Assembly (NCBI GenBank): GCA_029558835.1
Contig: JAKQDH010000069.1
Location: 1-64,000, forward strand
Origin: Planctomycetota bacterium
GTDB taxonomy: Bacteria > Planctomycetota > Phycisphaerae > UBA1845
Length of the DNA stretch: 64,000 nt
Reading direction: 5' to 3'
The notes under the pieces were generated by a model. It was not told the DNA's origin and ran no database searches. It was given only the letters and a program-made list of their open reading frames with translations. The translations under genes and the position numbers were made by a program. This document shows, piece after piece, positions 1-64,000 of the stretch (position 1 is the stretch's first letter; every line of letters starts with the position of its first letter).

Positions 1-1
1 G

Positions 2-64
2 CACCGTCTGGGACTGACGATCCCGCAACGGCTCCGCTACCTGGAGGAAGTCGCACAAATGTAG
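2..64 (+). CDS. 3' end of a truncated hypothetical CDS
   Basis: Only the last 20 codons and a TAG stop lie in the window. The visible tail reads LGLTIPQRLRYLEEVAQM, an amphipathic helix-like ending with no recognisable domain. The gene starts before the window edge and is on the opposite strand to the polysaccharide cluster that follows, so it is convergent with it. The reading frame is chosen because it is open from the left edge and gives a sensible helix-like composition. No function is assigned. Confidence 0.4.
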   Translation, partial: HRLGLTIPQRLRYLEEVAQM

Positions 65-243
65 TGGAAACTTCGGCCCGCCAACCCCCTTCCCGGGGTC
101 GCTAGGGCCGTTTAGGCTCGACAGGTGTCTAACTTGGGCTAAGGGCCGGGGCTACTTCCGCGGACCGACCAGCCACGCATTTCCGGTGGGTGGTCGCGCC
201 GTTCCGGGGAGACACAACGGGGACCGGTGGCTACCCGTCATTC

Positions 244-2100
244 TCATGCCTCCGCTCCGGAAACAGGTGACTGTCCCCGCATTCCCGGGGGCGGTGAGAC
301 GCGTCGGGACGTCAGTTTCGGAAGCTTCGGCACCGAACGCAGCATTCGCGCCAGCCATCGAAAACGGAAGAACCCTCTTGCCATGCCGCAGATCGGATTG
401 GACCGCGCGAATGCTGCAACCTGCGCGGCAGCCGCCCTGCGAAAGGCCGCCGGAATGAAGATGTTCCGTTTCCCGTCGATGACGGTCTGGTCGCCCGCGG
501 CGCACACGGTGTGCACGCCATGAGGAAATGCCCAGGCTGGATCGGCAGTAATGACGGTCGCCGGAGTCTCCGCGAACTCCGTCGGCGTCAGCCGTGTCAC
601 GCGGTTCAGAACGACCGCGCCGCCGTAGGTCCTGGAACAGTCCTGGGCGGGGCGATAGAGCTGACCTTCGTGGACAAACGGCGTGCCCGCCGGTCGGCTT
701 GAACGCACATCGGTCTTCAGAGGATTGGCCGCATGTGGGATCCAGGGTCCCGTCGGGCAGGACGCGTGCCAGCCATACAGCGTCGTTCGCGTTCCGGAAT
801 CCGTGGTAGTGCAAAGCAACCACCACCGGCCGTCATGTTGGAATACGGTCGCGTCCACGCCGCCGATATCTCGAAGGATGGTTGTGATCCTGCTCCACTG
901 GTCTGGGAGACTCTCAATCTTGTAAAGGCTGATTTCGCGTGCCTGACTGGTCTCCGGGACACAATAGACGTGTCCTTCCCATTCGAATACACATGGGTAA
1001 CTCAGATGAACTGGAAGGGCGAGAACCGTTCGTGGATCTGTAAAGCCTTTGTCGTCGGCCTCGACGACGGAGATTGCCCCCTTGTTTTTCGCGTAGTCGA
1101 AGTCCTCAGCAAAGATAGTCGTAACGCCCGCGCGACGGACTGCGAAAGGGTCGGCCAGGAAACGGTTGCGTGTGCGTGTTGGCAGCCACCGGACAGTTAG
1201 CGGGCAAGTCGCGTCAAGCAGCGTGTGGATTGGCCGATCGATGATCCCGACGTTCCATTGCTCGCCCCGGAACATCGCCTTCCAGATCGCCCGTAGACGG
1301 TTGCGCATGATGCGTCCCGCGAAGCGAACAACCTGCCCGTTGGATGGGTCACGAAACACCGGCGCGACGGTGTGGCAGGGCGCTTGATCCAGATACGCAG
1401 CGTTCCCTGAAAGGATATCTCGGCAGACCCTTGCAGGCCACTCTGCGCTTGCGAGAAGTACCGTGCTCCAGTTGTGCAGGTAGGACTCGCGGACCGTGGC
1501 GAAGACGCCCTTGTACAGCACTACACCGGCGTCGAGCCGCTCCGTGAGACGCTGGAGAGTGCCGCACGTCAGCGGATCGCCGTGGTATATCTCCCAGAAA
1601 CACGCCGGTCCTCCGCGGTACTTCTCCATGTCGCCGTGATGATACGACCAGATCCCGTAGCGCGCGGCCGTCAGAATCTCACCCCGGAGAATCCCCGGAG
1701 CGAGCCGAAGAACGAAGTCGAGTTCGTAGCCGCGAATCGCGCCGATGTCCTCGTCGCGGAAGTACTGCGAGTACTTGCCCTTGGTGACGACCTCGCAGTC
1801 GATGGTGGGCACGCCGGAAAGCAATCGGCTCACATCGACACGACGTCCAGCCTTGGAGCGCCGCATATTCGCCAGAAACCGGTTGTACAGGTGCCACAAG
1901 CTGGTCCATGACCGAAGTTGGTTTTCGATTCGATGCCGGAGCGTCGGGGGAGGAGATGGCGGGGCATGCTTTCTGATGACCAGCGCGAGCTCGACGCCCT
2001 CGACGGCCAGGAGGTGCATCAGACATCTCGCCTGCCATTCCTGGAGCACCGGGCGGTTGCAGATGATACCGAAGCGCAATCGTGGCTTGTTCGTTGTCAT
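244..2100 (-). CDS. Formyltransferase fused to a GINT1-N-like beta-propeller domain
   Basis: This 618-residue protein has a formyltransferase-fold region at about residues 100-235 and a second domain at about 285-560. The first holds the degenerate family loop GIWSYHHGDMEKYRGG (149-164) and LDAGVV (189-194); the His and the Asp are in the expected places, but the usual Asn before the His is Ser. The second has features such as FLADPFAV, YPCVFEWEGHVYCVPET and PHGVHTVC, resembling the propeller-like N-terminal domain of plant glucosamine inositolphosphorylceramide transferases. A cytoplasmic role in N-formylating a sugar, or building a modified sugar for the neighbouring polysaccharide, is an inference. 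It is on the same strand as the polysaccharide genes but separated from them by an istB remnant. The ATG at 2100 has no strong Shine-Dalgarno sequence. Confidence 0.75.
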   Translation of the reverse strand: MTTNKPRLRFGIICNRPVLQEWQARCLMHLLAVEGVELALVIRKHAPPSPPPTLRHRIENQLRSWTSLWHLYNRFLANMRRSKAGRRVDVSRLLSGVPTIDCEVVTKGKYSQYFRDEDIGAIRGYELDFVLRLAPGILRGEILTAARYGIWSYHHGDMEKYRGGPACFWEIYHGDPLTCGTLQRLTERLDAGVVLYKGVFATVRESYLHNWSTVLLASAEWPARVCRDILSGNAAYLDQAPCHTVAPVFRDPSNGQVVRFAGRIMRNRLRAIWKAMFRGEQWNVGIIDRPIHTLLDATCPLTVRWLPTRTRNRFLADPFAVRRAGVTTIFAEDFDYAKNKGAISVVEADDKGFTDPRTVLALPVHLSYPCVFEWEGHVYCVPETSQAREISLYKIESLPDQWSRITTILRDIGGVDATVFQHDGRWWLLCTTTDSGTRTTLYGWHASCPTGPWIPHAANPLKTDVRSSRPAGTPFVHEGQLYRPAQDCSRTYGGAVVLNRVTRLTPTEFAETPATVITADPAWAFPHGVHTVCAAGDQTVIDGKRNIFIPAAFRRAAAAQVAAFARSNPICGMARGFFRFRWLARMLRSVPKLPKLTSRRVSPPPGMRGQSPVSGAEA

Positions 2101-2330
2101 GACGGCCTTCGCTCGGCGCCGCGGGGATCATGGCGCGTTCTACTGAGTTATCGGTCCCCGACTGCCGACGCTTTAGGCCGAGCGGTCGACGCGGGGGGGC
2201 CGCGAGCGCCGCAGAATCTCGCCACCCCCGTTGGGGAGGTCATTGCCGCTTGGGGGGCTGTGATTCCCGGTAGCGTCCCGTTGCCAGGGCGGAGAGCAAT
2301 GGGGCTCCCCCGGGGCGGGGGACCAGGAGG

Positions 2331-2762
2331 ATGATCGGTGGCGTGGGCCTGGGGAAGTCGCACCGGGCGAGCGCACTCGGCTGGGCCGCCCGCCGGACGG
2401 GCCCCCGTGTCCGCTTCGCCACCGCCATCGACATCATCAACAGCCTCGCGCCCGCTCAGAAGGCCGGTCGCTTGGACAACGAGCTGCGGCAATACACCCG
2501 CCCGGAGTTCTTGCTCATCGATGAGCTCGGGCATCCGCCCATTGACAAGCGCGGGCCCGACCCGCTGTTCCAGATCATCAGTCACCGCTACGAGCACGGC
2601 TCGAGCGTGCTGACCACCAACGAGGCCTGCAAGCACTGGCCGTCGATCTTCAACAACGACAGCACGCTAACCTCGGCCATCCTCGACCGCCTCCTGCACC
2701 ACGCCGAGACCGCCATGATCGAAGGCATGAGCGACCGCATGGAAGACCGCCTCGAACCTTGA
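2331..2762 (+). pseudogene. istB: Truncated IstB-type ATPase of an IS21-family element
   Basis: The frame encodes 143 residues matching the ATPase core and C-terminus of IS21 helper ATPases: a degenerate Walker A GGVGLGKSH, a Walker B LLIDELG, the sensor stretch SSVLTTNEACKHW and the C-terminal DRLLHHAETAMIEG. Complete IstB proteins are about 250 residues, so the N-terminal 90-100 residues are missing. No istA transposase remains on either side. The Walker A starts right after the first ATG, so this is a decayed fragment and not a working gene. It lies opposite to and between two minus-strand polysaccharide genes, and probably marks an insertion that split the cluster. Confidence 0.8.
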
Positions 2763-2880
2763 TCGGCGGCGCGGACCACCCCTTCGCCATGCCTCCTCCA
2801 GGCCGGCCCGCCCAACACAGAATCAGACGGGCCCATTTACGGCATTTTCAGACCGGCGCCGACCAAGCCGGGCGGACGTG

Positions 2881-4044
2881 TCACAGTCGGCCGTTGTGAT
2901 TGCACACTTCGTCGAGAACGCGGGCGAGGTTGTGTGCGGCGATGGCGGGTGTGTGGTGAGTGAGGAAGAACTGGCGGGCGCGTCGGCTGCATTCCTGCCA
3001 GCGCTGCCGGTCATGGAACAGGGCACGCAGCTCACGCTCCAGCGTCGGCGGATCGTTCGCAATGGCGCCGAGCCGGAAACGCCCGATCAGGCCGTCAATG
3101 TCCACGGTGGAAACCGTGGGCAGGCCCCAGCTCCAGGCCTCGATAAACACGGTGGGAAAACCCTCGACGGTGGAGGTCAGGACGAGGGCGTGGGCATGGG
3201 CGTAGAAACGACCGACCTCCGCGTGGGGCACGGGGCCGTAGAGGTGCACGTTGGGTAGTTGCCGGGCTTGGTGAAGGATACGCTCGGCGTAGGCATCAGC
3301 GCGGTTCGCTCCGCCCACGAGGTCGAAGTCGAAGTCGGGGCACGCGCGGGCAAGCTCCAGCAGCCATTCCACGCGCTTGACGTGGAAGATCCGTCCCAGC
3401 CACAAGATGCGCGGGCGTCCCTGCGGGAACTGTACCAGCGGAGCGTCGTCGTTGCCGCGGCCACCGATCGGCAGGACCACGGTGCTCGTGAGGTTGCGCC
3501 AATCGAGCAGCATGCGGCGCTGCCGCTCCGTCTGGGCGACGATGCGGTCAGCGCGGCCCAGGCCGTAAGTGTAGAGGACGCGTTCGCGGCGGGTGGTCAG
3601 CTTGGGCAGGGTGGGATCGCAATCCTGGTCGTTCATCACGAGGAAGACGAAGCGCCGGCGGCGCCGTGCCGCCCAGAGATACACTTGCCCCGTCAGGGAA
3701 TCGGCGCACGATTGCAGGTAGACGTCGGCGTCCGCGCGCTTGAGGGCGGCGTTCAGCCTGGTCCAGCGCGGATGGAAGAAGCGGAGGACGGGCAGGCCGC
3801 AGCGCGGGTCGGCCCCCTTGTACACCGTGACGCCGTCGCACTCCTCACCGTCGGGCTGGCCGGAATCGGCGACCACGAAGCTGACCGGGTAGCCTAGGTC
3901 ACGCAACGCCCGCGCGACGGCTACCACCTGCACCTCGGCCCCGCCGACGTGGTGCAGGTCCGGTCGCGGCCGCAGGACGTTATAGGCCGCGGGCGCGACG
4001 ACGCAGACGCGGGGCTTGTGTCCGTTTCCGGTGGATGCCGGCAT
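2881..4044 (-). CDS. GT4-family glycosyltransferase
   Basis: The 387-residue protein has the two Rossmann-like halves of GT-B enzymes. The N-terminal half carries the acceptor-side motif HHVGGAEVQVVAVARAL near residues 32-48. The C-terminal half has the nucleotide-sugar segment RPRILWLGRIFHVKRVEWLLE and the EX7E motif in EGFPTVFIEAWSWGLPTV near residue 300. It should transfer a sugar from an NDP-sugar to a lipid-linked intermediate on the cytoplasmic face of the membrane. The ATG at 4044 is 3 bp from the stop codon of the upstream flippase gene, so it is the last gene of the contiguous cluster before the istB fragment. The sugar specificity cannot be read from the sequence. Confidence 0.88.
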   Translation of the reverse strand: MPASTGNGHKPRVCVVAPAAYNVLRPRPDLHHVGGAEVQVVAVARALRDLGYPVSFVVADSGQPDGEECDGVTVYKGADPRCGLPVLRFFHPRWTRLNAALKRADADVYLQSCADSLTGQVYLWAARRRRRFVFLVMNDQDCDPTLPKLTTRRERVLYTYGLGRADRIVAQTERQRRMLLDWRNLTSTVVLPIGGRGNDDAPLVQFPQGRPRILWLGRIFHVKRVEWLLELARACPDFDFDLVGGANRADAYAERILHQARQLPNVHLYGPVPHAEVGRFYAHAHALVLTSTVEGFPTVFIEAWSWGLPTVSTVDIDGLIGRFRLGAIANDPPTLERELRALFHDRQRWQECSRRARQFFLTHHTPAIAAHNLARVLDEVCNHNGRL

Positions 4045-4047
4045 GAC

Positions 4048-5682
4048 TTAGGTTCCCTCTGAGGAAGCTACGGCAGCGCGGTTCAGGATCGGCACGCGGC
4101 AGCGCCGGCCACGCAACCTGCTTAGCGCCCGGGCCTTCCACGCGCCGGGTACGACCCAGCGCCAGTAGACGGCCACGGTAACGACGCCGCCGGCGCCGGC
4201 TCCCGCCATAAGGGCGACAGGGGGCGTGTCCGGAAAGCCCAGGCGGGCAAGCACGAGGCAGCAGGTGAACGGCAGGCCCGCAAGCACCGGTCCCGGCACG
4301 ACCGCCCGGAGGTAATCTTGCCAACTCAATTGCAGCACGCGACATGCGTAGGCGGGCAGCACGATGCCGCCGTTTACGGCAATGGGCAAAGCGAGCGTAG
4401 CGGCCGCGCCCACGGTGCCACCTTGCAGCGGACCCAGGACGATCAGGCCGGCCGCGATGCCGATACCGGCCGCCACGAGTTCGAACACGGCAGGCCACCC
4501 GTGCCGCCCCATGCCCAGCAGGATCGAGAAGGCACCGAGTTGCGGCACCGCCAGCAGGTGCGCCACCGCCAGCACCCCCAGCACGAGGGGCGCTTCATAG
4601 CTGGGCCCCATCCAGACGTTCAGCAGGGGGCCGCCCATGACCAGCAGCAGCACGGTCGCCGGTAGCGTTACGTACAGGCCGTACTTCGACGACTGGGTCA
4701 GCAGGCGCTGCAAGGCCGCGGTATCCGCCCGGGCATCCAGGGCGCTGCTCGCGGGAATGAACACCTGGGCGTACTGCTTGACGAAGCGCCAGAGATGCAT
4801 CACCAGGGCCCGCTGGCGGGCGTAGACCGCCAAGACGGCCGGCCCCAGAAAGAAGGCTACGAACAGGCTGTTGACCTGGTACAGGCCGGTGCGCGCCACC
4901 GTCTGCAACACTGCGCGAAACCCGAAACCGATCACCTCGCGCGCGGTACTCCAGTGGCATGACGAAACGGAAAGCCGCAGGGGCCGACAGAGGCGCCGCG
5001 CCGCGACCCAGTTTGCAACCCACAGCACGATCTCACCCAGCAGCGTTACCCACGCCAGGGCAACCAGCGACTGGCCCATGATGAGCAAAGCGCCCATCAC
5101 GACGAGCACGACTAGGTCGCGTACGCCACGCAGGAGGTTCAGGACGTCATAGCGCTCATAACCCGTAATGACGGCGTTGAACACGCTCGCGGGCATCTGC
5201 ACGGCCGCACTGGCGCACAGCAGGAAGACGACCCAGCGTGCGGTGCCGTAGAGGGCGGGGTCGGTGTTGGGCAGAAACACCTGGATGCAGGCGGCGAGCA
5301 CGGCCGACGCCGCCAGGCCAAGCACGGCCCCGGCGCTGAGCAACGCCAGACACGTGCTGGCGACATTGTTGAGCGCCGCCCAGTCCTGCACGGTGCGCAG
5401 GCGGGCGACGTAGCGCTGCACGGCCGAAGCAATGCCCAGCGCCAGCAGGCTGATGTGAAACACCAGCGACCAGCCGAGGTCCCAGATGCCCAGTAGTTCC
5501 TGTCCCTGGTGCCGGTCCAGCAGACGCGGGAGCACGAAGCCGGAGATCAGCACGAGCAGGTACCAGACCCAGTTGGCGACCACGTTACGGGCAATGCGGC
5601 CGCCGCCGGTTGACGACGCCGCCGGGGCGGATGGCGCGGCGCGGCAGCCGGCCTGCGATTTGGGTGGATCAGACGTAGCCAT
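4048..5682 (-). CDS. Wzx-like polysaccharide flippase (MOP superfamily)
   Basis: This 544-residue integral membrane protein is an alternation of hydrophobic segments and short charged loops, with about 12-14 predicted membrane spans. Its early section NVVANWVWYLLVLISGFVLP resembles the first helix of Wzx/MurJ-type flippases. The usual Wzx length is 400-520 residues, so this one is slightly long because of a Ser/Ala/Pro-rich cytoplasmic N-terminus of about 35 residues. It should flip the lipid-linked repeat unit across the inner membrane. Its start overlaps the end of the sulfotransferase gene by 14 bp, which suggests translational coupling, and the Wzy-like polymerase is two genes upstream. 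Together these define a Wzx/Wzy-type pathway. Confidence 0.85.
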   Translation of the reverse strand: MATSDPPKSQAGCRAAPSAPAASSTGGGRIARNVVANWVWYLLVLISGFVLPRLLDRHQGQELLGIWDLGWSLVFHISLLALGIASAVQRYVARLRTVQDWAALNNVASTCLALLSAGAVLGLAASAVLAACIQVFLPNTDPALYGTARWVVFLLCASAAVQMPASVFNAVITGYERYDVLNLLRGVRDLVVLVVMGALLIMGQSLVALAWVTLLGEIVLWVANWVAARRLCRPLRLSVSSCHWSTAREVIGFGFRAVLQTVARTGLYQVNSLFVAFFLGPAVLAVYARQRALVMHLWRFVKQYAQVFIPASSALDARADTAALQRLLTQSSKYGLYVTLPATVLLLVMGGPLLNVWMGPSYEAPLVLGVLAVAHLLAVPQLGAFSILLGMGRHGWPAVFELVAAGIGIAAGLIVLGPLQGGTVGAAATLALPIAVNGGIVLPAYACRVLQLSWQDYLRAVVPGPVLAGLPFTCCLVLARLGFPDTPPVALMAGAGAGGVVTVAVYWRWVVPGAWKARALSRLRGRRCRVPILNRAAVASSEGT

Positions 5683-6595
5683 ACTTACGATTCAGGTTAC
5701 CCGCGATGCTCTCGAACACCTCCAGGTCATCGGCGGTAAGCGTCGAACGCCATTTCTCGTCGCGCGTGATTTCCCCTGAGGAACGCAGGCGCATCGAGTT
5801 GCCGATAATGTGGTGTTCGACGGCGCGGAAGTCGTGGAGCCAGTCCAGCGGCGGCAGGCCCAGGTGCACGAGAGCGTGGTTCACGTTACGGTCCGGCTCG
5901 GCGCACAACTCTTCGTAGCCCACCTTGAGGGTGATGGCGGCGGGAAGCCTGGCGACGAGGCGGTCGCACTCCTCGTGAGTGCGTTTCCATTCAAGCGCGG
6001 CATCGGTCATGGACAGGTTATGATGCTTCATGTAGGAACAGGCCGCCCCGCGTCCATCACGAATCATGTAGATGACACGAATGTCCCACCAGCCGGCCTG
6101 GTGCAGGTAGAGCAGGCGCACGGGGTCTTTGGAGCCGTCCAGAAACACGTCGGCTTGTTGCAGTTCCGTGACGATGCGGATCAACGCCCGGTTGCGCGCC
6201 AGAACAGCCTGGAAATGACGATGGGCGCCCGGCAGCATCCGTAGGGCGAGGCGGCGAGCCTGCTCCCAGGGGCGACCACGCACGCGGGCCCGCAGGACAC
6301 GGTCGTGGAGCCGGCGGTCGCGCAGACGGAAGTGCGTGCCGAAGTCCTCGAAGGAGAACGGTACGCCTTCCGCGGCGCAACGACTTTGTAAGGCGATCCA
6401 GAAGGAACACTGCTTCACTCGCGTACCGCAGGAACAGTCGTAGTGGTCGACGTCACCGAGGGCCTGCCCCTTAAGTTCCCCGATCGTGGCGACCTTGGGG
6501 TGGGCGTTGAGCAGGAACGTCAGCAACGTTGAACCGGAGTAGCTTGGCGAGAGGATGTATGCCAGTCGATCCACGGTGCTGTTGATCTTCCTCAT
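5669..6595 (-). CDS. PAPS-dependent sulfotransferase
   Basis: The 308-residue protein carries a PAPS-binding loop, LSPSYSGSTLLTFLLNAHP (starting near residue 14), and the 3'-phosphate site VIYMIRDGRGAACSYMK. These are the two signature elements of carbohydrate/tyrosine sulfotransferase-like enzymes. A Cys pair (CSCGTRVKQC) near residue 55 may stabilise the fold. I chose the ATG at 6595 (MRKINSTVDRLAY) because the frame upstream overlaps the polymerase gene and is Arg/Pro-rich. It probably sulfates a sugar of the repeat unit. Its place between the polymerase and flippase genes, with a 14-bp overlap into the flippase gene, ties it to the polymer. Confidence 0.85.
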   Translation of the reverse strand: MRKINSTVDRLAYILSPSYSGSTLLTFLLNAHPKVATIGELKGQALGDVDHYDCSCGTRVKQCSFWIALQSRCAAEGVPFSFEDFGTHFRLRDRRLHDRVLRARVRGRPWEQARRLALRMLPGAHRHFQAVLARNRALIRIVTELQQADVFLDGSKDPVRLLYLHQAGWWDIRVIYMIRDGRGAACSYMKHHNLSMTDAALEWKRTHEECDRLVARLPAAITLKVGYEELCAEPDRNVNHALVHLGLPPLDWLHDFRAVEHHIIGNSMRLRSSGEITRDEKWRSTLTADDLEVFESIAGNLNRKYGYV

Positions 6596-6606
6596 CGAGG
6601 GGACGC

Positions 6607-8067
6607 TCAGGCGGGCGGACGCGCTCCGAGTCGGTTGAGGCCGGGGGCCCCGAGGTCGTAGAAACGCCGGGAAGGCGCTGAGGCCGCGTTCGCCGCAGGC
6701 CGCCACGCGACCTTGCTCTTCTCTACAACCACGCGCAGGGCCAGGGCCCAGAGGCACCAATAGGGGAGCGTGCTCTGGGTCGGATAGAAACTCTGGCAGC
6801 CCAGAGCCGTAACGAGCAGCACCGTGATCGTGGCCAGACCCATGCCGCCTACGCCCGCAAGGACACGGTCCGTTCGGTCGCGGAAGAGGCGGAGCGTAAG
6901 AACGAAGATGCCCACGTGCAGCACCAGAACGGGCAGCAGGCCGACGACGCCCATGTCCAGGAGGACTTCCAGATACGCATTATGCGGATGGGTCGGGGCG
7001 GACCCGCCTTCCAGCCAGCGATCCCGCACGGCGGTCCGTTGGCAGGCGACGCCCCCAAAGCCCAACGCGGGGGCCAGCGTGAACTGTTCAAAGGCAGCCG
7101 GCCACAGGTCCGTGACCCGGCCGGCCGTTACCTGGTCCCAGTCGTGCGCGTCCTGGGAAGCGGGTGCTCCGGCTGACCAGCCCATGCCCAGGCGCGCGGG
7201 CACGGCCGGTACCGCGGCGCACACGACAATCACCGTCAGGGGCAACGCCAGCAGGAGCTTGCGCCAGCGGGCCAGGCCTAGCACGACCCCGGCGGCCGCG
7301 AAGCCCAGGTAGCTGCCGCGCGAATGGCACAGGATCATGCCCAGGAACATCGCGCCGGCCGCCCCCAGCAACAGCGCCCGCACCTGCCAGCGACGCACAC
7401 ACAGACAGGCAAACGTAAGGGTTGCCCAGAACGCCCCGGCCAGCAACATGGACATGTCAATGGCCATCAGCCCCACGTCCCGGTCGATGCGATGCCGGTA
7501 CGCCATGAACTCGGATGTTGAGCCGGTGGCCAGGGAGCTGAGCGGAACGTGCCTCATCACGCAGATCGCGTAGACAAAGGCAGCCAAGATTGCGACGCCG
7601 GCGACGGCCAGCAGCCGCCTTCGCGTCCGACAACCGTCGAAGAGCATCAACGCCAGCACGATGAACTTGACGCGGTTGATGAGAAACTCACCGGTGAAAC
7701 CGAGGAAACCGGGGCCGCCCTGCCCCGGTTCGTCGTCCGCACCGCCGGCGATGGCCTCGAGGTCCAGCACCGCCCGGACGTAGGCCACGCCGATGAGAAA
7801 CACGAAGATGGCAAGCGTCACCGTGACCAGCCGTGGCACATCCCAGGGACGCTGAGCTGCACGCCGGTCCAGCCACCAGCCGAGGACGGTGACTACGAAC
7901 AGGAGGTTCCAGGGATTGAGCCCATTGATGCCCAGCAGATACTGCGGGAAGTCCTGCCGCTGCATGAAGACGGAGAGGAAAACCAGGGCGCAGGCGGGGA
8001 CGAACCAGTTGCGCCAAGCCCAGACGCCCAGCGTCACGACAACCAGCCACAGCAGGTAGACGCGCAT
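6607..8067 (-). CDS. O-antigen ligase/polymerase-like membrane protein (Wzy/WaaL type)
   Basis: The 486-residue protein has about 11-12 membrane segments. It carries two hallmarks of the O-antigen ligase/polymerase family: the short motif CHSRGSYLGF in a membrane-loop boundary near the middle, and the large periplasmic loop ending HPHNAYLEVLLDMGVVGLLP, where the HNxYLxxLxxxG pattern is characteristic. In this setting it is most likely the Wzy polymerase that joins flipped repeat units in the periplasm, although ligase and polymerase cannot be told apart from sequence alone. It begins 6 bp after the GT-C-like gene and ends 11 bp before the sulfotransferase ATG. The C-terminal tail is Ala/Pro-rich and cytoplasmic. 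Confidence 0.85.
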   Translation of the reverse strand: MRVYLLWLVVVTLGVWAWRNWFVPACALVFLSVFMQRQDFPQYLLGINGLNPWNLLFVVTVLGWWLDRRAAQRPWDVPRLVTVTLAIFVFLIGVAYVRAVLDLEAIAGGADDEPGQGGPGFLGFTGEFLINRVKFIVLALMLFDGCRTRRRLLAVAGVAILAAFVYAICVMRHVPLSSLATGSTSEFMAYRHRIDRDVGLMAIDMSMLLAGAFWATLTFACLCVRRWQVRALLLGAAGAMFLGMILCHSRGSYLGFAAAGVVLGLARWRKLLLALPLTVIVVCAAVPAVPARLGMGWSAGAPASQDAHDWDQVTAGRVTDLWPAAFEQFTLAPALGFGGVACQRTAVRDRWLEGGSAPTHPHNAYLEVLLDMGVVGLLPVLVLHVGIFVLTLRLFRDRTDRVLAGVGGMGLATITVLLVTALGCQSFYPTQSTLPYWCLWALALRVVVEKSKVAWRPAANAASAPSRRFYDLGAPGLNRLGARPPA

Positions 8068-8073
8068 GGTTGC

Positions 8074-9837
8074 TCACGGCCGCCCTTGGGCCAGAGTGTC
8101 CCTACTGGGCACAGCGCGGTCCACCACCCGCACGCCCGTCAGGTCCCAGATGACGAAACGGATGCCACCCTCGGGATGCACCGCGTCCGCGTAGGGTTGC
8201 GACCGGTACACCTCGGCCGGCGGTGAGGCAACGATGCTCCCGCCGGGGGCCTGGTAGAGTCTGGCCGGCAGACGAATCACGTGCTCATCTTTGGCGTACC
8301 GGGTTTCGTAGTCGGCTACGTGCGTGACTCCACAACGCCGCAGGTAGCTGCTCAGTTTACCGTCGCGCAAGGCACGCTGGTACTCGTAACCGTTAATGAC
8401 ACCATCGAGGTTCACGGTGGGGCGGTTGCAGAAGTACCCAAAGAGCCCGCAGTCGGTCATGCCCACTACGGCCTCGGCGGGCAGGTGCCGTCGCGCCCAG
8501 AGCGCGGCGGCGTACCACGGGTCGTGATGGGCTCCGCGCCGTTGGGCATCCACGTGGAGTGCTCCGAGGCTCCCGGTCAAAACGAGCACGCACGTGGCGA
8601 CCGACACCCAGACGCGCTGGCGCAGCCGGGCGTGCAATCGCGCGAAGGCGAGCACCCCGAGCGTAAGCGTGACGGGGACGTAGGCCGCGAAGTGCCACCA
8701 TTGCACGCCCCAGCGCATGAATACGGCACTGTACACGAAGTGGAGAACGCATCCGATCCACATGGCCACGAGCATGTCATAGGACGGTCGATCGGCCTTC
8801 AGCGCGGTCGCCGGCGCGGACGCTATGCTCGGACGCGCAGGGACTGCGGGGTCGGCCGGGCGAACCAACCAGGCCAACATCAAGCCGGCGAAGACCAACT
8901 CAGCTCCGGCAAGCAGCAGGTGCGGGCTCAACAGGCGGCTCAGCGACAACGAGGGGGTCGGGAACGTGCTCTTGAGGGCGCCGCTGATGGGCGTGAGCCG
9001 GCCGAAATGGGCGAAGTTCCACAGGAAATAGGGTCCCGCCAGCGCGGCCGCCACCAGCGCCAGCCGCGTGTACACAGCCCACCAAGGCCGCGACGGCATC
9101 GCTGGTAGGACGGTGGCCCGGCGGCGACAGCCAGTCACCAACAGTACCGCGAAGATGATGAAGACCGAGTCCAGGCGGCAGAGAAACACCAGACTGAGCA
9201 GGACGGCAAGAACAATCGTTCCGCGTGGTGAGGCCGTGGGCGCCAGCAGGTTGTATCGTCCGCATGCCCAGAGCGTGGCAAACAGCAGAACCAGCAGCAG
9301 GCCGGTCTCCAGGCCGTTGAGAAGCGGATTGAGGCAGAGCGGCGCACACATCGCGGCCAGTCCGACGACCGCGGCGGCGCGACCCGCGTGGGCCCTCAGA
9401 CAACCGTAGGCGACGGCGAAGGCCGCCCCGGCAACGAGCGTAACCAGAACGAGTGCCGCGCGCAGCGCTATCTCCGGGTCGCCCGCGAACACACCGAAGA
9501 TGGGCAGCACGCACAACATCCACAAGGGGTGAAAACCGTTGGTGGCGTTGATGCCATCGAATGTAACACCTTTGCCGGTTATGACGTTGCGAGCGACGTT
9601 GAAGTAATAGTAGGCATCATCGCTGATGCGAAAGGTGGCGGCCGGGACCGATGCCGTTAGCGCGTGGACCACACCGGCGGCCACGATGACGAGGATCAGC
9701 AGGTATACCACCACGTCCAGGACGCGGCCCTGGCGGTAGGGGAGTAGCGCCCTTGCCGGCCACGACCACGAACGCCGGCCGCTGGCGTCCACGCGGCCGC
9801 CGGTGTGGTTGGAGGGCATGTTGCTGTCGTCTACCAC
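8074..9837 (-). CDS. GT-C-like multi-spanning membrane glycosyltransferase
   Basis: The 587-residue protein has a short polar N-terminus, a first membrane helix at about 38-62, then a loop with the acidic motif ISDDAYYYFNVARN followed by ATNGFHPLWML, and about nine more helices. A D-D or D-E pair in the first outer loop is typical of GT-C enzymes that use polyprenyl-phosphate sugars, so a periplasmic glycosyltransferase is the best guess. The C-terminal 150 residues (TVNLDGVINGYEYQRAL region) look like a soluble periplasmic domain. Translation probably starts at the GTG at 9837; an ATG six codons later is an alternative. The gene runs almost directly into the polymerase gene, with a 6-bp gap. 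Confidence 0.65.
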   Translation of the reverse strand: MVDDSNMPSNHTGGRVDASGRRSWSWPARALLPYRQGRVLDVVVYLLILVIVAAGVVHALTASVPAATFRISDDAYYYFNVARNVITGKGVTFDGINATNGFHPLWMLCVLPIFGVFAGDPEIALRAALVLVTLVAGAAFAVAYGCLRAHAGRAAAVVGLAAMCAPLCLNPLLNGLETGLLLVLLFATLWACGRYNLLAPTASPRGTIVLAVLLSLVFLCRLDSVFIIFAVLLVTGCRRRATVLPAMPSRPWWAVYTRLALVAAALAGPYFLWNFAHFGRLTPISGALKSTFPTPSLSLSRLLSPHLLLAGAELVFAGLMLAWLVRPADPAVPARPSIASAPATALKADRPSYDMLVAMWIGCVLHFVYSAVFMRWGVQWWHFAAYVPVTLTLGVLAFARLHARLRQRVWVSVATCVLVLTGSLGALHVDAQRRGAHHDPWYAAALWARRHLPAEAVVGMTDCGLFGYFCNRPTVNLDGVINGYEYQRALRDGKLSSYLRRCGVTHVADYETRYAKDEHVIRLPARLYQAPGGSIVASPPAEVYRSQPYADAVHPEGGIRFVIWDLTGVRVVDRAVPSRDTLAQGRP

Positions 9838-9852
9838 AGAGGAAACCCTTCC

Positions 9853-11286
9853 TCAATCCGTGTCAGCCGGGGACACGTTCGCAATGCGCTGGTCGATGTA
9901 GATGGCCTTGCCACGGGGAGACCGCGCGATCTCGTTGCAGCGCTCGATCGTGAAGTTGACCTGCCCGTCCAGCTTGCGAACGAGGCGCGCCCGGACACGC
10001 GCCTCATCGTCGGGTGAGAAGTCAGCCGCCGGGACCAGACGGAGTCGCGCGGTCCCGGCCACCTCCTGCACGAACTGGAACTGCAAGACCCGGTCAAACG
10101 TATCGTCGTGCATGTTCAAGGCGGTCCAGGAGATCAGATGGCCGTCACCGGCGACGAGGACCTCTTGCACGCGGTGGCCGCGGATGTCGTCCAGCAGCAG
10201 GTGCGCCCGGCCGCACGCGACGCAGTGGTCCCCGACGTACGTCGCCCGGTCGCCGGTCCGGTAGCGAATGAACGGGACCACGGTGTTGATGAACCCCGTG
10301 CCGACGATCTCACCACGCTGACCGGGGGTGGTTACGGCCTGCCCCGCGGCATCGACAAGCTCGCAGTGGCCGTAGGTCGGCCAGACGTGGTAGTGGGCGG
10401 TCTGTTCGCAACCCGCAGCGGCCACTAGCTTCTCCGAGTGCCCATAGGAGGAGAAGACGGGGCACTGAAAGATGTCCCCAAGCAGACGACGTTGATCGGG
10501 ATAGAGGATCTCCGACTCGGCGAGAATGCCACGCACGTTGGTCGGGGCGGGCGTGCGCGTGCGCCGCAGGAAGCGGGCGAGCGTCACGGCCGACGACGGA
10601 TACACATGCAGGAAGCACGGCCCCAGCGTCGCGACGTGAGCCAGGTAGGCCGCCATCGTGACGTCGCTGAGGTGGAAACCGCTGTAGTAGTGATGGCGCA
10701 GGAGCGGATCGTGTTCATGGCGAAAGCCCCGGCCGTTCTCCTGCACCACGCGTCCGCGAAAGACGGCCAGCGGCGTTCCCAGGCGGTACCCCGCGCGTTC
10801 CCAACCCGCCACCAGGTGGGCGTACTCGACGCTTGAACGCTGTGCGTTGATGTAGAAGCCGAAGGGCACGCCGCCCGTGCCGCCGGTGGTTACATAGTCC
10901 ACACCGGGCGCGTCAGCAGGCACGGTGCACATGGCGTGCAGGTGTTCGATGACGGTGTCTTTGTCAATGGTGGGCAGGCGGCGCAGATCATCAAGCGAGC
11001 GCAAGTCGCGCGGGTCGAAGCCGGCGCCCGCGAAGTGCTGCCGGTAGAACGGGCTTGCCGCGAGGGCGTGCCGGCAGATGCGACGCACCTCTTCGAGCTG
11101 GTGGGCCCGCGCCTCGTCGGCGGACCACCACTGGGCTTGACGCAGAAAGGCGAGGTGTCGCCGAAACGCCTGTCCCAGGCAGCGCTCCACCGGCAGCCGC
11201 TGCAGCAACGGTGCGAGGGCACCCTTCACCCAACGCGGGGTCCGTTCCCAGGCGTTCTTACGAGACAGTGCCCACTTCATCGTCAC
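9853..11286 (-). CDS. PaaK/CapK-like adenylate-forming enzyme
   Basis: The 477-residue protein matches phenylacetate-CoA ligase/CapK-type members of the ANL superfamily. Visible motifs are the phosphate loop VTTGGTGGVPFGF, the aromatic-Glu segment SSYGHSEKL, the hinge region VPFIRYRTGDRATY, the Cys-rich VACGR patch, and the C-terminal Lys in RSPRGKAIYID. Such proteins would activate a carboxylic acid as an acyl-AMP, and in capsule loci they are thought to help add or remove acyl groups. The gene shares 29 bp with the end of the DUF362 gene. A GTG at 11286 sits 8 bp after GGAGGT; an ATG two codons later (11280) is possible. The substrate is unknown. Confidence 0.75.
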   Translation of the reverse strand: MTMKWALSRKNAWERTPRWVKGALAPLLQRLPVERCLGQAFRRHLAFLRQAQWWSADEARAHQLEEVRRICRHALAASPFYRQHFAGAGFDPRDLRSLDDLRRLPTIDKDTVIEHLHAMCTVPADAPGVDYVTTGGTGGVPFGFYINAQRSSVEYAHLVAGWERAGYRLGTPLAVFRGRVVQENGRGFRHEHDPLLRHHYYSGFHLSDVTMAAYLAHVATLGPCFLHVYPSSAVTLARFLRRTRTPAPTNVRGILAESEILYPDQRRLLGDIFQCPVFSSYGHSEKLVAAAGCEQTAHYHVWPTYGHCELVDAAGQAVTTPGQRGEIVGTGFINTVVPFIRYRTGDRATYVGDHCVACGRAHLLLDDIRGHRVQEVLVAGDGHLISWTALNMHDDTFDRVLQFQFVQEVAGTARLRLVPAADFSPDDEARVRARLVRKLDGQVNFTIERCNEIARSPRGKAIYIDQRIANVSPADTD

Positions 11287-12772
11287 GGGCAGCGACCTCC
11301 ACCTGACCTTGCCAGCCGAAATGCGAGCGAAACGCCAATGCGGGACCTGCTATCTCTATTGCGCGCCGGTTCCACCGCGACTCGTTGGACCTGATGCACA
11401 CCCCTTCGGCCGGGAAATCGACCAAAGGCAGCCCGTGAGCCGCCAGCGCCTCGCGGAGCATTGGGATCCGACCGTAATCGAAACCCATGAGCCGGGCGCA
11501 GGCAAGGTCCACGGCCACCGGGTTGAAGCCCGCGACAACCACGCCTGCGTCCTTGGCGGTGGCATCGAGCGGGCCGTTGCCTTCCCCGGCGGTGATGCCG
11601 TCAACCACGCTGAACCAGCGCCGCTGCGGCTCGGTGTGGAGCGTGCCCTCCGCGTCGGCGTAGAGCAGGATGCGGTTCAGGTCGAGCACCATGCGCCAGG
11701 CCGTGTCGTTGCCGTACCAGTTGCCCGAGCGGACCGTGGCGACGTTCGTGTCTCCGAACACGCTCTTGCCCAGTGCCTTGCACGGGCCGGCCAGCAGCGC
11801 GCGCACGGGACCGAGGCGGGAAAACACCTGCTTGAAGCCGGCCACGGTCCGCTGTTCAAGACGCTGCTTGAGGCCGTTGCGGTGAAACTGGTCACCACCC
11901 TGGGCGGGCGTTCCCTCCCGGTGATGGGGTAGCCAGTTCTTGTTGCCGTTGATGCCGACGAGGTTCTTGAGGTTGACGGTAATCCCCACCTTCTTGTGGG
12001 TCTTCAGTTTCGGCACACTGATGACACAATCCGCGGCCAGGACCGTGCGCGATATCAGGTACTCGTGCAAGTCGCCGCGATGGTGCTGGCGAAGCTCGGC
12101 CGTGTCGTACTCGGCACCGTAGAGACGGTCACAAAGAGGACCGAGAGTGTGGAATGCCGATCGCTCGCCGAGGTTGACCCGGACGTAGCCGGCCGGGTCC
12201 CCCGGCAGAGGCCGGTGACCGACGATCACACCGTCGATCTTGTCCGCCCGCTCCGGACGCAGGTCATATACGTTCAGGGGAACCGCGCCGCACCGGGCGT
12301 AGAACGCCTCGAGTTCGTCGAGACCAGCCAGCCTGCGGATCCGCGCGAAGTCGGCGTCGTTTTGCGGAGCGTCGGCAATGATGATACGACCACGACCGGC
12401 AAGTGCTATGTGCACATAGTCGGCCACCGCCCGCAGGATGGAGCCGTGTGTGATGGTGCAGTTGCCATCGCCGTCGTGGGTCTCCCTGAAGTCGCGGACG
12501 AAGTTCGGCTTGAGCACCACCGTGTCGCCGGGTCGGACGATTCCGTCCAGGGGGTTCCACTCCGGCGTGTCGAGATGTTGGGCATCCAACCCCAGCAGAC
12601 GCAGCGCGGACCGCACCGCCTCGTAGGCGGGATTCGGCACGCCGGCGATGGTGGCGGCGTCGAACGGGTACTCAGGGTAAAGCGCGTCCGGCGAGTACGG
12701 AGGTTCGGGGCCGTACGCCGAGCACCCCGCCGCCACGGCTACCTCAGGTTGTCGCAGCAAGTTGACCGTCAT
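11258..12772 (-). CDS. DUF362 domain protein
   Basis: The 504-residue protein carries the DUF362 signature in VISVPKLKTHKKVGITVNLK, followed by NLVGINGNKNWLPHHREG. Near the N-terminus are a Pro-rich stretch and VVLKPNFVRDF, the usual opening of this family. DUF362 proteins have no settled reaction; some resemble iron-sulfur or nucleotide-binding enzymes, but no ferredoxin-type Cys motif is visible here. The ATG at 12772 (MTVNLLRQPEV) is chosen because residues further upstream are a frame-shadow of the preceding glycosyltransferase gene. It overlaps that gene by 29 bp and the PaaK-like gene by 29 bp, so three genes are tightly coupled. A role in modifying the polysaccharide is inferred from context only. 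Confidence 0.75.
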   Translation of the reverse strand: MTVNLLRQPEVAVAAGCSAYGPEPPYSPDALYPEYPFDAATIAGVPNPAYEAVRSALRLLGLDAQHLDTPEWNPLDGIVRPGDTVVLKPNFVRDFRETHDGDGNCTITHGSILRAVADYVHIALAGRGRIIIADAPQNDADFARIRRLAGLDELEAFYARCGAVPLNVYDLRPERADKIDGVIVGHRPLPGDPAGYVRVNLGERSAFHTLGPLCDRLYGAEYDTAELRQHHRGDLHEYLISRTVLAADCVISVPKLKTHKKVGITVNLKNLVGINGNKNWLPHHREGTPAQGGDQFHRNGLKQRLEQRTVAGFKQVFSRLGPVRALLAGPCKALGKSVFGDTNVATVRSGNWYGNDTAWRMVLDLNRILLYADAEGTLHTEPQRRWFSVVDGITAGEGNGPLDATAKDAGVVVAGFNPVAVDLACARLMGFDYGRIPMLREALAAHGLPLVDFPAEGVCIRSNESRWNRRAIEIAGPALAFRSHFGWQGQVEVAARDDEVGTVS

Positions 12773-15242
12773 GCGCGTGCGAGCCTGGAGGCGGGCCCTT
12801 GAGAACGCGGTAAAGCGCGATGAACTCGGCGGCCACGGCCGGGTGGTCAAAGCCGCGCACCAGCTCCCTGCCGGCAGCAGCCAGCGCCGACCGCCGCTGC
12901 GGGTCATCAAGCAACGCCCCCACGGCGCGGGCGAGTGCCGCCGGGTCATGGGGAGGAACGAACACACAGTGTCTGCCGTCTTCCAGCCAATCCGCGAGGG
13001 CCCGCAAGCGCGTGGTCACGACGGGCAGGCCGGACGCCAGGGCGTGGAATACCGTCATGGGCATCCCCTCCTGGTGATACGTGGGAAACACCAGGAGGTC
13101 GGCCTCGCGGTACGCACCCAGCGTCTCCTCCTCCGGCAGGTAGCCGGTGAACGTCGTACAGCCTTCGAGGTTCAGCCGGCGACAGAGTGATTCCGCGGCC
13201 GCCCGCTCCGGGCCGTCGCCGACGAACACGGCCTGCACGTCGTGTCGCTCGCGGATGGCCGGCAGGGCCGCGATGACGTCCGTCAGGCCCTTGGCAGGTA
13301 TGAAGCGGGCAATGAACAGCAGCAGGGGCCTGTTGGCCGGGAGTCCGAAGCGTAGGCGGAAGGCCGTGGGTGATTCGTAACGCGACAGGTTCAGCGCGTT
13401 CTTGGCGACCAACACGCGACAATTCGGAAACCGCTGCAGGAACGCCACCCGCTCTTCGCGGGACAGCACGGCCACGCCGCTGGCGCTGCGTACCACGAGT
13501 GCCTGGAGTGCGCGCCACCACGGGTTCGCAGTGCCCAGGAAGATCAGATCGCTGCCGTGGAACTTGAGGAGCACTCGCTGCCGCAAGAGACGCGCCAGCG
13601 GGATGAAACACACATCGCGAAGGACACCCTTGCGGTCGAAGGCGGAGTTCAACTGGATGAGGTCAGGCCGGTGCAGGACAATCAGGTACGGGAAACGCAG
13701 AAGATCGGCCAGCCGGCCCGTCAGACGCCGGCACGTGCTTTCCTCCGGCGTGCGCGCGCCGTACAGGAAGAACGGCACTTGCAGCCCCCGGGCAACGAGC
13801 GTGTCGCGCAACAAGTAAAGATGGGACGGCGGCCCGCCGCGCACGCGGCGGTCCGGCAGGGCCATGAGCACCCGAAGTGGCCGGCCGTTGCGCGGAGCGG
13901 CTTCGACGGCAAGCCCCGGTACCAAAGATGTCGCCCCGTGGCACTCCGGTGCTGCTGAACCGCGTGCCGTGCCCTTCGGCGTCGAGCGCCCGCGACCCCT
14001 GCCGGGACGCGCCTTGCCAAGGCTTCCGCACTTCTCGGCCCACGCGCGCAAGTAGACCTCACCCGTTTCCTGGGCGAGGCGAGCAATGGAGAACCACGTT
14101 GCGGCCCACTCGCGCGCGGCACACCCCATGGCGCTGCGCCAGGACTCCGACGCCAGCAGCGCGCACGCTCGCTCACAAAGAGCCTCAACGTGGCCGACCG
14201 GCACGAGGAAGCCGGCCCTACCGTCCGGCACGATGCGGTCGTTATCCGCCACCTGGGTGGCGAGCACCGGCACACCGCACGCCATGGATTCCAGCAGCAC
14301 GTTGGGCGTCCCCTCGCGGAGCGACGGCAGGACGGTCAGGTCGCAGGCCCGATACACGCTCGGCATGTCCGCACAGGCGCCCAAGAAGTGGCAGCAATCG
14401 TCCAGCATCATGCTGCGCACCAGCGCCTGCATTGCCCGGTGGTAATCACCTGCTCCCTGTTGGTTGTCACGTAGCGGCTCGCCTACGCAGAGAAAGCGGG
14501 CGCCGGGAAAGCGTTCGCGGACGCGCGCGGCAAGGCGAAAGAAGTCCGCATGGTTCTTCTGCCGCTTGAACGTGGCGACCATGCCCACGACGGGCCCGCC
14601 CGGCGGCAGGCCGAGCCGCAGCCGGGCCGCCGCCCGATCACCCGGCCGGAACCGCACGCAATCCACGCCGTTGTAGACGACGGCGATACGCTCCGGATCA
14701 ATGCCCAGCCGGCGCACGTTGTGCCGTTTGCCGGCGTGCGAGTTGGCGATCAGCACGTCGAACCACTGGCTTGTCACGCGGAAGCCAATCCGGTGCAGCC
14801 ACGGGGACTCATAGTCACAGTTGCGTTCCGACGCCACGACCACCGGCACGCCGGCCAGTTGGGCGGCCGTGCGGACCGCCATCTCCGCGTCGAAGAGGAA
14901 CGCATGGGCAATGTCGATGTCCAGCACACGCATCAAACGCGCCAGGCGCCACGTCAGACCGACGTCGAACCGACATCGCTTGGGAAGCACGTGCAGCGTC
15001 GCCACCCGGGCATCCAGCCCCTCGGCCAGCGGCACCACGCTGGACAGCGAGCATACGTGGACCGCGAAGCGCCGCGGGTCCAGGTGGTTGGCCAGTTGCA
15101 CAACCTGGCGCTGTGCACCACCGTGTTCCAGACTGCTGATGACCAGCAACAGGCGCAAACGGTCCCCGTTGGGCAGCGTGTCACCGGAGAGGCTGTCCGG
15201 ACAGGGCGTCCGCGGTGGGTCGATTGGCTTGTAAACCGACAT
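12744..15242 (-). CDS. Tandem GT4-GT4 glycosyltransferase fusion
   Basis: The 832-residue protein holds two complete GT4 modules joined by a Gly/Arg/Ser-rich linker at about 400-445. The first opens with LLLVISSLEHGGAQRQVVQL near residue 28, contains VVYNGVDCVRFRPG, and has an intact EX7E motif in LREGTPNVLLESMACG. The second opens with LRVLMALPDRRVRGGPPSHL and has LLLFIARFIPAKGLTDVI, but its EX7E reads EGMPMTVFHALASG, with His in place of the second Glu. The true start is the ATG at 15242 (MSVYKPIDPPRTP); the open frame further upstream is Arg/Gly-rich and shadows intergenic repeats. One polypeptide probably adds two consecutive sugars, or the second half is regulatory. Confidence 0.85.
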   Translation of the reverse strand: MSVYKPIDPPRTPCPDSLSGDTLPNGDRLRLLLVISSLEHGGAQRQVVQLANHLDPRRFAVHVCSLSSVVPLAEGLDARVATLHVLPKRCRFDVGLTWRLARLMRVLDIDIAHAFLFDAEMAVRTAAQLAGVPVVVASERNCDYESPWLHRIGFRVTSQWFDVLIANSHAGKRHNVRRLGIDPERIAVVYNGVDCVRFRPGDRAAARLRLGLPPGGPVVGMVATFKRQKNHADFFRLAARVRERFPGARFLCVGEPLRDNQQGAGDYHRAMQALVRSMMLDDCCHFLGACADMPSVYRACDLTVLPSLREGTPNVLLESMACGVPVLATQVADNDRIVPDGRAGFLVPVGHVEALCERACALLASESWRSAMGCAAREWAATWFSIARLAQETGEVYLRAWAEKCGSLGKARPGRGRGRSTPKGTARGSAAPECHGATSLVPGLAVEAAPRNGRPLRVLMALPDRRVRGGPPSHLYLLRDTLVARGLQVPFFLYGARTPEESTCRRLTGRLADLLRFPYLIVLHRPDLIQLNSAFDRKGVLRDVCFIPLARLLRQRVLLKFHGSDLIFLGTANPWWRALQALVVRSASGVAVLSREERVAFLQRFPNCRVLVAKNALNLSRYESPTAFRLRFGLPANRPLLLFIARFIPAKGLTDVIAALPAIRERHDVQAVFVGDGPERAAAESLCRRLNLEGCTTFTGYLPEEETLGAYREADLLVFPTYHQEGMPMTVFHALASGLPVVTTRLRALADWLEDGRHCVFVPPHDPAALARAVGALLDDPQRRSALAAAGRELVRGFDHPAVAAEFIALYRVLKGPPPGSHAHDGQLAATT

Positions 15243-15367
15243 GGCTACGGCGGGCCGCCGCTTGCACAAGGCAGCCCCACATCTCTGAGCATCCCCGACC
15301 TGCCCCCGCCCTGTCAGGGAGGGGCAGGGGGAGGGTCCGCTGCCAGCGGCATTCCCCGTCACCCTAT

Positions 15368-15390
15368 CCTCTCCCCCCGAGGGGGAGAGG
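15368..15390. repeat. Hairpin of the CCTCTCCCC family (intergenic)
   Basis: A perfect 10-bp stem with a 3-nt CGA loop (arms CCTCTCCCCC and GGGGGAGAGG) lies between the WecG-like gene and the double glycosyltransferase gene. Similar stems occur at 46350-46450 and 50733-50755. There is no T tract, so a Rho-independent terminator is not supported; it may instead stabilise or process the polycistronic message. Confidence 0.6.
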
Positions 15391-15439
15391 GGTCCTGCCA
15401 GGCGCGCTAATCGTCCGGGGTCGCCCGCGGACGGATCCG

Positions 15440-16213
15440 TCAGACCGTTTCCGGCGTGCGACTCCGGGCGCAAAGCTCCTTCAACACCAGCCAGCAGAAG
15501 ATGGAGTTGCTCACCAGGTACCGACGCCACATCCGCCCCGGCTCCTGCACAACGCGGTACAGCCACTCCAGTCCCAGACGCTGCCAGATCCGCGGCGCAC
15601 GCTTGACCTTGCCGGCCATGACGTCGAACGACCCCCCGACGCCATGGCACAGGGGTACGTCAAGTTCGCCATTGAAACGCGCGAGAAACTCCTCTTTGCG
15701 CGGCGAACTCATGGCCACGAACAGCATGTCCGGTCGGGCCGCGCGGATCGCGTTGGCCACCCCCGTCTCGTCCTCGCTCTTGAAATACCCGTGGTGCTGC
15801 CCCGCCACCACCACACCCGGGTAGCGTGCGTTGATGCAGCGTACCACCTCCGCGAGCACTTCCTCCGTTGCCCCGAGACAGAAGACCCGCCAGCCGCGCT
15901 CGCTCCCGCGTTCCAGTAGACGGTACATCAGGTCGATGCCCGTGACGCGCTCCGGCAGCGACCGGCGCAGCAGCCGGGCCGCCCAGACCACGGAAATGCC
16001 GTCCGCGAGAATCATGTCCGCGGTCCGCACCGCCTGGTCGAGACGCGGGTTCTGTCGCATGCTCACGATCTTCGCGGCATTCACCACACCGATCAGCAGA
16101 CGCCGGCGCTGGGCGATGACGTCCTCGGCGATCGTGAGTACGTCCTGCATGGTCAAGGCATGGACGGGAAGGCCGAAGAGCGTCCGTGTCGGCCAGGCGT
16201 TATCGCAAGTCAT
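15440..16213 (-). CDS. WecG/TagA/CpsF-family glycosyltransferase
   Basis: This 257-residue protein fits the GT26 family (N-acetylmannosaminyl- or UDP-ManNAcA-type transferases acting on polyprenyl-PP-sugar). Diagnostic segments include VVNAAKIVSMRQNPRL, ADMILADGISVVWAARLL, ERVTGIDLMYRLLERG, VFCLGATEEVLAE, the GYF loop YPGVVVAGQHHGYF, MLFVAMSSPRKEEFLARF and HGVGGSFDVMAGKVKRAP, in family order. It should add the second sugar to a lipid-linked primer made by the polyprenyl sugar transferase encoded upstream. The ATG at 16213 is fixed by a 4-bp ATGA overlap with the stop of the preceding gene. The protein acts at the cytoplasmic membrane face. Confidence 0.9.
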   Translation of the reverse strand: MTCDNAWPTRTLFGLPVHALTMQDVLTIAEDVIAQRRRLLIGVVNAAKIVSMRQNPRLDQAVRTADMILADGISVVWAARLLRRSLPERVTGIDLMYRLLERGSERGWRVFCLGATEEVLAEVVRCINARYPGVVVAGQHHGYFKSEDETGVANAIRAARPDMLFVAMSSPRKEEFLARFNGELDVPLCHGVGGSFDVMAGKVKRAPRIWQRLGLEWLYRVVQEPGRMWRRYLVSNSIFCWLVLKELCARSRTPETV

Positions 16214-17394
16214 GAGCCCGAATCCTCCGTGGCGGAACCTGCCGCCGGCCACGCCTCCGCCCGCGTTGCCGGCCAAGCGTACAGCAGCCATCCCATTTCG
16301 TACGGTCGCGTTTCGTAGTCCACGCAGCCGGGAGGAAACAGAACATCGGCCCCCGGCAGGCGCCAGGCCGGGTGCAGACGACTCAACACCGCCTGTGCCT
16401 TGCGCACCACCTTCGCCGGTTCGCGGCGCGCAACCTTGCGCCAAACGACGTCGGCCGAGGCGTCGATCAGCGAGCCCCCCAGTTCCGGGGAATGCCCCAA
16501 CCACCCCAGACCGCCCGCCGTGGACGACTGGTGCCGGGCACCACCGGCGTCCTCGAGGGCAAACAAGGCCATCGGGGCCATCGCCTCCTGGTGCACGGCG
16601 TACACCGGATACTCTTCCACGATGTGACCCGTCCGCACGTCGAAATGCCACCACCACTGCCCCGCGGGGCCCTGTAGCTGACACATGCGGTCGGCCGCGT
16701 GCCCGGCAACGTCGAGCGCCTGGGGGTGTCGCGCGGCTTGGGAGTACAGAGACAACGCCTGGATGGGGTAGACCAAGTCGGCGAAGCAACTGATGTGGGC
16801 CCGCCAGCGCACCGCCTGCGCCGCGTCCGGCCAGTGTGGAAACAGTCCCGAGCGCGGCTGGTAAGATGCACGCAGTCGCTGCTCCAGCTTCGCCGCGTAC
16901 TCCTCCGCGCCTGGCAGCAACCCGCCGGCGGACAAAGCGCTCAGTACCCACGCGAACTCCACCGTCGGATACGAACCGTGCGCCGGGTCAAACGCCAACA
17001 CGCGACGCCAGGCAGCCTCAACCCCGCCATGACCCCATGCCCGCAGGCACCACAGCGTCAACGCGACCTCGCCCAGATCACTCATGGCGTCCACTTCGGC
17101 CGCCAGCGTGTCGGCCACCTGCTGCGGAGTGTGGCCGTGCAGCACCTGTTCAGACGCCGCAGCCTCTTCCCCGACCAACCCGAGCAGCACCATGGCCGTG
17201 TAGCGTCGGCTGACGCCCTCCAGCACGTCCTGACCGTTCGGCCGGCGCAACCGGAACGCGAAGCAACGCCGCTCCGGCAGGTACATGCGCCGCAATGCCC
17301 GCAGCGCCAGCCGGCGCAGCTCCACGGGCAGCGCCGCCACGCTGGTAGGCTCCGGGCCAACGACCGCCGTTCTGGCTCTCAACATCGTGCTCAT
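16210..17394 (-). CDS. Alpha-toroid-like protein of unknown function in the polysaccharide locus
   Basis: The 394-residue soluble protein has repeating helical segments rich in Ala, Leu and Trp (for example MSDLGEVALTLWCLRAWG, SYPTVEFAWVLSALSAGG, AHISCFADLVYPIQALSLYS, QWWWHFDVRTGHIVEEYPVY). These look like an (alpha/alpha)n toroid as seen in six-hairpin glycosidases, lyases and terpenoid cyclases. No signal peptide is visible. Its last codon overlaps the WecG-like start (ATGA), showing translational coupling. The ATG at 17394 follows a GGTGGG stretch; a TTG at 17442 would add 16 residues. A glycan-processing role is suggested only by the fold impression and neighbours. Confidence 0.6.
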   Translation of the reverse strand: MSTMLRARTAVVGPEPTSVAALPVELRRLALRALRRMYLPERRCFAFRLRRPNGQDVLEGVSRRYTAMVLLGLVGEEAAASEQVLHGHTPQQVADTLAAEVDAMSDLGEVALTLWCLRAWGHGGVEAAWRRVLAFDPAHGSYPTVEFAWVLSALSAGGLLPGAEEYAAKLEQRLRASYQPRSGLFPHWPDAAQAVRWRAHISCFADLVYPIQALSLYSQAARHPQALDVAGHAADRMCQLQGPAGQWWWHFDVRTGHIVEEYPVYAVHQEAMAPMALFALEDAGGARHQSSTAGGLGWLGHSPELGGSLIDASADVVWRKVARREPAKVVRKAQAVLSRLHPAWRLPGADVLFPPGCVDYETRPYEMGWLLYAWPATRAEAWPAAGSATEDSGS

Positions 17395-17465
17395 TGTGAC
17401 GAGCCCACCGTCTAAACAGTGTCCTTGAGCAGCTCCCCTCAATACGGAAGCCGACCACCGGGGCA

Positions 17466-17498
17466 GGGTGGCATGGCCAAGCGCAGCGCCGCCATGCC
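17466..17498 (+). repeat. Partial copy of dispersed repeat family 2 (left end)
   Basis: This 33-bp segment begins GGGTGGCATGGCCAAGCGC and continues with AGCGCCGCCATGCC. It matches the left end of fuller copies at 19091-19237, 28300-28442 and 61228-61371. Only the left arm remains, immediately before a complete family 1 element. Confidence 0.6.
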
Positions 17499-17529
17499 CC
17501 TCCGCATGCCGGACGCCGTTCTGGGTACC

Positions 17530-17706
17530 GCCTGCCTGCTTGCTGGCAGGCGTATGTGTTCAGCGTCTTTGGCGCCGCGGGTGCCGTGCTTACCCGCGAC
17601 CGCGGTCGCGGGTAAGCATGCCTCCGCAGCCGCGGCGGATGCCCACCCCCGCCTGCGGCGGGTGAGGGCATGGCACCCACGGTGAACACGTACTGGCAGG
17701 CAGGCG
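17530..17706. repeat. MITE-like palindromic repeat, family 1, copy A
   Basis: The intergenic space between the Wza-like gene and the alpha-toroid gene is filled by this element. Its ends are imperfect inverted repeats: GCCTGCCTG at the left, with CAGGCAGGC at the right, then GTATGTGTTCAGCGT opposed by the complement of CGGTGAACACGTAC, then GGGTGCC opposed by GGCACCC. The core 17587-17618 is a perfect 32-bp palindrome. A second copy lies at 42190-42332 with the same order of blocks. It encodes no transposase, so it is called a miniature or REP-like element. The remaining bases from 17395 to 17764 show no gene. Confidence 0.75.
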
Positions 17707-17764
17707 CCTTTGGCACCCTCACGCCCGTCCGGTCTCACCACCGCTCCTGTCCCGCAGGAAACCT

Positions 17765-18988
17765 CTACCGAGGCTGGGCAGCCTGCGCATTAAGCGCTTG
17801 CAGGGCGTTGTTGCGCAGCAGGTACCCGAAGGGATCGTAGAGGTCCTGCATGGAGCCCTGGCTGGCGCCCGCGCTGCGCTCCGCGTCGCTGTTGAGGAAC
17901 TCGATGGCCTGGGCGTTATAGTTCACGCCGGCCGTCGCGCTCACACCGGCACGGAAGAAGATGTTGCGGTTGACCCAATCCTGGATGCGGGTGCCCGTCG
18001 TGTGCGGGACCCACAGAATGTCCCCGGCCGCCAGCATGATGTTCGGGTCTTTGCCCTTGGTGATTCGGTCCAGGTTCAGCTTGACGTGCGCGTCGCTGCC
18101 GTCGGGCATCCGCCGGATGAGCGTCGCCTCCCGCGGCGTGACGTCCGTGCGCAGGCCGAGCCCGGCCGCCAGTGCCTGCAATACGCTCATCCGCACGCCC
18201 TGCGGGTAGACCTGCGGCCGCGGCGCGTTGACCAGCCCGCCGACGAACACCGTGTTCGGGGTCACCGCTTGCACGGTCAAGACGTCCCCCGCCTCGAGGG
18301 GAGGTTGTGCCAACGCCTGTCGTACCCCCTCAGGCGTCGTGAGGTCCAGTATCACGTTTTCCGCCGGCTGACGCAGACGTCGCAGCCGCACCTGACCGGA
18401 CGCTATGTCGGAGACCAATCCACCGGCCTGTACAATCGCGTGGAAGACATCGCGCTCGGTGCGTCGCAGCGGCACCAGACCCGGCGACGTCACCGCCCCC
18501 AGCACCAGCACGTTGGTGGCCGCCGGGTCGATCAGCTCCACGTGCACCGCGAGGTCCTTGAGCACCGCCGGAACGTACGCCTCAAACAAGGCCGCTTCCA
18601 CGTCCGGAAGCTCGCGGTCGGCCACCTGCACATTGCCCGCCAGCGGCAGGTGCACCACGCCCTGCCGGTCCACGCGCACGCGCAGCGGTGGGGGGGAGGT
18701 CGTCTGGTCGGCACCCGTCAGCCACACCGCCAGCACGTCGCCGGGGCCGACGCGATACGGCCCCAGGCGCTGTTCCAACAAGGTCTCGGCGGGTTCACCG
18801 GCAGGCACTTCGACCGCCGGGCCAGGGGCCTGGGCAACCCGTTCCTGCATGCGCAGAAACTCGTCGAGGCCCATGCGGTGATCGCTGCAACCGACCACCG
18901 GGGCGATCACAGAGAAGCTCAGCATCAGGATCCCACAAGTGCGTACCCTCTGCCCCCGCCGGCTGATTCTGACTACACTGTTACTCAT
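17765..18988 (-). CDS. Wza-like polysaccharide export lipoprotein
   Basis: The 407-residue protein has an N-terminal signal with a lipobox, SVIAPVVGC, making Cys34 the likely lipidated residue. A polysaccharide-export domain begins near YRVGPGDVLAVWLTG (about residue 75), followed by two SLBB-like beta-grasp regions, first around TNVLVLGAVTSPGLVPL and then around NTVFVGGLVNAPRPQVYP. The C-terminal 80 residues differ from Wza and lack an obvious amphipathic barrel helix. It should form or help form the outer-membrane channel for the polymer and work with the BY-kinase encoded upstream. The ATG at 18988 is chosen because it yields the signal peptide; the upstream open frame reads through a dispersed repeat. 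Confidence 0.88.
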   Translation of the reverse strand: MSNSVVRISRRGQRVRTCGILMLSFSVIAPVVGCSDHRMGLDEFLRMQERVAQAPGPAVEVPAGEPAETLLEQRLGPYRVGPGDVLAVWLTGADQTTSPPPLRVRVDRQGVVHLPLAGNVQVADRELPDVEAALFEAYVPAVLKDLAVHVELIDPAATNVLVLGAVTSPGLVPLRRTERDVFHAIVQAGGLVSDIASGQVRLRRLRQPAENVILDLTTPEGVRQALAQPPLEAGDVLTVQAVTPNTVFVGGLVNAPRPQVYPQGVRMSVLQALAAGLGLRTDVTPREATLIRRMPDGSDAHVKLNLDRITKGKDPNIMLAAGDILWVPHTTGTRIQDWVNRNIFFRAGVSATAGVNYNAQAIEFLNSDAERSAGASQGSMQDLYDPFGYLLRNNALQALNAQAAQPR

Positions 18989-19090
18989 GAGTAGGGCGTC
19001 TCCCAAGAACACCATCTTCCAGTCGTCTTCTGGTCGCCGAATTGCGCCGTGGCCACGCGGTGCCACCGACGACCCGACGGTATGAGGCTG

Positions 19091-19237
19091 TAGGGCCAAG
19101 TGCAGCGCCGCCATGTGTTCCCTTCCACACGGCTGCTGCCCAGGCATGCCGGCTTGCCTGCCGGCCGGCAGGCGCGTTCGGGTTGGGCATGCCAGTGTGC
19201 CTGTTTCCCCGTTGTATGGTTCTGTTTCGCGGCTCGT
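19091..19237 (+). repeat. Dispersed repeat family 2 (copy)
   Basis: This copy lies in the 18989-19335 gap between the sugar transferase and export genes. It has the block GGCCAAGTGCAGCGCCGCCATG at its left end and GGGTTGGGCATGCCA, then GTTTCCCCGTTGTATGGTTC, at its right. It aligns block by block with 61228-61371. The terminal blocks are mutually inverted (CATG-GCCAAG versus CTTGGG-CATG). No gene is seen elsewhere in this gap. Confidence 0.65.
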
Positions 19238-19335
19238 CGAGGCAGTAGCGTCGACCCCCGCGGCCGACGTGAATGCCGCCACCCGCACCGGCCTCTCGGG
19301 TTTCCGGCCCGGCCCCGCGGTTCCTCGACAGGTTG

Positions 19336-21141
19336 TCAGGCCTCGCAGACCCCCTCGCTAACGCCGGCGCGCTCCGCGGCGCCAGGGAGGAACCAGCGTC
19401 GCGGCAGGCTCCAGCGCCCGCCGGCAGTCACGACGGTGGCGGCCAGAATCTTCAGATCCAGCCAGAAGGAGAAGTTCCTTATGTAGGCCAGATCATAATA
19501 GATCCACTCGTGGAAGTCGCCTTGGCTGCGGTCCTCGGAGCGGCAGACCTGCCAGAGGCCGGTGATGCCGGGCGGCACGGCCAGTCGGGCCCGCCGCCAA
19601 GGCACGCAAATCTGGTTCTCGCGGAACGGCGACGGGCGGGGACCGACCAGACTCATATGACCCAGCAGCACGTTGAGAAGCTGCGGCAGCTCATCGAGGT
19701 TGGTGCCGCGCAGCCACCGACCTACTCGGGTGACCCGCGGATCCTGCCGCAGTTTGAATTGCGGACCGTCCACGTTGTTCTGCTGGTACAGTTCACGCTG
19801 GCGCTGGTGCGCGTCAGCCACCATGGTGCGGAACTTCCAGCACGGGAAGTCCTTGCCCCCACGCCGTTCCCGCCGATGGGCGAAAAGCATCGGTCCAGGA
19901 GAATCCAGCTTGATGACGATTGCCACCGCGGCCAGCAGCGGCGCCAGCGCCACCAGGGCCGTCGCCGCGAAGGCAACGTCAAGCGCTCGTTTGGCGACAA
20001 AGTGCAACGACCGTCCACCACCAGGGCCCTGCCCGACGCGATCCGGCAGTGCCGCTTCGGCGGCCCACAGGGATGCGCCTTCCGGACCGGCCCCCTGGGC
20101 ATCAGCGGTGACGGGAACCGCACTCCCGTCTCCGCAAACCAACGACTGCCTGACGGCCGCACCCGCCGGCACGCGACTGCCGGGCGCCACCACGCACTGC
20201 GCCAGAGTCGCTCCTTCGCCAACGCAACTGGCGGCACCGACGACGGTCGGGCCGACAACCGTCGCGTTGCGCTCGACTCGGACCCCGCATTGGAGCACCA
20301 GCGGCCCGATCAGACGGGCGGTCGCATCGACAATGCAGTCCTGACCAATCACCAGTGACTCGCGGGCGGTCCGCGCCTGTCCGCCCTCTTGGCCGACAAG
20401 ATCGCCGCTCAGCACCGCCTCATTGAGCCCGAGAAGCCCGGTGACGCAAGTGAGGTCCGGCAGATGCACGGGCACGGCCACGTCACGACTGAGAACACCG
20501 CGTGAGGCCAGCAGCAACCGCAGTTCCGCCAGCGCCGCGAAGTTCGCGTCGGTCAGCGCCAAAGCGGGCGCCATCGACAGAAAGACGCCGTCGCGGGCCG
20601 CCTCCGGCCAGTTGGCCACGTGGTAGATGCGCTGCACGCGTTGCACACAACCACCGCCGTCCACCTGCACCTGCTCACGCGCGCACGCCGCATCGGCAGG
20701 CACCGCCACCCAGTGCGTCGCGGCCCGATACTCCGTTCCCTCGCGCAGCATCCGCTCCAGATCGAGCGTTGCCGCCGGCCAGCGCGCGGAGTCAACCAGC
20801 AACACGTGGTCGGCAGGTTCGCAGCCAGCAAAGACGCGGGGAACCTCGTCCACCGTCACAACTTGCACGGGCCGGCCGACGTCCGCGCCCACGGCGGCCG
20901 CATAGTCGCTACCGGCAGCAAAGGTCGGCACCACGCACACTTGGTGTTCCGACGCCGGGCGTCCCGCCGCCAGTTGATCCACCAAGTGGCTTAACAGCGA
21001 CCCGCCGCCCACCGGCATGGTCAGCAACGAGGCTGCCTTACCCCCGGCGAACAAGTAGGCAGGACGATGGTCCAGCACGACCAACAGCAAGGAACAGACT
21101 CCCTCGTCCGCCAGCAGGGCGGGAGCCCCCGCGCGATTCAC
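19336..21141 (-). CDS. Nucleotidyltransferase-like/beta-helix region fused to a polyprenyl-phosphate sugar transferase
   Basis: The 601-residue protein has three parts. Residues 1-240 resemble a divergent NDP-sugar nucleotidyltransferase core without the GGxGTR loop. Residues about 265-345 form hexapeptide repeats of a left-handed beta-helix (VIGQDCIVDATARLIGPLV, then VVGPTVVGAASCVGEGATL). Residues 380-601 are a complete bacterial sugar transferase (PF02397-like) with the membrane re-entrant start KRALDVAFA, the motif CWKFRTM, NLDELPQLLNVLLG and SLVGPRP. The last part should start the lipid-linked repeat unit by moving a sugar-1-phosphate to undecaprenyl phosphate. PglC-type partners are usually single-domain or have a four-helix N-terminus, so this architecture is unusual. 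The start codon is GTG. Confidence 0.82.
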   Translation of the reverse strand: MNRAGAPALLADEGVCSLLLVVLDHRPAYLFAGGKAASLLTMPVGGGSLLSHLVDQLAAGRPASEHQVCVVPTFAAGSDYAAAVGADVGRPVQVVTVDEVPRVFAGCEPADHVLLVDSARWPAATLDLERMLREGTEYRAATHWVAVPADAACAREQVQVDGGGCVQRVQRIYHVANWPEAARDGVFLSMAPALALTDANFAALAELRLLLASRGVLSRDVAVPVHLPDLTCVTGLLGLNEAVLSGDLVGQEGGQARTARESLVIGQDCIVDATARLIGPLVLQCGVRVERNATVVGPTVVGAASCVGEGATLAQCVVAPGSRVPAGAAVRQSLVCGDGSAVPVTADAQGAGPEGASLWAAEAALPDRVGQGPGGGRSLHFVAKRALDVAFAATALVALAPLLAAVAIVIKLDSPGPMLFAHRRERRGGKDFPCWKFRTMVADAHQRQRELYQQNNVDGPQFKLRQDPRVTRVGRWLRGTNLDELPQLLNVLLGHMSLVGPRPSPFRENQICVPWRRARLAVPPGITGLWQVCRSEDRSQGDFHEWIYYDLAYIRNFSFWLDLKILAATVVTAGGRWSLPRRWFLPGAAERAGVSEGVCEA

Positions 21142-21306
21142 CCACCCGGGCAGCCGTCGTCAACCCCCTGGTTCCCTCGGGCGCGGCGAAACCCCTCGCC
21201 GCGGACCACGTCACCACGCCTAATTCCGTGTTGCTATCTCGAACCGCGCCGGTGGGGGTGTGAACAGAGGCGAACGCCGAGATCGCATAAGCTTACGCAG
21301 AGTTAC

Positions 21307-23691
21307 TCAGCCCGGCTGCTGTTCCCCAGCGGGTGCCGCCAGGACGCGCCCGGCCCCCACGACCGACGCACTCGCTTGGGCCTGGTGGCGACCGTACCCG
21401 CCGTAGCCGTAGCTGCCGTAGCCATACTGGCCGTACCCGTAGTGCGCCCCGCTCAGAACACCCACCAGCACCGTGCCCAGGAGCCGGCCGCCCACGACGT
21501 CCAGATCAGCATACGCCCGCAGTACCTCCGACCGCCGACAGTGGGACGAACGCAGCACCATCAGGATGCCGTCGGCCTGCGTGGCCAGAATGCGGGCATC
21601 CGCCACCGGCATCACCGGAGGGCTGTCCAGGACCACGTAGTCGTAGCGGCTACGCCAGCGCTTGAGACACCCGGCGAACACTCCGTTCGCCAGCAGCTCC
21701 GGATTGAACTCTCCCGTCGTCCCCGCCAGCATGATGTCGAGACCCGTGCACTCATCCGGACGGACAACCTCGTCGTCCTCCGCCATGCCCGTGAGGATGG
21801 CCGCTAGGCCCGGCGCGGACGGATCCAGCCCCAGGCGCTCGGCCAACGCCGCCTGCCGCAGGTCGGCTTCCACCAGCAGCGTTCTCTTGCCCAATTGGGC
21901 AAGGCTCCGGGCCAGGCTCAGCGCGACGCTCGTCTTACCCGCGCGACTGGAAGAACTGGTCACCAGCACCACCTGGTCGCGGGCAGCTTCCAGCCGGCGC
22001 AGCAGGGCGGTACGGACCATGCGCATTCCTTCGATGACCGCGGAACTGTGCTCCCAGAGTTGGTGGTTCTGCCCGGCCGGCAACGGTGGAAGCTGCCCCA
22101 GGAACGGCACCTGCACAACCTGCTGCACGTCCCCCAACTCGCGGATCCGCGGGTCCAGCAGGGCACGCACGTAACCGGCCGCCAACGCCAGGCAAAGCGC
22201 CGCCCCGAGGGCGAGTCCGCTCAGCAGGGGCCGGCGGTCCCGGAACGGCTCCGTAGGCGCCACGGCCGAGGCCGCTATCGAAATGCGTGCCGGGGCCTTC
22301 GCCTCAATCTCCAGGTACTCCAACCGCGTGCGCACCGCGTCGTACAGCTCGCGTGTGTACCGGATCTCGTCATCGTAGTGGGCGATCTTCTTGGCAAGTT
22401 CACCGGCCTCCGTCAGGTTTTGACGCTGGCGATCCACGTCCTCACGCAGCAAGCCGAGTTCCCGTTCCCGGAGCCGCAGCGTGCGCTCCGCCTGGGCTAG
22501 CGAGGTCAGTTGCGCCGCGGCATCACTCGCCAACACCACGCCGCCCGCCTTGCCGGCCGCCTGCAATGCCGCTTCCCGGTCGTGCAGCAGTTGCTCCTGG
22601 TGATCCACGTCCGCCTGGAGCTGCCGAATTCGCGGGTGTGATGACCCATACTGCTGCCCCGCGACCGCGAGCTGATGCCGAGCAGTCTGCCATGCCAGAT
22701 GCAAGGCACGCCACTCCGCATCCTGGGCAAAGGTAGGGTCGATGTCCTCCTGTTTGGCCCCATCACCGTCGGGCGGTGTCGCCTCGGGGCCGACTTCAGC
22801 GGCCGGCCGCAGTTCCTCCGCCACGAACCCGGCCAGCCCGATCTGACGCTGCAACTCGTTCGCCTTCGCCTCCAGCACGCTCAACTGGGTGGCCAACTGG
22901 GAACGCAGTTCCTCCGGGTCCAGCGTACCCAACTGCTTGCCCAGGTTGAACTTGCTCTCCACCAGTCCGTCGATTTCCTTCTTCAGGGCGGCCCGCTCCG
23001 CACTGAGCGTCTCGAAACGGTGTACATCGCTCTCCCGGTACGTTTCGTCCGTGAAACGCTTATAGGCGTCGACCACGGCGTTGGCGATGAGCTTGGCCTC
23101 GTGCGGCGAGCGGGCCGTCACCGACACGTCGATGAGCTCCGTGTCGCGACGAGGATGGACGGACAGCGTCTCCTCCAGACGCTCCAGATGGCTGGGCGGT
23201 TGGCCGCCCAGCATGGTGCGCAACGTACGCGGCACTTCCCGGTACCAACGCGTTTGCTGGACCTCGGGCTGGTCCAGGACCCGCTGCAACACGCGTGGAC
23301 TCCGCATGATGGACACTTGCGTGTTCAGAAACGACCGATACAGCGGCACCGTCCCCTTGTCTTCGGTGTCAAAGACGATGCGCGAGATCAACGGAGAAAC
23401 CCGCACCAGTGCCGTTGCCTGATAATGCGGCTCCAGCAACCACCAGATAAGCGGCACGGTTGCCCCCGCAACCAGTGTGAACACCCCCACGATCAACCAC
23501 TTGGCCTGCAGCAGCGTCGGCAAGGAAAACGCAGCGCGCGGCGCGGCCGCGCCACCGACCAGCGGTCCTCCGCCGCCGGCGACCGCCGGACTCGCCAGAC
23601 CGACGGTCTCCGTGCCCGCCTCCCCGGACAACACGATGCCGCTTTCGGCACTACCTGACGTCAGTTCATGGTCCTGTGGCTGATGAAACAA
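21307..23691 (-). CDS. BY-kinase/chain-length regulator (Wzc-like tyrosine autokinase)
   Basis: The 794-residue protein combines a Wzz-like region with two membrane helices (about 60-87 and about 495-520) and long coiled-coil segments between them (DYxxEQ-type heptads such as DVDHQEQLLHDREAAL), then a cytoplasmic ATPase. The Walker A is SSSSRAGKTS (579-588), Walker A' is LLVEADLR (about 605-612) and Walker B is YVVLDSPP (about 685-692). The C-terminus holds seven tyrosines in YGYGQYGYGSYGYGGYG, the cluster expected to be autophosphorylated. It controls polymer length and export with the Wza-like lipoprotein. The start is a TTG at 23691 behind AGGGAG. The next downstream gene is the sugar transferase, 165 bp away. 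Confidence 0.9.
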   Translation of the reverse strand: MFHQPQDHELTSGSAESGIVLSGEAGTETVGLASPAVAGGGGPLVGGAAAPRAAFSLPTLLQAKWLIVGVFTLVAGATVPLIWWLLEPHYQATALVRVSPLISRIVFDTEDKGTVPLYRSFLNTQVSIMRSPRVLQRVLDQPEVQQTRWYREVPRTLRTMLGGQPPSHLERLEETLSVHPRRDTELIDVSVTARSPHEAKLIANAVVDAYKRFTDETYRESDVHRFETLSAERAALKKEIDGLVESKFNLGKQLGTLDPEELRSQLATQLSVLEAKANELQRQIGLAGFVAEELRPAAEVGPEATPPDGDGAKQEDIDPTFAQDAEWRALHLAWQTARHQLAVAGQQYGSSHPRIRQLQADVDHQEQLLHDREAALQAAGKAGGVVLASDAAAQLTSLAQAERTLRLRERELGLLREDVDRQRQNLTEAGELAKKIAHYDDEIRYTRELYDAVRTRLEYLEIEAKAPARISIAASAVAPTEPFRDRRPLLSGLALGAALCLALAAGYVRALLDPRIRELGDVQQVVQVPFLGQLPPLPAGQNHQLWEHSSAVIEGMRMVRTALLRRLEAARDQVVLVTSSSSRAGKTSVALSLARSLAQLGKRTLLVEADLRQAALAERLGLDPSAPGLAAILTGMAEDDEVVRPDECTGLDIMLAGTTGEFNPELLANGVFAGCLKRWRSRYDYVVLDSPPVMPVADARILATQADGILMVLRSSHCRRSEVLRAYADLDVVGGRLLGTVLVGVLSGAHYGYGQYGYGSYGYGGYGRHQAQASASVVGAGRVLAAPAGEQQPG

Positions 23692-23768
23692 TGGGTATGT
23701 ACTCCCTCAAACCCAAGGGGCATTGAAACGGCAGCCGGAAGTAAGACCGAGCGGATGTGACCCGCGGG

Positions 23769-24881
23769 TCAGCCGAGAAGCCGGCGTCCCGTTACGTCAT
23801 GGCCGGGGCGGTCCGTCGGACGCGAGGTGCCGGGCCGGACGCCGCGCCAGTGCGCAAGCAACCGACCTACCCAGCCGTCGTGCCGCCTGCCCCTGGCCAT
23901 CCATATGGTCTCGCGCAGCACCAGTTCCGGCTCCACGCTTGCGCCGTCGGTGAGAACGCAGCGATCGACGAAGGCCCCCTGGCCGACAGACACCCGGGAC
24001 CACAACGCCGAACGACTAACCACAGCCTGGCCGGCCACGATGCAGCCTGCGCCGATGCTTGCGGGTCCGACCACCAGCGCCCCCGCTCGCACCTGCACGT
24101 CCGGCCCCACGACTACCGGCCCGAGCAGCTGGGCCGTCGGATCGACTCGGGCCGAACTGGCCACCAGCGCCTCGCCGATCCGCACGAACCCCGGCACCGT
24201 GCCGGGTCGATGCGTAAGACGGCTCACCACCGCGGCGTCAACTGCCAGGTACGACCGTGCGTCGGTCACCCGGACCAGGGCACCCGCCGCAACCGCATGC
24301 GTGGAAACAGGTACGCCCCGACGGTGCAACGCCGGCAGCAGTACCTCCTTGATGTCCTGATAGCCGTTCGGGCGAACCTCCGCCAGCGCGGCGCGGGAGA
24401 ACACGTACAACCCGGTCGGGGCGGGCACCCGCCCCGAGGAATGCGCGGAAGTAACCACTACCGTGGCCGCTGCGCTGCTCCCCGAGTGCACTGCCAGCAA
24501 CCTGGTCAAGTCCACATCTGGAATCAGGGTGCCGTCCACGACCACGAAGGTCCTGGCCGTACTGGCCAGTGCGGCATCCCGAGCACAACCGGCCGGCCCC
24601 CGCGGCATCACGTCCTCACAATAGTCCACGGCGATACCTTGCTTTTCCCCCGTGCCCAGGTGGGCACGCAGCACGGCGCTGTCGCTGTTGCCGCATACCG
24701 TCGCGCGCGTAATGCCCGCGTCACAGAGCCAACCCACGATGTGCTCGATCACCGGCCGGGTAGCCACCGGCAGCAACGGCCGCGGTGCCGCCTTCTCCAG
24801 GGCGCAGCTTCCCCAGGCGTGTACGCCGGCCAGGATGATGGCCTGCACGTCCTCCGACCGAACCGACGTGTGGTTCTGCAC
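23769..24881 (-). CDS. Degenerate NDP-sugar nucleotidyltransferase with C-terminal left-handed beta-helix
   Basis: The 370-residue protein has the nucleotidyltransferase core at 12-230 and hexapeptide repeats of a left-handed beta-helix at about 235-325 (for example LLGPVVVGPDVQVRAGALVV). Position 14-19 reads AIILAG and RPLLPVATRPVIEHIV follows at 34-49, but the usual GGxGTRLxPLT between them is replaced by VHAWGSCALEKAAP, so the catalytic loop and its Arg are gone. It may be an inactive regulatory homologue or may use altered chemistry. The start is a GTG at 24881 after a G-rich stretch. The BY-kinase gene follows 77 bp downstream, and the heparinase-like gene lies 141 bp upstream. A similar beta-helix block sits in the sugar transferase fusion. 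Confidence 0.75.
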   Translation of the reverse strand: MQNHTSVRSEDVQAIILAGVHAWGSCALEKAAPRPLLPVATRPVIEHIVGWLCDAGITRATVCGNSDSAVLRAHLGTGEKQGIAVDYCEDVMPRGPAGCARDAALASTARTFVVVDGTLIPDVDLTRLLAVHSGSSAAATVVVTSAHSSGRVPAPTGLYVFSRAALAEVRPNGYQDIKEVLLPALHRRGVPVSTHAVAAGALVRVTDARSYLAVDAAVVSRLTHRPGTVPGFVRIGEALVASSARVDPTAQLLGPVVVGPDVQVRAGALVVGPASIGAGCIVAGQAVVSRSALWSRVSVGQGAFVDRCVLTDGASVEPELVLRETIWMARGRRHDGWVGRLLAHWRGVRPGTSRPTDRPGHDVTGRRLLG

Positions 24882-25022
24882 CTCTTTCCCCCCTCGTAGG
24901 CACGAGCCCCGCGACGGATGCTGCGGGCCCCTCCGCTTCGCCCGCGAATCGCGATTGCTGAATCATAGGCGCCGGCCCGGCAGTTTCCTGCCTGCGCGTC
25001 CTTTCCTGTTGAACAATTGGCT

Positions 25023-27074
25023 TCATACCGATAACTGCGCCCACCTCATGCACGTCCGCAACCGCAGATTTCCGGACCACTGTCGGCGACCCACGAGCGT
25101 CGTCGCCGGACGCCTATCGTGGTACCCGCGACTCACCCAGCCCGCGATCGGGTCCTCACTTCCGATAAGCAGGCGCACTTCCAGACTCGGGTCGACCTCG
25201 AGCACACCCTCCCCGCCCGGCCAGGCAACTGTATATGCCCCACCGGTCACCGCCGCCACGCGACAATGCTCGGCGAAGTGCAGACACAGGGTCGCCGCAT
25301 GCGCCCCGCCGGCCTCCAATTCGTCCTCAATCAACAAGTACGCCTCTGATCCCCGCAACATCACACTCCGCCGGTGGCTGACGGGGTCCGGCAAGCGTGC
25401 GTAACCGTTGTGTTCGCCCGTCACCCGCCCGCCGTCCGCCGTCGGCTCCCACAGCGTGCAGCGCGCTTCCGCCCGCCGACCCCACAGAAACAGTCCGAGC
25501 ATCTCCGACTGGTTCTCATCGTCCACGACGACCGCATTGTGGGCGCGGGTACTGCGAAAGTAGTCGCGCCACGGACGCCAGGTGAAGTAATCGTACGTGC
25601 CCGGATCAATCAGCACCTCGATGCCGGAAACACGCAGCGCCACACTGAGGGCATCCGCGTGTCCGTGCGCCGCAATCGGGCCAAACCCCAGCGGACCGCA
25701 GTCAAACACGACGCTTACCCGGTCCGCGCTCCGCCGGTGCCCGGTTTGCAGCAGGTAGCAGCCGCTGTCTGGAAATGCTCGTGACTGCAACGGCCGCGGC
25801 TCCACTGCCGTTGGTGCTCCCGCCGCGGCGCCGGCGCCTCCGGCCACGCACGGAGCCGGGCCCGTCAGCCAGTAAATCGCCTCCTGCCCGGACAAAACCG
25901 CGGGCGGCGGCTCTTCCCGTGGGCAAACGGCCGCCCCCAAGGCAACCAACGTGTGCGCCCGCTCGGCCGGACTATTAAGATCAAGCACGTAACCGTCGTC
26001 GCAGTCTCCGAACATCGGGGCCGCGTCTCCACCGTCCAGCATGGCCTCCGCGAAGCTGAGCATGCGTGTCACGTTGTCCCAGTACGTCGCCGGGAAATCC
26101 CAGTCCCGGCGCCGCGCTACCCAGCCGCACAGCAACAGGAACTCCAGCACGAACAGGTGGTAGCCGAAGGCCTGCTCCCGGTGTCCGCCGTCGGCGTGAA
26201 TCTGCCGCGCGCTTTCGGCAATCAGAATCTCACGGCTCTCGCGCGCCCAACGCGACACGCCTTTGAGCGTGTGAAAGTAGTTGCTCCCGATCCACACCCC
26301 CGCCGCCTCGCCGATCAGGTGGTTGTTGGCCGACGAGTGCCTCGAGTACTTCCGGGCAATCTCCCACAAGTGACGATGAACAACCGGCAGGACCAGCTTT
26401 CCCCACGCCGAAGTCAGCAGCCCCGACGGCTTAATCAGCTCGAACGCCCAAACCCAGTTGATCAGCCGGATCGCCAGCTCGAGCGGGCTGCGCCACTGCA
26501 TCCCCATCCCATACGGGCACTGCCGAATCCAGCTCTCCACCTGCTCGACGACCTTCTCGGCGTACCGCCGTTCGCCCGTCACGCGATACGCACGTCCAAG
26601 CACCACCAGGTGCTGGTGCCGGGCCGGCTCCCAGGCGATCCTCGCGTCACCCACCGCGGCGTAATCGCGGTAGTCGATGTGGTCCGCAAAGCACCGCGGC
26701 GTCGGCAGCCCGGCGATGTACTCGCAGTTGAAGTCCACCTCGGGGCCCAGGTCGCAGGCCGCGACGTCGAAGAGACGCAGCCGGTTCCGGCAGATCGCGT
26801 CCGCCCGCGAAACCAAGGCCGCCCGCTCCGCGGCGGACAGAATCGTCTCGATGCGTTCGTCCGCCACCCCCAGCAGCACTTCGTTGAGTAACCCGCTCCG
26901 TCGCCACGGGGTCGAGCCGTTCCTTGCAGCGATGCGCTCCAACGGCAGGGGCCGGCTGCGCAGGGGCAGGACGCAGAGATCGACCCCCTGACGCAGCACG
27001 TTCCGCACGCGCCAACCGACTTCTGCCGGCGGCATCGAACGCAAGCGACGCCAGTACCACGCCAGTGACTGCAA
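25023..27074 (-). CDS. Heparinase II/III-family protein (polysaccharide lyase-like)
   Basis: The 683-residue protein has the two-domain layout of heparinase II/III proteins. An alpha/alpha-toroid at about 1-350 carries SSANNHLIGEAAGVWIG, with Asn and His in the lyase active-site region. A beta-sandwich at about 390-683 carries the metal/His motif AHGHADALSVALRVSG, RSTRAHNAVVVDD and the GTYDYF segment. There is no signal peptide, so it would act in the cytoplasm or be exported another way; family members in capsule clusters are common. It could trim or epimerise uronate-containing chains. The start is a TTG at 27074, ten bases after AGGAGG, and follows the antiterminator gene by about 97 bp. 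Confidence 0.85.
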   Translation of the reverse strand: MQSLAWYWRRLRSMPPAEVGWRVRNVLRQGVDLCVLPLRSRPLPLERIAARNGSTPWRRSGLLNEVLLGVADERIETILSAAERAALVSRADAICRNRLRLFDVAACDLGPEVDFNCEYIAGLPTPRCFADHIDYRDYAAVGDARIAWEPARHQHLVVLGRAYRVTGERRYAEKVVEQVESWIRQCPYGMGMQWRSPLELAIRLINWVWAFELIKPSGLLTSAWGKLVLPVVHRHLWEIARKYSRHSSANNHLIGEAAGVWIGSNYFHTLKGVSRWARESREILIAESARQIHADGGHREQAFGYHLFVLEFLLLCGWVARRRDWDFPATYWDNVTRMLSFAEAMLDGGDAAPMFGDCDDGYVLDLNSPAERAHTLVALGAAVCPREEPPPAVLSGQEAIYWLTGPAPCVAGGAGAAAGAPTAVEPRPLQSRAFPDSGCYLLQTGHRRSADRVSVVFDCGPLGFGPIAAHGHADALSVALRVSGIEVLIDPGTYDYFTWRPWRDYFRSTRAHNAVVVDDENQSEMLGLFLWGRRAEARCTLWEPTADGGRVTGEHNGYARLPDPVSHRRSVMLRGSEAYLLIEDELEAGGAHAATLCLHFAEHCRVAAVTGGAYTVAWPGGEGVLEVDPSLEVRLLIGSEDPIAGWVSRGYHDRRPATTLVGRRQWSGNLRLRTCMRWAQLSV

Positions 27075-27170
27075 CAGCGTCGAGCCTCCTGCGGGCAGAC
27101 TCCGTCCCCGTCAGGTGCACGGGACCGGTCGTGCAACTGATTGGGGCACAAGAAGTTACGTGCACCCGGA

Positions 27171-27755
27171 CTACTCGATCACTTCCAGCAGTCCGGGATC
27201 AATCTCCACCTCGGCCGATTGGCCGAGTATCTGCACCGCCAGGTAAACGCGACACAATCCTCGGCGGCGCAGCACCGTCCCTTCCATCCCCCTCAGGCTG
27301 CCGCTCGTCACTCGACATCGCCGGCCACGCTGAATCCCCGGGTACAGGTCCATCGGTACCCCGCTATTGACGGCGCGATGAATCTGGCGCAGCTCGTGCC
27401 GCAGCCGCTCCTGGTCGGCCACCTCGATGACCTGAGCCACGCGGTGCGTTCGCAGGGTCGCTGCCCGCTCGTTGGACTCCCCACGCAGGAACAGGTACCC
27501 CGGAAACAGCGGCAATCTCACCGTCCTCGGTGCCCGCCCGCCGTAAGACCGTCTTGCCTCCACGAGGGGCAGGAAGTACGCGATGCGCAGCCGTTCAAGT
27601 TGGCCCGCCACCGTCTTCTCGTGCCGCGCCCGCGTGTGCACGACCCACCAGCGCTGCGCCGGACCCGGCACGTCGACGTCGCCAAACAGCTCCGCCGCCG
27701 CCGCCGATGCGGCGACTCGCACGTCGTCCTCAACGTTGACGCACTCGCTGATCAC
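27171..27755 (-). CDS. NusG/RfaH-like transcription antiterminator at the head of the cluster
   Basis: The 194-residue protein holds an NGN domain starting at WWVVHTRARHEKTVAGQLER (about residue 35), with LPLFPGYLFLRGE in the expected strand, and a C-terminal KOW motif in GRRCRVTSGSLRGMEGTVL (about 143-161). Residues 1-30 are an acidic/Ala-rich extension. Specialised NusG paralogues (RfaH, UpxY, LoaP) sit at the start of long polysaccharide operons and let RNA polymerase read through. This gene is the first of the minus-strand cluster, immediately upstream of the heparinase-like gene. The start is a GTG at 27755. No ops-like pause element was identified with confidence. Confidence 0.88.
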   Translation of the reverse strand: MISECVNVEDDVRVAASAAAAELFGDVDVPGPAQRWWVVHTRARHEKTVAGQLERLRIAYFLPLVEARRSYGGRAPRTVRLPLFPGYLFLRGESNERAATLRTHRVAQVIEVADQERLRHELRQIHRAVNSGVPMDLYPGIQRGRRCRVTSGSLRGMEGTVLRRRGLCRVYLAVQILGQSAEVEIDPGLLEVIE

Positions 27756-28045
27756 GACCCCACCTTTATGCCACCCGGCGAGACGGCAATGCGCGATGCG
27801 GCACCGAGTGTCCGCACCGCGACCGTCAGGCTGCGGCCGAGCCCCAACGCGGGTGAGCGCGCATACGGACCCCGGCCGCGTCGCAGCGCGGTCCGGCCGC
27901 CTCGATGCTTATCGGGAACGCTGCGCACCTCCTAGAGCGGTGTGCGGACCCACCGCACCGGCGGCGCACCCCGCGTTATGGGAACTTCCGGGAATGGAGC
28001 CGCGCGACCCCAGGAGTGTGCTTATCGGATGCACCGCCATCGAGC

Positions 28046-28063
28046 CGCGGGCTTCAGCCCGCG
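28046..28063. repeat. Short perfect hairpin, CGCGGGCT-TC-AGCCCGCG
   Basis: An 8-bp perfect stem with a 2-nt loop lies in the 27756-28632 gap, upstream of the antiterminator gene. It is followed within 35 bp by the 77-bp repeat at 28097-28173. No T tract follows on either strand, so it is listed as a structure only. Confidence 0.45.
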
Positions 28064-28096
28064 CGGACGCCCCACGTAGCGAACCGCCGGCCTGCT

Positions 28097-28173
28097 CCCC
28101 TCGACGCCGAGTGTGAAGGGCAGCCCGCGCGGTGCCGCGAGACCCTGAGGGACGCACGACTGCGCACGGTCGT
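28097..28173 (+). repeat. 77-bp intergenic repeat, copy 1
   Basis: This segment aligns without gaps to 55445-55521; I counted 60 identical bases of 77. It begins CCCCTCGACGCCGAGTGT and ends CGCACGGTCGT. It lies 342 bp upstream of the GTG of the antiterminator gene. The rest of the 27756-28632 gap holds a family 2 repeat and nothing that looks like a gene. Confidence 0.55.
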
Positions 28174-28299
28174 TGGCAGGGCAGCGTCAACGCCGCGCTG
28201 CCAACGTGGCCAACGCCCACGGTGCCGGTCCTGCCCGCTCTTGCCGTCGCTCGGAACCGTCTCAGCAAGCCGCCGGACTGAGTAGCTTTACGCAAGTGG

Positions 28300-28442
28300 A
28301 AACCCAAAAGCGTGGGGGACCGGAAGGGTGGCATGCCCAAGCCGAGGGCGCCGGCATGCTGGTGCAGAGGGGAGCTGCAGGCACGGTAGAAGGCACGGCA
28401 GCGCGGCGCTTGGCCATGCCACCCCACCCCGTTTGGTCGGTG
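28300..28442 (-). repeat. Dispersed repeat family 2 (inverted orientation copy)
   Basis: Read on the minus strand, this copy starts GGGGTGGCATGGCCAAGCGC and ends GGCTTGGGCATGCCACCC. It aligns with 61228-61371 across most of its length. The two ends are inverted repeats of each other. It lies between the antiterminator gene and the subtilase gene. Confidence 0.7.
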
Positions 28443-28632
28443 TTTCTCATGCCGTGGAGCTACACTCAGGAAACGAGGACCGCTCCCATGGCCGGACCCG
28501 ACACGACTGATGCGCGCGCAACCACCGCGCCTGATTCGCCGCCAGTGATCCACACCGCGACCGTCAGGGAGCGGGCGAATCCCAGCAGTCGTGGCGCGTA
28601 TGCGTGCACGCGCCTGGAGGAAGCGGCGCTAC

Positions 28633-31600
28633 CTACAAGCCAACCGGTCCGGTGTACAGCTCGACGAAGAGCGTGAAATCAGCCAGATCGACGTCGTTGT
28701 CTCCGTCGAAATCAGCCGCCTCGAACTGTGCCGACGGGCAGCCCGGCGGATTGCTGCCCACCCCCGGTCCACTCCAGCACGCCTCCAGCAGCACGAAGTC
28801 GTCGATATCGACGTCACCGTCGTCGTCAAGATCGCCCGGCAGCGCTACGTGGCACTCATCAGGGATGCCATCGTCGTCGTCGTCCGGGCTGGTACCTTCC
28901 GCGAGGTCGCAGATGTCCAGCGTCGCATTGCCGTTGCAGTCCGCCAGCCCCCGGAAGCCGTAGCCCGACCCCGACCAGAACCCGTTCTCAAAGTCGAGGT
29001 AGGCACCGACGGCCACCAGATCGCCGCTCACCGCCACCGCGCCGAAACGCTCATATGCCACGCCGTCGGATGCCAGCAGCTTGACCTGGTCCAACCACTT
29101 GGTGCCATCGTGGAGGAACGCGCCCACCGCCCCGGCCTGGGTGCCGTATTCTCCGTCCCCCAGGCTGCCCACCAGAGCGGTGTTGCCCGAGATAGCCACG
29201 CTCGCCCCGAAGTGCGCGCCGGCCGCATTCGCGCCGGGCCCGAACTTGTCCTCCAGCACCCACTGCACGCCGTTGAAACGGAACACGTGGGCCGCGCCGG
29301 CATCCGCACCTTTGGCGTCATCGCCGAGGGCCCCGATCAACGCCACCCCGTCCGCCACGCTCACCGCACAACCGAACTGGTCCCACGCCGCCAAGCCCGC
29401 CGGGACGAGCTTCTGCTCCAGCACCCAACTCACGCCGTTGAAACGGAAAACGTAGGCCGACCCCGATGCCGAACCCGCGTCATCGTCCATGGCCGCCCCG
29501 ACCAGGATTGCGTCATTCGACGCCGCCACCGTGCCGAAACGGTCATAGGCCGCCCCGTCCGGCGCCACCAACTTCTGCCGCTCGACCCACTGCTCCCCGT
29601 CATGCTGAAACACGTAGGCCGCACCCGCGTTCGTACCCTGGTCATCGTCGTACCCCGCGCCCACCACGGCCGTGTTACCCCACAGGGCCACCGAACCGCC
29701 GAACTGGTCGCCGGCTGATCCGTCCGCCGGCAGCAGCACCGCCTCTTCAACCCAGTTGGCCCCGACGCGGCGGAACACGTATGCGGCCCCGGCATCCGTC
29801 CCCAGGTGACCGGACCGTGGCGCTCCCACGAGCACCACGTCGTTGGACATCGCCACCGCTGAACCGAACTCGCCCGCAAACACCTCATCCGCGGGCGTCA
29901 GCTTCGTTTCCGGCAGCCATGCCGCTCCCACCACCCGGTACACGTACGCCGCCCCCGAATCCGCGAACAGCCCGTCCGCCCGCGGCGCGCCCATCACCGC
30001 CTGGTTCCCGTCTGCTGCCACCGCATAGCCGAACCAGTCGCGCGGCGCGCCATCGCCGGCCAGCAGCTTCGCCCGCTCCTGCCCCCGGCACTTGGGCCGT
30101 TCGCTCAGGATCATCGAGTAGGCCTGGCTGCCGCCCGTCAGCGTACCCTTGTGGCTCACGCGCAACGTGTAAGGGTGCGCGCCAGGGTAAGGGATGACGA
30201 TCTGTTCCACGTTGTCCCGAGCGTTGTCTCCCGTTGTCGCCGGGGCGTTGGGGACCGCGGGATTCAGAGTCCAGGGGAGGTACGTCACACCCTCCGCGGC
30301 ATCTTCGACACGCAGGTCCAGATCGTTCACCAGCATGGGCGTCGGCGGATCGAGAAGATTACCGGGAGGATTACCCGGCGGATCAGTCCAGCACAGCGTG
30401 ACCCGCAGCTCCTTGCCCCCGTCACCGAAGAAGTTCAGCGTATACGTTCCGCCGTTGCTCAGCACTCGTTCGCTGATTGCCAGTGGCTGCGTGGCACTGG
30501 CAGAAATGGTCTGCGCCGCCCGCAGCGTGTTCATCAACCCCCAGCCAAACTCGTAATCCGGTCCCAGCGCCGCGCCCGCCTCGTCCGCCGTGTGGATGAC
30601 CAGCGCCTTCAGCGTCGCCGAACGCAAGTCACCCAGACCGGGACGCGTTTGCCGCCAATGCTGGATCAGCAGCCCCAGCGACCCGCTTGCGTTCGGTGCC
30701 GACATCGAGGTGCCGCTGGCGATGGCGTAAGAGTAGTCCGAAGCGCTGTACGTCGAGACCAGCGCTATGCCGTTGGCCGCGATATCAGGCTTGATACGTC
30801 CGTCATCGGCGGGGCCCCAACTGGAGAAGGAGCTCATGACCACGCCGTCCGCCCCGTGGTAACCGCCAAAGACATCATCTACGGCCGCCACGGTCAGGAT
30901 GTTCTTGGCGATCCCCTCGGTACCGATGGAATCATACGGACCATCGGGGTTGCGGGTGGCCGTGCTCCACTGCCACCGATGCGTTTGCGGATTGTAGTAG
31001 TAATGCCCACCGCCGGCCCCGGGGCCCGTATCGGTGCGGTCATTGCCCGCCGACTTGCAGATCAGGTAATACGGGTACGCATGCGCAATCGCGTCGTACT
31101 CCTGGCTGTACACGGTGTAAAGCCCGAACCAGTTGTCCTCCACCGTGCTGACCGTCACGTCGCCGTACCAGAACCACACGCTGTACCCGGTGTCGTAGTA
31201 CCAGCCGCTGATCAATCCATACGAGTGGTTCGAGACCCGCAGCCCGTTCGCCGCGGCCGCCGTCATCTCTACCGTATCGTTGTTCCACTCGTACGCCAGC
31301 AACTGAGCTGCCGGCGACATGCCCTTCGACTGCCCGGCCGGGTATCCGCCGCCGCCCGGAAACACTCCCGCCGCCACCAGGGTTCCCGCCACGTGCGTTG
31401 AATGCCAGTTCAGCTCGCTCGGCGAGTCCACTTGCGTCACCCGACCCTGGAACTCCTGGTGCGTCGTCCGCACGCCGCCGCCGTCCCAGATGCCCAGCGT
31501 CACCCCCGTCCCCGTCAGCCCCAGCCCGCTGGTGCCGCCCGGCAGGCACTCGTCCGTGCTGATCGTGTCGGCTGCGTCCTTGTTGTGCGTCGTGAAGTAC

Positions 31601-31854
31601 TTCGGCACGCCGTTGACGACCGCCTGGAGCTCGATCACCCCGTGCTCCGTCTCCACGCGCAGCGGCCAGCCGTAGTCGAGGGCCAGCAGCCGGGCCTCAG
31701 CCTGAGGAACCACCTCAAACCCCGACCCCGCCGGGGCCGCTTGTCCCCTCGTGTCCGACGCGCTGACTACCAGCGCCAGTACCGCTAGCGCCGCCCGACC
31801 CACCCGGGACATGTGTCCCGTCAGCCGCCGTGTGGACAGACTCCGACCCTTCAT
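28633..31854 (-). CDS. Secreted subtilisin-like (S8) peptidase with FG-GAP repeats and dockerin-like EF-hands
   Basis: The 1073-residue protein has a signal peptide (MKGRSLSTRRLTGHM start, cleaved near VSASDTRGQA) and an S8 domain at about 110-480. The catalytic set is Asp124 in GIWDGGG, His151 in HSTHVAG, Asn271 in KSAGND and Ser383 in SGTSMSAP. About seven FG-GAP/integrin-like repeats follow, each with an FGxxVAxxG-type strand and an AAYVFRxxG-type strand. The tail has calcium-binding loops DLDDDGDVDIDDF and DFDGDNDVDLADF, typical of dockerin-like ends in this phylum. It is probably secreted or surface-attached. The ATG at 31854 is chosen over an earlier frame because the preceding residues are Arg/Pro-rich and the signal starts here. 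Confidence 0.88.
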   Translation of the reverse strand: MKGRSLSTRRLTGHMSRVGRAALAVLALVVSASDTRGQAAPAGSGFEVVPQAEARLLALDYGWPLRVETEHGVIELQAVVNGVPKYFTTHNKDAADTISTDECLPGGTSGLGLTGTGVTLGIWDGGGVRTTHQEFQGRVTQVDSPSELNWHSTHVAGTLVAAGVFPGGGGYPAGQSKGMSPAAQLLAYEWNNDTVEMTAAAANGLRVSNHSYGLISGWYYDTGYSVWFWYGDVTVSTVEDNWFGLYTVYSQEYDAIAHAYPYYLICKSAGNDRTDTGPGAGGGHYYYNPQTHRWQWSTATRNPDGPYDSIGTEGIAKNILTVAAVDDVFGGYHGADGVVMSSFSSWGPADDGRIKPDIAANGIALVSTYSASDYSYAIASGTSMSAPNASGSLGLLIQHWRQTRPGLGDLRSATLKALVIHTADEAGAALGPDYEFGWGLMNTLRAAQTISASATQPLAISERVLSNGGTYTLNFFGDGGKELRVTLCWTDPPGNPPGNLLDPPTPMLVNDLDLRVEDAAEGVTYLPWTLNPAVPNAPATTGDNARDNVEQIVIPYPGAHPYTLRVSHKGTLTGGSQAYSMILSERPKCRGQERAKLLAGDGAPRDWFGYAVAADGNQAVMGAPRADGLFADSGAAYVYRVVGAAWLPETKLTPADEVFAGEFGSAVAMSNDVVLVGAPRSGHLGTDAGAAYVFRRVGANWVEEAVLLPADGSAGDQFGGSVALWGNTAVVGAGYDDDQGTNAGAAYVFQHDGEQWVERQKLVAPDGAAYDRFGTVAASNDAILVGAAMDDDAGSASGSAYVFRFNGVSWVLEQKLVPAGLAAWDQFGCAVSVADGVALIGALGDDAKGADAGAAHVFRFNGVQWVLEDKFGPGANAAGAHFGASVAISGNTALVGSLGDGEYGTQAGAVGAFLHDGTKWLDQVKLLASDGVAYERFGAVAVSGDLVAVGAYLDFENGFWSGSGYGFRGLADCNGNATLDICDLAEGTSPDDDDDGIPDECHVALPGDLDDDGDVDIDDFVLLEACWSGPGVGSNPPGCPSAQFEAADFDGDNDVDLADFTLFVELYTGPVGL

Positions 31855-32264
31855 CCAGCCACCGGAGACCCAGGACCGCCACATGCCGTTGGGTGGTAGG
31901 GGGGGACCTCCTCCCGCCTGTCGATGCGGGCAGCCCGTGCCCCCGACCCCGGCAGGTAGCCTCGACCACCGGCGGCCGAGGCACCGGCCGCCAGAGCCGA
32001 CGGGGTTTAACGCGCCCACGTCCCAGCGGACGTGGCTCGGTTTGCAGTTAGGGTTCCCGCTTGGTTCCCGGCGGGCAGGGGACGAGCACGTAAGCATCTT
32101 CCTCTCCTTCCCAGACCCGGCCGGCATGGCTCGCCGGCCGCTTCCTGGCAGCCTGCCCCATGTCGCTGGATCTCCCCCAATGGTAAGGATTTGTCGGTGA
32201 AATTACCAGACTCTCCGCCCCGACCGCGCTCCCCCCGCAGAGTGCCCCGGTGGACGCCCGCCCG

Positions 32265-32681
32265 TCACCCGTGGGCCGACCACAGGGCATCGGGCATGAG
32301 AATCGGCCGGCCGTCGGGCCCCACGCAGGCGAGTGTGGACCTAGCCTCCGTCGTCAGCACCCGGTCACGGTGGATCTGGTAGACGTGCTCGACGCGCGTG
32401 CGGGTCACCCGAGCCACGCGGACACTCACGACTACCAGATCGTCATAGCGGATGGGAAGCAGGTAGCGGCACTCGGCCTTGTACACCACGAAGAACACCT
32501 GCTGCGCCTCGAGGTCTCGATAGCGGAATCCACGCTGCCGCAGCATCTCCGTCCGCGCGTGTTCGAAGTACTCCCAGTAGCGAGCATGGTGCAGGTAGCC
32601 CATCGCATCGCATTCCGCGTAACGCGCGCGAAACTCAACCTCACACGTGTCCGCGGAACCCGTCGCTGACCATCCTCCCAT
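32265..32681 (-). CDS. YbgC/FadM-type acyl-CoA thioesterase (hotdog fold)
   Basis: The 138-residue protein is of typical size for the 4HBT-like family. Near the N-terminus, RARYAECDAMGYLHHARYWE fits the pattern (Y)xDxDxxGxxxHxxY with the catalytic Asp in place, and the strand-rich C-terminal half contains ADxxYLLP-like QVFFVVYKAECRYLLPIRY and HVYQIHRDRVLTTEA. It should hydrolyse acyl-CoA or acyl-ACP thioesters in the cytoplasm. It lies 410 bp upstream of the secreted peptidase gene and does not seem to share an operon with it. The gap between them (31855-32264) shows no gene. Confidence 0.85.
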   Translation of the reverse strand: MGGWSATGSADTCEVEFRARYAECDAMGYLHHARYWEYFEHARTEMLRQRGFRYRDLEAQQVFFVVYKAECRYLLPIRYDDLVVVSVRVARVTRTRVEHVYQIHRDRVLTTEARSTLACVGPDGRPILMPDALWSAHG

Positions 32682-32954
32682 GATCAGTTGACTCCAGCCG
32701 GTGTACCCGCTGTCGCCAGCTCGGTGAGGGCATGTCTTCCCAGCTTGTTACGCACGCAGCGGGCTGCGATCCTCATCTCTGCTCTCCCCCACAGCCGACG
32801 TCTCGCCCCAAAGGGTCACGCATACCGACTCCCCCGTGAAGCTCTGCCGCCACGTGCGCTCACCTCTACCACCGAACCGGGGCTCCCGGCAAGCCCCACC
32901 AACGCAGCCTCCCGGCGTTCGCTCCAGGGGACCCTGCCGGTGGCGAACCGCGAG

Positions 32955-33051
32955 GGCGGCATGCCCACGCCGCCGGCCGGCATCCCGTTGCGGCAGCCGG
33001 CGGTCGGAGGGAAGGCACAGCGGCGGTACGCCCGGCTATGCCACCCCTGCC
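32955..33051 (-). repeat. Diverged copy of dispersed repeat family 2
   Basis: Reading the minus strand, this copy has GGGGTGGCATAGCCGGGCG at one end and GGCGTGGGCATGCCGCC at the other, matching family 2 ends with more changes than other copies. It lies in the 32682-33460 gap upstream of the winged-helix gene. Apart from the promoter at 33260-33288, I see no gene there. Confidence 0.45.
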
Positions 33052-33259
33052 CTCGTGGCCGGCCTCCCGAGTGTCTGGAGCCATTCCGTGTTCGAACCCT
33101 CCGTTCGGAAGCCGACCGGGTTCTTCGCCTTGCCCCACCTGCCTTCTTCTCCCCGACCGCTGCGTGCGTTCGCGGGACGGCAGGCTGCGGTCTTTAGGCT
33201 GATGGGCGGCCGGTGGGCCGAAGCCACCGCGGGAGTTGCAGAAACCCGCGCACATCTTA

Positions 33260-33288
33260 TTGACAATGCGATAGTATAACATTATAAT
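33260..33288 (+). promoter_or_regulatory. Near-consensus sigma-70 promoter of the winged-helix gene
   Basis: TTGACA (33260-33265) and TATAAT (33283-33288) are separated by exactly 17 bp, which is the consensus arrangement and stands out in this GC-rich DNA. It directs transcription towards the winged-helix gene, giving a leader of about 165 nt if the ATG at 33461 is used. The -10 box sits inside a palindrome. Confidence 0.8.
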
Positions 33289-33290
33289 GT
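33279..33290. promoter_or_regulatory. Candidate operator: 12-bp palindrome over the -10 box
   Basis: ACATTATAATGT is a perfect 12-bp palindrome that overlaps the -10 hexamer of the promoter. An ATA/TAT-rich flank extends it imperfectly on both sides. AT-rich palindromes of this kind are typical targets of ArsR-like winged-helix repressors, so autoregulation by the downstream gene is plausible. A partly similar AT patch lies at 34494-34510. Confidence 0.5.
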
Positions 33291-33460
33291 ATTATTGTCG
33301 TATTCACGCGCTTGGACACCCAGGCGCGATTCCGGCAGACGGGCCACGAGGGCCGGACAGGCAGCAAGCGGCGCCGACGTGGACGCCGGCGCCCAAACGG
33401 ATCCTCCGGATTCGTGGGGGCACCCCGGCTTGCCGAGCAGGCTCATACGGAGACACCCAC

Positions 33461-34180
33461 ATGACTCCTCGAATCACGCACCAACCAGCACGACGTAACC
33501 GACCGCGCAGAAGCTCGCGAGCGGTGGGGGGCGCCCACACCGCACCCGGTCGGACCCAGTCGGTCCGGCGGCGCACTACGACCCCTGAACGCAACGCGAA
33601 GCGCCGTCCGCGGCCCGTGGTGCGCGCCCCGTCGGCAGGGCACCAGGCGGCGAGGGGCGCGGTCTGCCGAGCCGCGCGGACGCAACCCAGGACCAGCCGA
33701 ACCGCCCGTTCCGGTGCGAAGTTGGCCAGCCTGGGGTTTCGTGGGTTGGCACGCCACGATGGGGACGGGGTCGTGCTCCAATATGCGCGCCGGCGGGGGG
33801 GCTCCGTCGTTACTTCCCGACAAGTGGTCGAGGTACGCTCGGCTTTCTCGGGGGCGTCGCCCTCCGGGGACACGGCGGGCCGGCATTCTCTAGGCCGAAG
33901 TTCCGGTCGAAACAGGGGCCTCTCCCAGGCCTTGGCGGCCCTGGGCCATCCTGTCCGGTTGACCGTAGCGCTTCGACTCCTGAGCGCGCCTGCCGACTAC
34001 GCGTCGTTGACGGAACTCACCGGGCTCAAGGCCGGCCCGCTATACCATCATCTCAACCAGCTCCGCCTCGCACGCCTCATCGAGCCGAAGAAACGGAACC
34101 AGTATGAACTCACCAGCCTCGGTCGGCGCATCGCACTCGTCGCGATGGCTGCCGGCCGGTGGGTAACGCAGGAAGCGTGA
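33461..34180 (+). CDS. Winged-helix regulator with long basic N-terminal region
   Basis: The 239-residue frame ends in a clear winged helix at about 155-239: LAALGHPVRLTVALRLLSAP, then LTELTGLKAGPLYHHLNQLR as the recognition helix, and RNQYELTSLGRRIAL as the wing. This resembles ArsR/PadR-like regulators. The first 120 residues are Arg/Pro/Thr/Ser-rich and look disordered. The ATG at 33461 has GGAG eight bases before it. The middle portion (about 100-150) lacks fold-like features, so a shorter start, or a frameshift in this region, cannot be excluded. It faces away from the peptidase gene and follows the consensus promoter at 33260. Confidence 0.65.
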   Translation: MTPRITHQPARRNRPRRSSRAVGGAHTAPGRTQSVRRRTTTPERNAKRRPRPVVRAPSAGHQAARGAVCRAARTQPRTSRTARSGAKLASLGFRGLARHDGDGVVLQYARRRGGSVVTSRQVVEVRSAFSGASPSGDTAGRHSLGRSSGRNRGLSQALAALGHPVRLTVALRLLSAPADYASLTELTGLKAGPLYHHLNQLRLARLIEPKKRNQYELTSLGRRIALVAMAAGRWVTQEA

Positions 34181-34493
34181 TCGTCTGCGGCAGTTCAGTT
34201 CGGGACCGTCGTCTCCACGCAAACGGCGTATGCAGGCCCCACGGCAACAAGGAGCGACCGGACGAAGTCGCGGGCTCCCGCTCGCTTGTGGTGCCTGGAA
34301 GCCGAAGGCTCAGCGAGCATCGTGGTACACCCGGCCTGCCCAAAGCTGCAGCGCCGATGGCCGCGGCCCGCAGCGCGCTAGGCCGCCAACACTTGCGTGA
34401 GTCAGCTCGGTGTGCTGAGCCGGACAGGAGAAGCCTATTGGAAGGTGGGTTTCGGCAGGAAAGTGCCCTTCGGAGCCGCCCTACCGACGTCCG

Positions 34494-34510
34494 ATAATAA
34501 ATGTTATGTT
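34494..34510. promoter_or_regulatory. AT-rich patch resembling the upstream operator
   Basis: ATAATAAATGTTATGTT lies in the 34181-34577 gap between the winged-helix gene and a convergent small exported protein. Its complement contains ATAACAT and TATTAT, blocks also present around 33276-33296. It could be a second binding site or simply an AT-rich spacer. No gene is seen in the rest of the gap. Confidence 0.25.
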
Positions 34511-34577
34511 GCGTTCAGGTAGGGCGATCGCACCAAAAACGGAGCCGACCATAACCTGGCGCCCGAAAACGGTACGA

Positions 34578-34961
34578 TCAGGGCTTGGCGGGACCCCGGC
34601 CGGGCGTCGGCCGAGCCGGCGGGCGCGCCGGTTGTACTGGCTTAGCCCCCGGTGGCGTCCCCGACGACTGGCCGGCAGCGGCGTCCTGCATCTCCTTCAA
34701 GTTGATGGTCTGCACGGGTTCGATCTGCCGGCGGTTGCCGTCGAACCGGTACACTACCAGCTTGTTTGCGCTGGAATCGATCGCGTAGAGAAGTTCATCG
34801 TTTGTCGTCACCCGTCCGACCGTCAGCACGTAGTCGCCGCCTTGGGCGGCCATGCCGGCCGCTAACGCGGGTTCCGGGCGAACGTTGAGCGTCAATACGC
34901 CGACAAGGAGAATCACAGCCGTGATCGTCAGCACGCCGATCGTGATATTCCTGGAGTCCAT
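34578..34961 (-). CDS. Small exported or membrane-anchored protein, Pro-rich tail
   Basis: The 127-residue protein has one hydrophobic N-terminal segment (ITIGVLTITAVILLVGVLTL), then a short beta-like region with ELLYAIDSSANKLVVYRFD, and a Pro/Ala-rich tail (PPARPTPGRG). GGAGGTGAT just upstream supports the ATG at 34961. The central segment aligns with the neighbouring protein at 35063-35359, so the two look like paralogues. No function is recognised; an envelope location is likely. Confidence 0.7.
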   Translation of the reverse strand: MDSRNITIGVLTITAVILLVGVLTLNVRPEPALAAGMAAQGGDYVLTVGRVTTNDELLYAIDSSANKLVVYRFDGNRRQIEPVQTINLKEMQDAAAGQSSGTPPGAKPVQPARPPARPTPGRGPAKP

Positions 34962-35062
34962 GGGCCAATCACCTCCGTAGCAGGAAGAACCTCAAACCCA
35001 CGGGTCGGCTGGGCGATGCCCACACAGGGCCGACCCATACTTCGGCACGCCGGAAAACGGCC

Positions 35063-35359
35063 TCAGGGCGTGCCCTCGGCTCGGAAGTCCTCCTTGAGGT
35101 CACGAAATCCACCGTACGCCAGCTCACTCGTTTGCAGATTCGGGTAGAACGCATGCAGCTTCCGCTGGGGGCGGTCCAGCAGGTAAAGCACTTCGTAGCC
35201 CTGGCCGGAGACAACTGCGGTCACGCCGATGTACCCGGCTCCGGCCCCGCCGGGCTGGGCGTAGGCCGCGGGTAACGCGGTGGCACTAATGACCAGCGCG
35301 GCCAGCAGTAGCAGGTTCAAACCCGCGAGCATGACGATCAGCGTTTGTTTGCGGAGCAT
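35063..35359 (-). CDS. Small exported protein, paralogue of the neighbouring one
   Basis: The 98-residue protein has a classic signal peptide, MLRKQTLIVMLAGLNLLLLA, with a likely cleavage after YAQ, and a short mature part containing YEVLYLLDRPQRKLHAFYPN and DLKED. This central stretch aligns with the 34578-34961 protein (LLY/LYLLD, KL, LKE). AGGAGG lies upstream of the ATG at 35359; an earlier ATG at 35380 would add seven residues. No function is recognised. The gene lies 101 bp upstream of its paralogue and probably shares a transcript. Confidence 0.72.
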   Translation of the reverse strand: MLRKQTLIVMLAGLNLLLLAALVISATALPAAYAQPGGAGAGYIGVTAVVSGQGYEVLYLLDRPQRKLHAFYPNLQTSELAYGGFRDLKEDFRAEGTP

Positions 35360-35533
35360 GGTCTTGTCCTCCTGGTACACGAGTTAGGGAAGGAAGCGTA
35401 GCGCGCCACCCCTGTGCGCCGCCAAGTTACTGCAAGCAATCGTCCGCAACGGCTCCGCCGCCCCGGCACGCACGCGGACGCCACGCGGCAGTGACTTGCC
35501 CCGACGCATCGCCAGAGCCGAACGGCGCGGAAC

Positions 35534-35764
35534 TTAGCCCAGGTGTGACCGCTTGGGGTTCAGGAAAGCGACCACAGCAATCAGGATGACGATGCCGGCC
35601 GCAACAGCCCACTGGATGAGGCCGTTGTCCTTTTCGGGCAGCGAGGCCTCCTTCTGGGCTAGCGCCACGACCGGGCTGAGCAGGAGTGCGCCCCCGGCGA
35701 CCGCGCAGGCAAGAACCCACCGCGACGCTCTGACACGTTGCATGACGACGCTTAGTCGACTCAT
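35534..35764 (-). CDS. Small membrane protein with signal and C-terminal membrane helix
   Basis: The 76-residue protein has a Val/Ala-rich signal (VLACAVAGGALLLSPVVALAQ) and then a short loop followed by a membrane helix near the C-terminus (LIQWAVAAGIVILIAVVAFL) and a basic end (NPKRSHLG). A double-spanning or signal-plus-anchor topology is likely. The ATG at 35764 lies about 10 bp downstream of the promoter -10 box at 35774-35779, so the message would be almost leaderless. Short proteins of this layout are common in planctomycetes, with unknown function. Confidence 0.65.
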   Translation of the reverse strand: MSRLSVVMQRVRASRWVLACAVAGGALLLSPVVALAQKEASLPEKDNGLIQWAVAAGIVILIAVVAFLNPKRSHLG

Positions 35765-35773
35765 AACGTAGAG

Positions 35774-35801
35774 AGTATAGCGATGCCCGACCGCCGGTAA
35801 A
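35774..35801 (-). promoter_or_regulatory. Candidate sigma-70 promoter for the 76-residue membrane protein
   Basis: On the minus strand, TTTACC (35796-35801) and TATACT (35774-35779) are spaced by 16 bp. The -10 box matches TATAAT in five of six positions and the -35 in four of six. The expected start site is within a few bases of the ATG at 35764. Confidence 0.45.
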
Positions 35802-35844
35802 GCACCTGCCGGGGCGGATTGGCGACACTCGGGACCGGGCTGGA

Positions 35845-36351
35845 TCACGGCTCGTAGGCCGGCCGGAGCAGCGACCGGAACGACGCTCCGGGGACTGAGA
35901 GGGTGCCCCAGCGGCTGGAGCGCACGCGGGCATGGGCGGCGTACTCCGACGCACCGACCCGTAGAAACGCGTACTGGCGGTCGCGGAACGGATGCAGCCG
36001 GCTGACGGGCAGCCGTGCGTTGTCCTCGGTGAGCAGGTAGGCGAAAATCAAGACTGCCTGAAAACCGGTGCCGAACACGGTCTCCCAGCGGCGAAGCGAC
36101 TCGAGGTCAGCGCTGGTAACCCAGTTCTCCCAGTACCGGCGATTCCGCCCGGTCCGGTAGGGAAACTTGCGCCCTTTCACGTCAACAAGCCAAGCCGAGT
36201 TGCCGGGCGGATAAACGAGGAAGTCGAACGATTTGACTCGGTGTCCCGCGAAGATCGCCTGGCGTCCCTCGTTCACCGGGATGTACGGCCAGCCGCTGGC
36301 ACGCAGGAAGTCCTCAAACGCCGCTTCGTAGTGATGGTGCCGTTGAGCCAT
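35845..36351 (-). CDS. HYExE-type protein (PD-(D/E)XK-like)
   Basis: The 168-residue protein begins MAQRHHHYEAAFEDFLRASG and has FDFLVYP followed by WLVDVKGRKFP, a D-x(n)-(D/E)-x-K arrangement seen in restriction-endonuclease-like folds. The HYEAAF-like opening is the name-giving motif of a small planctomycete family. Nuclease-like chemistry is inferred from the fold pattern only. I start it at 36351 because the earlier open frame is a repeat shadow with a start in the Gly/Ala-rich region. It is separated by 80 bp from the small membrane protein. Confidence 0.7.
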   Translation of the reverse strand: MAQRHHHYEAAFEDFLRASGWPYIPVNEGRQAIFAGHRVKSFDFLVYPPGNSAWLVDVKGRKFPYRTGRNRRYWENWVTSADLESLRRWETVFGTGFQAVLIFAYLLTEDNARLPVSRLHPFRDRQYAFLRVGASEYAAHARVRSSRWGTLSVPGASFRSLLRPAYEP

Positions 36352-36492
36352 CCGCGAAGCTACTCCCCCACCTGCGGGGTATGTCGCGTTGTGCGGGAGC
36401 TGACCGGCGGGCACCTCGTGGCCGCCGACGGGGCACCGGACAACCGGACGGTGCCTGCGGGCGCATTGTACGAGGAGACGCCGCCGGGGGAA

Positions 36493-36933
36493 TCAGGCAC
36501 CCGTCAATCGGGCCGTGACAGGGCGACGCGCGGTCACTCGGGCGCGTCTCCGTCCTCCCGCGTCAGCCGCGCGGCGCGGGCCCAGCTTCCGCCCGGTACG
36601 CCGGCGGTAGAACTCCTCAAGCTGTTCCGCGTGTGTGAAGTGGTGTTCGTAGTTGTAGGGGCCGATGGCGTAGTCGCAGTCGCCCGCCTTGTATTCCGCG
36701 CAGATCGCCGGACGCTCCTCGTAAGCTCCGCAGCGGCTGTCCGGTTGCAGGTGCTTGCAGCGGGCCTGGAACTGAATGTACCACTCCCCTTCCTCGACGA
36801 AGACGCTGATCCCCTCGTGAAACAGGAACCAGCGAATGTCGTCGAAATCACGTCGCGTACGCGGCTTGTCAATCGGTAGCGCCAGATAGCGGCAGCAGGC
36901 AGCCGCACAATGCTCGCAAAGAACCGCCCCCAT
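36493..36933 (-). CDS. YkgJ-family cysteine-cluster protein
   Basis: The 146-residue protein has the family's spaced cysteines: CEHCAAACCRYL at the N-terminus, CKHLQPDSRCGAYEERPAIC in the middle, and a nearby GDCDY. This is the usual Zn- or Fe-S-binding pattern of YkgJ-like proteins, whose role is not settled. The ATG at 36933 follows GGGGAG; a promoter-like pair (36987-37014) sits just upstream. The C-terminal 30 residues are Arg-rich. It is divergent from the RsmD gene. Confidence 0.8.
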   Translation of the reverse strand: MGAVLCEHCAAACCRYLALPIDKPRTRRDFDDIRWFLFHEGISVFVEEGEWYIQFQARCKHLQPDSRCGAYEERPAICAEYKAGDCDYAIGPYNYEHHFTHAEQLEEFYRRRTGRKLGPRRAADAGGRRRARVTARRPVTARLTGA

Positions 36934-36986
36934 GCATTCTCCCCGCTCAGCAGGTCTTGCCAACGGTGTGCTCGGACACGAAGATC

Positions 36987-37014
36987 ATTATAGAGCCATG
37001 CCACCGGGTGACAA
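36987..37014 (-). promoter_or_regulatory. Sigma-70-like promoter for the YkgJ-family gene
   Basis: On the minus strand TTGTCA (37009-37014) and TATAAT (36987-36992) are separated by 16 bp. The -10 box is perfect and the -35 matches five of six positions. Transcription would start about 45 bp upstream of the ATG at 36933. Confidence 0.65.
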
Positions 37015-37072
37015 CGTGGCCGGTCGTCGCGGACCGCCGGTGCGTCACCGAACGAAGTCCACCGCGGGCACG

Positions 37073-37672
37073 ATGCCGATGAGGATCATCGCGGGCAAGT
37101 GGAAGTCTCGCCGCCTCGCTTGGCCCACGGGGGGCACCACGCGCCCAATGCCCGACCGCGTGAAAGAGGCCGTCTTCTCGGCATTGGGGTCATACTTCGG
37201 CTGCCCGGCAGAGCTGCCCGCGCTGCGCGTGGCCGACGTTTTCGCCGGCGGCGGCACCCTCGGGCTGGAGGCGTTGTCGCGGGGAGCGGCGTCGTGCGTC
37301 TTCTTCGAGCGTGATCGGGAGGCCGTCGCGGTGCTGCGGCGGAACCTGAGCACGCTGGCGGTCGGTCCCGAAGGCGTCGTCGTCAGCGGGGATGCCTGGA
37401 GGCAACTTGCCCGCGCGGCCCAGGCGGAGCCTTTCGGCCTGATCCTGCTGGACCCCCCCTACCGCGATTCGGATGACGCCACCGCGCGGGGGCAGGTGCC
37501 GCGGCTGCTGGCGGCACTGGCGAAGGCCCCTCGGGCGGATACGCTGATTGTACTGCATTATCGGGCCGCCGCCGGCTGGGTCGGACCCGCTCCCGAGGGC
37601 TGGGACGTGCCCGTCCAACGCCGGTTCGGCACCAACGGCGTTTGCTTCCTCGAGCGCGGCGGTACTCGGTAG
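37073..37672 (+). CDS. rsmD: 16S rRNA (guanine966-N2)-methyltransferase RsmD
   Basis: The 199-residue protein (start at 37073 or at 37079, MRIIAGKWKSRRL) fits the RsmD family. It has the conserved MRIIAG start, TRPMPDRVKEAVFSALG, the SAM-binding motif DVFAGGGTLGLEALSRGA and the catalytic LLDPPYRD (about residue 125). It methylates G966 of 16S rRNA in the 30S subunit. A 61-bp gap separates it from the CCA-adding enzyme gene in the same direction, so the two may share a transcript. The upstream in-frame extension is rejected because RsmD proteins begin at this motif. Confidence 0.9.
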   Translation: MPMRIIAGKWKSRRLAWPTGGTTRPMPDRVKEAVFSALGSYFGCPAELPALRVADVFAGGGTLGLEALSRGAASCVFFERDREAVAVLRRNLSTLAVGPEGVVVSGDAWRQLARAAQAEPFGLILLDPPYRDSDDATARGQVPRLLAALAKAPRADTLIVLHYRAAAGWVGPAPEGWDVPVQRRFGTNGVCFLERGGTR

Positions 37673-37732
37673 CTCCGCCCGAGGACGAAGTCGCTAGCGG
37701 GGCCCGCTGGATGTGCAGGGAGTACCGTTGGA

Positions 37733-38992
37733 ATGCGCAAGCCGTCTCGTGACGCTCGCACGGCCGCCCTGGAGGTCATCCACGCGTTGCGCGACGCGGG
37801 GCACGTAGCGCTGTTGGCCGGCGGCTGCGTCCGCGACATGCTGCTGAAGCGGACGCCGAAGGACTACGACGTGGTCACCGATGCCACGCCGGCGCGCGTG
37901 CACGCCCTCTTCCCGCGGGCCCGGAAGGTCGGCGCGCAGTTCGGCGTCATGCTGGTCCGCCGTTACGGGCACGACGTGGAGGTAGCCACGTTTCGGTCGG
38001 AAGGCACCTACTCCGACGGCCGGCATCCCGACGAGATTCGTTTCGGCACCGAGGTGGAGGATGCCGCCCGTCGCGATTTCACCATCAACGGGCTCTTCTA
38101 CGACCCGGTGGCCGAGCGGGTCATCGACCACGTCGGGGGGACGGCGGACATCGAGGCCGGCGTCGTTCGCACGATAGGTGTTCCTGAGCAGCGTTTCGCC
38201 GAGGACCACCTCCGCATGCTTCGGGCCGTGCGCTTCGCCGCCACCCTGGGTTTTGCGATCGCGCCGACCACGATGGACGCGATTCGCCGGCACGCCCCCA
38301 AGCTGCGCGCCATCAGCGTCGAGCGCATCTGGCAGGAACTGGAACAGATCCTGACCGATCCCTCTCGGGCGCGCGGTTGGGGCCTCCTGATCGAGGTCGG
38401 CCTGCGCCCGCATCTGGTTTCGCAGTGGGAGCCGCTGACCGGGGAAGACTGGAGCGTGCCGCGGCGCCTGGCCGCTCTGCCGGACGGCGTGATTTCCGGG
38501 ACTCTGGGCCTCGCGGCCGCAGTCTCCGCCCGCGGTCCCACCCAGGCGAAGAAGATCGCCCGGACCCTGCGTCTGAGCAATCGCGAGATTCAGGAGATCG
38601 TATGGCTTGTGGCGTCGCTACCCCAGGCACGCGCGGCGGACACGCTGGAGCTGGCGGACCTCAAGCTGCTGCGGAGTCAGCCCGGCTGGGACGATCTGGT
38701 GGCGCTGTTGGCGGCGGACCTGAAGGCGAAGGAGGCGGATGCGGGCCCCTGCCGGGAGCTGTGTCGCCGGGCGGCGGCCATCGCGCCGGAAGCGGTCAAC
38801 CCCCCTCCCCTGCTCAGCGGGCATGACTTGGCGGCTCTGGGCCTTTCCGAAGGCCCGACCGTCGGCCCCATCCTGGGACACCTGCGCCGCGCCCAGTTGA
38901 ATGAGGAAATCCGCGACCGCGCCGAGGCGGAATGCCTCGCTCGGCGCCTCATTCGCGGGGTTGTCGGCGGCGCATCGCAGTCGCGTGAATGA
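37733..38992 (+). CDS. CCA-adding enzyme / poly(A) polymerase-type nucleotidyltransferase
   Basis: The 419-residue class II nucleotidyltransferase carries the family motifs in order: LAGGCVRDMLLKRTPKDYDV with the catalytic DxD-like Asp pair (about 29-48), RRDFTINGLFYDP (about 113-125), and RFAEDHLRMLRAVRFAATLG (about 153-172). It either repairs tRNA 3' ends by adding CCA or adds A tails; sequence alone does not separate the PcnB and Cca branches. It acts in the cytoplasm. The gene is closely followed by the convergent FliN gene, with 22 bp between their stops. Confidence 0.88.
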   Translation: MRKPSRDARTAALEVIHALRDAGHVALLAGGCVRDMLLKRTPKDYDVVTDATPARVHALFPRARKVGAQFGVMLVRRYGHDVEVATFRSEGTYSDGRHPDEIRFGTEVEDAARRDFTINGLFYDPVAERVIDHVGGTADIEAGVVRTIGVPEQRFAEDHLRMLRAVRFAATLGFAIAPTTMDAIRRHAPKLRAISVERIWQELEQILTDPSRARGWGLLIEVGLRPHLVSQWEPLTGEDWSVPRRLAALPDGVISGTLGLAAAVSARGPTQAKKIARTLRLSNREIQEIVWLVASLPQARAADTLELADLKLLRSQPGWDDLVALLAADLKAKEADAGPCRELCRRAAAIAPEAVNPPPLLSGHDLAALGLSEGPTVGPILGHLRRAQLNEEIRDRAEAECLARRLIRGVVGGASQSRE

Positions 38993-39014
38993 GGGGTTAC
39001 GCGTCGGCCGCTGT

Positions 39015-39512
39015 TCAGGCCCGCGGCCCCATCGCCTGGATGCGTTCCTCCACGGTGCCAACGCGGGTTATGCGCAGGCCGAAGTTCTCCCCCACCTTGA
39101 CGGCCTGACCCACCCCGATCGGACAGTTGCCGACGGACAACGCCAGCTCCGCGTCGAACGCCTGGTCGAATTCGATGATGGACCCTACCGTGGTCTTCAG
39201 AACGCTCTCGATGGGCATGTCCCGCTCCGCCAGCGTCACCACCAGCGTCACACCGAGTCGGACAACCCGCTCCACGTCGCCCTTCCGAGGCCGGCGCACC
39301 CCGGCGGCCACGGGCACTCGGGAAGCGACGGACGACGACGAGCGCCCCCCCGGTGCTGCCGGTGGTGACTCGCCCCCAGTGGGCGGATCGGGCACGACGG
39401 GCGTCGGTTGTGCCTCCTGCGCGGCAGGCACGCCGAACGCCTCAAATGCAGCGCCCGCCTGCGCCGCGACCCCGGCCAGGACGGCGTCGATGTCACTCTG
39501 TGAAATCGCCAT
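39015..39512 (-). CDS. fliN: FliN/FliM SpoA-domain protein (orphan flagellar switch homologue)
   Basis: The 165-residue protein begins MAISQSDIDAVLAGVA, like the CheC/FliN-type N-terminal segment, then has a Pro/Ser-rich linker, and a C-terminal SpoA domain (about 85-165) with GSIIEFDQAFDAELALSVG, VGQAVKVGENFGLRITRVG. That is the FliN/YscQ family pattern of the flagellar C-ring. No other flagellar gene is in the window. It may be an isolated motility gene or a type III secretion-type homologue. The ATG at 39512 gives the family-like start. Confidence 0.78.
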   Translation of the reverse strand: MAISQSDIDAVLAGVAAQAGAAFEAFGVPAAQEAQPTPVVPDPPTGGESPPAAPGGRSSSSVASRVPVAAGVRRPRKGDVERVVRLGVTLVVTLAERDMPIESVLKTTVGSIIEFDQAFDAELALSVGNCPIGVGQAVKVGENFGLRITRVGTVEERIQAMGPRA

Positions 39513-39629
39513 AGGCGCCCCGCCTCGGTACGCGCGCACCCCAACCTCCGTAAACTGTCACGTGTATCGTCGAGAGTGACGCGTCTGCTTGAGCGTGGCG
39601 CGGCCGCACCCCACGAAACCGCCCGCCGC

Positions 39630-40871
39630 CTACTCCCACCGGCGAACGATGATGCAGGCGTTATGCCCCCCGAAGCCGAACGAGTTGCTCAGCGCGACCC
39701 GGACCCGCCGGTCGCGAGCCGTGTGGGGGCAGTAGTCGAGGTCGCAGCCCTCGTCGGGGTGGTCCAGGTTGAGCGTCGGCGTAACGGTTGCCGTCTGCAG
39801 CGTCCGAATCGTGGCGACCAGTTCGACCGCACCGCTGGCGCCCAGCAGGTGCCCTACCGCGCTCTTCGTACTGCTGATCACCAGCCGGTGCGCGTGTTCG
39901 CCGAAGACCTGCTTGATGGCCTTGGTCTCCGCGATGTCGCCCAGGGGCGTGGCCGTGCCGTGCGCGTTGATGTAGTCGACGTCCTGCGCCGTGACGCGGG
40001 CATCCGCCAGGGCCTGCCGCATCGCTGTGGCCGCCCCTTCGCCGTTCTCATCCGGCTGCGTGATGTGCTGAGCGTCCGAGGTCGAGCCGAAGCCGGCTAC
40101 TTCCGCCAAGACGGGCGCCGCACGGCGCCGAGCGTGCTCCAACTCCTCGAAGACGAAGGTGGCGGCCCCCTCGGCCAGGACGAAACCGTCCCGATCGCGG
40201 TCGAAGGGCCGACTGGCCGCACTCGGCTGGTCATTCCGCGTGCTCACCGCCTTCATGCTGGCAAATGCCGCCATTGCCAAGGGCGTCACCGTCGCCTCCG
40301 AGCCACCGGTGAACACGACGTCGGCCTTGCCGACGCGGATCAAGTCGCGGGCAATGCCCATGGCGTTCGTGGCCGAGGCGCAGGCGCTGCTGACGGCAAT
40401 GCTCTCACCTTTCAGTCCCAACTCGATCGAGATGTTGCCGGAAGCGGCATTGACCATCAGCCGCGGGATCGTGAAGGGAGAGACCTTGGTGGGCCCCCTT
40501 TCGAGCAACCGCGAGTGCTGCTCCTCGATCTCGTTCAGCCCGCCGATGCCGGTTCCGAACACGGCGGCCACCCGATACGGGTCCTCACGGTCCGCGGAGA
40601 AGCCGGAGGAGGCGACGGCCTCCCGACACGACACGAGGGCGAACTGCACGAAGCGGTCGAGACGCTTGAGCGTCTTGCTGTCGATGGTAGCGGAGGGGTC
40701 GAACGTGCGGCATTCACCCGCGATGCGCACCGGGAACCCGGTCGGATCAAAGCGCGTGATCGTGGCAACGCCGCTACGTCCTGAGACGAGTGCGTCCCAG
40801 AACGCATCGACGCAGCAGCCGAGGGGCGTGACGGCCCCCATCCCGGTGACTACCACACGTCGTTCGGTCAT
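39630..40871 (-). CDS. fabF: Beta-ketoacyl-ACP synthase II FabF
   Basis: The 413-residue protein is of normal length and has the condensing-enzyme triad: Cys164 in SSACASATNA, a His in YINAHGTATPLGD (about 304) and a His in SAVGHLLGASG (about 341). It elongates acyl-ACP with malonyl-ACP in the cytoplasm. It is the last gene of the fab operon, 21 bp downstream of acpP. The start is the ATG at 40871. Confidence 0.95.
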   Translation of the reverse strand: MTERRVVVTGMGAVTPLGCCVDAFWDALVSGRSGVATITRFDPTGFPVRIAGECRTFDPSATIDSKTLKRLDRFVQFALVSCREAVASSGFSADREDPYRVAAVFGTGIGGLNEIEEQHSRLLERGPTKVSPFTIPRLMVNAASGNISIELGLKGESIAVSSACASATNAMGIARDLIRVGKADVVFTGGSEATVTPLAMAAFASMKAVSTRNDQPSAASRPFDRDRDGFVLAEGAATFVFEELEHARRRAAPVLAEVAGFGSTSDAQHITQPDENGEGAATAMRQALADARVTAQDVDYINAHGTATPLGDIAETKAIKQVFGEHAHRLVISSTKSAVGHLLGASGAVELVATIRTLQTATVTPTLNLDHPDEGCDLDYCPHTARDRRVRVALSNSFGFGGHNACIIVRRWE

Positions 40872-40892
40872 GGGTCTTGCCCGTGGAATCCG

Positions 40893-41147
40893 TCAGGACT
40901 TGTCCTTGCTGTGGGCCATGATGTAGTCGATCGCCTCCCCGACGGTTTTGAGCTTCTCCGCCTCCTCGTCAGGGATGGTCAGATCGAACTCATCCTCGAG
41001 CTCCATGACCAGCTCGACCGTGTCGAGAGAGTCCGCGTTCAGGTCATCGACGAATGACGTGGCGCGGGAGATCTCGCCCTTGTCGACGTTCATGTGCTCG
41101 CCGACGATCTGAACGACCTTCTCTTCAATTTCCTGTGCCGTCAGCAC
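40893..41147 (-). CDS. acpP: Acyl carrier protein
   Basis: The 84-residue protein has the phosphopantetheine serine in [18 protein letters not shown] (Ser40) and the acidic helices of ACPs. It carries the growing acyl chain for the neighbouring Fab enzymes. A GTG at 41147 is the only suitable start, and CTCCTCC on the plus strand (41154-41160, GGAGGAG on the coding strand) lies six bases upstream. It sits between fabG and fabF, the classic position. Confidence 0.95.
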
Positions 41148-41153
41148 GATGGT

Positions 41154-41160
41154 CTCCTCC
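41154..41160 (-). promoter_or_regulatory. Strong ribosome-binding site deciding the GTG start of acpP
   Basis: GGAGGAG on the coding strand lies six bases before the GTG at 41147. It settles the choice of a non-ATG start, since no ATG precedes the conserved protein sequence. Confidence 0.75.
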
Positions 41161-41335
41161 AGATACAACCAACCTCCCCATGAACCGTCTCGTACCCGCC
41201 GCAGGGTGGCGGGATCATACCCGGGGACCCCTGGGGCTGGCAACGCCCCGTGCGGACCCCCCAGCGTGCCCCCCGCCGGCCCTTCGCGAGCACGACCGAT
41301 GGCTGGGCCAGGCTTCCTGCCGCCTTTGCCACCGC

Positions 41336-42076
41336 TTACATACGCAGCCCGCCGTCCACGATCAAGACCTGGCCCGTAATGAAGGAGGCGTCATCGCTGG
41401 CCAGGAAGGCAACCGCGGCTGCCACCTCCTCCACCGTCCCAAACCGCCCCAGCGGAATCAACTGCCGCGCCCCGTCCTTCACCTTCTCGGGCAGGACGTC
41501 GGTCATGGCCGTCGCGATGAAGCCGGGGGCCACCGCGTTGCAGGTGATGCTCCGCTTGCCCAGTTCCTTGGCGATGGTCTTGGTCATGCCGATCAGGCCG
41601 GCCTTGCTGGCCGCGTAGTTCACCTGACCGGGATTGCCCATCACGCCTGCAATGCTGGCGATGTTGACGATCCGACCGTAGCGCCTCCGCACCATCAGGC
41701 GACTCACCGCCCGCATCATCCAAAACGCCGCGCGGAGGTTGACCGTGAGCACCTGCTCGAACTGGTCGTCCTCCATGCTCAGCATCAGCCCGTCACGCGT
41801 AATGCCCGCGTTGTTGATGAGAATGTCGATATGGCCGGGCGACTCCTCGAGGGCGGTCACCAGCCGATCAATGGCCTCGCGGTCCGTGACGTTCAGCACG
41901 TGGGCCTCACAGGTTCCGGGGTACTCGCGGGCCTTGATCTCGCCCGCGGTCTCGGCGAGCGATGCTTCGTCGAGGTCGCAGGCCACCACGTGCGCCCCGG
42001 CCTGGGCCAGCCGGCAGCAGATCGCCCGCCCAATGCCCCGACCGCCGCCGGTTACCAATGCCACTCTGTCCTTCAT
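41336..42076 (-). CDS. fabG: 3-oxoacyl-ACP reductase FabG
   Basis: The 246-residue short-chain dehydrogenase has the NADPH-binding motif TGGGRGIG near the N-terminus, NNAG, and the catalytic Ser-Tyr-Lys in NIASIAG and VNYAASKAG. It reduces 3-oxoacyl-ACP in the elongation cycle. The ATG at 42076 ([11 protein letters not shown]) is the family start; the open frame above runs into a family 1 repeat. There is a 344-bp gap to fabD, filled mostly by that repeat, and 188 bp to acpP. Confidence 0.95.
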
Positions 42077-42189
42077 GGCCTTATCTCCACGATCTTGTGA
42101 CATCGCCGCTCCGGGGGGCGATGCCCCACTGCCCTGCCCGTGGGATGGTCCAGCCCCGCCCCCTGCGGAGCGATGTAGCGCCGCCTCCC

Positions 42190-42332
42190 CGTATGGGTTT
42201 AGCGTCTTTAGCGTTGTGGGTGCCATGCTTTCCCGCGACCGCGGTCGCGGGTAAGCATGCCTCTGCCTGTCGCAGCACATGCCCACGCCCGCCTGCGGCG
42301 GGTGAGGGCATGGCACCCACGCTAAACACGTA
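42190..42332. repeat. MITE-like palindromic repeat, family 1, copy B
   Basis: This copy lies between fabD and fabG and shares all blocks with 17551-17692: CGTATG-GTTTAGCGTCTTT, GGGTGCCATGC, a large central palindrome (42224-42259, one mismatch), GCCCGCCTGCGGCGGGTGAG and GGCATGGCACCCACGCTAAACACGTA. The right end is an inverted copy of the left (GTTTAGCGT against ACGCTAAAC). No transposase is encoded. The rest of the 42077-42420 gap holds no gene. Confidence 0.75.
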
Positions 42333-42420
42333 CGCCCCCCGCGGGCGGCGTGGGCGTCGAGAACGCCTCGCCGGTCCTACGTCGGCCACGGGGGGCCGAC
42401 GTTACGCCGGGCAGCGGGAG

Positions 42421-43365
42421 CTACGCCGCAGTAACGGCCACTACAGCAGCGCCGATCGAAGCGGCCGTGCTGACGTTGATCGCCGTTGCCTGGCGGTCGA
42501 TCTTCCGCAGCAGCCCCGTCAACACCCGCCCGGGGCCTACCTCCACAAACTGGTCCGCACCGTCCCGCATCATGCGCTCGACGCAGCGCTGCCACAACAC
42601 CGGCTCGACCACCTGCCGACGCAGCCACTGACGCGTGGTCGCGGGATCCGAATGATACTCCGCGTTGATGTTGGCCACCACGGGCAGCGCCGGTGCCAGG
42701 AACGCCGTACGGTCCAGAACGGGGCCCAGCCCGGCGGCGGCCGACTCCATGTACGGCGAGTGAAACGCCCCCGCTACCGGCAGTGCCACCGCGCGACAGC
42801 CGGCCTCCTCGGCGCTGGCCAAGGCCCGCGCGCAGGCGTCCTTGTGCCCGGAGATCACGACCTGGCCAGGGCAGTTGAAATTGGCCGGCACCAGCACGTC
42901 GTTCCCCTGGGCCCGGGCACAGATCGAGCGGGCTTGGGCCTCGTCCGCGCCGATCAGGGAAACCATCCCGCTGGGCGAAGCCAGGGCGGCCGCCTGCATG
43001 AGCTGCCCGCGCCGTTGCACCAGCCGCAGGGCATCCTCGAACACCAGCGCTCCCGCGACATGGAGGGCGGTGTACTCCCCCAGGCTCAAGCCGCCGCAGC
43101 AGGCGAACGACTCCCGCCGGCCGCCGGCTTCACAAAACGCCTCCCATAACGCCACGCTGGCAACGAAGATGGCAGGTTGCTGGATGTCGGTCTTTTCGAG
43201 CTCCGCGGCCGGTCCCTCGAAACAGAGCCGGGCAAGGTCATACCCGACAACCTGGTTGGCCTGCTCGAAGATACGCCGGGCCGCGGCACTCGCCTGGGCC
43301 GCGTCACGTCCCATCCCCACCACCTGGGAACCCTGGCCTGGAAAGATCAAAGCGCTTCGTGCCAT
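42421..43365 (-). CDS. fabD: Malonyl-CoA:ACP transacylase FabD
   Basis: The 314-residue protein has the opening MARSALIFPGQGSQ, the nucleophile elbow GLSLGEYTA (Ser94), and GAFHSPYM with the catalytic His. It loads malonyl groups on ACP. It is followed by fabG after a repeat insertion and preceded by fabH. The ATG at 43365 is the family start. Confidence 0.95.
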   Translation of the reverse strand: MARSALIFPGQGSQVVGMGRDAAQASAAARRIFEQANQVVGYDLARLCFEGPAAELEKTDIQQPAIFVASVALWEAFCEAGGRRESFACCGGLSLGEYTALHVAGALVFEDALRLVQRRGQLMQAAALASPSGMVSLIGADEAQARSICARAQGNDVLVPANFNCPGQVVISGHKDACARALASAEEAGCRAVALPVAGAFHSPYMESAAAGLGPVLDRTAFLAPALPVVANINAEYHSDPATTRQWLRRQVVEPVLWQRCVERMMRDGADQFVEVGPGRVLTGLLRKIDRQATAINVSTAASIGAAVVAVTAA

Positions 43366-43483
43366 AGCTACTCCATGCCTCGCCAACCCAGCGCCCGTGC
43401 CAACGGCCTGCCCCGCAACGTGAGGCACGGCACCACTCCGGAAACGTGGAGCGCATTACGTGGTCACGTGGCTGCCTTCAGCG

Positions 43484-44476
43484 TTAGAGACGCAACGCGA
43501 ACAGGCCCCAGGTCAGACCCGCGCCGACCCCGAGAACCAAGACGGTGTCGCCCGGCTTGAGCGTCCCGTTCCGCCGACCTTCGTCCAACGCGAGAATCAC
43601 GGAGGCGGCCGAGGTATTGCCATACCGGTCGATGTTGACCGCGACCTTCTCCGGCGGCAACCCCAGACGCTCGCGCGCGGACTGGATGATACGCAGGTTC
43701 GACTGGTGCGGAATCACCAACGCCAACTCGTCCGGAGCCATGCCCAGCTCGGCGAGCGCGCGGTCGATCAGTTCCTCCATCTTCCCGACGGCGAACTTGA
43801 ACACCTCGCGCCCGCGCATCCGCAGGTAGTGTTCCCGTTGCCGCACGGTTTCCTCGCTGGCCGGCCTGCGCATGCCCCCCGAGGGCATAACGATGTAGTC
43901 CGCCCGCGAGCCGTCGCAGCCCAATTCCCAATGCAGAATGCCCTGCTCCGAGTTGATCGCCGGGCCGAGGATGGCCGCCCCGGCCGCATCCCCGAAGAGA
44001 ATGCACGTCCCGCGGTCCTGCGGGTCGCCGACCCGGCTGAGCGTCTCCGCACCGAAGATCAGGATGTTCCGGTACAGGCCCGCGCTGACAAACGCAGCGG
44101 CCGCCATCATCGCATAGATGAACCCGCTGCATGCCGCCTCGAGGTCGAAGGCCGGAATCTCCCGCATGCCCAGCCCGTCCTGGATGTACGCGGCCGTCGG
44201 CGGGAACATGTGGTCAGGCGTCGCCGTCGCGCAGATAATGAGGTCAATCTCCGACGCGCGCATCCGCGCATCCTCGAGCGCCCGCCTGCCGGCCTCGATC
44301 GCCATCGTGGAGGTGCACTCCTCGGCGCCGACCCAGCGCCGCTCCCGAATGCCCGTCCGCGCGAGAATCCACTCCTCGCTGGTGTCCAGATACCGGATGA
44401 AATGATCGTTCGTCAGCACCCGCGCCGGCACAAACGAACCGGTGCCGCGAACACAGAGAGGAATGCGTTGGCTCAT
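43484..44476 (-). CDS. fabH: Beta-ketoacyl-ACP synthase III FabH
   Basis: The 330-residue protein has the nucleophile Cys116 in DLEAACSGFIYAM, then His and Asn in VIPHQSNLRIIQ and RYGNTSAASVILAL. It starts fatty-acid synthesis by condensing acyl-CoA with malonyl-ACP. The ATG at 44476 lies 211 bp downstream of the rpmF stop, with no plsX between. It is 118 bp upstream of fabD. Confidence 0.95.
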   Translation of the reverse strand: MSQRIPLCVRGTGSFVPARVLTNDHFIRYLDTSEEWILARTGIRERRWVGAEECTSTMAIEAGRRALEDARMRASEIDLIICATATPDHMFPPTAAYIQDGLGMREIPAFDLEAACSGFIYAMMAAAAFVSAGLYRNILIFGAETLSRVGDPQDRGTCILFGDAAGAAILGPAINSEQGILHWELGCDGSRADYIVMPSGGMRRPASEETVRQREHYLRMRGREVFKFAVGKMEELIDRALAELGMAPDELALVIPHQSNLRIIQSARERLGLPPEKVAVNIDRYGNTSAASVILALDEGRRNGTLKPGDTVLVLGVGAGLTWGLFALRL

Positions 44477-44687
44477 GAGGGTGCCGGAGCCTCACACCGG
44501 CGGGGTCGCAGACCCCGGTAACGCCGTGCACGCGGGCCAAGCAGCGAGCGCACCCGCCGGAAAGCCTCCGCAGCAATCCCCGCTGGCTGCTTCCCCCCCC
44601 CCGCGCAAAGCCGTCGGACGGACCTGCTCTCGACCGCGCCACCCGCTTGCCGACGGCGGAACCTCCGCCACCGGACGTACGAGCGGC

Positions 44688-44873
44688 CTACTCCTCCTGC
44701 TCGCCCGTCGGCAGCATCAGCTTCGCGCTGACGTAGCCGCAGACGCGACAGGCCGCATGGGGCAGCTTGGGCTTCCCGCAATGCGGGCACGGGCTCAGGT
44801 TCACCGGACGAAGGGCATGATGGGCCCGCCGCGTCCGCTTGCGACACTTAGAAACCTTTCCAACTGGAAGCAT
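44688..44873 (-). CDS. rpmF: 50S ribosomal protein L32
   Basis: The 61-residue protein has the RTRRAHHAL patch and the zinc ribbon CPHCGKPKLPHAACRVCGYV, with all four Cys present. The N-terminus, MLPVGKVSKCRK, differs from the usual MAVPKRKxS. AGGGGAG lies six bases upstream of the ATG at 44873. It opens the fab operon as in many bacteria. Confidence 0.92.
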   Translation of the reverse strand: MLPVGKVSKCRKRTRRAHHALRPVNLSPCPHCGKPKLPHAACRVCGYVSAKLMLPTGEQEE

Positions 44874-44898
44874 GCCAACTCCCCTATTCTCTCACCGC

Positions 44899-44927
44899 AC
44901 TATCCGTCCTGTCAGCTACGATGTAAA
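44899..44927 (-). promoter_or_regulatory. Candidate promoter of the rpmF-fab operon
   Basis: On the minus strand, TTTACA (44922-44927) and GATAGT (44899-44904) are 17 bp apart. The -35 matches five of six and the -10 four of six positions. A start site about seven bases downstream would give a short leader with the ribosome-binding site. The rest of the 44874-45289 gap, between rpmF and the endonuclease gene, holds no gene. Confidence 0.5.
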
Positions 44928-45289
44928 AAACAACTCGCGGCTTTGATCGACGAGTGTGTGCGAACAGACGGCACACCACCCGTCCAGCACTGGCTCGGCG
45001 TCGGCCCCCAAGCTCTACCGCGGAGAGGGTACGACCGTGCGGCGACGATGTCAAGCGGCAGCACTGCGCGAGCGCAATCTGCCGGCACGCCGCCACACTG
45101 CGTAGCCTGGGGTTCATTGCGGGGCGTGCTCTGGGCCTGAGACGTGGCACGGGCGTCTCGCCCCTGAATCCCCCGCAGGAGGTCTGTGCCGCGGCTTCCT
45201 CGCACCCCGCGGGGAAGATGCCACACGTGAGCGACTCTGAACGTGGCCTTCCCAAGGCCGAAGCCGCTGGGGTGCGGGCCGCCGGAGCC

Positions 45290-45970
45290 TCAGGCGGTTC
45301 TCTCACCCGCCTTGCCGGCCGACGGGCAGAGACGCGCGAGCGGGCAGCCGTCGCAGTCCGGCTTGCGGGCCGTGCAGACCCGCCGCCCATGCCAGATGAG
45401 GGCGTGGCCCACGAACGTCCACTCCGGCCGCGGGATGATCGTCATCAGGTCCTTCTCGATCTTCACGGCGTCCTTGCTGTTCTTGCCGGTCCAGGTCAGG
45501 CGCAGGCGTTCGGCCAGCCGGCCGACGTGGGTGTCAACGACGATCCCCTCGTTCTTGTGAAACCATGTCCCCAGGAGCACGTTGGCCGTCTTGCGGGCCA
45601 CGCCCGGCAGCGTGACGAGCGCGTCCATCGTGTCGGGCACCTGGCCGCGGAACTCGTCAACGATCTTGCGACATGCACCCTGGATGCTCCGCGTTTTCTG
45701 ACGGAAGAAACCCGTCGAGTGAACGACCTCTTCGAGGTCCGCGGGGTCGGCGGCCACCAAGTCGCGGGCCGTCGGAAACCGGGCGAACAGAGCCGGCGTC
45801 ACCTTGTTGACCGTCTCATCGGTGGATTGCGCGGAGAGGATGGTGGCCACCAGCAGCTCGAGGGCGCTGCGGTAGTGGAGGGCGCAATCGGCATCCGGGT
45901 ACTGCCGGTGCAGCACCGCAATGATCTTGCGGGCGCGTTTGCGACGCTCGGCCGTCGTCTCTGTAGGCAC
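45290..45970 (-). CDS. nth: Endonuclease III (DNA glycosylase/AP lyase)
   Basis: The 226-residue HhH-GPD protein has the helix-hairpin-helix with the catalytic Lys in LPGVARKTANVLLG, the Asp in VVDTHVGRLAERL, and the iron-sulfur loop CTARKPDCDGCPLARLC (C-x6-C-x2-C-x5-C). It removes oxidised pyrimidines and nicks abasic sites. The start is a GTG at 45970. It is on the same strand as the fab operon, upstream of it, with a promoter-containing gap between. Confidence 0.93.
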   Translation of the reverse strand: MPTETTAERRKRARKIIAVLHRQYPDADCALHYRSALELLVATILSAQSTDETVNKVTPALFARFPTARDLVAADPADLEEVVHSTGFFRQKTRSIQGACRKIVDEFRGQVPDTMDALVTLPGVARKTANVLLGTWFHKNEGIVVDTHVGRLAERLRLTWTGKNSKDAVKIEKDLMTIIPRPEWTFVGHALIWHGRRVCTARKPDCDGCPLARLCPSAGKAGERTA

Positions 45971-46068
45971 TGTCGCTTGCTCCGTGGCGCCGTCGTCTAC
46001 CGTGGCCGCAGCGCATCCCCTCGTCTGACCCGCTCCACGCGGACCGGGATGGCCGTTGCGTGCGCCCC

Positions 46069-46095
46069 GGCATACTTACCCGCAACCTCGGTCGG
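46069..46095. repeat. Decayed fragment of repeat family 1
   Basis: GGCATACTTACCCGCAACCTCGGTCG, with three or so changes, matches the left half of the central palindrome of the two full copies (CATGCTTACCCGCGACCGCGGTCG). It lies in the 45971-46735 gap. That gap also has paired stems of the CCTCTCCC family (around 46350-46460) and no clear gene. Confidence 0.45.
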
Positions 46096-46349
46096 AAGAA
46101 AGCGCGGCAGCCACGTCGGCCGCTCCGAAGCTCTCACCGGCGAGCAGGTCGCTAACGCGGCGGTCCGTATGAACCCGTCTCGCCGCGGGAGAGGGGTACG
46201 GCCGAGAGCTTCGGAACCACAACCGCGCACGAGACTCCGCGTGTGTGGCAACGACTCGCGCCCCGGCGGCGAACCCCTCTGCCTTGCCTGCGTGTTCACC
46301 GCGATGGCCGTGCCCCCACCGGCCGGGGACGCGCGCAGGCGTGCGGCCA

Positions 46350-46452
46350 TTGACGCCTCTCCCTCGCAGGGAGAGCGGTAGGGGTGAGGACGGCTGGCTG
46401 CGCCGGTTCCGCGCTGCCGCGACGCCTCTCCCTCCGGGGAGAGGCGTAGGGG
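46350..46452. repeat. Two adjacent copies of the CCTCTCCC hairpin repeat
   Basis: Two near-identical blocks, GACGCCTCTCCCTCGCAGGG followed by AGAGCGGTAGGGGT, and GACGCCTCTCCCTCCGGGGA followed by GAGGCGTAGGGGT, occur about 80 bp apart. Each can form a GGGAGAG/CTCTCCC stem. They resemble the stems at 15368-15390 and 50733-50755. No T tract is present. Confidence 0.5.
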
Positions 46453-46735
46453 TGTAAGGCCCACGCAAGAACCGCCCGCCAAACCCAGCCCGTCCGCGGC
46501 CCCCCCGGCCTGTCCTTCGTCGAGCGCTTACGCCTGCGCTGCCGACCGTTGCGCGCAGGCTCTTGACCGAGTAGACGCGGCGTCGCGACAATCCGCGGAC
46601 GCTGTTCCACACGCGGACGTGGGCCAGCGCTAGGTCGAGCGCCGTGTTGGCGTCAAGAAGAGGCTGTGATGGTGGCTGTCCCTGATGAGCGCAGCCGCCC
46701 TACAGCTTCCGGCGCCAACACGAGGAGTTGCGGCA

Positions 46736-47482
46736 TTGGACATCCCACGTATCTTCAACATTACCGAAAGTGCTCACCGCATCCATAACCCGTTCGCACC
46801 AGAGAAGCTCGCTACTCTCGGCGCGGTGTTGCGCCTGGAATCGGGGACTCGTGTGCTCGACCTCGGCAGCGGGTCGGGCGAGATGCTGTGCACCTGGGCA
46901 CGCGATTACGGAATCAGCGGCGTCGGCATCGACATGAGTCAGTTGTTCTCCGAGCAAGCGAGACTCCGTGCTGAAGAACTCGGGGTCGCCGATCGAGTCG
47001 AATTCATCCACGGCGACGCTGCCGGCTACGTCGCCGACGAGAAGGTCGGTGTGGCAGCCTGTCTCGGTGCCACGTGGATCGGTGGGGGAGTCGTCGGCAC
47101 CATCGAGCTTCTGGCACGGAGTCTTTGCTCCGGAGGAATCATCCTCATTGGCGAGCCTTACTGGCTGCAGTTGCCACCGACAGAAGACGTTGCCAAGGGA
47201 TGCCTTGCCGGTTCGATCACCGACTTTCTCATGCTTCCGCAGCTTATCGCGTCTTTCGGCGACCTCGACTACGACGTTGTGGAAATGGTTCTGGCTGACC
47301 AGGAAGGCTGGGACAGGTACGAGGCGGCCAAGTGGCTCACCATGCGTCGATGGCTCGAAGCGAATCCTGACGACGACTTCGCCAAAGAGGTTCGAGCCCA
47401 ACTGACCCTGGAACCCAAACGCTACGCCGCGTACACGCGTGAATACCTTGGATGGGGCGTGTTCGCGCTGATGGCGCGGTAA
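46736..47482 (+). CDS. SAM-dependent methyltransferase (class I)
   Basis: The 248-residue protein has the SAM-binding motif RVLDLGSGSGEMLCTWARDYG near residue 40 and the following GISGVGIDMS acidic turn, then a family-typical GGIILIGEPYW segment. A TTG at 46736, eight bases after GAGGAG, gives the start LDIPRIFNITESAHRIHNPF, which agrees with relatives beginning MDIPRIFNI as I remember them; an upstream ATG at 46685 would add 17 residues. The substrate is unknown. The next gene is the convergent IS66 remnant. Confidence 0.72.
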   Translation: MDIPRIFNITESAHRIHNPFAPEKLATLGAVLRLESGTRVLDLGSGSGEMLCTWARDYGISGVGIDMSQLFSEQARLRAEELGVADRVEFIHGDAAGYVADEKVGVAACLGATWIGGGVVGTIELLARSLCSGGIILIGEPYWLQLPPTEDVAKGCLAGSITDFLMLPQLIASFGDLDYDVVEMVLADQEGWDRYEAAKWLTMRRWLEANPDDDFAKEVRAQLTLEPKRYAAYTREYLGWGVFALMAR

Positions 47483-47579
47483 GGTGAGGCACCTGGGATA
47501 TCCGGCTGATTGCCAACGGCTGTGCCGCGCAACGGCTGGCGCGGTACAGCTACACTCGGTGGCTCGTCGAAGTGTGAGT

Positions 47580-48590
47580 TCATGTTGAATCGCGAAACAC
47601 CCAAGCAACAACTCGAAACGTTGAGGTTGTGAGGAGGATATATGAAACTCGCAACTCTTCAGCCGTGCGCAGTGCGGTGGCGATGGTTGTGATCGGATCA
47701 TGGCCCCGAAGACGGACGGTTCGGTGGATGCTCCTGAGCACTGCCTGCACGGCCGCACCCTGCCCCGAGCGGTTCGATTGACTGCTCTTGCGGAGCACCA
47801 CGGCCGGGCCGATCTGCCGCTCGGCGAAGTTGCTCTCGCACGCCACCTGGTCGTAGTCCAGGAACGTCAGCAGATGATGGCGGTGGCGGAGCGTGCGTTT
47901 CGCCAGGCGCCGCCAAGTGTCAACCAGGCCGCCGGCCGTGAGCCGGGTCTGCGGATGGTGCTGCAGGATCTCGATGACCTGCTCGATGGTGACCCCCAGG
48001 CCGTAGTGGAACCAGCTGGTCAGCACGATGATGCGGTGACCGAGCGTGGCATTCGGCATGGCGTCCGGCACGGTCGGTTCCACATGCTGCTTGCACCGCG
48101 GGCAGTAGTCGCGGTGGATGGCGTGCTCGGTCACGACAGGTTCGAGGTTCTCGGGAATGTCCGCGACAGTTCGCGTGCGGTGGCGTTGGCATCGCTGCAG
48201 CGGCCCACCGCAGCCCGGGCAGCGTCTCAGACGATGCGACTCACGCCGATCCATCCGCGTGGGCGTCTCACGCCGATGACGCGGATGGCCAGTTTTCGCC
48301 CCGGGCTTCCTGCGCCCTCTCGGCCTGTTGGGCTTGGTGTGGACGGGCACCATCCCCGACGGGGTCGAACGATGAAGATCCTGGGGCGTCCCCTGCAACT
48401 CGGCGATGCGTCTGCTGACTGCGAGAAGGGCCACGGCGAAAACCTCGGGATTCTCCCTGGCCAGTCGCACCGCCCGCGCTTCCGTGAGCTGACCACGCTG
48501 AGCGGCCTCGATCAAACCCGCGCTCACCTTGCTTGGCTTCATCGCCGACGCCATATGCGTAGAGATATCCGCATACACGCACCAGCGCAA
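47580..48590 (-). pseudogene. IS66-family transposase with an internal deletion
   Basis: The 336-residue frame keeps an IS66-type N-terminus, including a zinc-binding section (RRCPGCGGPL...YCPRCKQHV) and the conserved TSWFHYGLGVTIEQVIEILQ, then jumps to the transposase C-terminus with DYDQVACESNFAERQIGPAVV and RSGQGAAVQAVLRSIHRTVRLRG. The central DDE catalytic region (about 150-200 residues in full-length IS66 transposases) is missing, without loss of frame. It is therefore an inactive remnant. No inverted repeats or accessory orfs were identified at its flanks. Confidence 0.78.
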
Positions 48591-48742
48591 GTTGCCTATG
48601 TTGACATTTTCCAGGCTCGGACCGCATTGCAGACGGCTGAAGAGTTACCAGGCGGGCACCACACCCATTCTCTCTGCGGCTGCTTCCCACGCTGCGTCAG
48701 GCCCCGGGGACAGCCAGGACGACGACAGTGGTAAGCCGTGGC

Positions 48743-48895
48743 ATGGCCGAAGCCTACCGTCTCCTCCAGCGTCCGTCAGAGGATTACGCATGGTGTCCCC
48801 CGAGTACCGGTTGCGACTGGGCGGATGCGGACAAGGACGGCGACGTGGACCGCGCCGACTACGGCGACCTGCAAGGGCGCTTCGACGGCCTGTGA
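48743..48895 (+). pseudogene. Dockerin-like EF-hand C-terminal fragment (50 codons)
   Basis: A frame beginning at an ATG ends with CPPSTGCDWADADKDGDVDR and ADYGDLQGRFDGL before a stop. The loop DADKDGDVDRAD is a calcium-binding pattern like the end of the S8 peptidase (28633-31854). It is far too short for a complete secreted protein, so it is probably the detached end of a lost gene. The remainder of the 48591-49160 gap shows no gene. Confidence 0.55.
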
Positions 48896-49160
48896 TCTGC
48901 AGTCCATGTCAATCCCGGACTCCGGCCCCGCTACGGCCCGTCTCTCTGTCTTGCCGTCGAAGCCGGGGCAGACGAGTTGACGGTCTTCCGGAGACCTACT
49001 GCCGAATTCGCCTCCTCAGCAGAATTCGTGGGGCAGTATTGGCTCGGGCGGCCGCAGACCATCAACAGGCCCGCGCAGGTCGACCGCTGCCAACGGCGAC
49101 GCAAACCACAATCCGCGGCCCGCCAAGCGCGAGTCGGCGGACATGGCCCGCCCCACCCCA

Positions 49161-49745
49161 TCACGGCGTCGGTTGCGTCGCGGGACAGTTGCGTGGGTCG
49201 TACATTGTCTTCTGTCCGACAATGAGCGGCGGCTCTTGTGTCTTGTCCAGCTCGAACGCGAATCTCGCGTCCTTCCAGTATGGCCACGGCGGTTTGCTCA
49301 CCGTGATGCCGGATTCGAGTGTTGGCCAGATTTCCCAGCAGATGAACGACAGCGTCGGGTCGGGCCAGCTCCCCCGCTCCACCGACTCGACGTCGAACCG
49401 GGCCACCACCCATGTGTATTCCCAGTCGCCGCGTATCTTCTGCCAGAAGCTGTCGGAGCCGCGGCAGCGCGCGACGACGCGTGTATCCGCTCCCGCAACC
49501 GGCTCGTCGGGTGATGCGACGCCGGCATCGTCACCTCGAACGTAGTGGCCGTGCAATGGTAGGAAGTCCGGCACCGCTGCATTCACCGCCGGCCACGGCT
49601 GCGGCGGTCGCGGTGGCCCGCTCGACCGGCACCCCGTTGCCGCCAGCGTCCCGCCGGCGAGTGCCGCGGTTAGCAGCGTCACGCGCCGCCCCTGCACGCC
49701 AATCGCCGCCCAATGCCGGCGCCCCCATCGAAAACCGCTGTCCAT
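49161..49745 (-). CDS. Hypothetical lipoprotein
   Basis: The 194-residue protein has a basic N-terminus, a hydrophobic stretch (VTLLTAALAGGTLAATGC) with a lipobox ending at a Cys near residue 39, and a mature part with SFWQKIRGDWEYTWVVARFD and WKDARFAFELDK. There is no recognisable domain. GGGAGG lies upstream of the ATG at 49745; the earlier frame is a non-coding extension. It is expected in the outer envelope. Confidence 0.68.
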   Translation of the reverse strand: MDSGFRWGRRHWAAIGVQGRRVTLLTAALAGGTLAATGCRSSGPPRPPQPWPAVNAAVPDFLPLHGHYVRGDDAGVASPDEPVAGADTRVVARCRGSDSFWQKIRGDWEYTWVVARFDVESVERGSWPDPTLSFICWEIWPTLESGITVSKPPWPYWKDARFAFELDKTQEPPLIVGQKTMYDPRNCPATQPTP

Positions 49746-50002
49746 GTGTTCGACCTCCCGTTGCAACGCGAATCTGCCAAGAAACCGCCCCCCAGTGGCG
49801 TTGGACGCAGAACCACGGCCGTGGTTCCGCCGAAACACGACCGCTTGGCCAGATGTCGAGCCCCGGCGGGGTGTCCAGCATGCGCTGGTGGGGCCTCCTA
49901 CTCCCGCCACGAACGGAGCACATCAGGGTCGGGATCGCCCCGCGCCGGTCGGTCAGGGACGCACCCTGAATGACTGTGATGTCGGCTTCCAGCCGTTGGA
50001 CC

Positions 50003-50021
50003 CACGGGCAAGATGCCCGTG
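50003..50021. terminator. Hairpin CACGGGCA-AGA-TGCCCGTG downstream of the O-methyltransferase gene
   Basis: An 8-bp perfect stem with a 3-nt loop lies 25 bp past the stop codon of the O-methyltransferase gene, in the direction of transcription. No clear T tract follows, so its role as a terminator is only suggested by position. The 49746-50045 gap holds no gene. Confidence 0.35.
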
Positions 50022-50045
50022 TACGCCGGCGGGCTTGCGTTCGAG

Positions 50046-50630
50046 CTAGGCACGAACTTCCGTCGAAACCCGGCCGGCACGCCTGACGGATAGGTCCATG
50101 CCGTTGCCGATTGGGACGGACAGCGTGAAGAACTCGGGCCGCCGGCGTACCCAGCTCATGAACGGCTCGAGCAAGGCAGCGTGTGACAGCACGTTGTCGG
50201 TCAGGATGATCGCCCGCTCGCTCAGGTTGGGCAGGACGGACTCGATGTACGTGATGCTGTCCGGTTTGTCGGCGTCGTTGAGCACGAAGTCAATCGGGCC
50301 GGGGAGCAGGGGAAGAATATCGAGCGCCTCTCCGGTACGCAGCTCGACACGGTCGGTCAACCCCGCCGCCTCGAACCAGGACCGGGCGCGGTCGTGTTTG
50401 TGCGGCTGGCGGTCGATCGTGATGAGGCGTCCCCCGGGGGGCAGCCCGGCCGCGACCCACAGCCCGCTGTAGCCGTAACTCGTGCCGATTTCCACCACCT
50501 GCCGCGGGGCGCGCGCGAGGATGAGCGCGTGGAGGAACTCGGCAGCCGGGCGGGGCAGGGCGCGGGCGTCCGTAACCGTCGCCATGAACGCTTCAAGCTC
50601 TCGTATGACCGCTTCGATCCGCTCTTGCAT
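50046..50630 (-). CDS. Class I O-methyltransferase (COMT/CCoAOMT-like)
   Basis: The 194-residue protein has the SAM motif VVEIGTSYGYSGLWVA (about residue 46), LITIDRQPHKHDRA with the acidic residue of motif II, DFVLNDADKPDSITY with the metal-binding Asp, and LTDNVLSHAAL. This is the pattern of metal-dependent O-methyltransferases. The ATG at 50630 follows GGAGGAG. The acceptor is unknown. It is on the same strand as the Mrp-type gene, about 173 bp downstream of it, across a G-rich hairpin. Confidence 0.85.
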   Translation of the reverse strand: MQERIEAVIRELEAFMATVTDARALPRPAAEFLHALILARAPRQVVEIGTSYGYSGLWVAAGLPPGGRLITIDRQPHKHDRARSWFEAAGLTDRVELRTGEALDILPLLPGPIDFVLNDADKPDSITYIESVLPNLSERAIILTDNVLSHAALLEPFMSWVRRRPEFFTLSVPIGNGMDLSVRRAGRVSTEVRA

Positions 50631-50732
50631 TGCCGGGGCTCCTCCAGGTGAAGCCGGGCGTTCGCCCCTGCGGTGGCCGCAGCGCATCGCTGGAGCGCCG
50701 GATGGTCACCGCGTTGGCCCTCACCCCTGCCC

Positions 50733-50755
50733 CTCTCCCACGGGGAGAGGGGTAA
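50733..50755. repeat. CCCCTCTCC hairpin (intergenic repeat)
   Basis: CCCCTCTCC-CAC-GGGGAGAGGGG forms a strong stem between the Mrp-type gene and the O-methyltransferase gene. It belongs to the same set as 15368-15390 and 46350-46452. There is no T tract on the minus strand. Confidence 0.55.
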
Positions 50756-50803
50756 AATGTCGCCAGTGGCGTTGCTCACCAGTTGCGCGGTTTCCCAGTC
50801 GCG

Positions 50804-51883
50804 TCACTCGATGGTCAACTTCGGCGCGTCGGATTCGGCGTGTTGTCGCAACTCAACTTGCTCTTCCACGTTGGCGACGACGGCTTCGATGGCGACACGC
50901 ACGTAGTCCGGAGTATCCGTGAACAGCTTCTCGGGAGCACCCTCGTCCCCCAGCACGCGCACCTGGGCATTCAGAGGAATCTCACCGAGGAACGGCACCT
51001 GCAACTCGCGTGCGGCCCGGGCTGCCCCGCCGTGGTTGAACGGCTCGTCCCGGTGGCCGCACTTCGGGCACAAGTAGTAGCTCATGTTCTCGATGATGCC
51101 CAGACATTCGACGTTCAGGTGCTGATACATGCGGATGGCCCGGCGGGCATCGTGCAGGGCCACGTCCTGCGGCGTGCAGATGACGACCGCCCCCGTCACC
51201 GGGATGGACTGAGCGAGGGTCAGGGGCACGTCACCCGTGCCCGGGGGAAGATCGACAATGAGGTAATCCAGTACGCCCCACTCCACCTGCTCGAGAAACT
51301 GCTTGACGACCCCGTGGATCACCGGCCCGCGGAGGATCATCGGCTGGGTGGGATCCACCAGGAAGCCGATGCTCATCACTTTGAGCCCGCCCGCGTCGAT
51401 GGGGACCATCCGGTGATCGCGGACGCTGGGCTTGCGACCGGCGATGCCCAGCAGCGTCGGAATGCTGGGGCCGTAGACGTCCGCGTCCAGGAGACCGACC
51501 GCCCGGCCGCGGCGACGAAGGCCCGTGGCAAGCATGACGGCCGCCGTACTCTTGCCTACTCCCCCCTTCCCCGCACCCACGGCCAGCACGCTGCCTACCA
51601 GGGGCAACTCCCCCTCGGGCACCACGCCCGGGCGTGCCCGGGCGCTGAACTCGACTTGTACATCCTCCACGCCTGCTACCTGCCGCAGGGCCGTCTGGAT
51701 GTCCCGGGCGATGGTCTCCCGGACGGGGCAGGCGGGGGTCGTCAGCTCGACGTGCACCCGGACGCAGGGACCGTCGATGCTGACCCCCCTGACCATGCCG
51801 AGGCTGATGAGGTCCTGATGGAGCTCAGGGTCCTGGACGGTTCTCAGTGCTGCGACCACCGCATCTTGCGTGACGCCCGCCAT
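50804..51883 (-). CDS. Mrp/NBP35-type P-loop ATPase (Fe-S carrier)
   Basis: The 359-residue protein has an N-terminal MIP18-like domain (about 1-90: VVAALRTVQDPELHQDLISL), then the deviant Walker A GAGKGGVGKST, GLLDADVYGPSIPTLL, VDLPPGTGD and a metal-binding YLCPKCGH CxxC. This is the ApbC/Mrp pattern of ATPases that carry Fe-S clusters. The ATG at 51883 starts the N-terminal domain; the upstream frame is the shadow of intergenic sequence. It is divergent from the LolA-like gene. Confidence 0.92.
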   Translation of the reverse strand: MAGVTQDAVVAALRTVQDPELHQDLISLGMVRGVSIDGPCVRVHVELTTPACPVRETIARDIQTALRQVAGVEDVQVEFSARARPGVVPEGELPLVGSVLAVGAGKGGVGKSTAAVMLATGLRRRGRAVGLLDADVYGPSIPTLLGIAGRKPSVRDHRMVPIDAGGLKVMSIGFLVDPTQPMILRGPVIHGVVKQFLEQVEWGVLDYLIVDLPPGTGDVPLTLAQSIPVTGAVVICTPQDVALHDARRAIRMYQHLNVECLGIIENMSYYLCPKCGHRDEPFNHGGAARAARELQVPFLGEIPLNAQVRVLGDEGAPEKLFTDTPDYVRVAIEAVVANVEEQVELRQHAESDAPKLTIE

Positions 51884-52116
51884 GGGGGGATACTCCTGCG
51901 TTCCGACCGGGCCGCGGGGCCCGGGTAGGGTCTTGCCGTGCGCAGGTGGCGCAGGTGCCCCGCGCGGCCGACCCGGCTGAAGGCATGGGGAGTATAGCGC
52001 GACACGCGCGTGCGTTCCAGCCCCGCGCGATCTTGGCTTGCCGGGGCTCGGTTGCGGATGCCAGGAGATGCCGCGCGGAGTTGCGGTCGGCACGCCGGTG
52101 CCGGCAGGGAAACCTT

Positions 52117-52869
52117 ATGGGAGCGGATGGGACTATGGCAACGACGGGAATGCAGAAGCGGCATGGGGGGCGGGTCCTGTTGGGGATCGCCATCGGCGTT
52201 GGCGTCTGGGCGACCGTCGCGGCGGCAGCGGAGACGCCGGAGGAGATGCTCGGCAAGTTGCAGGAGCGATTCGAGCGCGTCCGCACGCTGCACCAGGTGA
52301 CCGTGACCACGGCGAAGAGCCGCAGCGGCTCGCATGAGGTCACCGATACGCTCTGGCTGAAGCGCGACGGCGAGTCGTGGAAGATGCGCATGGAACGAAG
52401 CAGCAAGGCTGCCCAGAAAGAGCGCGGCGCCGGTCGGGGCGACAACATTCAGATGGTCACCGTGATCGACGGACGCTTCACGTGGACGGAGACCACCGTG
52501 GAGGGCAACCTGATCGCGGTGAAGACGCCGACGGAACCGTTCGACCCCTATACCGAGATTCGCCAGGAGATCAAGCAGGGAACGGCCAAGGTGAAGCCCG
52601 ATGAAACCCTCGACGACGAGCCCTGCGTGGTGTTCGAGGTGGAAAAGCCGGCCGGCAAGGAGAAAACCCAGATCACGTTCTGGCTCGACAAGGAGCACGG
52701 CGTCCTGCTCAAGATCCTGCGCGTGGAGCCGAATGACCAGCGGACGGAGACCGTCACTCGTGAACTGAGCGTCAACGAGCGCCTCGGGGACGACAAGTTC
52801 ACCTACACCCCACCGGAAGGCGCGCAAGTGTTCGAGATGGGCACCGCGGAGGAGCCGAAGAAGCCGTAG
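52117..52869 (+). CDS. LolA-like periplasmic protein
   Basis: The 250-residue protein has a signal peptide (VLLGIAIGVGVWATVAAAAE) and a mature region with MLGKLQERFERVRTLHQVTV and the beta-sheet pattern of the LolA/LolB/outer-membrane lipoprotein-sorting fold (e.g. TDTLWLKRDGESWKMRME, QITFWLDKEHGVLLKI). The gene ends 26 bp before the histidine kinase gene, and both are read in the same direction. The ATG at 52117 follows AGGGA; later ATGs at 52135 or 52150 would also leave a signal peptide. A role in lipoprotein transfer or sensing is inferred. Confidence 0.72.
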   Translation: MGADGTMATTGMQKRHGGRVLLGIAIGVGVWATVAAAAETPEEMLGKLQERFERVRTLHQVTVTTAKSRSGSHEVTDTLWLKRDGESWKMRMERSSKAAQKERGAGRGDNIQMVTVIDGRFTWTETTVEGNLIAVKTPTEPFDPYTEIRQEIKQGTAKVKPDETLDDEPCVVFEVEKPAGKEKTQITFWLDKEHGVLLKILRVEPNDQRTETVTRELSVNERLGDDKFTYTPPEGAQVFEMGTAEEPKKP

Positions 52870-52895
52870 CCGCCCGGTGCAACCGGCATGTTGCC

Positions 52896-54443
52896 ATGAC
52901 GGCACCGTCAACGAGTCGGAGCGGTCTGTACGGGAGCGGGCGCTCGGCGGGGGCGGCCGCGGTCCTGCTGGCCGTCGCCTTGGCTTTGGCCGGGGTCGTG
53001 CTGGCCGTCATGCAGACCCGCGAACTCAGCGCGCGGCTGCTGACGCAACTGAGGCAACAGGCCCGGCACATCGCGGTAACGACGGGCGATCTTCTGCGCC
53101 AGCAACTGACGGCCGCCCTGCGCAGTATCGCCTACGCCCGGCGCTCCGGGAGCGTGGACCCGGCCTGGCTGGCCGGTGACTTCCCCGAGTGGATGGACGG
53201 GCTGTACGCCTGGGATGGGAAGACGCTCACCGTGTTGCGAGCGCCCGCCAGCGCCCAGGATGCGGTAGCGGAGGAGGTCACGCGCTACCTGGACACCCGC
53301 CCGACTGAATGGCCGGGCGACACGCTGGGCGTGGGGCCCACGCTGGTGTTCCGGGTGGCGGATGGGCAACCTCTCACGCTGGCGTTCCTGCAAGCCACGG
53401 GTGGTTTCGGCGTGCCGATCGTGGTGGCCACGCGGATCCTGCCGGAACGCGTGCGTACGGACTTGGTGGCTCCGTTGCTCGCGCTGGCGGACGGACTGGA
53501 ACTGGTGCCGGCGGAGCACGCAGGGGGGCCCTGGCTGGAGCGGATGCCGGGCGCCCTGGGGGGCTGGGTGTTGCAGCCGACGCCGGCGCTGGTCCAGACG
53601 GAGCGCTGGCGGGTGCTGGCCCGCACCGGCGTTTCGTCGTTGCTGACTTTGCTCGCCCTGCTGACGTTGCTCGGGGCGATGGCCCTGCTGGTCCGCCTGG
53701 CCCGCCGCGAGACGATGCTGGCGAACATGAAGGCCAACTTCGTCGCTGACGTTTCCCACGAGCTGAAGACGCCGCTGGCGTTGATCCGCCTGTTCGGCGA
53801 GACCCTGCAGAGCGGGCGGGTGACCACCGAGGACAAGAGGCGGGAGTACTACGAGATCATCACTCGGGAGAGTACTCGGCTGACCAACCTCATCAACAAC
53901 ATCCTCGACTTCGCCCGCATCGACGCGGGCAGGAAAGAGTATTCATTCCAGCGGACCGACGCCGGGCAGGTGGTGCGCGAGGTGTACGACGCCTACCGAC
54001 CCGAACTCGAGCGACAGGATTTCACGCACCAGTTGTGCATTGCCGAGGGACTGCCCCCGATTCGGGCCGACCGTGATGCACTTGCCCAGGTACTGCTGAA
54101 CCTCATCAGCAACACCTTGAAGTACTCTGGCGAGGAGAGGTACCTGCGCATCGAATTGGACCGCGACACCCGTCGGGGACGGCGCGGCGTACTGATCTCG
54201 GTGCAGGACCGGGGGATCGGGATTCGGCCGGAGGAACGGGCCCACCTGTTCGAGGGGTTCTTCCGCTCGGCCGACGCCCAGGTACGCAAGCAGCGCGGCA
54301 CCGGGCTGGGCCTGGCCGTGGTCAAGTACATTGTCGATGCCCACCAGGGCACGCTGGACGTGGAGTCCCGGCTGGTGAAGGGCACGACGTTCCGCATCTT
54401 CCTGCCCGCCTGGCAGGAGGCTGACGAGGCACCGGGTTCGTGA
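52896..54443 (+). CDS. Sensor histidine kinase
   Basis: The 515-residue protein has two membrane helices (about 20-42 and about 247-270), with an extracytoplasmic region of about 200 residues between them. The cytoplasmic part has a HisKA H-box (DVSHELKTPL, His288), an N-box (LLNLISNTLKYSG) and G1/G2 glycine motifs (DRGIGI and RGTGLGLAVVKYIV). It phosphorylates itself on the His and then the response regulator encoded 290 bp downstream. No obvious ligand-binding family was recognised. It is coupled to the LolA-like gene. Confidence 0.93.
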   Translation: MTAPSTSRSGLYGSGRSAGAAAVLLAVALALAGVVLAVMQTRELSARLLTQLRQQARHIAVTTGDLLRQQLTAALRSIAYARRSGSVDPAWLAGDFPEWMDGLYAWDGKTLTVLRAPASAQDAVAEEVTRYLDTRPTEWPGDTLGVGPTLVFRVADGQPLTLAFLQATGGFGVPIVVATRILPERVRTDLVAPLLALADGLELVPAEHAGGPWLERMPGALGGWVLQPTPALVQTERWRVLARTGVSSLLTLLALLTLLGAMALLVRLARRETMLANMKANFVADVSHELKTPLALIRLFGETLQSGRVTTEDKRREYYEIITRESTRLTNLINNILDFARIDAGRKEYSFQRTDAGQVVREVYDAYRPELERQDFTHQLCIAEGLPPIRADRDALAQVLLNLISNTLKYSGEERYLRIELDRDTRRGRRGVLISVQDRGIGIRPEERAHLFEGFFRSADAQVRKQRGTGLGLAVVKYIVDAHQGTLDVESRLVKGTTFRIFLPAWQEADEAPGS

Positions 54444-54733
54444 CGCTCCGCCAAGGGTAGCACCCGTCCCCTGTTGGCAACGGGGAAGCCGGGGACGCCC
54501 CGAACCGCGCAGGGCGGGTTCCACCCGCATTGAGACGCCAACGACGTCCAGGACCTGGCGAACGAGGCCGTCGGGGCTCGCGGCGGGCAAAGCCCGCTCT
54601 ACCGACTGCGGTCGCGCGTGGTCTTGTCAGCGTGGCGCAGGTTGTTGTCGGCGCTGGTCGCCCGGCGCGGGGAAAGCGGATACACTTTCCAACGGGGAGC
54701 GCCCCGAAGTAGAACGACCGCGGAGTTACTAGC

Positions 54734-55414
54734 ATGGCCAGGATCCTGATCGCCGAGGACGAGCCCGACATGGCGATGGGGTTGCGCGACAACCTCCAGT
54801 TTGAAGGTTATGAGACGATCATTGCGGCGGACGGGGAGGCCGCTCTCGAGGCAGCCGCCCAGCACCGGCCGGACCTGCTGCTGCTGGACATCATGATGCC
54901 CAAGCTCGATGGGTTCGAGGTCTGCCGCCGGCTGCGGGGGTCGGGCTTCACCATGCCGATCCTGATGCTGACGGCCAAGGGGCAGGAAATCGACATCGTG
55001 CGGGGCCTGGAGACCGGGGCGGATGACTACATCGTCAAGCCCTTCAGCGTGCGGGAGTTGCTGGCCCGGGTGAAGGCCGCTTTGCGGCGCAGCCAGGTCG
55101 GCACGGGCGTGCCACGCGTGGTGACCGTCGGGGAGGCCACGGTGGACCTGATCCGCGGCAAGGTGGAGCGCGGCGGCGAGAGTTTCCCGTTGGGGTACTT
55201 CGAGATCGAGATTCTCAAGATGCTCATCGAGAACTCAGAGACCGTGGTCCCGCGGAACAAGCTGCTGGACACCATCTGGGGGCTGGAGGGCTACCCGGCC
55301 AACCGGACGGTGGACAACCACATCGTGAGCCTGCGCCGCAAGATCGAGAGGGACCCGAAGCACCCGGAGCACATTGTTACTGTCCACAGCATTGGGTACA
55401 AGTTTGTGCCGTAG
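54734..55414 (+). CDS. OmpR/PhoB-type response regulator
   Basis: The 226-residue protein has a receiver domain with phospho-acceptor Asp52 in LLLLDIMMPK, conserved DE near the N-terminus, Thr in LTAK and Lys in IVKPF. The C-terminal winged-helix (about 130-226) has YPANRTVDNHIVSLRRKIE and HSIGYKFVP, as in OmpR-like regulators. Its partner is the histidine kinase encoded upstream. GGAG lies eight bases before the ATG at 54734. Confidence 0.94.
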   Translation: MARILIAEDEPDMAMGLRDNLQFEGYETIIAADGEAALEAAAQHRPDLLLLDIMMPKLDGFEVCRRLRGSGFTMPILMLTAKGQEIDIVRGLETGADDYIVKPFSVRELLARVKAALRRSQVGTGVPRVVTVGEATVDLIRGKVERGGESFPLGYFEIEILKMLIENSETVVPRNKLLDTIWGLEGYPANRTVDNHIVSLRRKIERDPKHPEHIVTVHSIGYKFVP

Positions 55415-55444
55415 CAGACGCCGTCATTGAGCCGTGCGCTTGTC

Positions 55445-55521
55445 CCCCTTAACGCCGAGTGTCAAGGGCATCCCGTCCGGTGCCACGCCACCCAGGTTGG
55501 CGCACGATTGCCCACGGCCGT
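55445..55521 (+). repeat. 77-bp intergenic repeat, copy 2
   Basis: This segment aligns without gaps to 28097-28173, with 60 of 77 bases identical by hand count. It ends 20 bp before the ATG of the CBS-domain gene, so it would lie within or just before that gene's leader. Confidence 0.55.
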
Positions 55522-55540
55522 CTAGACGGGGAGGAACCGC

Positions 55541-55972
55541 ATGAACGTCGAATCCATCCTGGAGCGGAAAGGGACCGACGTCGCCAGCATCGACGCAGAG
55601 GCGTCCGTGTTGCAGGCGGCGGAACTGATGAACACGCGGCGGATCGGGGCGTTGGTCGTCACGCGCGGTGACAAGGCCGTGGGAATCTTCACGGAACGCG
55701 ATATCCTCACCAGGGTGGTCGCGCCGGAACGGTCTCCGCGGAGTACCCGGGTGGGCGACGTCATGACCTCGCCGATGGCCTGCTGCCGGCGTGACACGCC
55801 CCTCACCGTTTGCCGGGCCATCGTCACCGGAAAGCGGATTCGCCACCTACCGGTCGTGGAGGAAGGACGCCTCTACGGGCTGATCTCCGCCGGCGACCTG
55901 CTGGCCAACGAAGTCGAGCAGCAGCAGCACACGATCGAGTACCTGTACGAGTACCTCCATCGGACACGGTAG
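55541..55972 (+). CDS. Tandem CBS-domain protein
   Basis: The 143-residue protein is two CBS repeats with nothing else: GTDVASIDAEASVLQAAELM, GALVVTRGDKAVGIFTERDI, then VGDVMTSPMACCRRDTPLTV and HLPVVEEGRLYGLISAGDLL. Such proteins bind adenine nucleotides and tune partner activity, but the partner cannot be read here. GGGGAGG precedes the ATG. It follows the response regulator gene, but a separate promoter or the 77-bp repeat may control it. Confidence 0.9.
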   Translation: MNVESILERKGTDVASIDAEASVLQAAELMNTRRIGALVVTRGDKAVGIFTERDILTRVVAPERSPRSTRVGDVMTSPMACCRRDTPLTVCRAIVTGKRIRHLPVVEEGRLYGLISAGDLLANEVEQQQHTIEYLYEYLHRTR

Positions 55973-56076
55973 ACACGCCGGGGAATCCGGCAAGACGCGC
56001 GCAACCGAGTCGCCGGACGCAGTAGAACTCTACTGCTTCATCAGGCTGCCATCGGCGTGGCTGTCTCGACGGTCTC

Positions 56077-59000
56077 CTACGGACATCCGGTACAGTCGCG
56101 GCTGCAGTTGTCAGGCGTGTTCTGCGAAACGGTCAGACCCTGGAGCACGGGCGCCCCGTGGCAGGCGATGCCGGCGCCGGTGCCGCTCGCGGCCGTTACC
56201 GTGTTGCCGGTCACCCGGCAGTCGGTGATCGAGCAACCTACTCCGGTCCACACGCCGCCGCCTTCGCTGGCGGCCGTGTTGTTGCTGATGATGCAATCAG
56301 CGGCGGAGCTTTCGAAGAGCTGCAACCCGCCGGCGTAGCGGCTCGCCTGATTGGACACCAGGCTCGACGCGAGGATCGCCCCGTCGGACACGGAGACACC
56401 GCCGCCGGTTTGGGCCGAGTTGTTGCGGACCTGACACTGGCTGACGAGTCCGCCACGAGCGGCCGAGATGCCGCCGCCCTTGTCCGCGGCCGCGTTACCC
56501 TCGAACGTCGAGGACAGGATGTGGACTTCGAGGTCGCTGAAGATGCCCGCCCCGTTGGCGGCGACGTTGTCGGCGGCGTAGACCCCGAAGATGACCGGGG
56601 GGGTGGCCGTGTCCGAGTGGCTGCCCTGAGCGTGCAGCCCCCCGCCGTTGCCACTGATCGCCTCGTTGCCCGTCACCTGACAGTTGGAGACCACGCTCTG
56701 CTCCAGGTAGATGCCGCCACCTTCGCTGGTGGACGCTCGCCCGTCGGTGCCGGCCTGGTTGCTGCGGAGCTGGCAGCCGCTGATTTGACTGTAGCTGGCG
56801 CGGATGCCGCCGCCGCGCTGGCCGGCCGTGTTTGAGACAACTTCGGTTTCCGCCACCTCGGTGCCGTCACAGTAAATGCCGCCGCCATCAGTGCCGGCGG
56901 TATTCGCCGTCAGCACGCACCCGAAAACGCTCAGCGTGCGCCCGGCCTCCACGCGGTTGGCGTGAATGCCTCCCCCGTCCTCGCCGGCTTGGTTACCCTC
57001 CAGGGTGCAATTCTGCATGCTGACGCCGTCGATAGCCTTGATACCGCCGCCGTCACGCTCGGCCACGTTGTCGGCAAAGGCGCACCCCGTAATGGCACAG
57101 AACTGGGCGGCGTAGAGGCCGCCGCCGTGCTGCGCGCTGTTGCCCTGGAAGACACAGTCGGTCACTTCGACCTGCGACTCGAACGACCCGCCGCCGCCGG
57201 TCCATGCCTGATTACCGGTGAACGTGCAGTTGGTCAACCGGCACGGGTTGCCGGCCGCGATGCCCCCGCCGGAGGAGTCCGCCACATTGCCGGTGAACGA
57301 GCAGTTCGACAGGACGGGAACGTCCGCCGCGTTGTTCGACCGGATGCCAAGGCTGACCGCCCCGCCGGACGACGTCGCCCGGTTCGAGTCGAAGACACAG
57401 TCCTCCCAATGCACTTTCGTGCCGGTGCCGGAGGCATAGATGGCGCCTCCGTCGCGCGCGTGGCAGGCGCGGAACTTGCAGTTACTGAAGGAGACGTTGG
57501 TTACGCCGGTTACGCGCAGCGCGCCGCCCAGGTTGCCGGAGCCGCGGTATATCTGCACGTCTTCGAACGCGACGTTCACGTCGTCAAGCCACGCGAGTTG
57601 AGCGGCGTCAGCCAGGTCAATAATCGTGGCGTCAGGGCCCGCGCCACGTATCGTGATGTGGTCCCGGGCAACCGCCAGGTCGCAGAACCCGTCGCCCGAG
57701 TAGGTTCCCGCGGCGATTTCGATTACGTCATTGTAGGTGGCGGCGGCCAGCGCCTGCTGGAGGGTACCGTAATCCGCGGGCACCCGCAGCGTACGCGGTG
57801 GATTCGAGGCGAACACGGCCCGGACGGACGGGTTGCCGGACATCTCCAGACTCTGCGTCGGGTTCTCCCCGCCCAGCGAACCCTCCCAGTGATGAAACTC
57901 GAAGCCGCTTGCTGCCTGGGCGGCGACGAGCACGTTGATGCCGTATTGGTACGCATCACCTCCGGGGAACCGAATGATCTGCCCGGCCTCCGGCGGAAAC
58001 ACCTCGGTCGTAATGGTGTATATGGGTGCCCCGGATCCACTCCCCGCTCCCGACCAGGTCGCCCCCGCGCCCTCGGGTACGAAACCGGCCGTATACAGTC
58101 GAGAGGCGTTCACCGGCTCGTCACGCAGCACACCGCCGGTTTTCACCTGCGACCCGCCATCGAGCAGGTTGCGGACCGTCCAGCCGACGGCTTCGTAGCC
58201 CGGCTGCGGTTCGGCCGTGAGCGTAAGTTCGTCCGTAAACAGGTACATTCCCCACGCCAGATCGTCCGGCGACACGGAGACGGTGCCCAGACCGACGGGG
58301 TCCACGTCATACAACATGCGCGCCAGGAGTACCTGCCGGCTGGTGAACAGGTTCTTGGTATACTTGAAGCTGGGGAGGCCGTCAATGATCTTGAAATTGA
58401 TGTTAAGATCGCACACGCTGCCGCGGGCGATCTCCGCGCCGATGCGGTCATAGCGATAAGCACCGGCCAGCTCGACGTACTCCTTCCACGACAGCGACGG
58501 GCCCACAATCTGATAGAACTTGATCCCGAACTCAGGCTTCACAAACACTTGCGCGGTAATCGGCGTAATGCCCCACTCGGGCGGATGCGGAGTGAGCGTC
58601 TTGTCGAGGTCGGTAATCGTATGCCAGCCGGTTCGGTCGTACTCCGCCCCCAGAGTCGCCTCGGTAACGAAATCGAAACCGGCGGAGTTCGTGCCGAGGT
58701 CGCCGAAGGTCACCTGAGCCCCAAGCTTGATATCAACGTAACACTGGTAGACCACGGGCACGCCGCCGATGGTCATCACGCCGAACGGGTTGGGCCACGA
58801 CAGCTTCCAGATCGTTGTGTCCTTCGAGAACCTGTCGGTAATGGCCGTGGCCTCCACGGTGAGATCCAACGTAAGCTCAAAAGTGGTCGTCGCCTGGCAG
58901 AGGAAGTAGGTTAGCGTGCCCCCCTCGGTACGCAGCGCGACGTCAAAGTCCGGGCTGAAGTCGATGGACAGCTCGTCCAGCGTGATCTTCCCGTATTCCT

Positions 59001-59601
59001 CCAGTTCGAGCGAATGGTCCGTCGTGGTCAGGCGGGCTCGGCGGTCGTCAACCTTCGTGAACCGCATGCGTTTGAACAGTTCCGGCGACAGGCCGTCCGG
59101 CTGTTCAATGCGGACCTGGTCGGGATTGAACGGGATGGTCAGGTTCAGGTCGCCGTTGGGCAGCACGTCGGCCAGGCTGGCCTGTTCGGTCTGCACCGTC
59201 ACCGTGTCGCCATTGACCGCCACCGCGCGGGCCCGCAGCAGGTAGCCGCCGTCCCGGGTGGACACGAGCAGGGCCCCCGGTCTGATCTGCGCGGGCAAAC
59301 CGGCGCCCCGCAGGGTTGCCTGCCCGTCGCCATCGACCGTGATCTCCACCGTATCCGCGAGAACCTCCGTGGAGCCGACGCTGCCGCCGCCGGCGTTGTC
59401 ATTGCCGTCGCCGCTGTTGTCATTGGCGGCCGCGTTGTCGTTGGCATTGGCGTTGCCGGCGTCCGGGGAGTTGTCGTTAACGTTCGAGTTGCCTCCGCCA
59501 CCGGCGGCCCCTCCCGCGGAGCAGGACGCCAGAGCGAGGGCCAGCAGGGCGCCGAGACAGCCCAACAGCACACCGAACCGACTGGCAGTAGAGGTTAGCA
59601 T
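56077..59601 (-). CDS. Large lipoprotein: Asn/Asp linker, repeat domains, right-handed beta-helix
   Basis: The 1174-residue protein has a lipobox LLALALASC (Cys27) and then an Asn/Asp/Gly-rich linker to about residue 75. Next comes a large unassigned region with beta-like character. Two doxx-like repeats follow around 450-590 (AEPQPGYEAVGWT and ASGFEFHHWEGSL, similar to bacterial repeat modules in surface proteins). The C-terminal half (about 600-1174) is a right-handed parallel beta-helix with regular motifs such as GGAIYASGT, NSSGGGI-like turns and repeated CxFxxN steps. It is probably anchored to the outer membrane and exposed. AAGGAG lies before the ATG at 59601. Its ligand or substrate is unknown. 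Confidence 0.8.
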   Translation of the reverse strand: MLTSTASRFGVLLGCLGALLALALASCSAGGAAGGGGNSNVNDNSPDAGNANANDNAAANDNSGDGNDNAGGGSVGSTEVLADTVEITVDGDGQATLRGAGLPAQIRPGALLVSTRDGGYLLRARAVAVNGDTVTVQTEQASLADVLPNGDLNLTIPFNPDQVRIEQPDGLSPELFKRMRFTKVDDRRARLTTTDHSLELEEYGKITLDELSIDFSPDFDVALRTEGGTLTYFLCQATTTFELTLDLTVEATAITDRFSKDTTIWKLSWPNPFGVMTIGGVPVVYQCYVDIKLGAQVTFGDLGTNSAGFDFVTEATLGAEYDRTGWHTITDLDKTLTPHPPEWGITPITAQVFVKPEFGIKFYQIVGPSLSWKEYVELAGAYRYDRIGAEIARGSVCDLNINFKIIDGLPSFKYTKNLFTSRQVLLARMLYDVDPVGLGTVSVSPDDLAWGMYLFTDELTLTAEPQPGYEAVGWTVRNLLDGGSQVKTGGVLRDEPVNASRLYTAGFVPEGAGATWSGAGSGSGAPIYTITTEVFPPEAGQIIRFPGGDAYQYGINVLVAAQAASGFEFHHWEGSLGGENPTQSLEMSGNPSVRAVFASNPPRTLRVPADYGTLQQALAAATYNDVIEIAAGTYSGDGFCDLAVARDHITIRGAGPDATIIDLADAAQLAWLDDVNVAFEDVQIYRGSGNLGGALRVTGVTNVSFSNCKFRACHARDGGAIYASGTGTKVHWEDCVFDSNRATSSGGAVSLGIRSNNAADVPVLSNCSFTGNVADSSGGGIAAGNPCRLTNCTFTGNQAWTGGGGSFESQVEVTDCVFQGNSAQHGGGLYAAQFCAITGCAFADNVAERDGGGIKAIDGVSMQNCTLEGNQAGEDGGGIHANRVEAGRTLSVFGCVLTANTAGTDGGGIYCDGTEVAETEVVSNTAGQRGGGIRASYSQISGCQLRSNQAGTDGRASTSEGGGIYLEQSVVSNCQVTGNEAISGNGGGLHAQGSHSDTATPPVIFGVYAADNVAANGAGIFSDLEVHILSSTFEGNAAADKGGGISAARGGLVSQCQVRNNSAQTGGGVSVSDGAILASSLVSNQASRYAGGLQLFESSAADCIISNNTAASEGGGVWTGVGCSITDCRVTGNTVTAASGTGAGIACHGAPVLQGLTVSQNTPDNCSRDCTGCP

Positions 59602-59926
59602 GTGGTCGCTCCTTCGTGCGGGGGGGGGTGCGAGTCGGCCGATCGCCGACAGTGCAGGACGAACACCCCGCCAACCCACCCTCCCTTCTTATCGGGCGGA
59701 GGCGACCAACCTCTGCATCGCCGGCTTGACTACCTCGTGTGGCTCGCGGCCGCCGCTCCGAACCGCTACCGCCGCACAGCGGCCCCGCGTCGCCAGCGGT
59801 GGTCCCGGTTCGCGCGCACTCGTGCCTGCAGGACTCCATACGGACGAAACCGACGGGGTGGCGTCTGCCCGGGCTCACCGCCGGCGAGCGCCGGCAGGCT
59901 GCCGCGACGCCCGCACAGTCCGCCCG

Positions 59927-59975
59927 AAGCGCATGGCGGCGCTGCGCTTGGCCATGCCACCCGCGCTGGCGCGTC
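59927..59975 (-). repeat. Partial copy of dispersed repeat family 2
   Basis: On the minus strand this reads GGGTGGCATGGCCAAGCGC and then AGCGCCGCCATGCGC, which is the left end of the family. It lies in the 59602-59999 gap between the beta-helix lipoprotein and HlyD-like genes, with no gene there. Confidence 0.55.
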
Positions 59976-59999
59976 GGATTCCCACTCGTGTGGAGCGAC

Positions 60000-61175
60000 T
60001 CAGCGGGCCGGCAGAGCGGAGAGCGTGACCGCCTCTCCGGGAAGCAGGTGCACGTCGCCCTTCAGGACCGCCACCAGGCCCCGGCCCCAGACCGGATACG
60101 TGGGGACCGAACGATAACGCAGCGGCGCCTCCTCCACCGTCGCCGCCACGCGGACCACGGTGGCGGGAAACTCACGATGTGCCCCGTTGGCGGAGGCCCG
60201 GCAGTTGACCAGCACATCCGTTCCCGGTCCCAGGGTGTGGACCAGGTGCTCAGGCAGGTACGCCACCACGCGATCCGTGCTGGTAGGAGAAACCATCACC
60301 AGCGGCTCGCCCGCCCCTACCTCGTCGCCCTCATGCGCCGGCAACGTCGTGACTTGCCCGGCAATGGGAGCACGCACCAGCCGGGCGTCGATGCGCCGGA
60401 CGGTGTCCTCGAGGTCCCGTTGCCGCACCTCGATGGCCAGCCGCAAGGGCGCTAGCAGCGGGTCTTCGGCGACGACCACCGCCCGCTCGTGCGTGAAGCA
60501 GTACCAGCGCCGGTCCGCCTCCTCGAAGGCAAGGCGGGCGCGGTCCACCACGTCGGCGTTCCTCTTCAGCTTCGCCTGCAGCGCGGCCACCTCGGTTCGC
60601 GTTTCGTTAAGCTCGCGCAACGTGGCCCGGCCCTGTTCGTACAGTTCCCGCGTAATCTCAAACTCCACGGTTGCCCCGCTGAGGCGCGCCCGGTCTTCCG
60701 CGCCCACGGACAATTGCGAGAGATAGTCCAGGTGAGCGTTCGCCCGATCGACGGCCAGGCGTCGAGCGCGGTTCTCATCATCAGCCGTTGCCCGGGCGTT
60801 GTCGGCCGCCACGCGTGCCTGCTCCGCGACGAGGTCCGCGCGCAGACGTTCGATGTCCTTCTCCATCGCGGCCAACTCGATGCGTTCGGCCCGGTCGTCC
60901 AACGCCAGCAGGAGCTGCCCGCGGACCACCTCTTCGTAAAGCTCGACGTGAACGCTGCGAACGATCGCCGGCTCCGGATGGGCCAGCGTCACCGGCTGGA
61001 AGTCCGCGAAACCGACTACCATCCCGTTGTGGCCCAGCCGCGTGTGCACGTGCCAGGCGCCCGCCAGCGCCGCCAGCCAGACCACAAACGGCGCGGCGGC
61101 GAGCAGCCCGCGACGCCAGCGTCGGCGCCGTCCCGGCCGCAGAGCGTTTGGTTGCTTGTGAGCATCGACTCCCAT
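60000..61175 (-). CDS. HlyD-like membrane fusion/secretion protein
   Basis: The 391-residue protein has one N-terminal membrane helix (about 22-45), a lipoyl-like half (SVHVELYEEVVRGQLLLALD), a long coiled-coil hairpin at about 95-220 rich in Arg/Glu/Ala, and a second half-motif (LVRAPIAGQVTTLPAHEGDE), then a beta-barrel domain. This is the HlyD/EmrA layout of periplasmic adaptor proteins. The ATG at 61175 follows a GGTGGGAG sequence. The gene is separated from the DUF4956 gene by 416 bp that hold a repeat, but lies in the same direction. Confidence 0.82.
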   Translation of the reverse strand: MGVDAHKQPNALRPGRRRRWRRGLLAAAPFVVWLAALAGAWHVHTRLGHNGMVVGFADFQPVTLAHPEPAIVRSVHVELYEEVVRGQLLLALDDRAERIELAAMEKDIERLRADLVAEQARVAADNARATADDENRARRLAVDRANAHLDYLSQLSVGAEDRARLSGATVEFEITRELYEQGRATLRELNETRTEVAALQAKLKRNADVVDRARLAFEEADRRWYCFTHERAVVVAEDPLLAPLRLAIEVRQRDLEDTVRRIDARLVRAPIAGQVTTLPAHEGDEVGAGEPLVMVSPTSTDRVVAYLPEHLVHTLGPGTDVLVNCRASANGAHREFPATVVRVAATVEEAPLRYRSVPTYPVWGRGLVAVLKGDVHLLPGEAVTLSALPAR

Positions 61176-61227
61176 GTTGGCTCCCACCTCGCCCGCTCGG
61201 CTGCATAGCTCCACTTGCCGGGGAGAG

Positions 61228-61371
61228 CGACCGACGCGGTGGGGCAACATCGCCAAGCGCAGCGCCGCCATGCCTTCTCCCGTCCCCGCCCCACCATCCG
61301 CAACAGCATGCCGACGCCTTCGGCTTGGGCATGCCACCCTCCCGGTTTCCCCTGCGCGTGGTTCTATCTGG
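61228..61371 (+). repeat. Dispersed repeat family 2, most complete copy
   Basis: It starts near GGTGGGGCAACATCGCCAAG, runs through AGCGCCGCCATGCCTTC, and ends with CGGCTTGGGCATGCCACC and GTTTCCCCTGCGCGTGGTTC. Its two ends are mutually inverted. It sits between the HlyD-like and DUF4956 genes, where the surrounding 61176-61591 gap holds no gene. Confidence 0.7.
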
Positions 61372-61591
61372 CACGAGCAGGCCGCCGCAAAGCTCCTCGT
61401 TGACCATGAACGTCTTGAGACTCGCTGCCCCGGACGCCGGGGGCGTCGGCGACACCGCCCCAACGCTACCGTCTCACTGGGCCGTGAGCGGGGGAGTGGA
61501 GGGGCCCGGCCGGCTCGGACTGCCCGCGTTCTCCTGAGAACGCACCCCACGGGCAGCGAGTGACCGGGGCCCCTCCCGGTCGCACAGTCTC

Positions 61592-62302
61592 TTACGCTAC
61601 CTCCTCATACTGCTGCTCCACGAGCAGATGAACCGCTTCCACGTGAAACGTCTGCTTCAGGGCCGCCACCAGGTCGGGCCCCAGGTGCGGATCCCGCAGC
61701 CGCAACCGGTACGCGCACTGGCAGACCGGCCGACCGTCCTCGCCCGGCACCGCCGATTCATCCACTGAAACCACGGAAACGCGCCGGCAGAAGCGTCTCA
61801 GCAACGCCTCAAACCCCGCGCTGGTCAGGGCAGCCGCCTCAATCTGAAAGCGCAGCAGGTTGTCCGAAGCATGCCACGCCCCGAACTCACTCAGATGCAG
61901 GTAGATGCCAACCAGGTTGGCGATCCCCGCACCCGCCAGCGCCGTCCCGTAGAAACCGAACCCGGCCGCCATGCCGCAGATCAGGCAGAGAAAGACGTAG
62001 GCCGTGTCGCGCGCGTCACGCACCACGGTTCGAAACCGGATGATCGCGAACCCCCCGAGCAGGCCCACCGCCACCAGCGACCGTGAGGCCACCAGCGACA
62101 TGCTCAGCGCCGCCACCACCGAGATCAGCACCAGCGCCTGCGTGAAGGTCCGTGAGTACGACAGCCCCCGATGCGTCCACTTGTAACACCAGGCATTCAA
62201 CTGCCCCACCACGAACGCCACCAGCAAGGCCAGCACCAACTGCTCGGCCAGTTGGTTCTGCCCCGCCGAGACGGGCTGGAAGAGTTCCTCGAACAAGCTC
62301 AT
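61592..62302 (-). CDS. DUF4956 membrane protein
   Basis: The 236-residue protein has about four membrane helices in its first half (e.g. LAEQLVLALLVAFVVGQL and TQALVLISVVAALSMSLV), the conserved SLVAVGLLGGFAIIRFRTVV segment, and a soluble C-terminal ACT-like region (about 150-236). DUF4956 proteins are repeatedly found next to VTC-domain and CotH genes; their role is not known. The start ATG overlaps the TGA of the VTC-domain gene (ATGA), so the two are translationally coupled. Confidence 0.88.
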   Translation of the reverse strand: MSLFEELFQPVSAGQNQLAEQLVLALLVAFVVGQLNAWCYKWTHRGLSYSRTFTQALVLISVVAALSMSLVASRSLVAVGLLGGFAIIRFRTVVRDARDTAYVFLCLICGMAAGFGFYGTALAGAGIANLVGIYLHLSEFGAWHASDNLLRFQIEAAALTSAGFEALLRRFCRRVSVVSVDESAVPGEDGRPVCQCAYRLRLRDPHLGPDLVAALKQTFHVEAVHLLVEQQYEEVA

Positions 62303-63084
62303 GGCAGCGCCTGCTCCACTTCCATACCCGACTCGCACCCCCCCGCCGCACAGGAACAAATCACGTATTTGCACACACCGCGCTGCATGAGCTCCACCCG
62401 GTGCAGCATGTCCGCCACCCAGAACGGGTACGTGTCGGTGAACTTGATTTCCAGGATGACCCCGCCCGCATCAACGGGCCACCACATCTCCCTCCGCCCG
62501 TTGCCCGGTGGGGCCAGCAGCCCGTAATGCAGGTCCCGGTCCAGGGTGACCCGGACGTTGTCCGCCGAGGTTCCTTCGTAGGCTTCCCGCCGGTAGAACA
62601 CCCCCACCGCCGGTCGGGCCCCGATGCGCCCCTGCAGTTGCTGGAACTCGTTGAGGTTCGCCTCGGCGGCAGCGGCCTTCCCGTTCCCGCCCCATGGCAC
62701 GAGCTGTTCCTGCCAGAGCAGATGTTCCGCAAGGGGTGGTTCCACCCGGGCCCGCGTCTTGTGCACGACGCCGCAGACCTTGCGCTTGATCTCATAGTAC
62801 GCCGGCAGGTTGGTCGCCGACTCCCCACATTGGCGGTACGTGCGAACCCGCAGCTTATAGCGCTGCGCCTGCCGCAACAGCGTCGCTCGCAACAGTTCGC
62901 GCGAGGGGCTGTCCAGGTAGACGGACAGCACCGGATACTCGCAATCCACCCGGTGCGACGAGTGCGGATCGGGCGGCAGGTACTTCCGGCAGTAGTGGCG
63001 GATTTCCGCCGCCTGAGCCTCGCCGATGAGATACTTGATCTCATAGCGCTGCCACTTCAGTGATCGATCGCGTTCGGCAAACAT
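62299..63084 (-). CDS. VTC-domain protein (polyphosphate polymerase-like)
   Basis: The 261-residue protein has the VTC tunnel motifs in order: YEIKYLIG, YPVLSVYLDSP, KLRVRTYRQ, AYYEIKRKVCGVVHKTRARV, VTLDRDL and VILEIKFTD. In VTC4-type enzymes these Arg/Lys and acidic residues polymerise phosphate from a nucleotide; bacterial relatives may act differently. The ATG at 63084 (MFAERDRSLKW) is used, with a TTG at 63096 as an alternative. It follows the CotH gene by 36 bp and ends in a 4-bp overlap with the DUF4956 gene. Confidence 0.9.
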   Translation of the reverse strand: MFAERDRSLKWQRYEIKYLIGEAQAAEIRHYCRKYLPPDPHSSHRVDCEYPVLSVYLDSPSRELLRATLLRQAQRYKLRVRTYRQCGESATNLPAYYEIKRKVCGVVHKTRARVEPPLAEHLLWQEQLVPWGGNGKAAAAEANLNEFQQLQGRIGARPAVGVFYRREAYEGTSADNVRVTLDRDLHYGLLAPPGNGRREMWWPVDAGGVILEIKFTDTYPFWVADMLHRVELMQRGVCKYVICSCAAGGCESGMEVEQALP

Positions 63085-63120
63085 CGCCCACCCCAACGTA
63101 GAGAGCGCCTCACGACGCCC

Positions 63121-64000
63121 CTACGGCGTTGTCTGTAGAAACTCGAGCACCGCCTCGCGCCGCGCCTCAACGTGCGTGAAGAGTTCTTCGAGCCCCCGCT
63201 CGAACTCCTCCGCCCCCGACAGCAGCGTATAGCCGGCCTGCTCACCCTCCGTCCCCACCACATACGGAGCGATCAGATCGTGTTCGGCCTGGTACCGGGC
63301 CTGCGTGGCCTCGACCGCGAACGCGCCGTCGATCGCCTCCCGCACATGGGCCACGTACTTGTTCCAGTACACGGGATCGTCCGCCAGGTACCGAATCAAG
63401 GGCCACTGCTCACTGACCTCCGCCAGGCTCAAAGACAGGGCACCCCCCATCCCTCCACCACCGCCCGCGCCCCCCACGCCCATGCCCGACGCCAGCGCCA
63501 TGTTGTTGTCCCACGGAATCCAGCTCAGGCGCCCGCCGTCGTCCGGGTTGCCATAGAGGTAATAGTTCTGCGCCATGTTCCCGTACGTGTCCCAGTTCTG
63601 GATCACCGTGTTGACGGCCAGCCAGCGCAGGAAACCGTCCACGTTGAGCACCGCTTCCAGGCCCGCCCGCCAGGCCGCGGCATCGGACCGATCGGCGTTC
63701 AGCGCGGCGATGGCCGCCTGCACGTCGCTGAAATCCGCCTCGTTCTCGTTAGTCTCCTTGTCGAAGTCGTCCTCGCGGAACGTCGCCCACGTCGACGTGG
63801 GTTTGTACAGATTGCCGGAGTCGTCGCCGAACTGCGCCGTAAGCATCGGCGACGCGGGGATCTCCGTCATCGTATACAACCCGAAGTACACCGGCCCGTC
63901 GCCGTGGTCGATGTACACACGGTAGAATGCCGTGCGCGGCGCGGGCACCCCGGCCGCCCGGAAGATGTCGTGCGCCACCTTCTCGCGCAGGTACGAGGAA
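63121..64000 (-). CDS. CotH-family kinase-like protein (partial, N-terminus outside the window)
   Basis: The 293 visible residues (the frame is open to the right edge, beginning SSYLREKVAHDIF) match CotH-family proteins: AGVPAPRTAFYRVYID, GPVYFGLYTMTE, the Lys of NLYKPTSTWATF, an Asp-containing motif SWIPWDNNMAL with a Gly-rich loop after it, and the C-terminal SLAEVSEQWPLIRYLADDPV. CotH proteins resemble protein kinases and phosphorylate coat or surface proteins in some bacteria. Here the gene leads a VTC-domain/DUF4956 pair on the minus strand. The start codon lies beyond position 64000. Confidence 0.88.
   Translation of the reverse strand, partial: SSYLREKVAHDIFRAAGVPAPRTAFYRVYIDHGDGPVYFGLYTMTEIPASPMLTAQFGDDSGNLYKPTSTWATFREDDFDKETNENEADFSDVQAAIAALNADRSDAAAWRAGLEAVLNVDGFLRWLAVNTVIQNWDTYGNMAQNYYLYGNPDDGGRLSWIPWDNNMALASGMGVGGAGGGGGMGGALSLSLAEVSEQWPLIRYLADDPVYWNKYVAHVREAIDGAFAVEATQARYQAEHDLIAPYVVGTEGEQAGYTLLSGAEEFERGLEELFTHVEARREAVLEFLQTTP

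Follow-up and report, generated by a model that had tools for sequence, protein, structure and literature searches.

Organization of the locus

The window, a stretch of 64,000 nucleotides from a Planctomycetota bacterium (contig JAKQDH010000069.1), contains a minus-strand gene for a protein in which a nucleotidyltransferase (NTase)-like domain is followed by a left-handed β-helix (LbH) and, after a linker, by an intact monotopic phosphoglycosyl transferase (PGT) domain of family PF02397 (Table 1). The initial annotation had described a degenerate NTase and a β-helix fused to a PglC/WbaP-type PGT, and both the PF02397 match and the predicted structure bear out this description. The frame contains no internal stop codon, and the missed stop between the domains that the annotation had considered is unlikely, because a single continuous frame is found in dozens of genomes. 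The GTG from which the residues are numbered is probably too early; fusion homologues start near residue 16-18, where a TTG codon (21090) is preceded by gaggga, which suggests that this TTG is the true start. Some fusion frames reach 800-1012 residues (G040:C222, G040:C167 and G037:C299) and may hold further domains.

Table 1. Positions of the fusion gene, its parts and the neighboring genes in the window.
Feature	Position	Strand	Remarks
UpxY/RfaH-type antiterminator, head of cluster	27171..27755	-	
Partner (P0002), stand-alone degenerate NTase-LbH protein	23769..24881	-	370 aa; PF00483 8e-9, LbH_EIF2B 3.9e-8
Wzz/Wzc-type tyrosine autokinase, between partner and fusion	21307..23691	-	
NTase-like-LbH-PGT fusion gene	19336..21141	-	601 aa counted from GTG
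Degenerate NTase-like (pyrophosphorylase-fold) domain, predicted	20392..21096	-	residues about 16-250; PF00483 unmatched, GxGTR loop absent
LbH (hexapeptide repeats)	20122..20382	-	residues about 254-340
Linker, low model confidence	20011..20121	-	residues 341-377; pLDDT under 50 at 338-380
Monotopic PGT domain (PF02397)	19426..19992	-	residues 384-572
Wza-type polysaccharide export protein (Poly_export, SLBB)	17765..19288	-	
WecG/TagA glycosyltransferase	15440..16951	-	gene probably begins near residue 246 of frame
Tandem GT4 glycosyltransferase	12744..15650	-	
Wzy_C / exosortase-associated O-ligase-like protein	6607..8067	-	
Wzx-like flippase (Polysacc_synt_3)	4048..5682	-	

The fusion gene is best explained as encoding the initiating PGT of a Wzx/Wzy-type exopolysaccharide cluster, the Wzy of which matches an exosortase-system model with a score below the cut-off. 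The N-terminal extension of the 503-residue WecG frame was considered as another fusion and dropped, as it probably lies outside the gene. A phenylacetate-CoA-ligase-like enzyme and a DUF362 protein are encoded inside the cluster (9853-12967). Between this ligase and Wzy lies a 587-residue protein (8074-9837) with many apparent membrane segments, which has no match in Pfam or NCBIfam and by eye resembles a GT-C type enzyme. An IS21 IstB ATPase fragment (2331-2762; model positions 97-236 of 238) is likely an insertion-sequence remnant in the cluster, and at the cluster's end an odd fusion (244-2100) combines weak formyltransferase similarity (136-256) with a following GINT1_N-like domain (312-516, 3.2e-39). 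The subtilase encoded at 28633-32127 contains seven FG-GAP repeats and matches dockerin weakly.

Domain structure of the fusion protein

The C-terminal assignment is unambiguous, with a PF02397 E-value of 8.5e-61 and 205 bits against a cut-off of 27. D483-E484 and the GPRP motif (P501-R502-P503), which we take to be the catalytic dyad and the PRP motif of monotopic PGTs, are invariant in all seven fusion homologues aligned, in agreement with the earlier statement that the sugar transferase domain (380-601) keeps its key motifs. By sequence, WbaP and PglC are the nearest solved structures, and they match the C-terminal part only, while the LbH weakly matches NTase-LbH proteins. In the model of the fusion a long helix spans residues 376-413; the PGT part is poorly modelled, though secure by sequence.

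The N-terminal part is less readily assigned. No Pfam family exceeds its cut-off in the 250 N-terminal residues, and PF00483 in particular is unmatched here and, with the limit set to E 10, in each of the seven family members, so the designation "nucleotidyltransferase-like" is insecure on sequence alone. LbH and hexapeptide models match at about residues 249-337 with scores below the curated cut-offs, and the hexapeptide and LbH_EIF2B models match all seven homologues. Of the three families named in the domain search that the initial annotation proposed, PF02397 was thus recovered, LbH at sub-threshold scores, and PF00483 was not.

The structure prediction that was proposed alongside it is more informative. 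An AlphaFold model built from seven sequences has a mean pLDDT of 57.9, with values mostly of 60-80 in the NTase-like part (under 50 at 148-184) and mostly of 80-91 in the LbH. Residues about 14-360 resemble NTase+LbH proteins (Foldseek E down to 6e-11), and the VIA comparison aligns 297 residues of the model with the GDP-Man pyrophosphorylase 7x8j (Z 19.6, rmsd 4.7 Å). The structural neighbors are GDP-mannose pyrophosphorylases, the GMPPA/GMPPB complex, eIF2B gamma/epsilon and ADP-glucose pyrophosphorylase, with Z values of 15.7-19.6 among the 50 matches listed. When the N-terminal part is modelled alone, the result is weaker (mean pLDDT 55.8, Z up to 11.3) and retrieves the same families, including GMPPA/GMPPB (7d72_E; 173 residues, 4.2 Å, Z 9.3). 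The predictions support an NTase fold followed by an LbH at the N-terminus. This predicted fold fills residues 14-360, where WbaP-type PGTs have a four-TM bundle and a PF13727-type domain; PF13727 itself is unmatched in the fusion at E 0.1 and in the seven homologues at E 10.

The partner protein, loss of catalytic residues and history of the fusion

The initial annotation had also noticed a degenerate nucleotidyltransferase with a β-helix two genes upstream, and both domains of this partner are recognized by profile models (Table 1). A close homologue of the partner lies on the same contig in 38 of the 41 fusions listed, always upstream on the same strand and at a distance of 118-3320 bp; the three fusions without it are on contigs of 4.3, 6.1 and 7.4 kb. 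The order partner, Wzc, fusion, Wza is found in four of six named loci (L021-L024), and in L025 and L026 the partner directly adjoins the fusion. At E 0.001 the partner has matches in 47 of 60 genomes, some of which are ordinary NTases or the fusion itself. A plasmid search with the partner returned 45 records, and the annotated ones among the ten listed are ordinary sugar-phosphate nucleotidyltransferases or NDP-sugar synthases.

To describe the active site, 35 partner-type NTase domains (20 stand-alone partners, four fused to PGTs and 11 further partner-like domains) were aligned with two canonical NTases from the genome that contains the window (L099 and L100) as controls. The Thr and the Arg of the GTR motif are kept in none of the 35 domains, and the catalytic Lys and Asp in one each; the controls keep all four residues. 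The partner and its aligned relatives therefore look catalytically dead. An invariant Arg occupies the site of the catalytic Lys in all 20 stand-alone partners, which also share a conserved PRGPAGC motif in the pocket region, and these features suggest a pocket that has been changed and has not merely decayed. In the family alignment of the fusion, the glycine-rich GxGTR loop is absent from the NTase-like domain, and this missing loop, as distinct from a residue-by-residue alignment, is the ground on which the domain of the fusion is apparently dead as well.

These observations bear on the suggestion that the fusion supplies the membrane enzyme with an activated sugar, that is, that a bifunctional protein makes an NDP-sugar in its N-terminal part and passes it to the PGT. 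The fold would be the correct one, the two reactions are consecutive steps, and bifunctional PGTs exist, as named in the available text of PMC10942596. However, with the GxGTR loop missing, PF00483 unmatched in the seven homologues, and the full catalytic set present in none of the 35 alignable relatives, including the four Pfam-recognized PGT fusions, we consider this explanation very unlikely.

The fusion is widespread in other planctomycete genomes, where the initial annotation had proposed to search for it: among the matches listed, 41 full-length copies occur in 31 of 60 related genomes, and the copies other than the window's own show 40-53% identity. The named relatives are metagenome assemblies of Phycisphaerae and other Planctomycetota. 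In two close fusion pairs, dN/dS is 0.09 and 0.07 for the NTase-like part and 0.06 and 0.09 for the PGT, and in one partner pair it is 0.05; these ratios are rough, since two of the three pairs have a high level of synonymous change. The fusion is under purifying selection, its NTase-like part included, and the low values for this part are unlike those of a dying remnant.

A tree was built from 61 PGT domains, of which 43 have an N-terminus known or suspected to be NTase-like and 18 are ordinary PGTs that were picked by hand as the outgroup and on which the root depends. The 43 form one clade (99/98) apart from the ordinary PGTs and divide into groups A (the type of the fusion, 23 members), B (4), C (9), D (5) and E (2), each a single clade, with C, D and E labelled by eye. 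The N-termini of types C and E are suspected to be NTase-like from weak profile matches or inspection. Type B consists of four proteins that combine a partner-like domain with the PGT (L059-L062; L062 and L061 also appear as L033 and L034), in which PF00483 is still detectable by Pfam, and is sister to all other NTase-like PGTs (100/99 for the rest). Compared directly by hhalign, the NTase-like domains of type A and of the partner give a probability of 3.9, which is not significant, and homology of the two at the sequence level is therefore not claimed. The link runs through intermediates: type D scores 81.6 against A and, with the LbH included, 98.4 against the partner, and type C scores 37.6 against A, 83.6 against D and 0.5 against the partner. 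The simplest reading is that an NTase-LbH protein was fused to a PGT once, after which the fused copy eroded and the separate copy was kept as the partner.

The LbH is undetected in the nine type C PGTs, which indicates that it is not indispensable. Proteins of the fused PglC-PglD type join an LbH sugar acyl- or acetyltransferase to a PGT, and the LbH of the fusion might be such an enzyme, with the NTase-like part as a structural remnant; in the model of the isolated N-terminal part, the LbH indeed also resembles PglD and LpxD structures. This alternative appears highly improbable, as the helix is only about 80 residues long, by sequence it best matches helices of the hexapeptide, eIF2B and GlmU types, and the PGT and its cluster persist in the type C relatives.

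Exosortase fusions and the possible role of the module

In nine loci outside type A (L058, L063, L064, L065, L068, L069, L070, L071 and L073), the partner is fused to a C-terminal exosortase. The exosortase domain was detected in all nine by a profile built for this analysis, and PF09721 matches the two proteins scanned with Pfam (1.5e-50 and 1e-54). C526, R571 and H592, presumably the catalytic residues of the exosortase, are invariant in all nine. The fused protein occupies the position that the stand-alone partner has in type A loci, a type C or D PGT lies downstream on the same strand in every case, and a Wzc gene lies between them in eight. At L074 the partner-like gene, exosortase, Wzc and PGT are separate genes in a row. 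Full-length partner-exosortase proteins occur in at least seven of 292 genomes of the phylum (with the best four candidates per genome scored) and in five relatives (G001, G008, G009, G011 and G018). This fusion is possibly the most interesting architecture met in the analysis.

The genes scanned in the window include no exosortase, and the exosortase matches of the same genome sit on other contigs (C187, C99 and C195). Among the matches listed, an exosortase lies within 5 kb of at least five of the 41 type A fusions; in the phylum sample, at least 22 of the best 34 PGT rows have one within 10 kb, all on the same strand. With few type A fusions near an exosortase, other lineages show the strongest link.

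PGTs act as gatekeepers of undecaprenyl phosphate, a scarce compound, and to our knowledge their regulation is poorly known. A dead NTase-LbH module at the position of the WbaP extra domains, together with a matched dead partner, most likely points to a hetero-oligomeric control unit. With moderate confidence we favor the explanation that the module stands in place of the four-helix bundle and nucleotide-sensing CoA-binding-like domain of WbaP-type enzymes and forms, with the partner, an oligomerizing and probably ligand-sensing unit for control of the PGT. The NTase-LbH modules of the two proteins would form a hetero-oligomer at the membrane, as in GMPPA/GMPPB or eIF2B gamma/epsilon, and PGT activity would be tuned by a nucleotide or NDP-sugar that occupies the former active-site cleft, so that the unit would gauge the supply of such compounds and gate the PGT. 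The pair probably senses or organizes the first step of capsule assembly.

We infer the oligomer, the ligand and the effect on the PGT by analogy with two systems. The extra domain of WbaP binds uridine nucleotides, and UMP, thought to act through it, inhibits the enzyme with an IC50 of 4.1 μM, according to the accessible part of PMC10942596; the non-catalytic GMPPA binds GDP-mannose and inhibits GMPPB, according to that of PMC11228364. The alternative role of sensor in the initial annotation fits better than the feeding of a sugar, given the position of the module and the GMPPA precedent, with a ligand that is putative.

The modules may instead be a pure scaffold that binds no ligand, oligomerizes the PGT and holds it together with Wzc, the partner and, in some lineages, the exosortase. 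LbH/NTase proteins oligomerize, and this role would agree with the GMPPA/GMPPB structures among the structural matches, with the loss of catalytic pocket residues, and with the two kinds of fusion, in which an exosortase is joined to the partner in some genomes and a PGT to a partner-like domain in others. We regard it as rather unlikely, since the strong constraint on the whole NTase-like domain and the new invariant pocket positions of the partner (the Arg in 20 of 20 and PRGPAGC) suggest, without proving, that a ligand is still bound.

The control unit favored here has partial parallels. Large monotopic PGTs such as WbaP and EpsZ likewise combine a C-terminal PF02397 core with an N-terminal extra domain, for which nucleotide sensing or regulator docking and dimerization are proposed in the available portions of PMC10942596 and PMC12802240; in EpsZ the domain is part of a regulator docking site by modelling (PMC12802240). 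In contrast, the fusion is unmatched by PF13727 and leaves no space for a four-helix bundle; it carries an apparently dead NTase-LbH module instead. A class of PGTs with fused domains is already known (Bi-PGT; O'Toole et al. 2021, as named in what is available of PMC10942596), in which a further domain is likewise attached to the PGT core, whereas the domain fused here lacks catalytic residues. GMPPA/GMPPB, eIF2B gamma/epsilon and ADP-glucose pyrophosphorylase share the NTase and LbH fold, and GMPPA also provides the likeness of a catalytically dead paralogue that acts as a regulator. These are soluble complexes, whereas in the present case a membrane enzyme carries one of the two copies, and neither copy looks active. 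In the open-access literature searched, which did not include the main PGT survey (O'Toole et al. 2021), no description of an NTase-like PGT fusion or an exosortase-nucleotidyltransferase fusion was found.

The neighborhood of exosortase and exopolysaccharide genes was noted by Haft et al. 2006, and disruption of EpsH left the polysaccharide unaffected, as stated in the accessible text of PMC1569441. Exosortases (EpsH/Xrt) are thus known to be encoded inside such clusters, whereas in the lineages related to the window the initiating PGT has a dead NTase-LbH partner to which the exosortase is joined in a single protein. It is conceivable, and proposed here only tentatively, that the dead-pyrophosphorylase pair physically couples the first exopolysaccharide step to protein sorting: the PGT-fused copy would dock with the partner copy, which in some Phycisphaerae and other planctomycetes would make up the cytoplasmic domain of an exosortase, and the NTase-LbH modules would thereby come into contact with the exosortase.

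Taken as a PGT, the fusion looks like an independent replacement of the regulatory domain by a retired NDP-sugar enzyme. The partner-exosortase fusion bears on a long-standing question, why genes for exosortases and for exopolysaccharides travel together, and the coupling, if true, would give a direct physical reason for exosortases living in exopolysaccharide clusters.

Follow-up and report, generated by a model that had tools for sequence, protein, structure and literature searches.

The HlyD-like adaptor gene that follows the CotH, VTC and DUF4956 genes in a planctomycete contig is a fixed and dedicated part of a VTC-DUF4956 operon subtype, and it is a new part beside the already known trio. 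We propose, with a probability of about one half, that the operon makes polyphosphate and exports it across both membranes via a conduit of its own. The genomic findings are firm, and the analysis shows the gene order, the adaptor subfamily, the catalytic-residue conservation and the predicted folds. Literature searches, preprints aside, for HlyD in connection with DUF4956 or with polyphosphate and the VTC domain, and for CotH in planctomycetes, returned nothing relevant, and the synthesis-and-export role of the operon seems undescribed.

Organization of the locus

The window, that is, the whole stretch of 64,000 nucleotides analysed here, is positions 1-64000 of contig C92 in a 5.7-Mb genome of 224 contigs. 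A Pfam search placed four genes on its minus strand in the transcription order of CotH, VTC, DUF4956 and the HlyD-like adaptor, and the first three families are contiguous.

63121-64000, minus strand: C-terminal part, within the window, of a CotH kinase-like predicted lipoprotein (PF08757, E 6e-55)
63121-65031 of C92, minus strand: whole CotH gene, 636 aa, with its start outside the window (Pfam CotH, E 8.6e-65)
62299-63084, minus strand: VTC-domain protein, 261 aa (PF09359, E 4.4e-31)
62299-62302, minus strand: ATGA overlap of the VTC stop and the DUF4956 start, 4 nt
61592-62302, minus strand: DUF4956 membrane protein, 236 aa (PF16316, E 5.8e-11)
61206-61362, no strand: dispersed repeat between DUF4956 and HlyD, ~160 nt
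60000-61175, minus strand: HlyD/EmrA-like periplasmic adaptor, 391 aa (HlyD_3 PF13437, E 2e-12)

The preliminary description had read a four-base overlap of VTC and DUF4956, and this is the ATGA listed above; several relatives have the identical 4-nt overlap. It had also advised extending the contig to the CotH start, and the extended gene is complete to 65031 and begins with a lipobox, LQLAC. By this N-terminus, CotH looks like a lipoprotein.

Upstream of CotH lie genes for a short secreted helical protein, a lipoprotein and an IspD-like protein, and none of these three recurs with the module in the relatives' loci. The small helical protein (65162-65731) was rejected as a system part, as no relative of it was seen in any retrieved locus. 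The gene downstream of HlyD in the window encodes a large lipoprotein.

The adaptor as a dedicated part of the module

Sequence searches returned relatives from Planctomycetota, most of them Phycisphaerae. Among 60 of them, the HlyD homologues, with 41-56% identity, all adjoin DUF4956 with VTC before it, the VTC position being unreadable in one (G216:C403) whose contig starts inside DUF4956. The preliminary description had made the partnership depend on an HlyD-like gene standing beside the module in relatives, and such a gene is there in many genomes. The conserved adjacency, set as the ground for discarding an accidental neighbour, led us to reject that reading.

Across 199 genomes of the phylum, the matches to the HlyD profile are bimodal, with 16 genomes at E < 1e-60 and the next matches at 1e-34 or weaker. 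VTC and DUF4956 are present in every one of the 16, and the strong match lies directly after DUF4956 in each except G103, where the adjacency is unreadable with the DUF4956 contig ending ~110 nt past the gene and HlyD on another contig. This profile did not find the adaptor subfamily away from the module in the 199 genomes.

The same adjacency was seen in 76 of 80 loci from genome_contigs, retrieved with an alignment of DUF4956 proteins taken from HlyD-type loci and thereby biased to this subtype, with a typical spacing of -4 to +20 nt. One of the other four has a weak HlyD match only (L201) and three are at or near contig ends. These loci and the whole-genome set partly share contigs (e.g. 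L167 is G203), making their counts not additive, and the neighbour counts are approximate as the relatives' genes were called by a simple script and profile matches.

Phylogenetically, the HlyD presence takes 3 changes on a midpoint-rooted tree of 148 DUF4956 proteins, against a mean of 43 and a minimum of 35 in shuffles. Of the 92 HlyD-type proteins, 91 fall in a single clade of 95, whose node has low support (0.26). By contig titles, hosts outside Planctomycetota include Sumerlaeota (L176), Hydrogenedentota (L202) and Myxococcales (L240), and a contig titled Deltaproteobacteria (L227) has a weaker HlyD match. Among the planctomycetes, the complete genome of Planctomycetes bacterium Pla163 (L218) carries VTC-DUF4956-HlyD.

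The adaptor gene had been described as following in the same direction after a repeat, and a real dispersed repeat indeed sits in the 416-nt gap between DUF4956 and HlyD. Other copies are at 28319-28432 and 17446-17498 in the window and at C92:74214-74368, and the 30-mer core occurs 2 times in the window vs 0 expected. The repeat is most simply an insertion, because close relatives have almost no gap (-4 to +75 nt). Since it separates the two genes, their co-transcription in the window is not certain; the gap holds no consensus match to a promoter or terminator by a scan that planctomycete promoters need not fit.

This wide gap with its repeat is what would favour HlyD as an unrelated neighbour. 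Such a reading is hardly credible against the narrow gaps in close relatives, the adaptor subfamily not found apart from the module and the few changes on the tree.

The putative polymerase

The VTC protein scores 108.7 bits against the Pfam cut-off of 23, and the family profile finds yeast Vtc4 at E 1.7e-19 over the full domain but Vtc2 and Vtc3 only weakly and partially. It has no signal or transmembrane helix and is predicted to be cytosolic. R13, K17, R79, R81, K100, K109, Y164, R166, E212 and K239 are kept at the positions of the Vtc4 tunnel residues, which we take to be R196, K200, R264, R266, K281, K294, Y359, R361, E426 and K458 in yeast, while Vtc4 S457 is C238 in the window VTC. The yeast numbering is partly confirmed by a Vtc4 mutant named R264A/R266A/E426N (PMC9911596).

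Conservation at all ten catalytic positions is 100% among 88 HlyD-type VTCs and a little less strict among 60 others. The window VTC has a Vtc4-type domain with putative polyphosphate polymerase activity; among the papers found, preprints aside, none demonstrates polyphosphate synthesis by a bacterial VTC protein. The window VTC lacks an SPX domain by Pfam. PPK1 had no match in the source genome and was seen in only 5 of 60 relatives.

The membrane protein and the adaptor

Structurally, DUF4956 is modelled by AlphaFold (pLDDT 88.6) with five membrane helices and a C-terminal ferredoxin-like domain. This domain resembles MgtC (2lqj) by fold comparison, and the weak match to the MgtC Pfam family is below the cut-off (22.6 vs 31.4 bits); unlike MgtC, DUF4956 is found with VTC and HlyD. 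Invariant R89, R91, D96, R98 and D99 surround the TM3-TM4 loop. This loop between helices 3 and 4, with the invariant motif RFR..(K/R)D.RD, would face the cytosol if the C-terminal domain is cytosolic.

A sequence search gave no solved homologue of DUF4956. A fold link with the yeast VTC channel was discarded, as no VTC was among the 50 best fold matches. From its position, topology and conserved charge, we infer that DUF4956 is a putative channel.

The adaptor model (pLDDT 91.2) has an N-terminal membrane helix, a lipoyl domain split by a helical hairpin and beta-barrel domains, with a first hairpin helix of 86 residues. Its best Foldseek match is EmrA (4tko, E 2.3e-18), followed by MacA and EmrAB-TolC. 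The window protein belongs to the periplasmic adaptor (membrane fusion protein) family. Its assignment to the RND, type I or EmrA adaptor subfamilies was rejected with scores below the NCBIfam cut-offs (54.7 vs 94.9, 50.6 vs 208.7 and 39.9 vs 390.8 bits, respectively) and no recurring partner pump.

The partner of EmrA also is without a periplasmic domain, so a long adaptor beside DUF4956 would make sense. We know of no characterised case in which an adaptor and a small, unpowered membrane protein together carry out transport.

Outer-membrane factor and pump

Of 59 readable loci, 34 have a gene for a TolC/OprM-type outer-membrane efflux protein as the next same-strand gene after HlyD, within 150 nt of it in 30 of the 34, and PF02321 was confirmed for this protein in seven loci. 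L130 and L132 are examples of operons that include their outer-membrane gene. The probability of such adjacency by chance is well under 1%, because a genome like the source has eight such proteins. No outer-membrane factor follows HlyD at the window locus, and eight candidate outer-membrane efflux proteins are encoded elsewhere in the source genome. The factor is probably borrowed there from elsewhere in the genome.

By a crude scan of 107 HlyD-type loci, no powered transporter recurs next to HlyD, and same-strand proteins with an ABC signature or at least six membrane helices within 4 kb number 7. Among the 80 loci, no recurring cargo gene was seen and, the CotH/LTD group aside, no other family recurs in more than 8.

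CotH as a frequent partner

The CotH protein aligns to B. cereus CotH (5jd9) with both conserved aspartates, of QNWD and IPWD, aligned. Judged by spacing in the B. cereus chain, these would be equivalent to D228 and D251, the residues named in B. subtilis CotH (PMC7821199).

Profiles counted per genome in the 199-genome sample found VTC in 58, DUF4956 in 60 and CotH in 64 genomes. Of 62 genomes with VTC or DUF4956, 56 have both, and the pair VTC and CotH is complete in 53 of the 69 that have at least one of them (Fisher p ~5e-42 and ~3e-31, respectively, both ignoring relatedness), while 5 genomes have VTC without CotH and 11 have CotH without VTC. Some VTC-DUF4956 modules have the same order without HlyD. 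The preliminary description had the trio occurring together in many bacteria without a known common role; its co-occurrence holds across the 199 genomes, and it is already described in Pel loci and NELoc-2.

CotH is within 5 kb of only 22 of 76 HlyD-type operons and in the retrieved stretch of 43 of 52 modules without HlyD. The HlyD operon is present without any CotH match in four genomes (G103, G150, G238 and G247), two of which are 98-99% complete; in G247 the adaptor reading frame is interrupted. CotH was thus rejected as an indispensable core of the HlyD subtype; because of these four genomes, it is a frequent user or partner and not a necessary part. LTD proteins adjoin some operons.

Proposed mechanism

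At the cytosolic face, VTC would polymerise phosphate from ATP, and DUF4956 would receive the growing chain at the inner membrane. From there, the HlyD/EmrA-like adaptor and a TolC/OprM-type factor would carry the chain over the periplasm and the outer membrane to the surface. The export would be driven by the synthesis itself, as proposed for the yeast VTC complex, and the proposed drive would explain the lack of recurring ABC, RND or MFS pumps. At the surface, the polymer may serve as a phosphate store, a polyanionic matrix or a phosphoryl donor, often acting together with secreted CotH-family kinases.

In yeast VTC, the polyphosphate synthesis is coupled to translocation through a channel with a basic wall (PMC9911596). 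By analogy with yeast, and not by channel homology, the chain would pass from VTC to DUF4956. The full version of the proposal, in which the polymerase powers polyphosphate secretion through DUF4956, the EmrA-like adaptor and a TolC-like channel with no ABC, RND or MFS pump involved, is tentative with the odds somewhat against it.

The preliminary description had thought possible a surface system that makes or attaches phosphate polymers or phosphorylates exported proteins. The making is its best-supported part, with the Vtc4-type residues, the membrane protein, the EmrA-like adaptor and the frequent outer-membrane channel.

Alternative explanations

ATP is scarce outside the cytosol, and the VTC-DUF4956 pair, with HlyD in diderms, might instead supply a phosphoryl donor, polyphosphate or a nucleotide, to extracytosolic CotH-type kinases that phosphorylate secreted LTD or dockerin proteins. 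The shared occurrence of VTC and CotH (53 genomes vs 5 VTC-only and 11 CotH-only), CotH near most modules without HlyD, its predicted lipoprotein nature with both catalytic Asp positions aligned, and the LTD proteins adjoining some operons all agree with this. We nevertheless consider it unlikely, as the four HlyD-type genomes without a CotH match, two of them nearly complete, and the low share of HlyD-type operons with CotH within 5 kb speak against it. Moreover, CotH uses ATP and polyphosphate is unproven as its donor.

The adaptor might also serve ordinary efflux or protein secretion with DUF4956 as a membrane partner, VTC being a regulator or signal maker and not the cargo source. Drug and protein exporters have adaptors of this fold, and DUF4956 is similar to MgtC, a family of small membrane proteins some of which are regulatory. 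This is improbable with VTC as the immediate and often overlapping neighbour keeping all the catalytic residues, no recurring cargo gene or energised pump, and the adaptor under the NCBIfam cut-offs for RND, type I and EmrA. Phosphate homeostasis or intracellular polyphosphate storage, with HlyD and the outer-membrane protein acting on Mg2+ or another counter-ion, would draw on the same weak MgtC similarity and on PPK1 being absent from the source genome and rare in relatives, by which VTC may be the main polymerase. That absence concerns PPK1 only and another polymerase, PPK2, may exist, while a periplasm-to-outer-membrane adaptor is needless for storage, which makes this reading quite improbable too.

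Relation to known systems and implications

Export of polyphosphate remains our preferred reading, and the known systems share parts with it. The yeast complex of Vtc1, Vtc3 and Vtc4 has the Vtc4-type catalytic domain and catalytic residues in common with the source VTC, and a membrane partner to which passage of the nascent chain is ascribed, as proposed for DUF4956. The source module differs in splitting the catalytic and the membrane part between two proteins, and its DUF4956 has no sequence relation to the yeast channel. SPX is absent, and the subtype adds an adaptor and an outer-membrane component. The tripartite pumps EmrAB-TolC and MacAB-TolC share the adaptor fold with a long hairpin and a TolC/OprM-family factor, but the source module has no MFS or ABC pump and DUF4956 would be its inner-membrane part.

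The Pel loci of streptococci, clostridia and bifidobacteria carry contiguous accessory genes for a CotH-like kinase, a poly-phosphate polymerase and DUF4956 (PMC7112168). There, the same three families are clustered and linked to an extracellular polymer, also with DUF4832 (PMC7112168); unlike them, the source module has no pel genes seen adjacent, and the Pel loci, in monoderm hosts, have no HlyD or outer-membrane protein. C. perfringens NELoc-2 combines genes for CotH, two VTC-domain proteins, a glycosyltransferase and a polysaccharide deacetylase, and the gene beside each VTC is named a tubulin/FtsZ GTPase there (PMC2879425, PMC11677781). NELoc-2 differs in its duplicated VTC unit and also has no HlyD or outer-membrane protein.

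These published monoderm loci, without outer membrane and without adaptor, fit the export reading. The monoderm modules stand beside genes for surface polysaccharide synthesis and deacetylation, so the exported anion may be part of the matrix.

The extracytosolic placement of bacterial polyphosphate is, to our knowledge, not explained by the PPK enzymes, and we know of no joint role for the widespread CotH-VTC-DUF4956 module. The adaptor and the outer-membrane channel in the operon point to export of the VTC product, making both questions testable with four genes in a laboratory strain. If true, polymer synthesis would power the export, which would make the conduit energetically of a new type.

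VTC across the relatives and variants of the operon

PPK1 (PF02503) finds no match in the window's own genome or in 55 of the 60 related genomes compared with it, while VTC is present in 24 of these 60.

The HlyD-type operon runs VTC, DUF4956 and then the HlyD/EmrA-like adaptor. At the related loci L128, L129, L130, L132 and L133, such operons have genes for a sensor kinase and/or a response regulator nearby. At L129, L130 and L133 the operon contains an additional gene for a small LTD-domain lipoprotein, located either upstream of VTC or in the VTC/DUF4956 interval.

A second arrangement, DUF4956-CotH-VTC with HlyD absent, is found at L134-L137 and L142-L146, and its hosts are from the same family or order. 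At L103, L114 and L154, at least four tandem CotH genes adjoin VTC and DUF4956, and the genomes carrying these arrays are without the HlyD adaptor.

Downstream lipoprotein and dispersed repeats

Directly downstream of HlyD lies a lipoprotein gene. Its product has an Asn/Asp-rich linker and an InlB B-repeat domain, along with numerous Chlam_PMP repeats.

56077-59601, minus strand as HlyD, 1174-aa lipoprotein

A dispersed repeat family with units of ~120-160 nt and the core GGCATGCCCAAGCCGAAGGCGTCGGCATGC has the following copies, the last on the same contig beyond the window.

17446-17498, repeat copy
19173-19223, repeat copy
28319-28432, repeat copy
61206-61362, repeat copy
74214-74368 (contig JAKQDH010000069.1), repeat copy

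Among the fetched loci, copies are carried only by those of the window's own genome.
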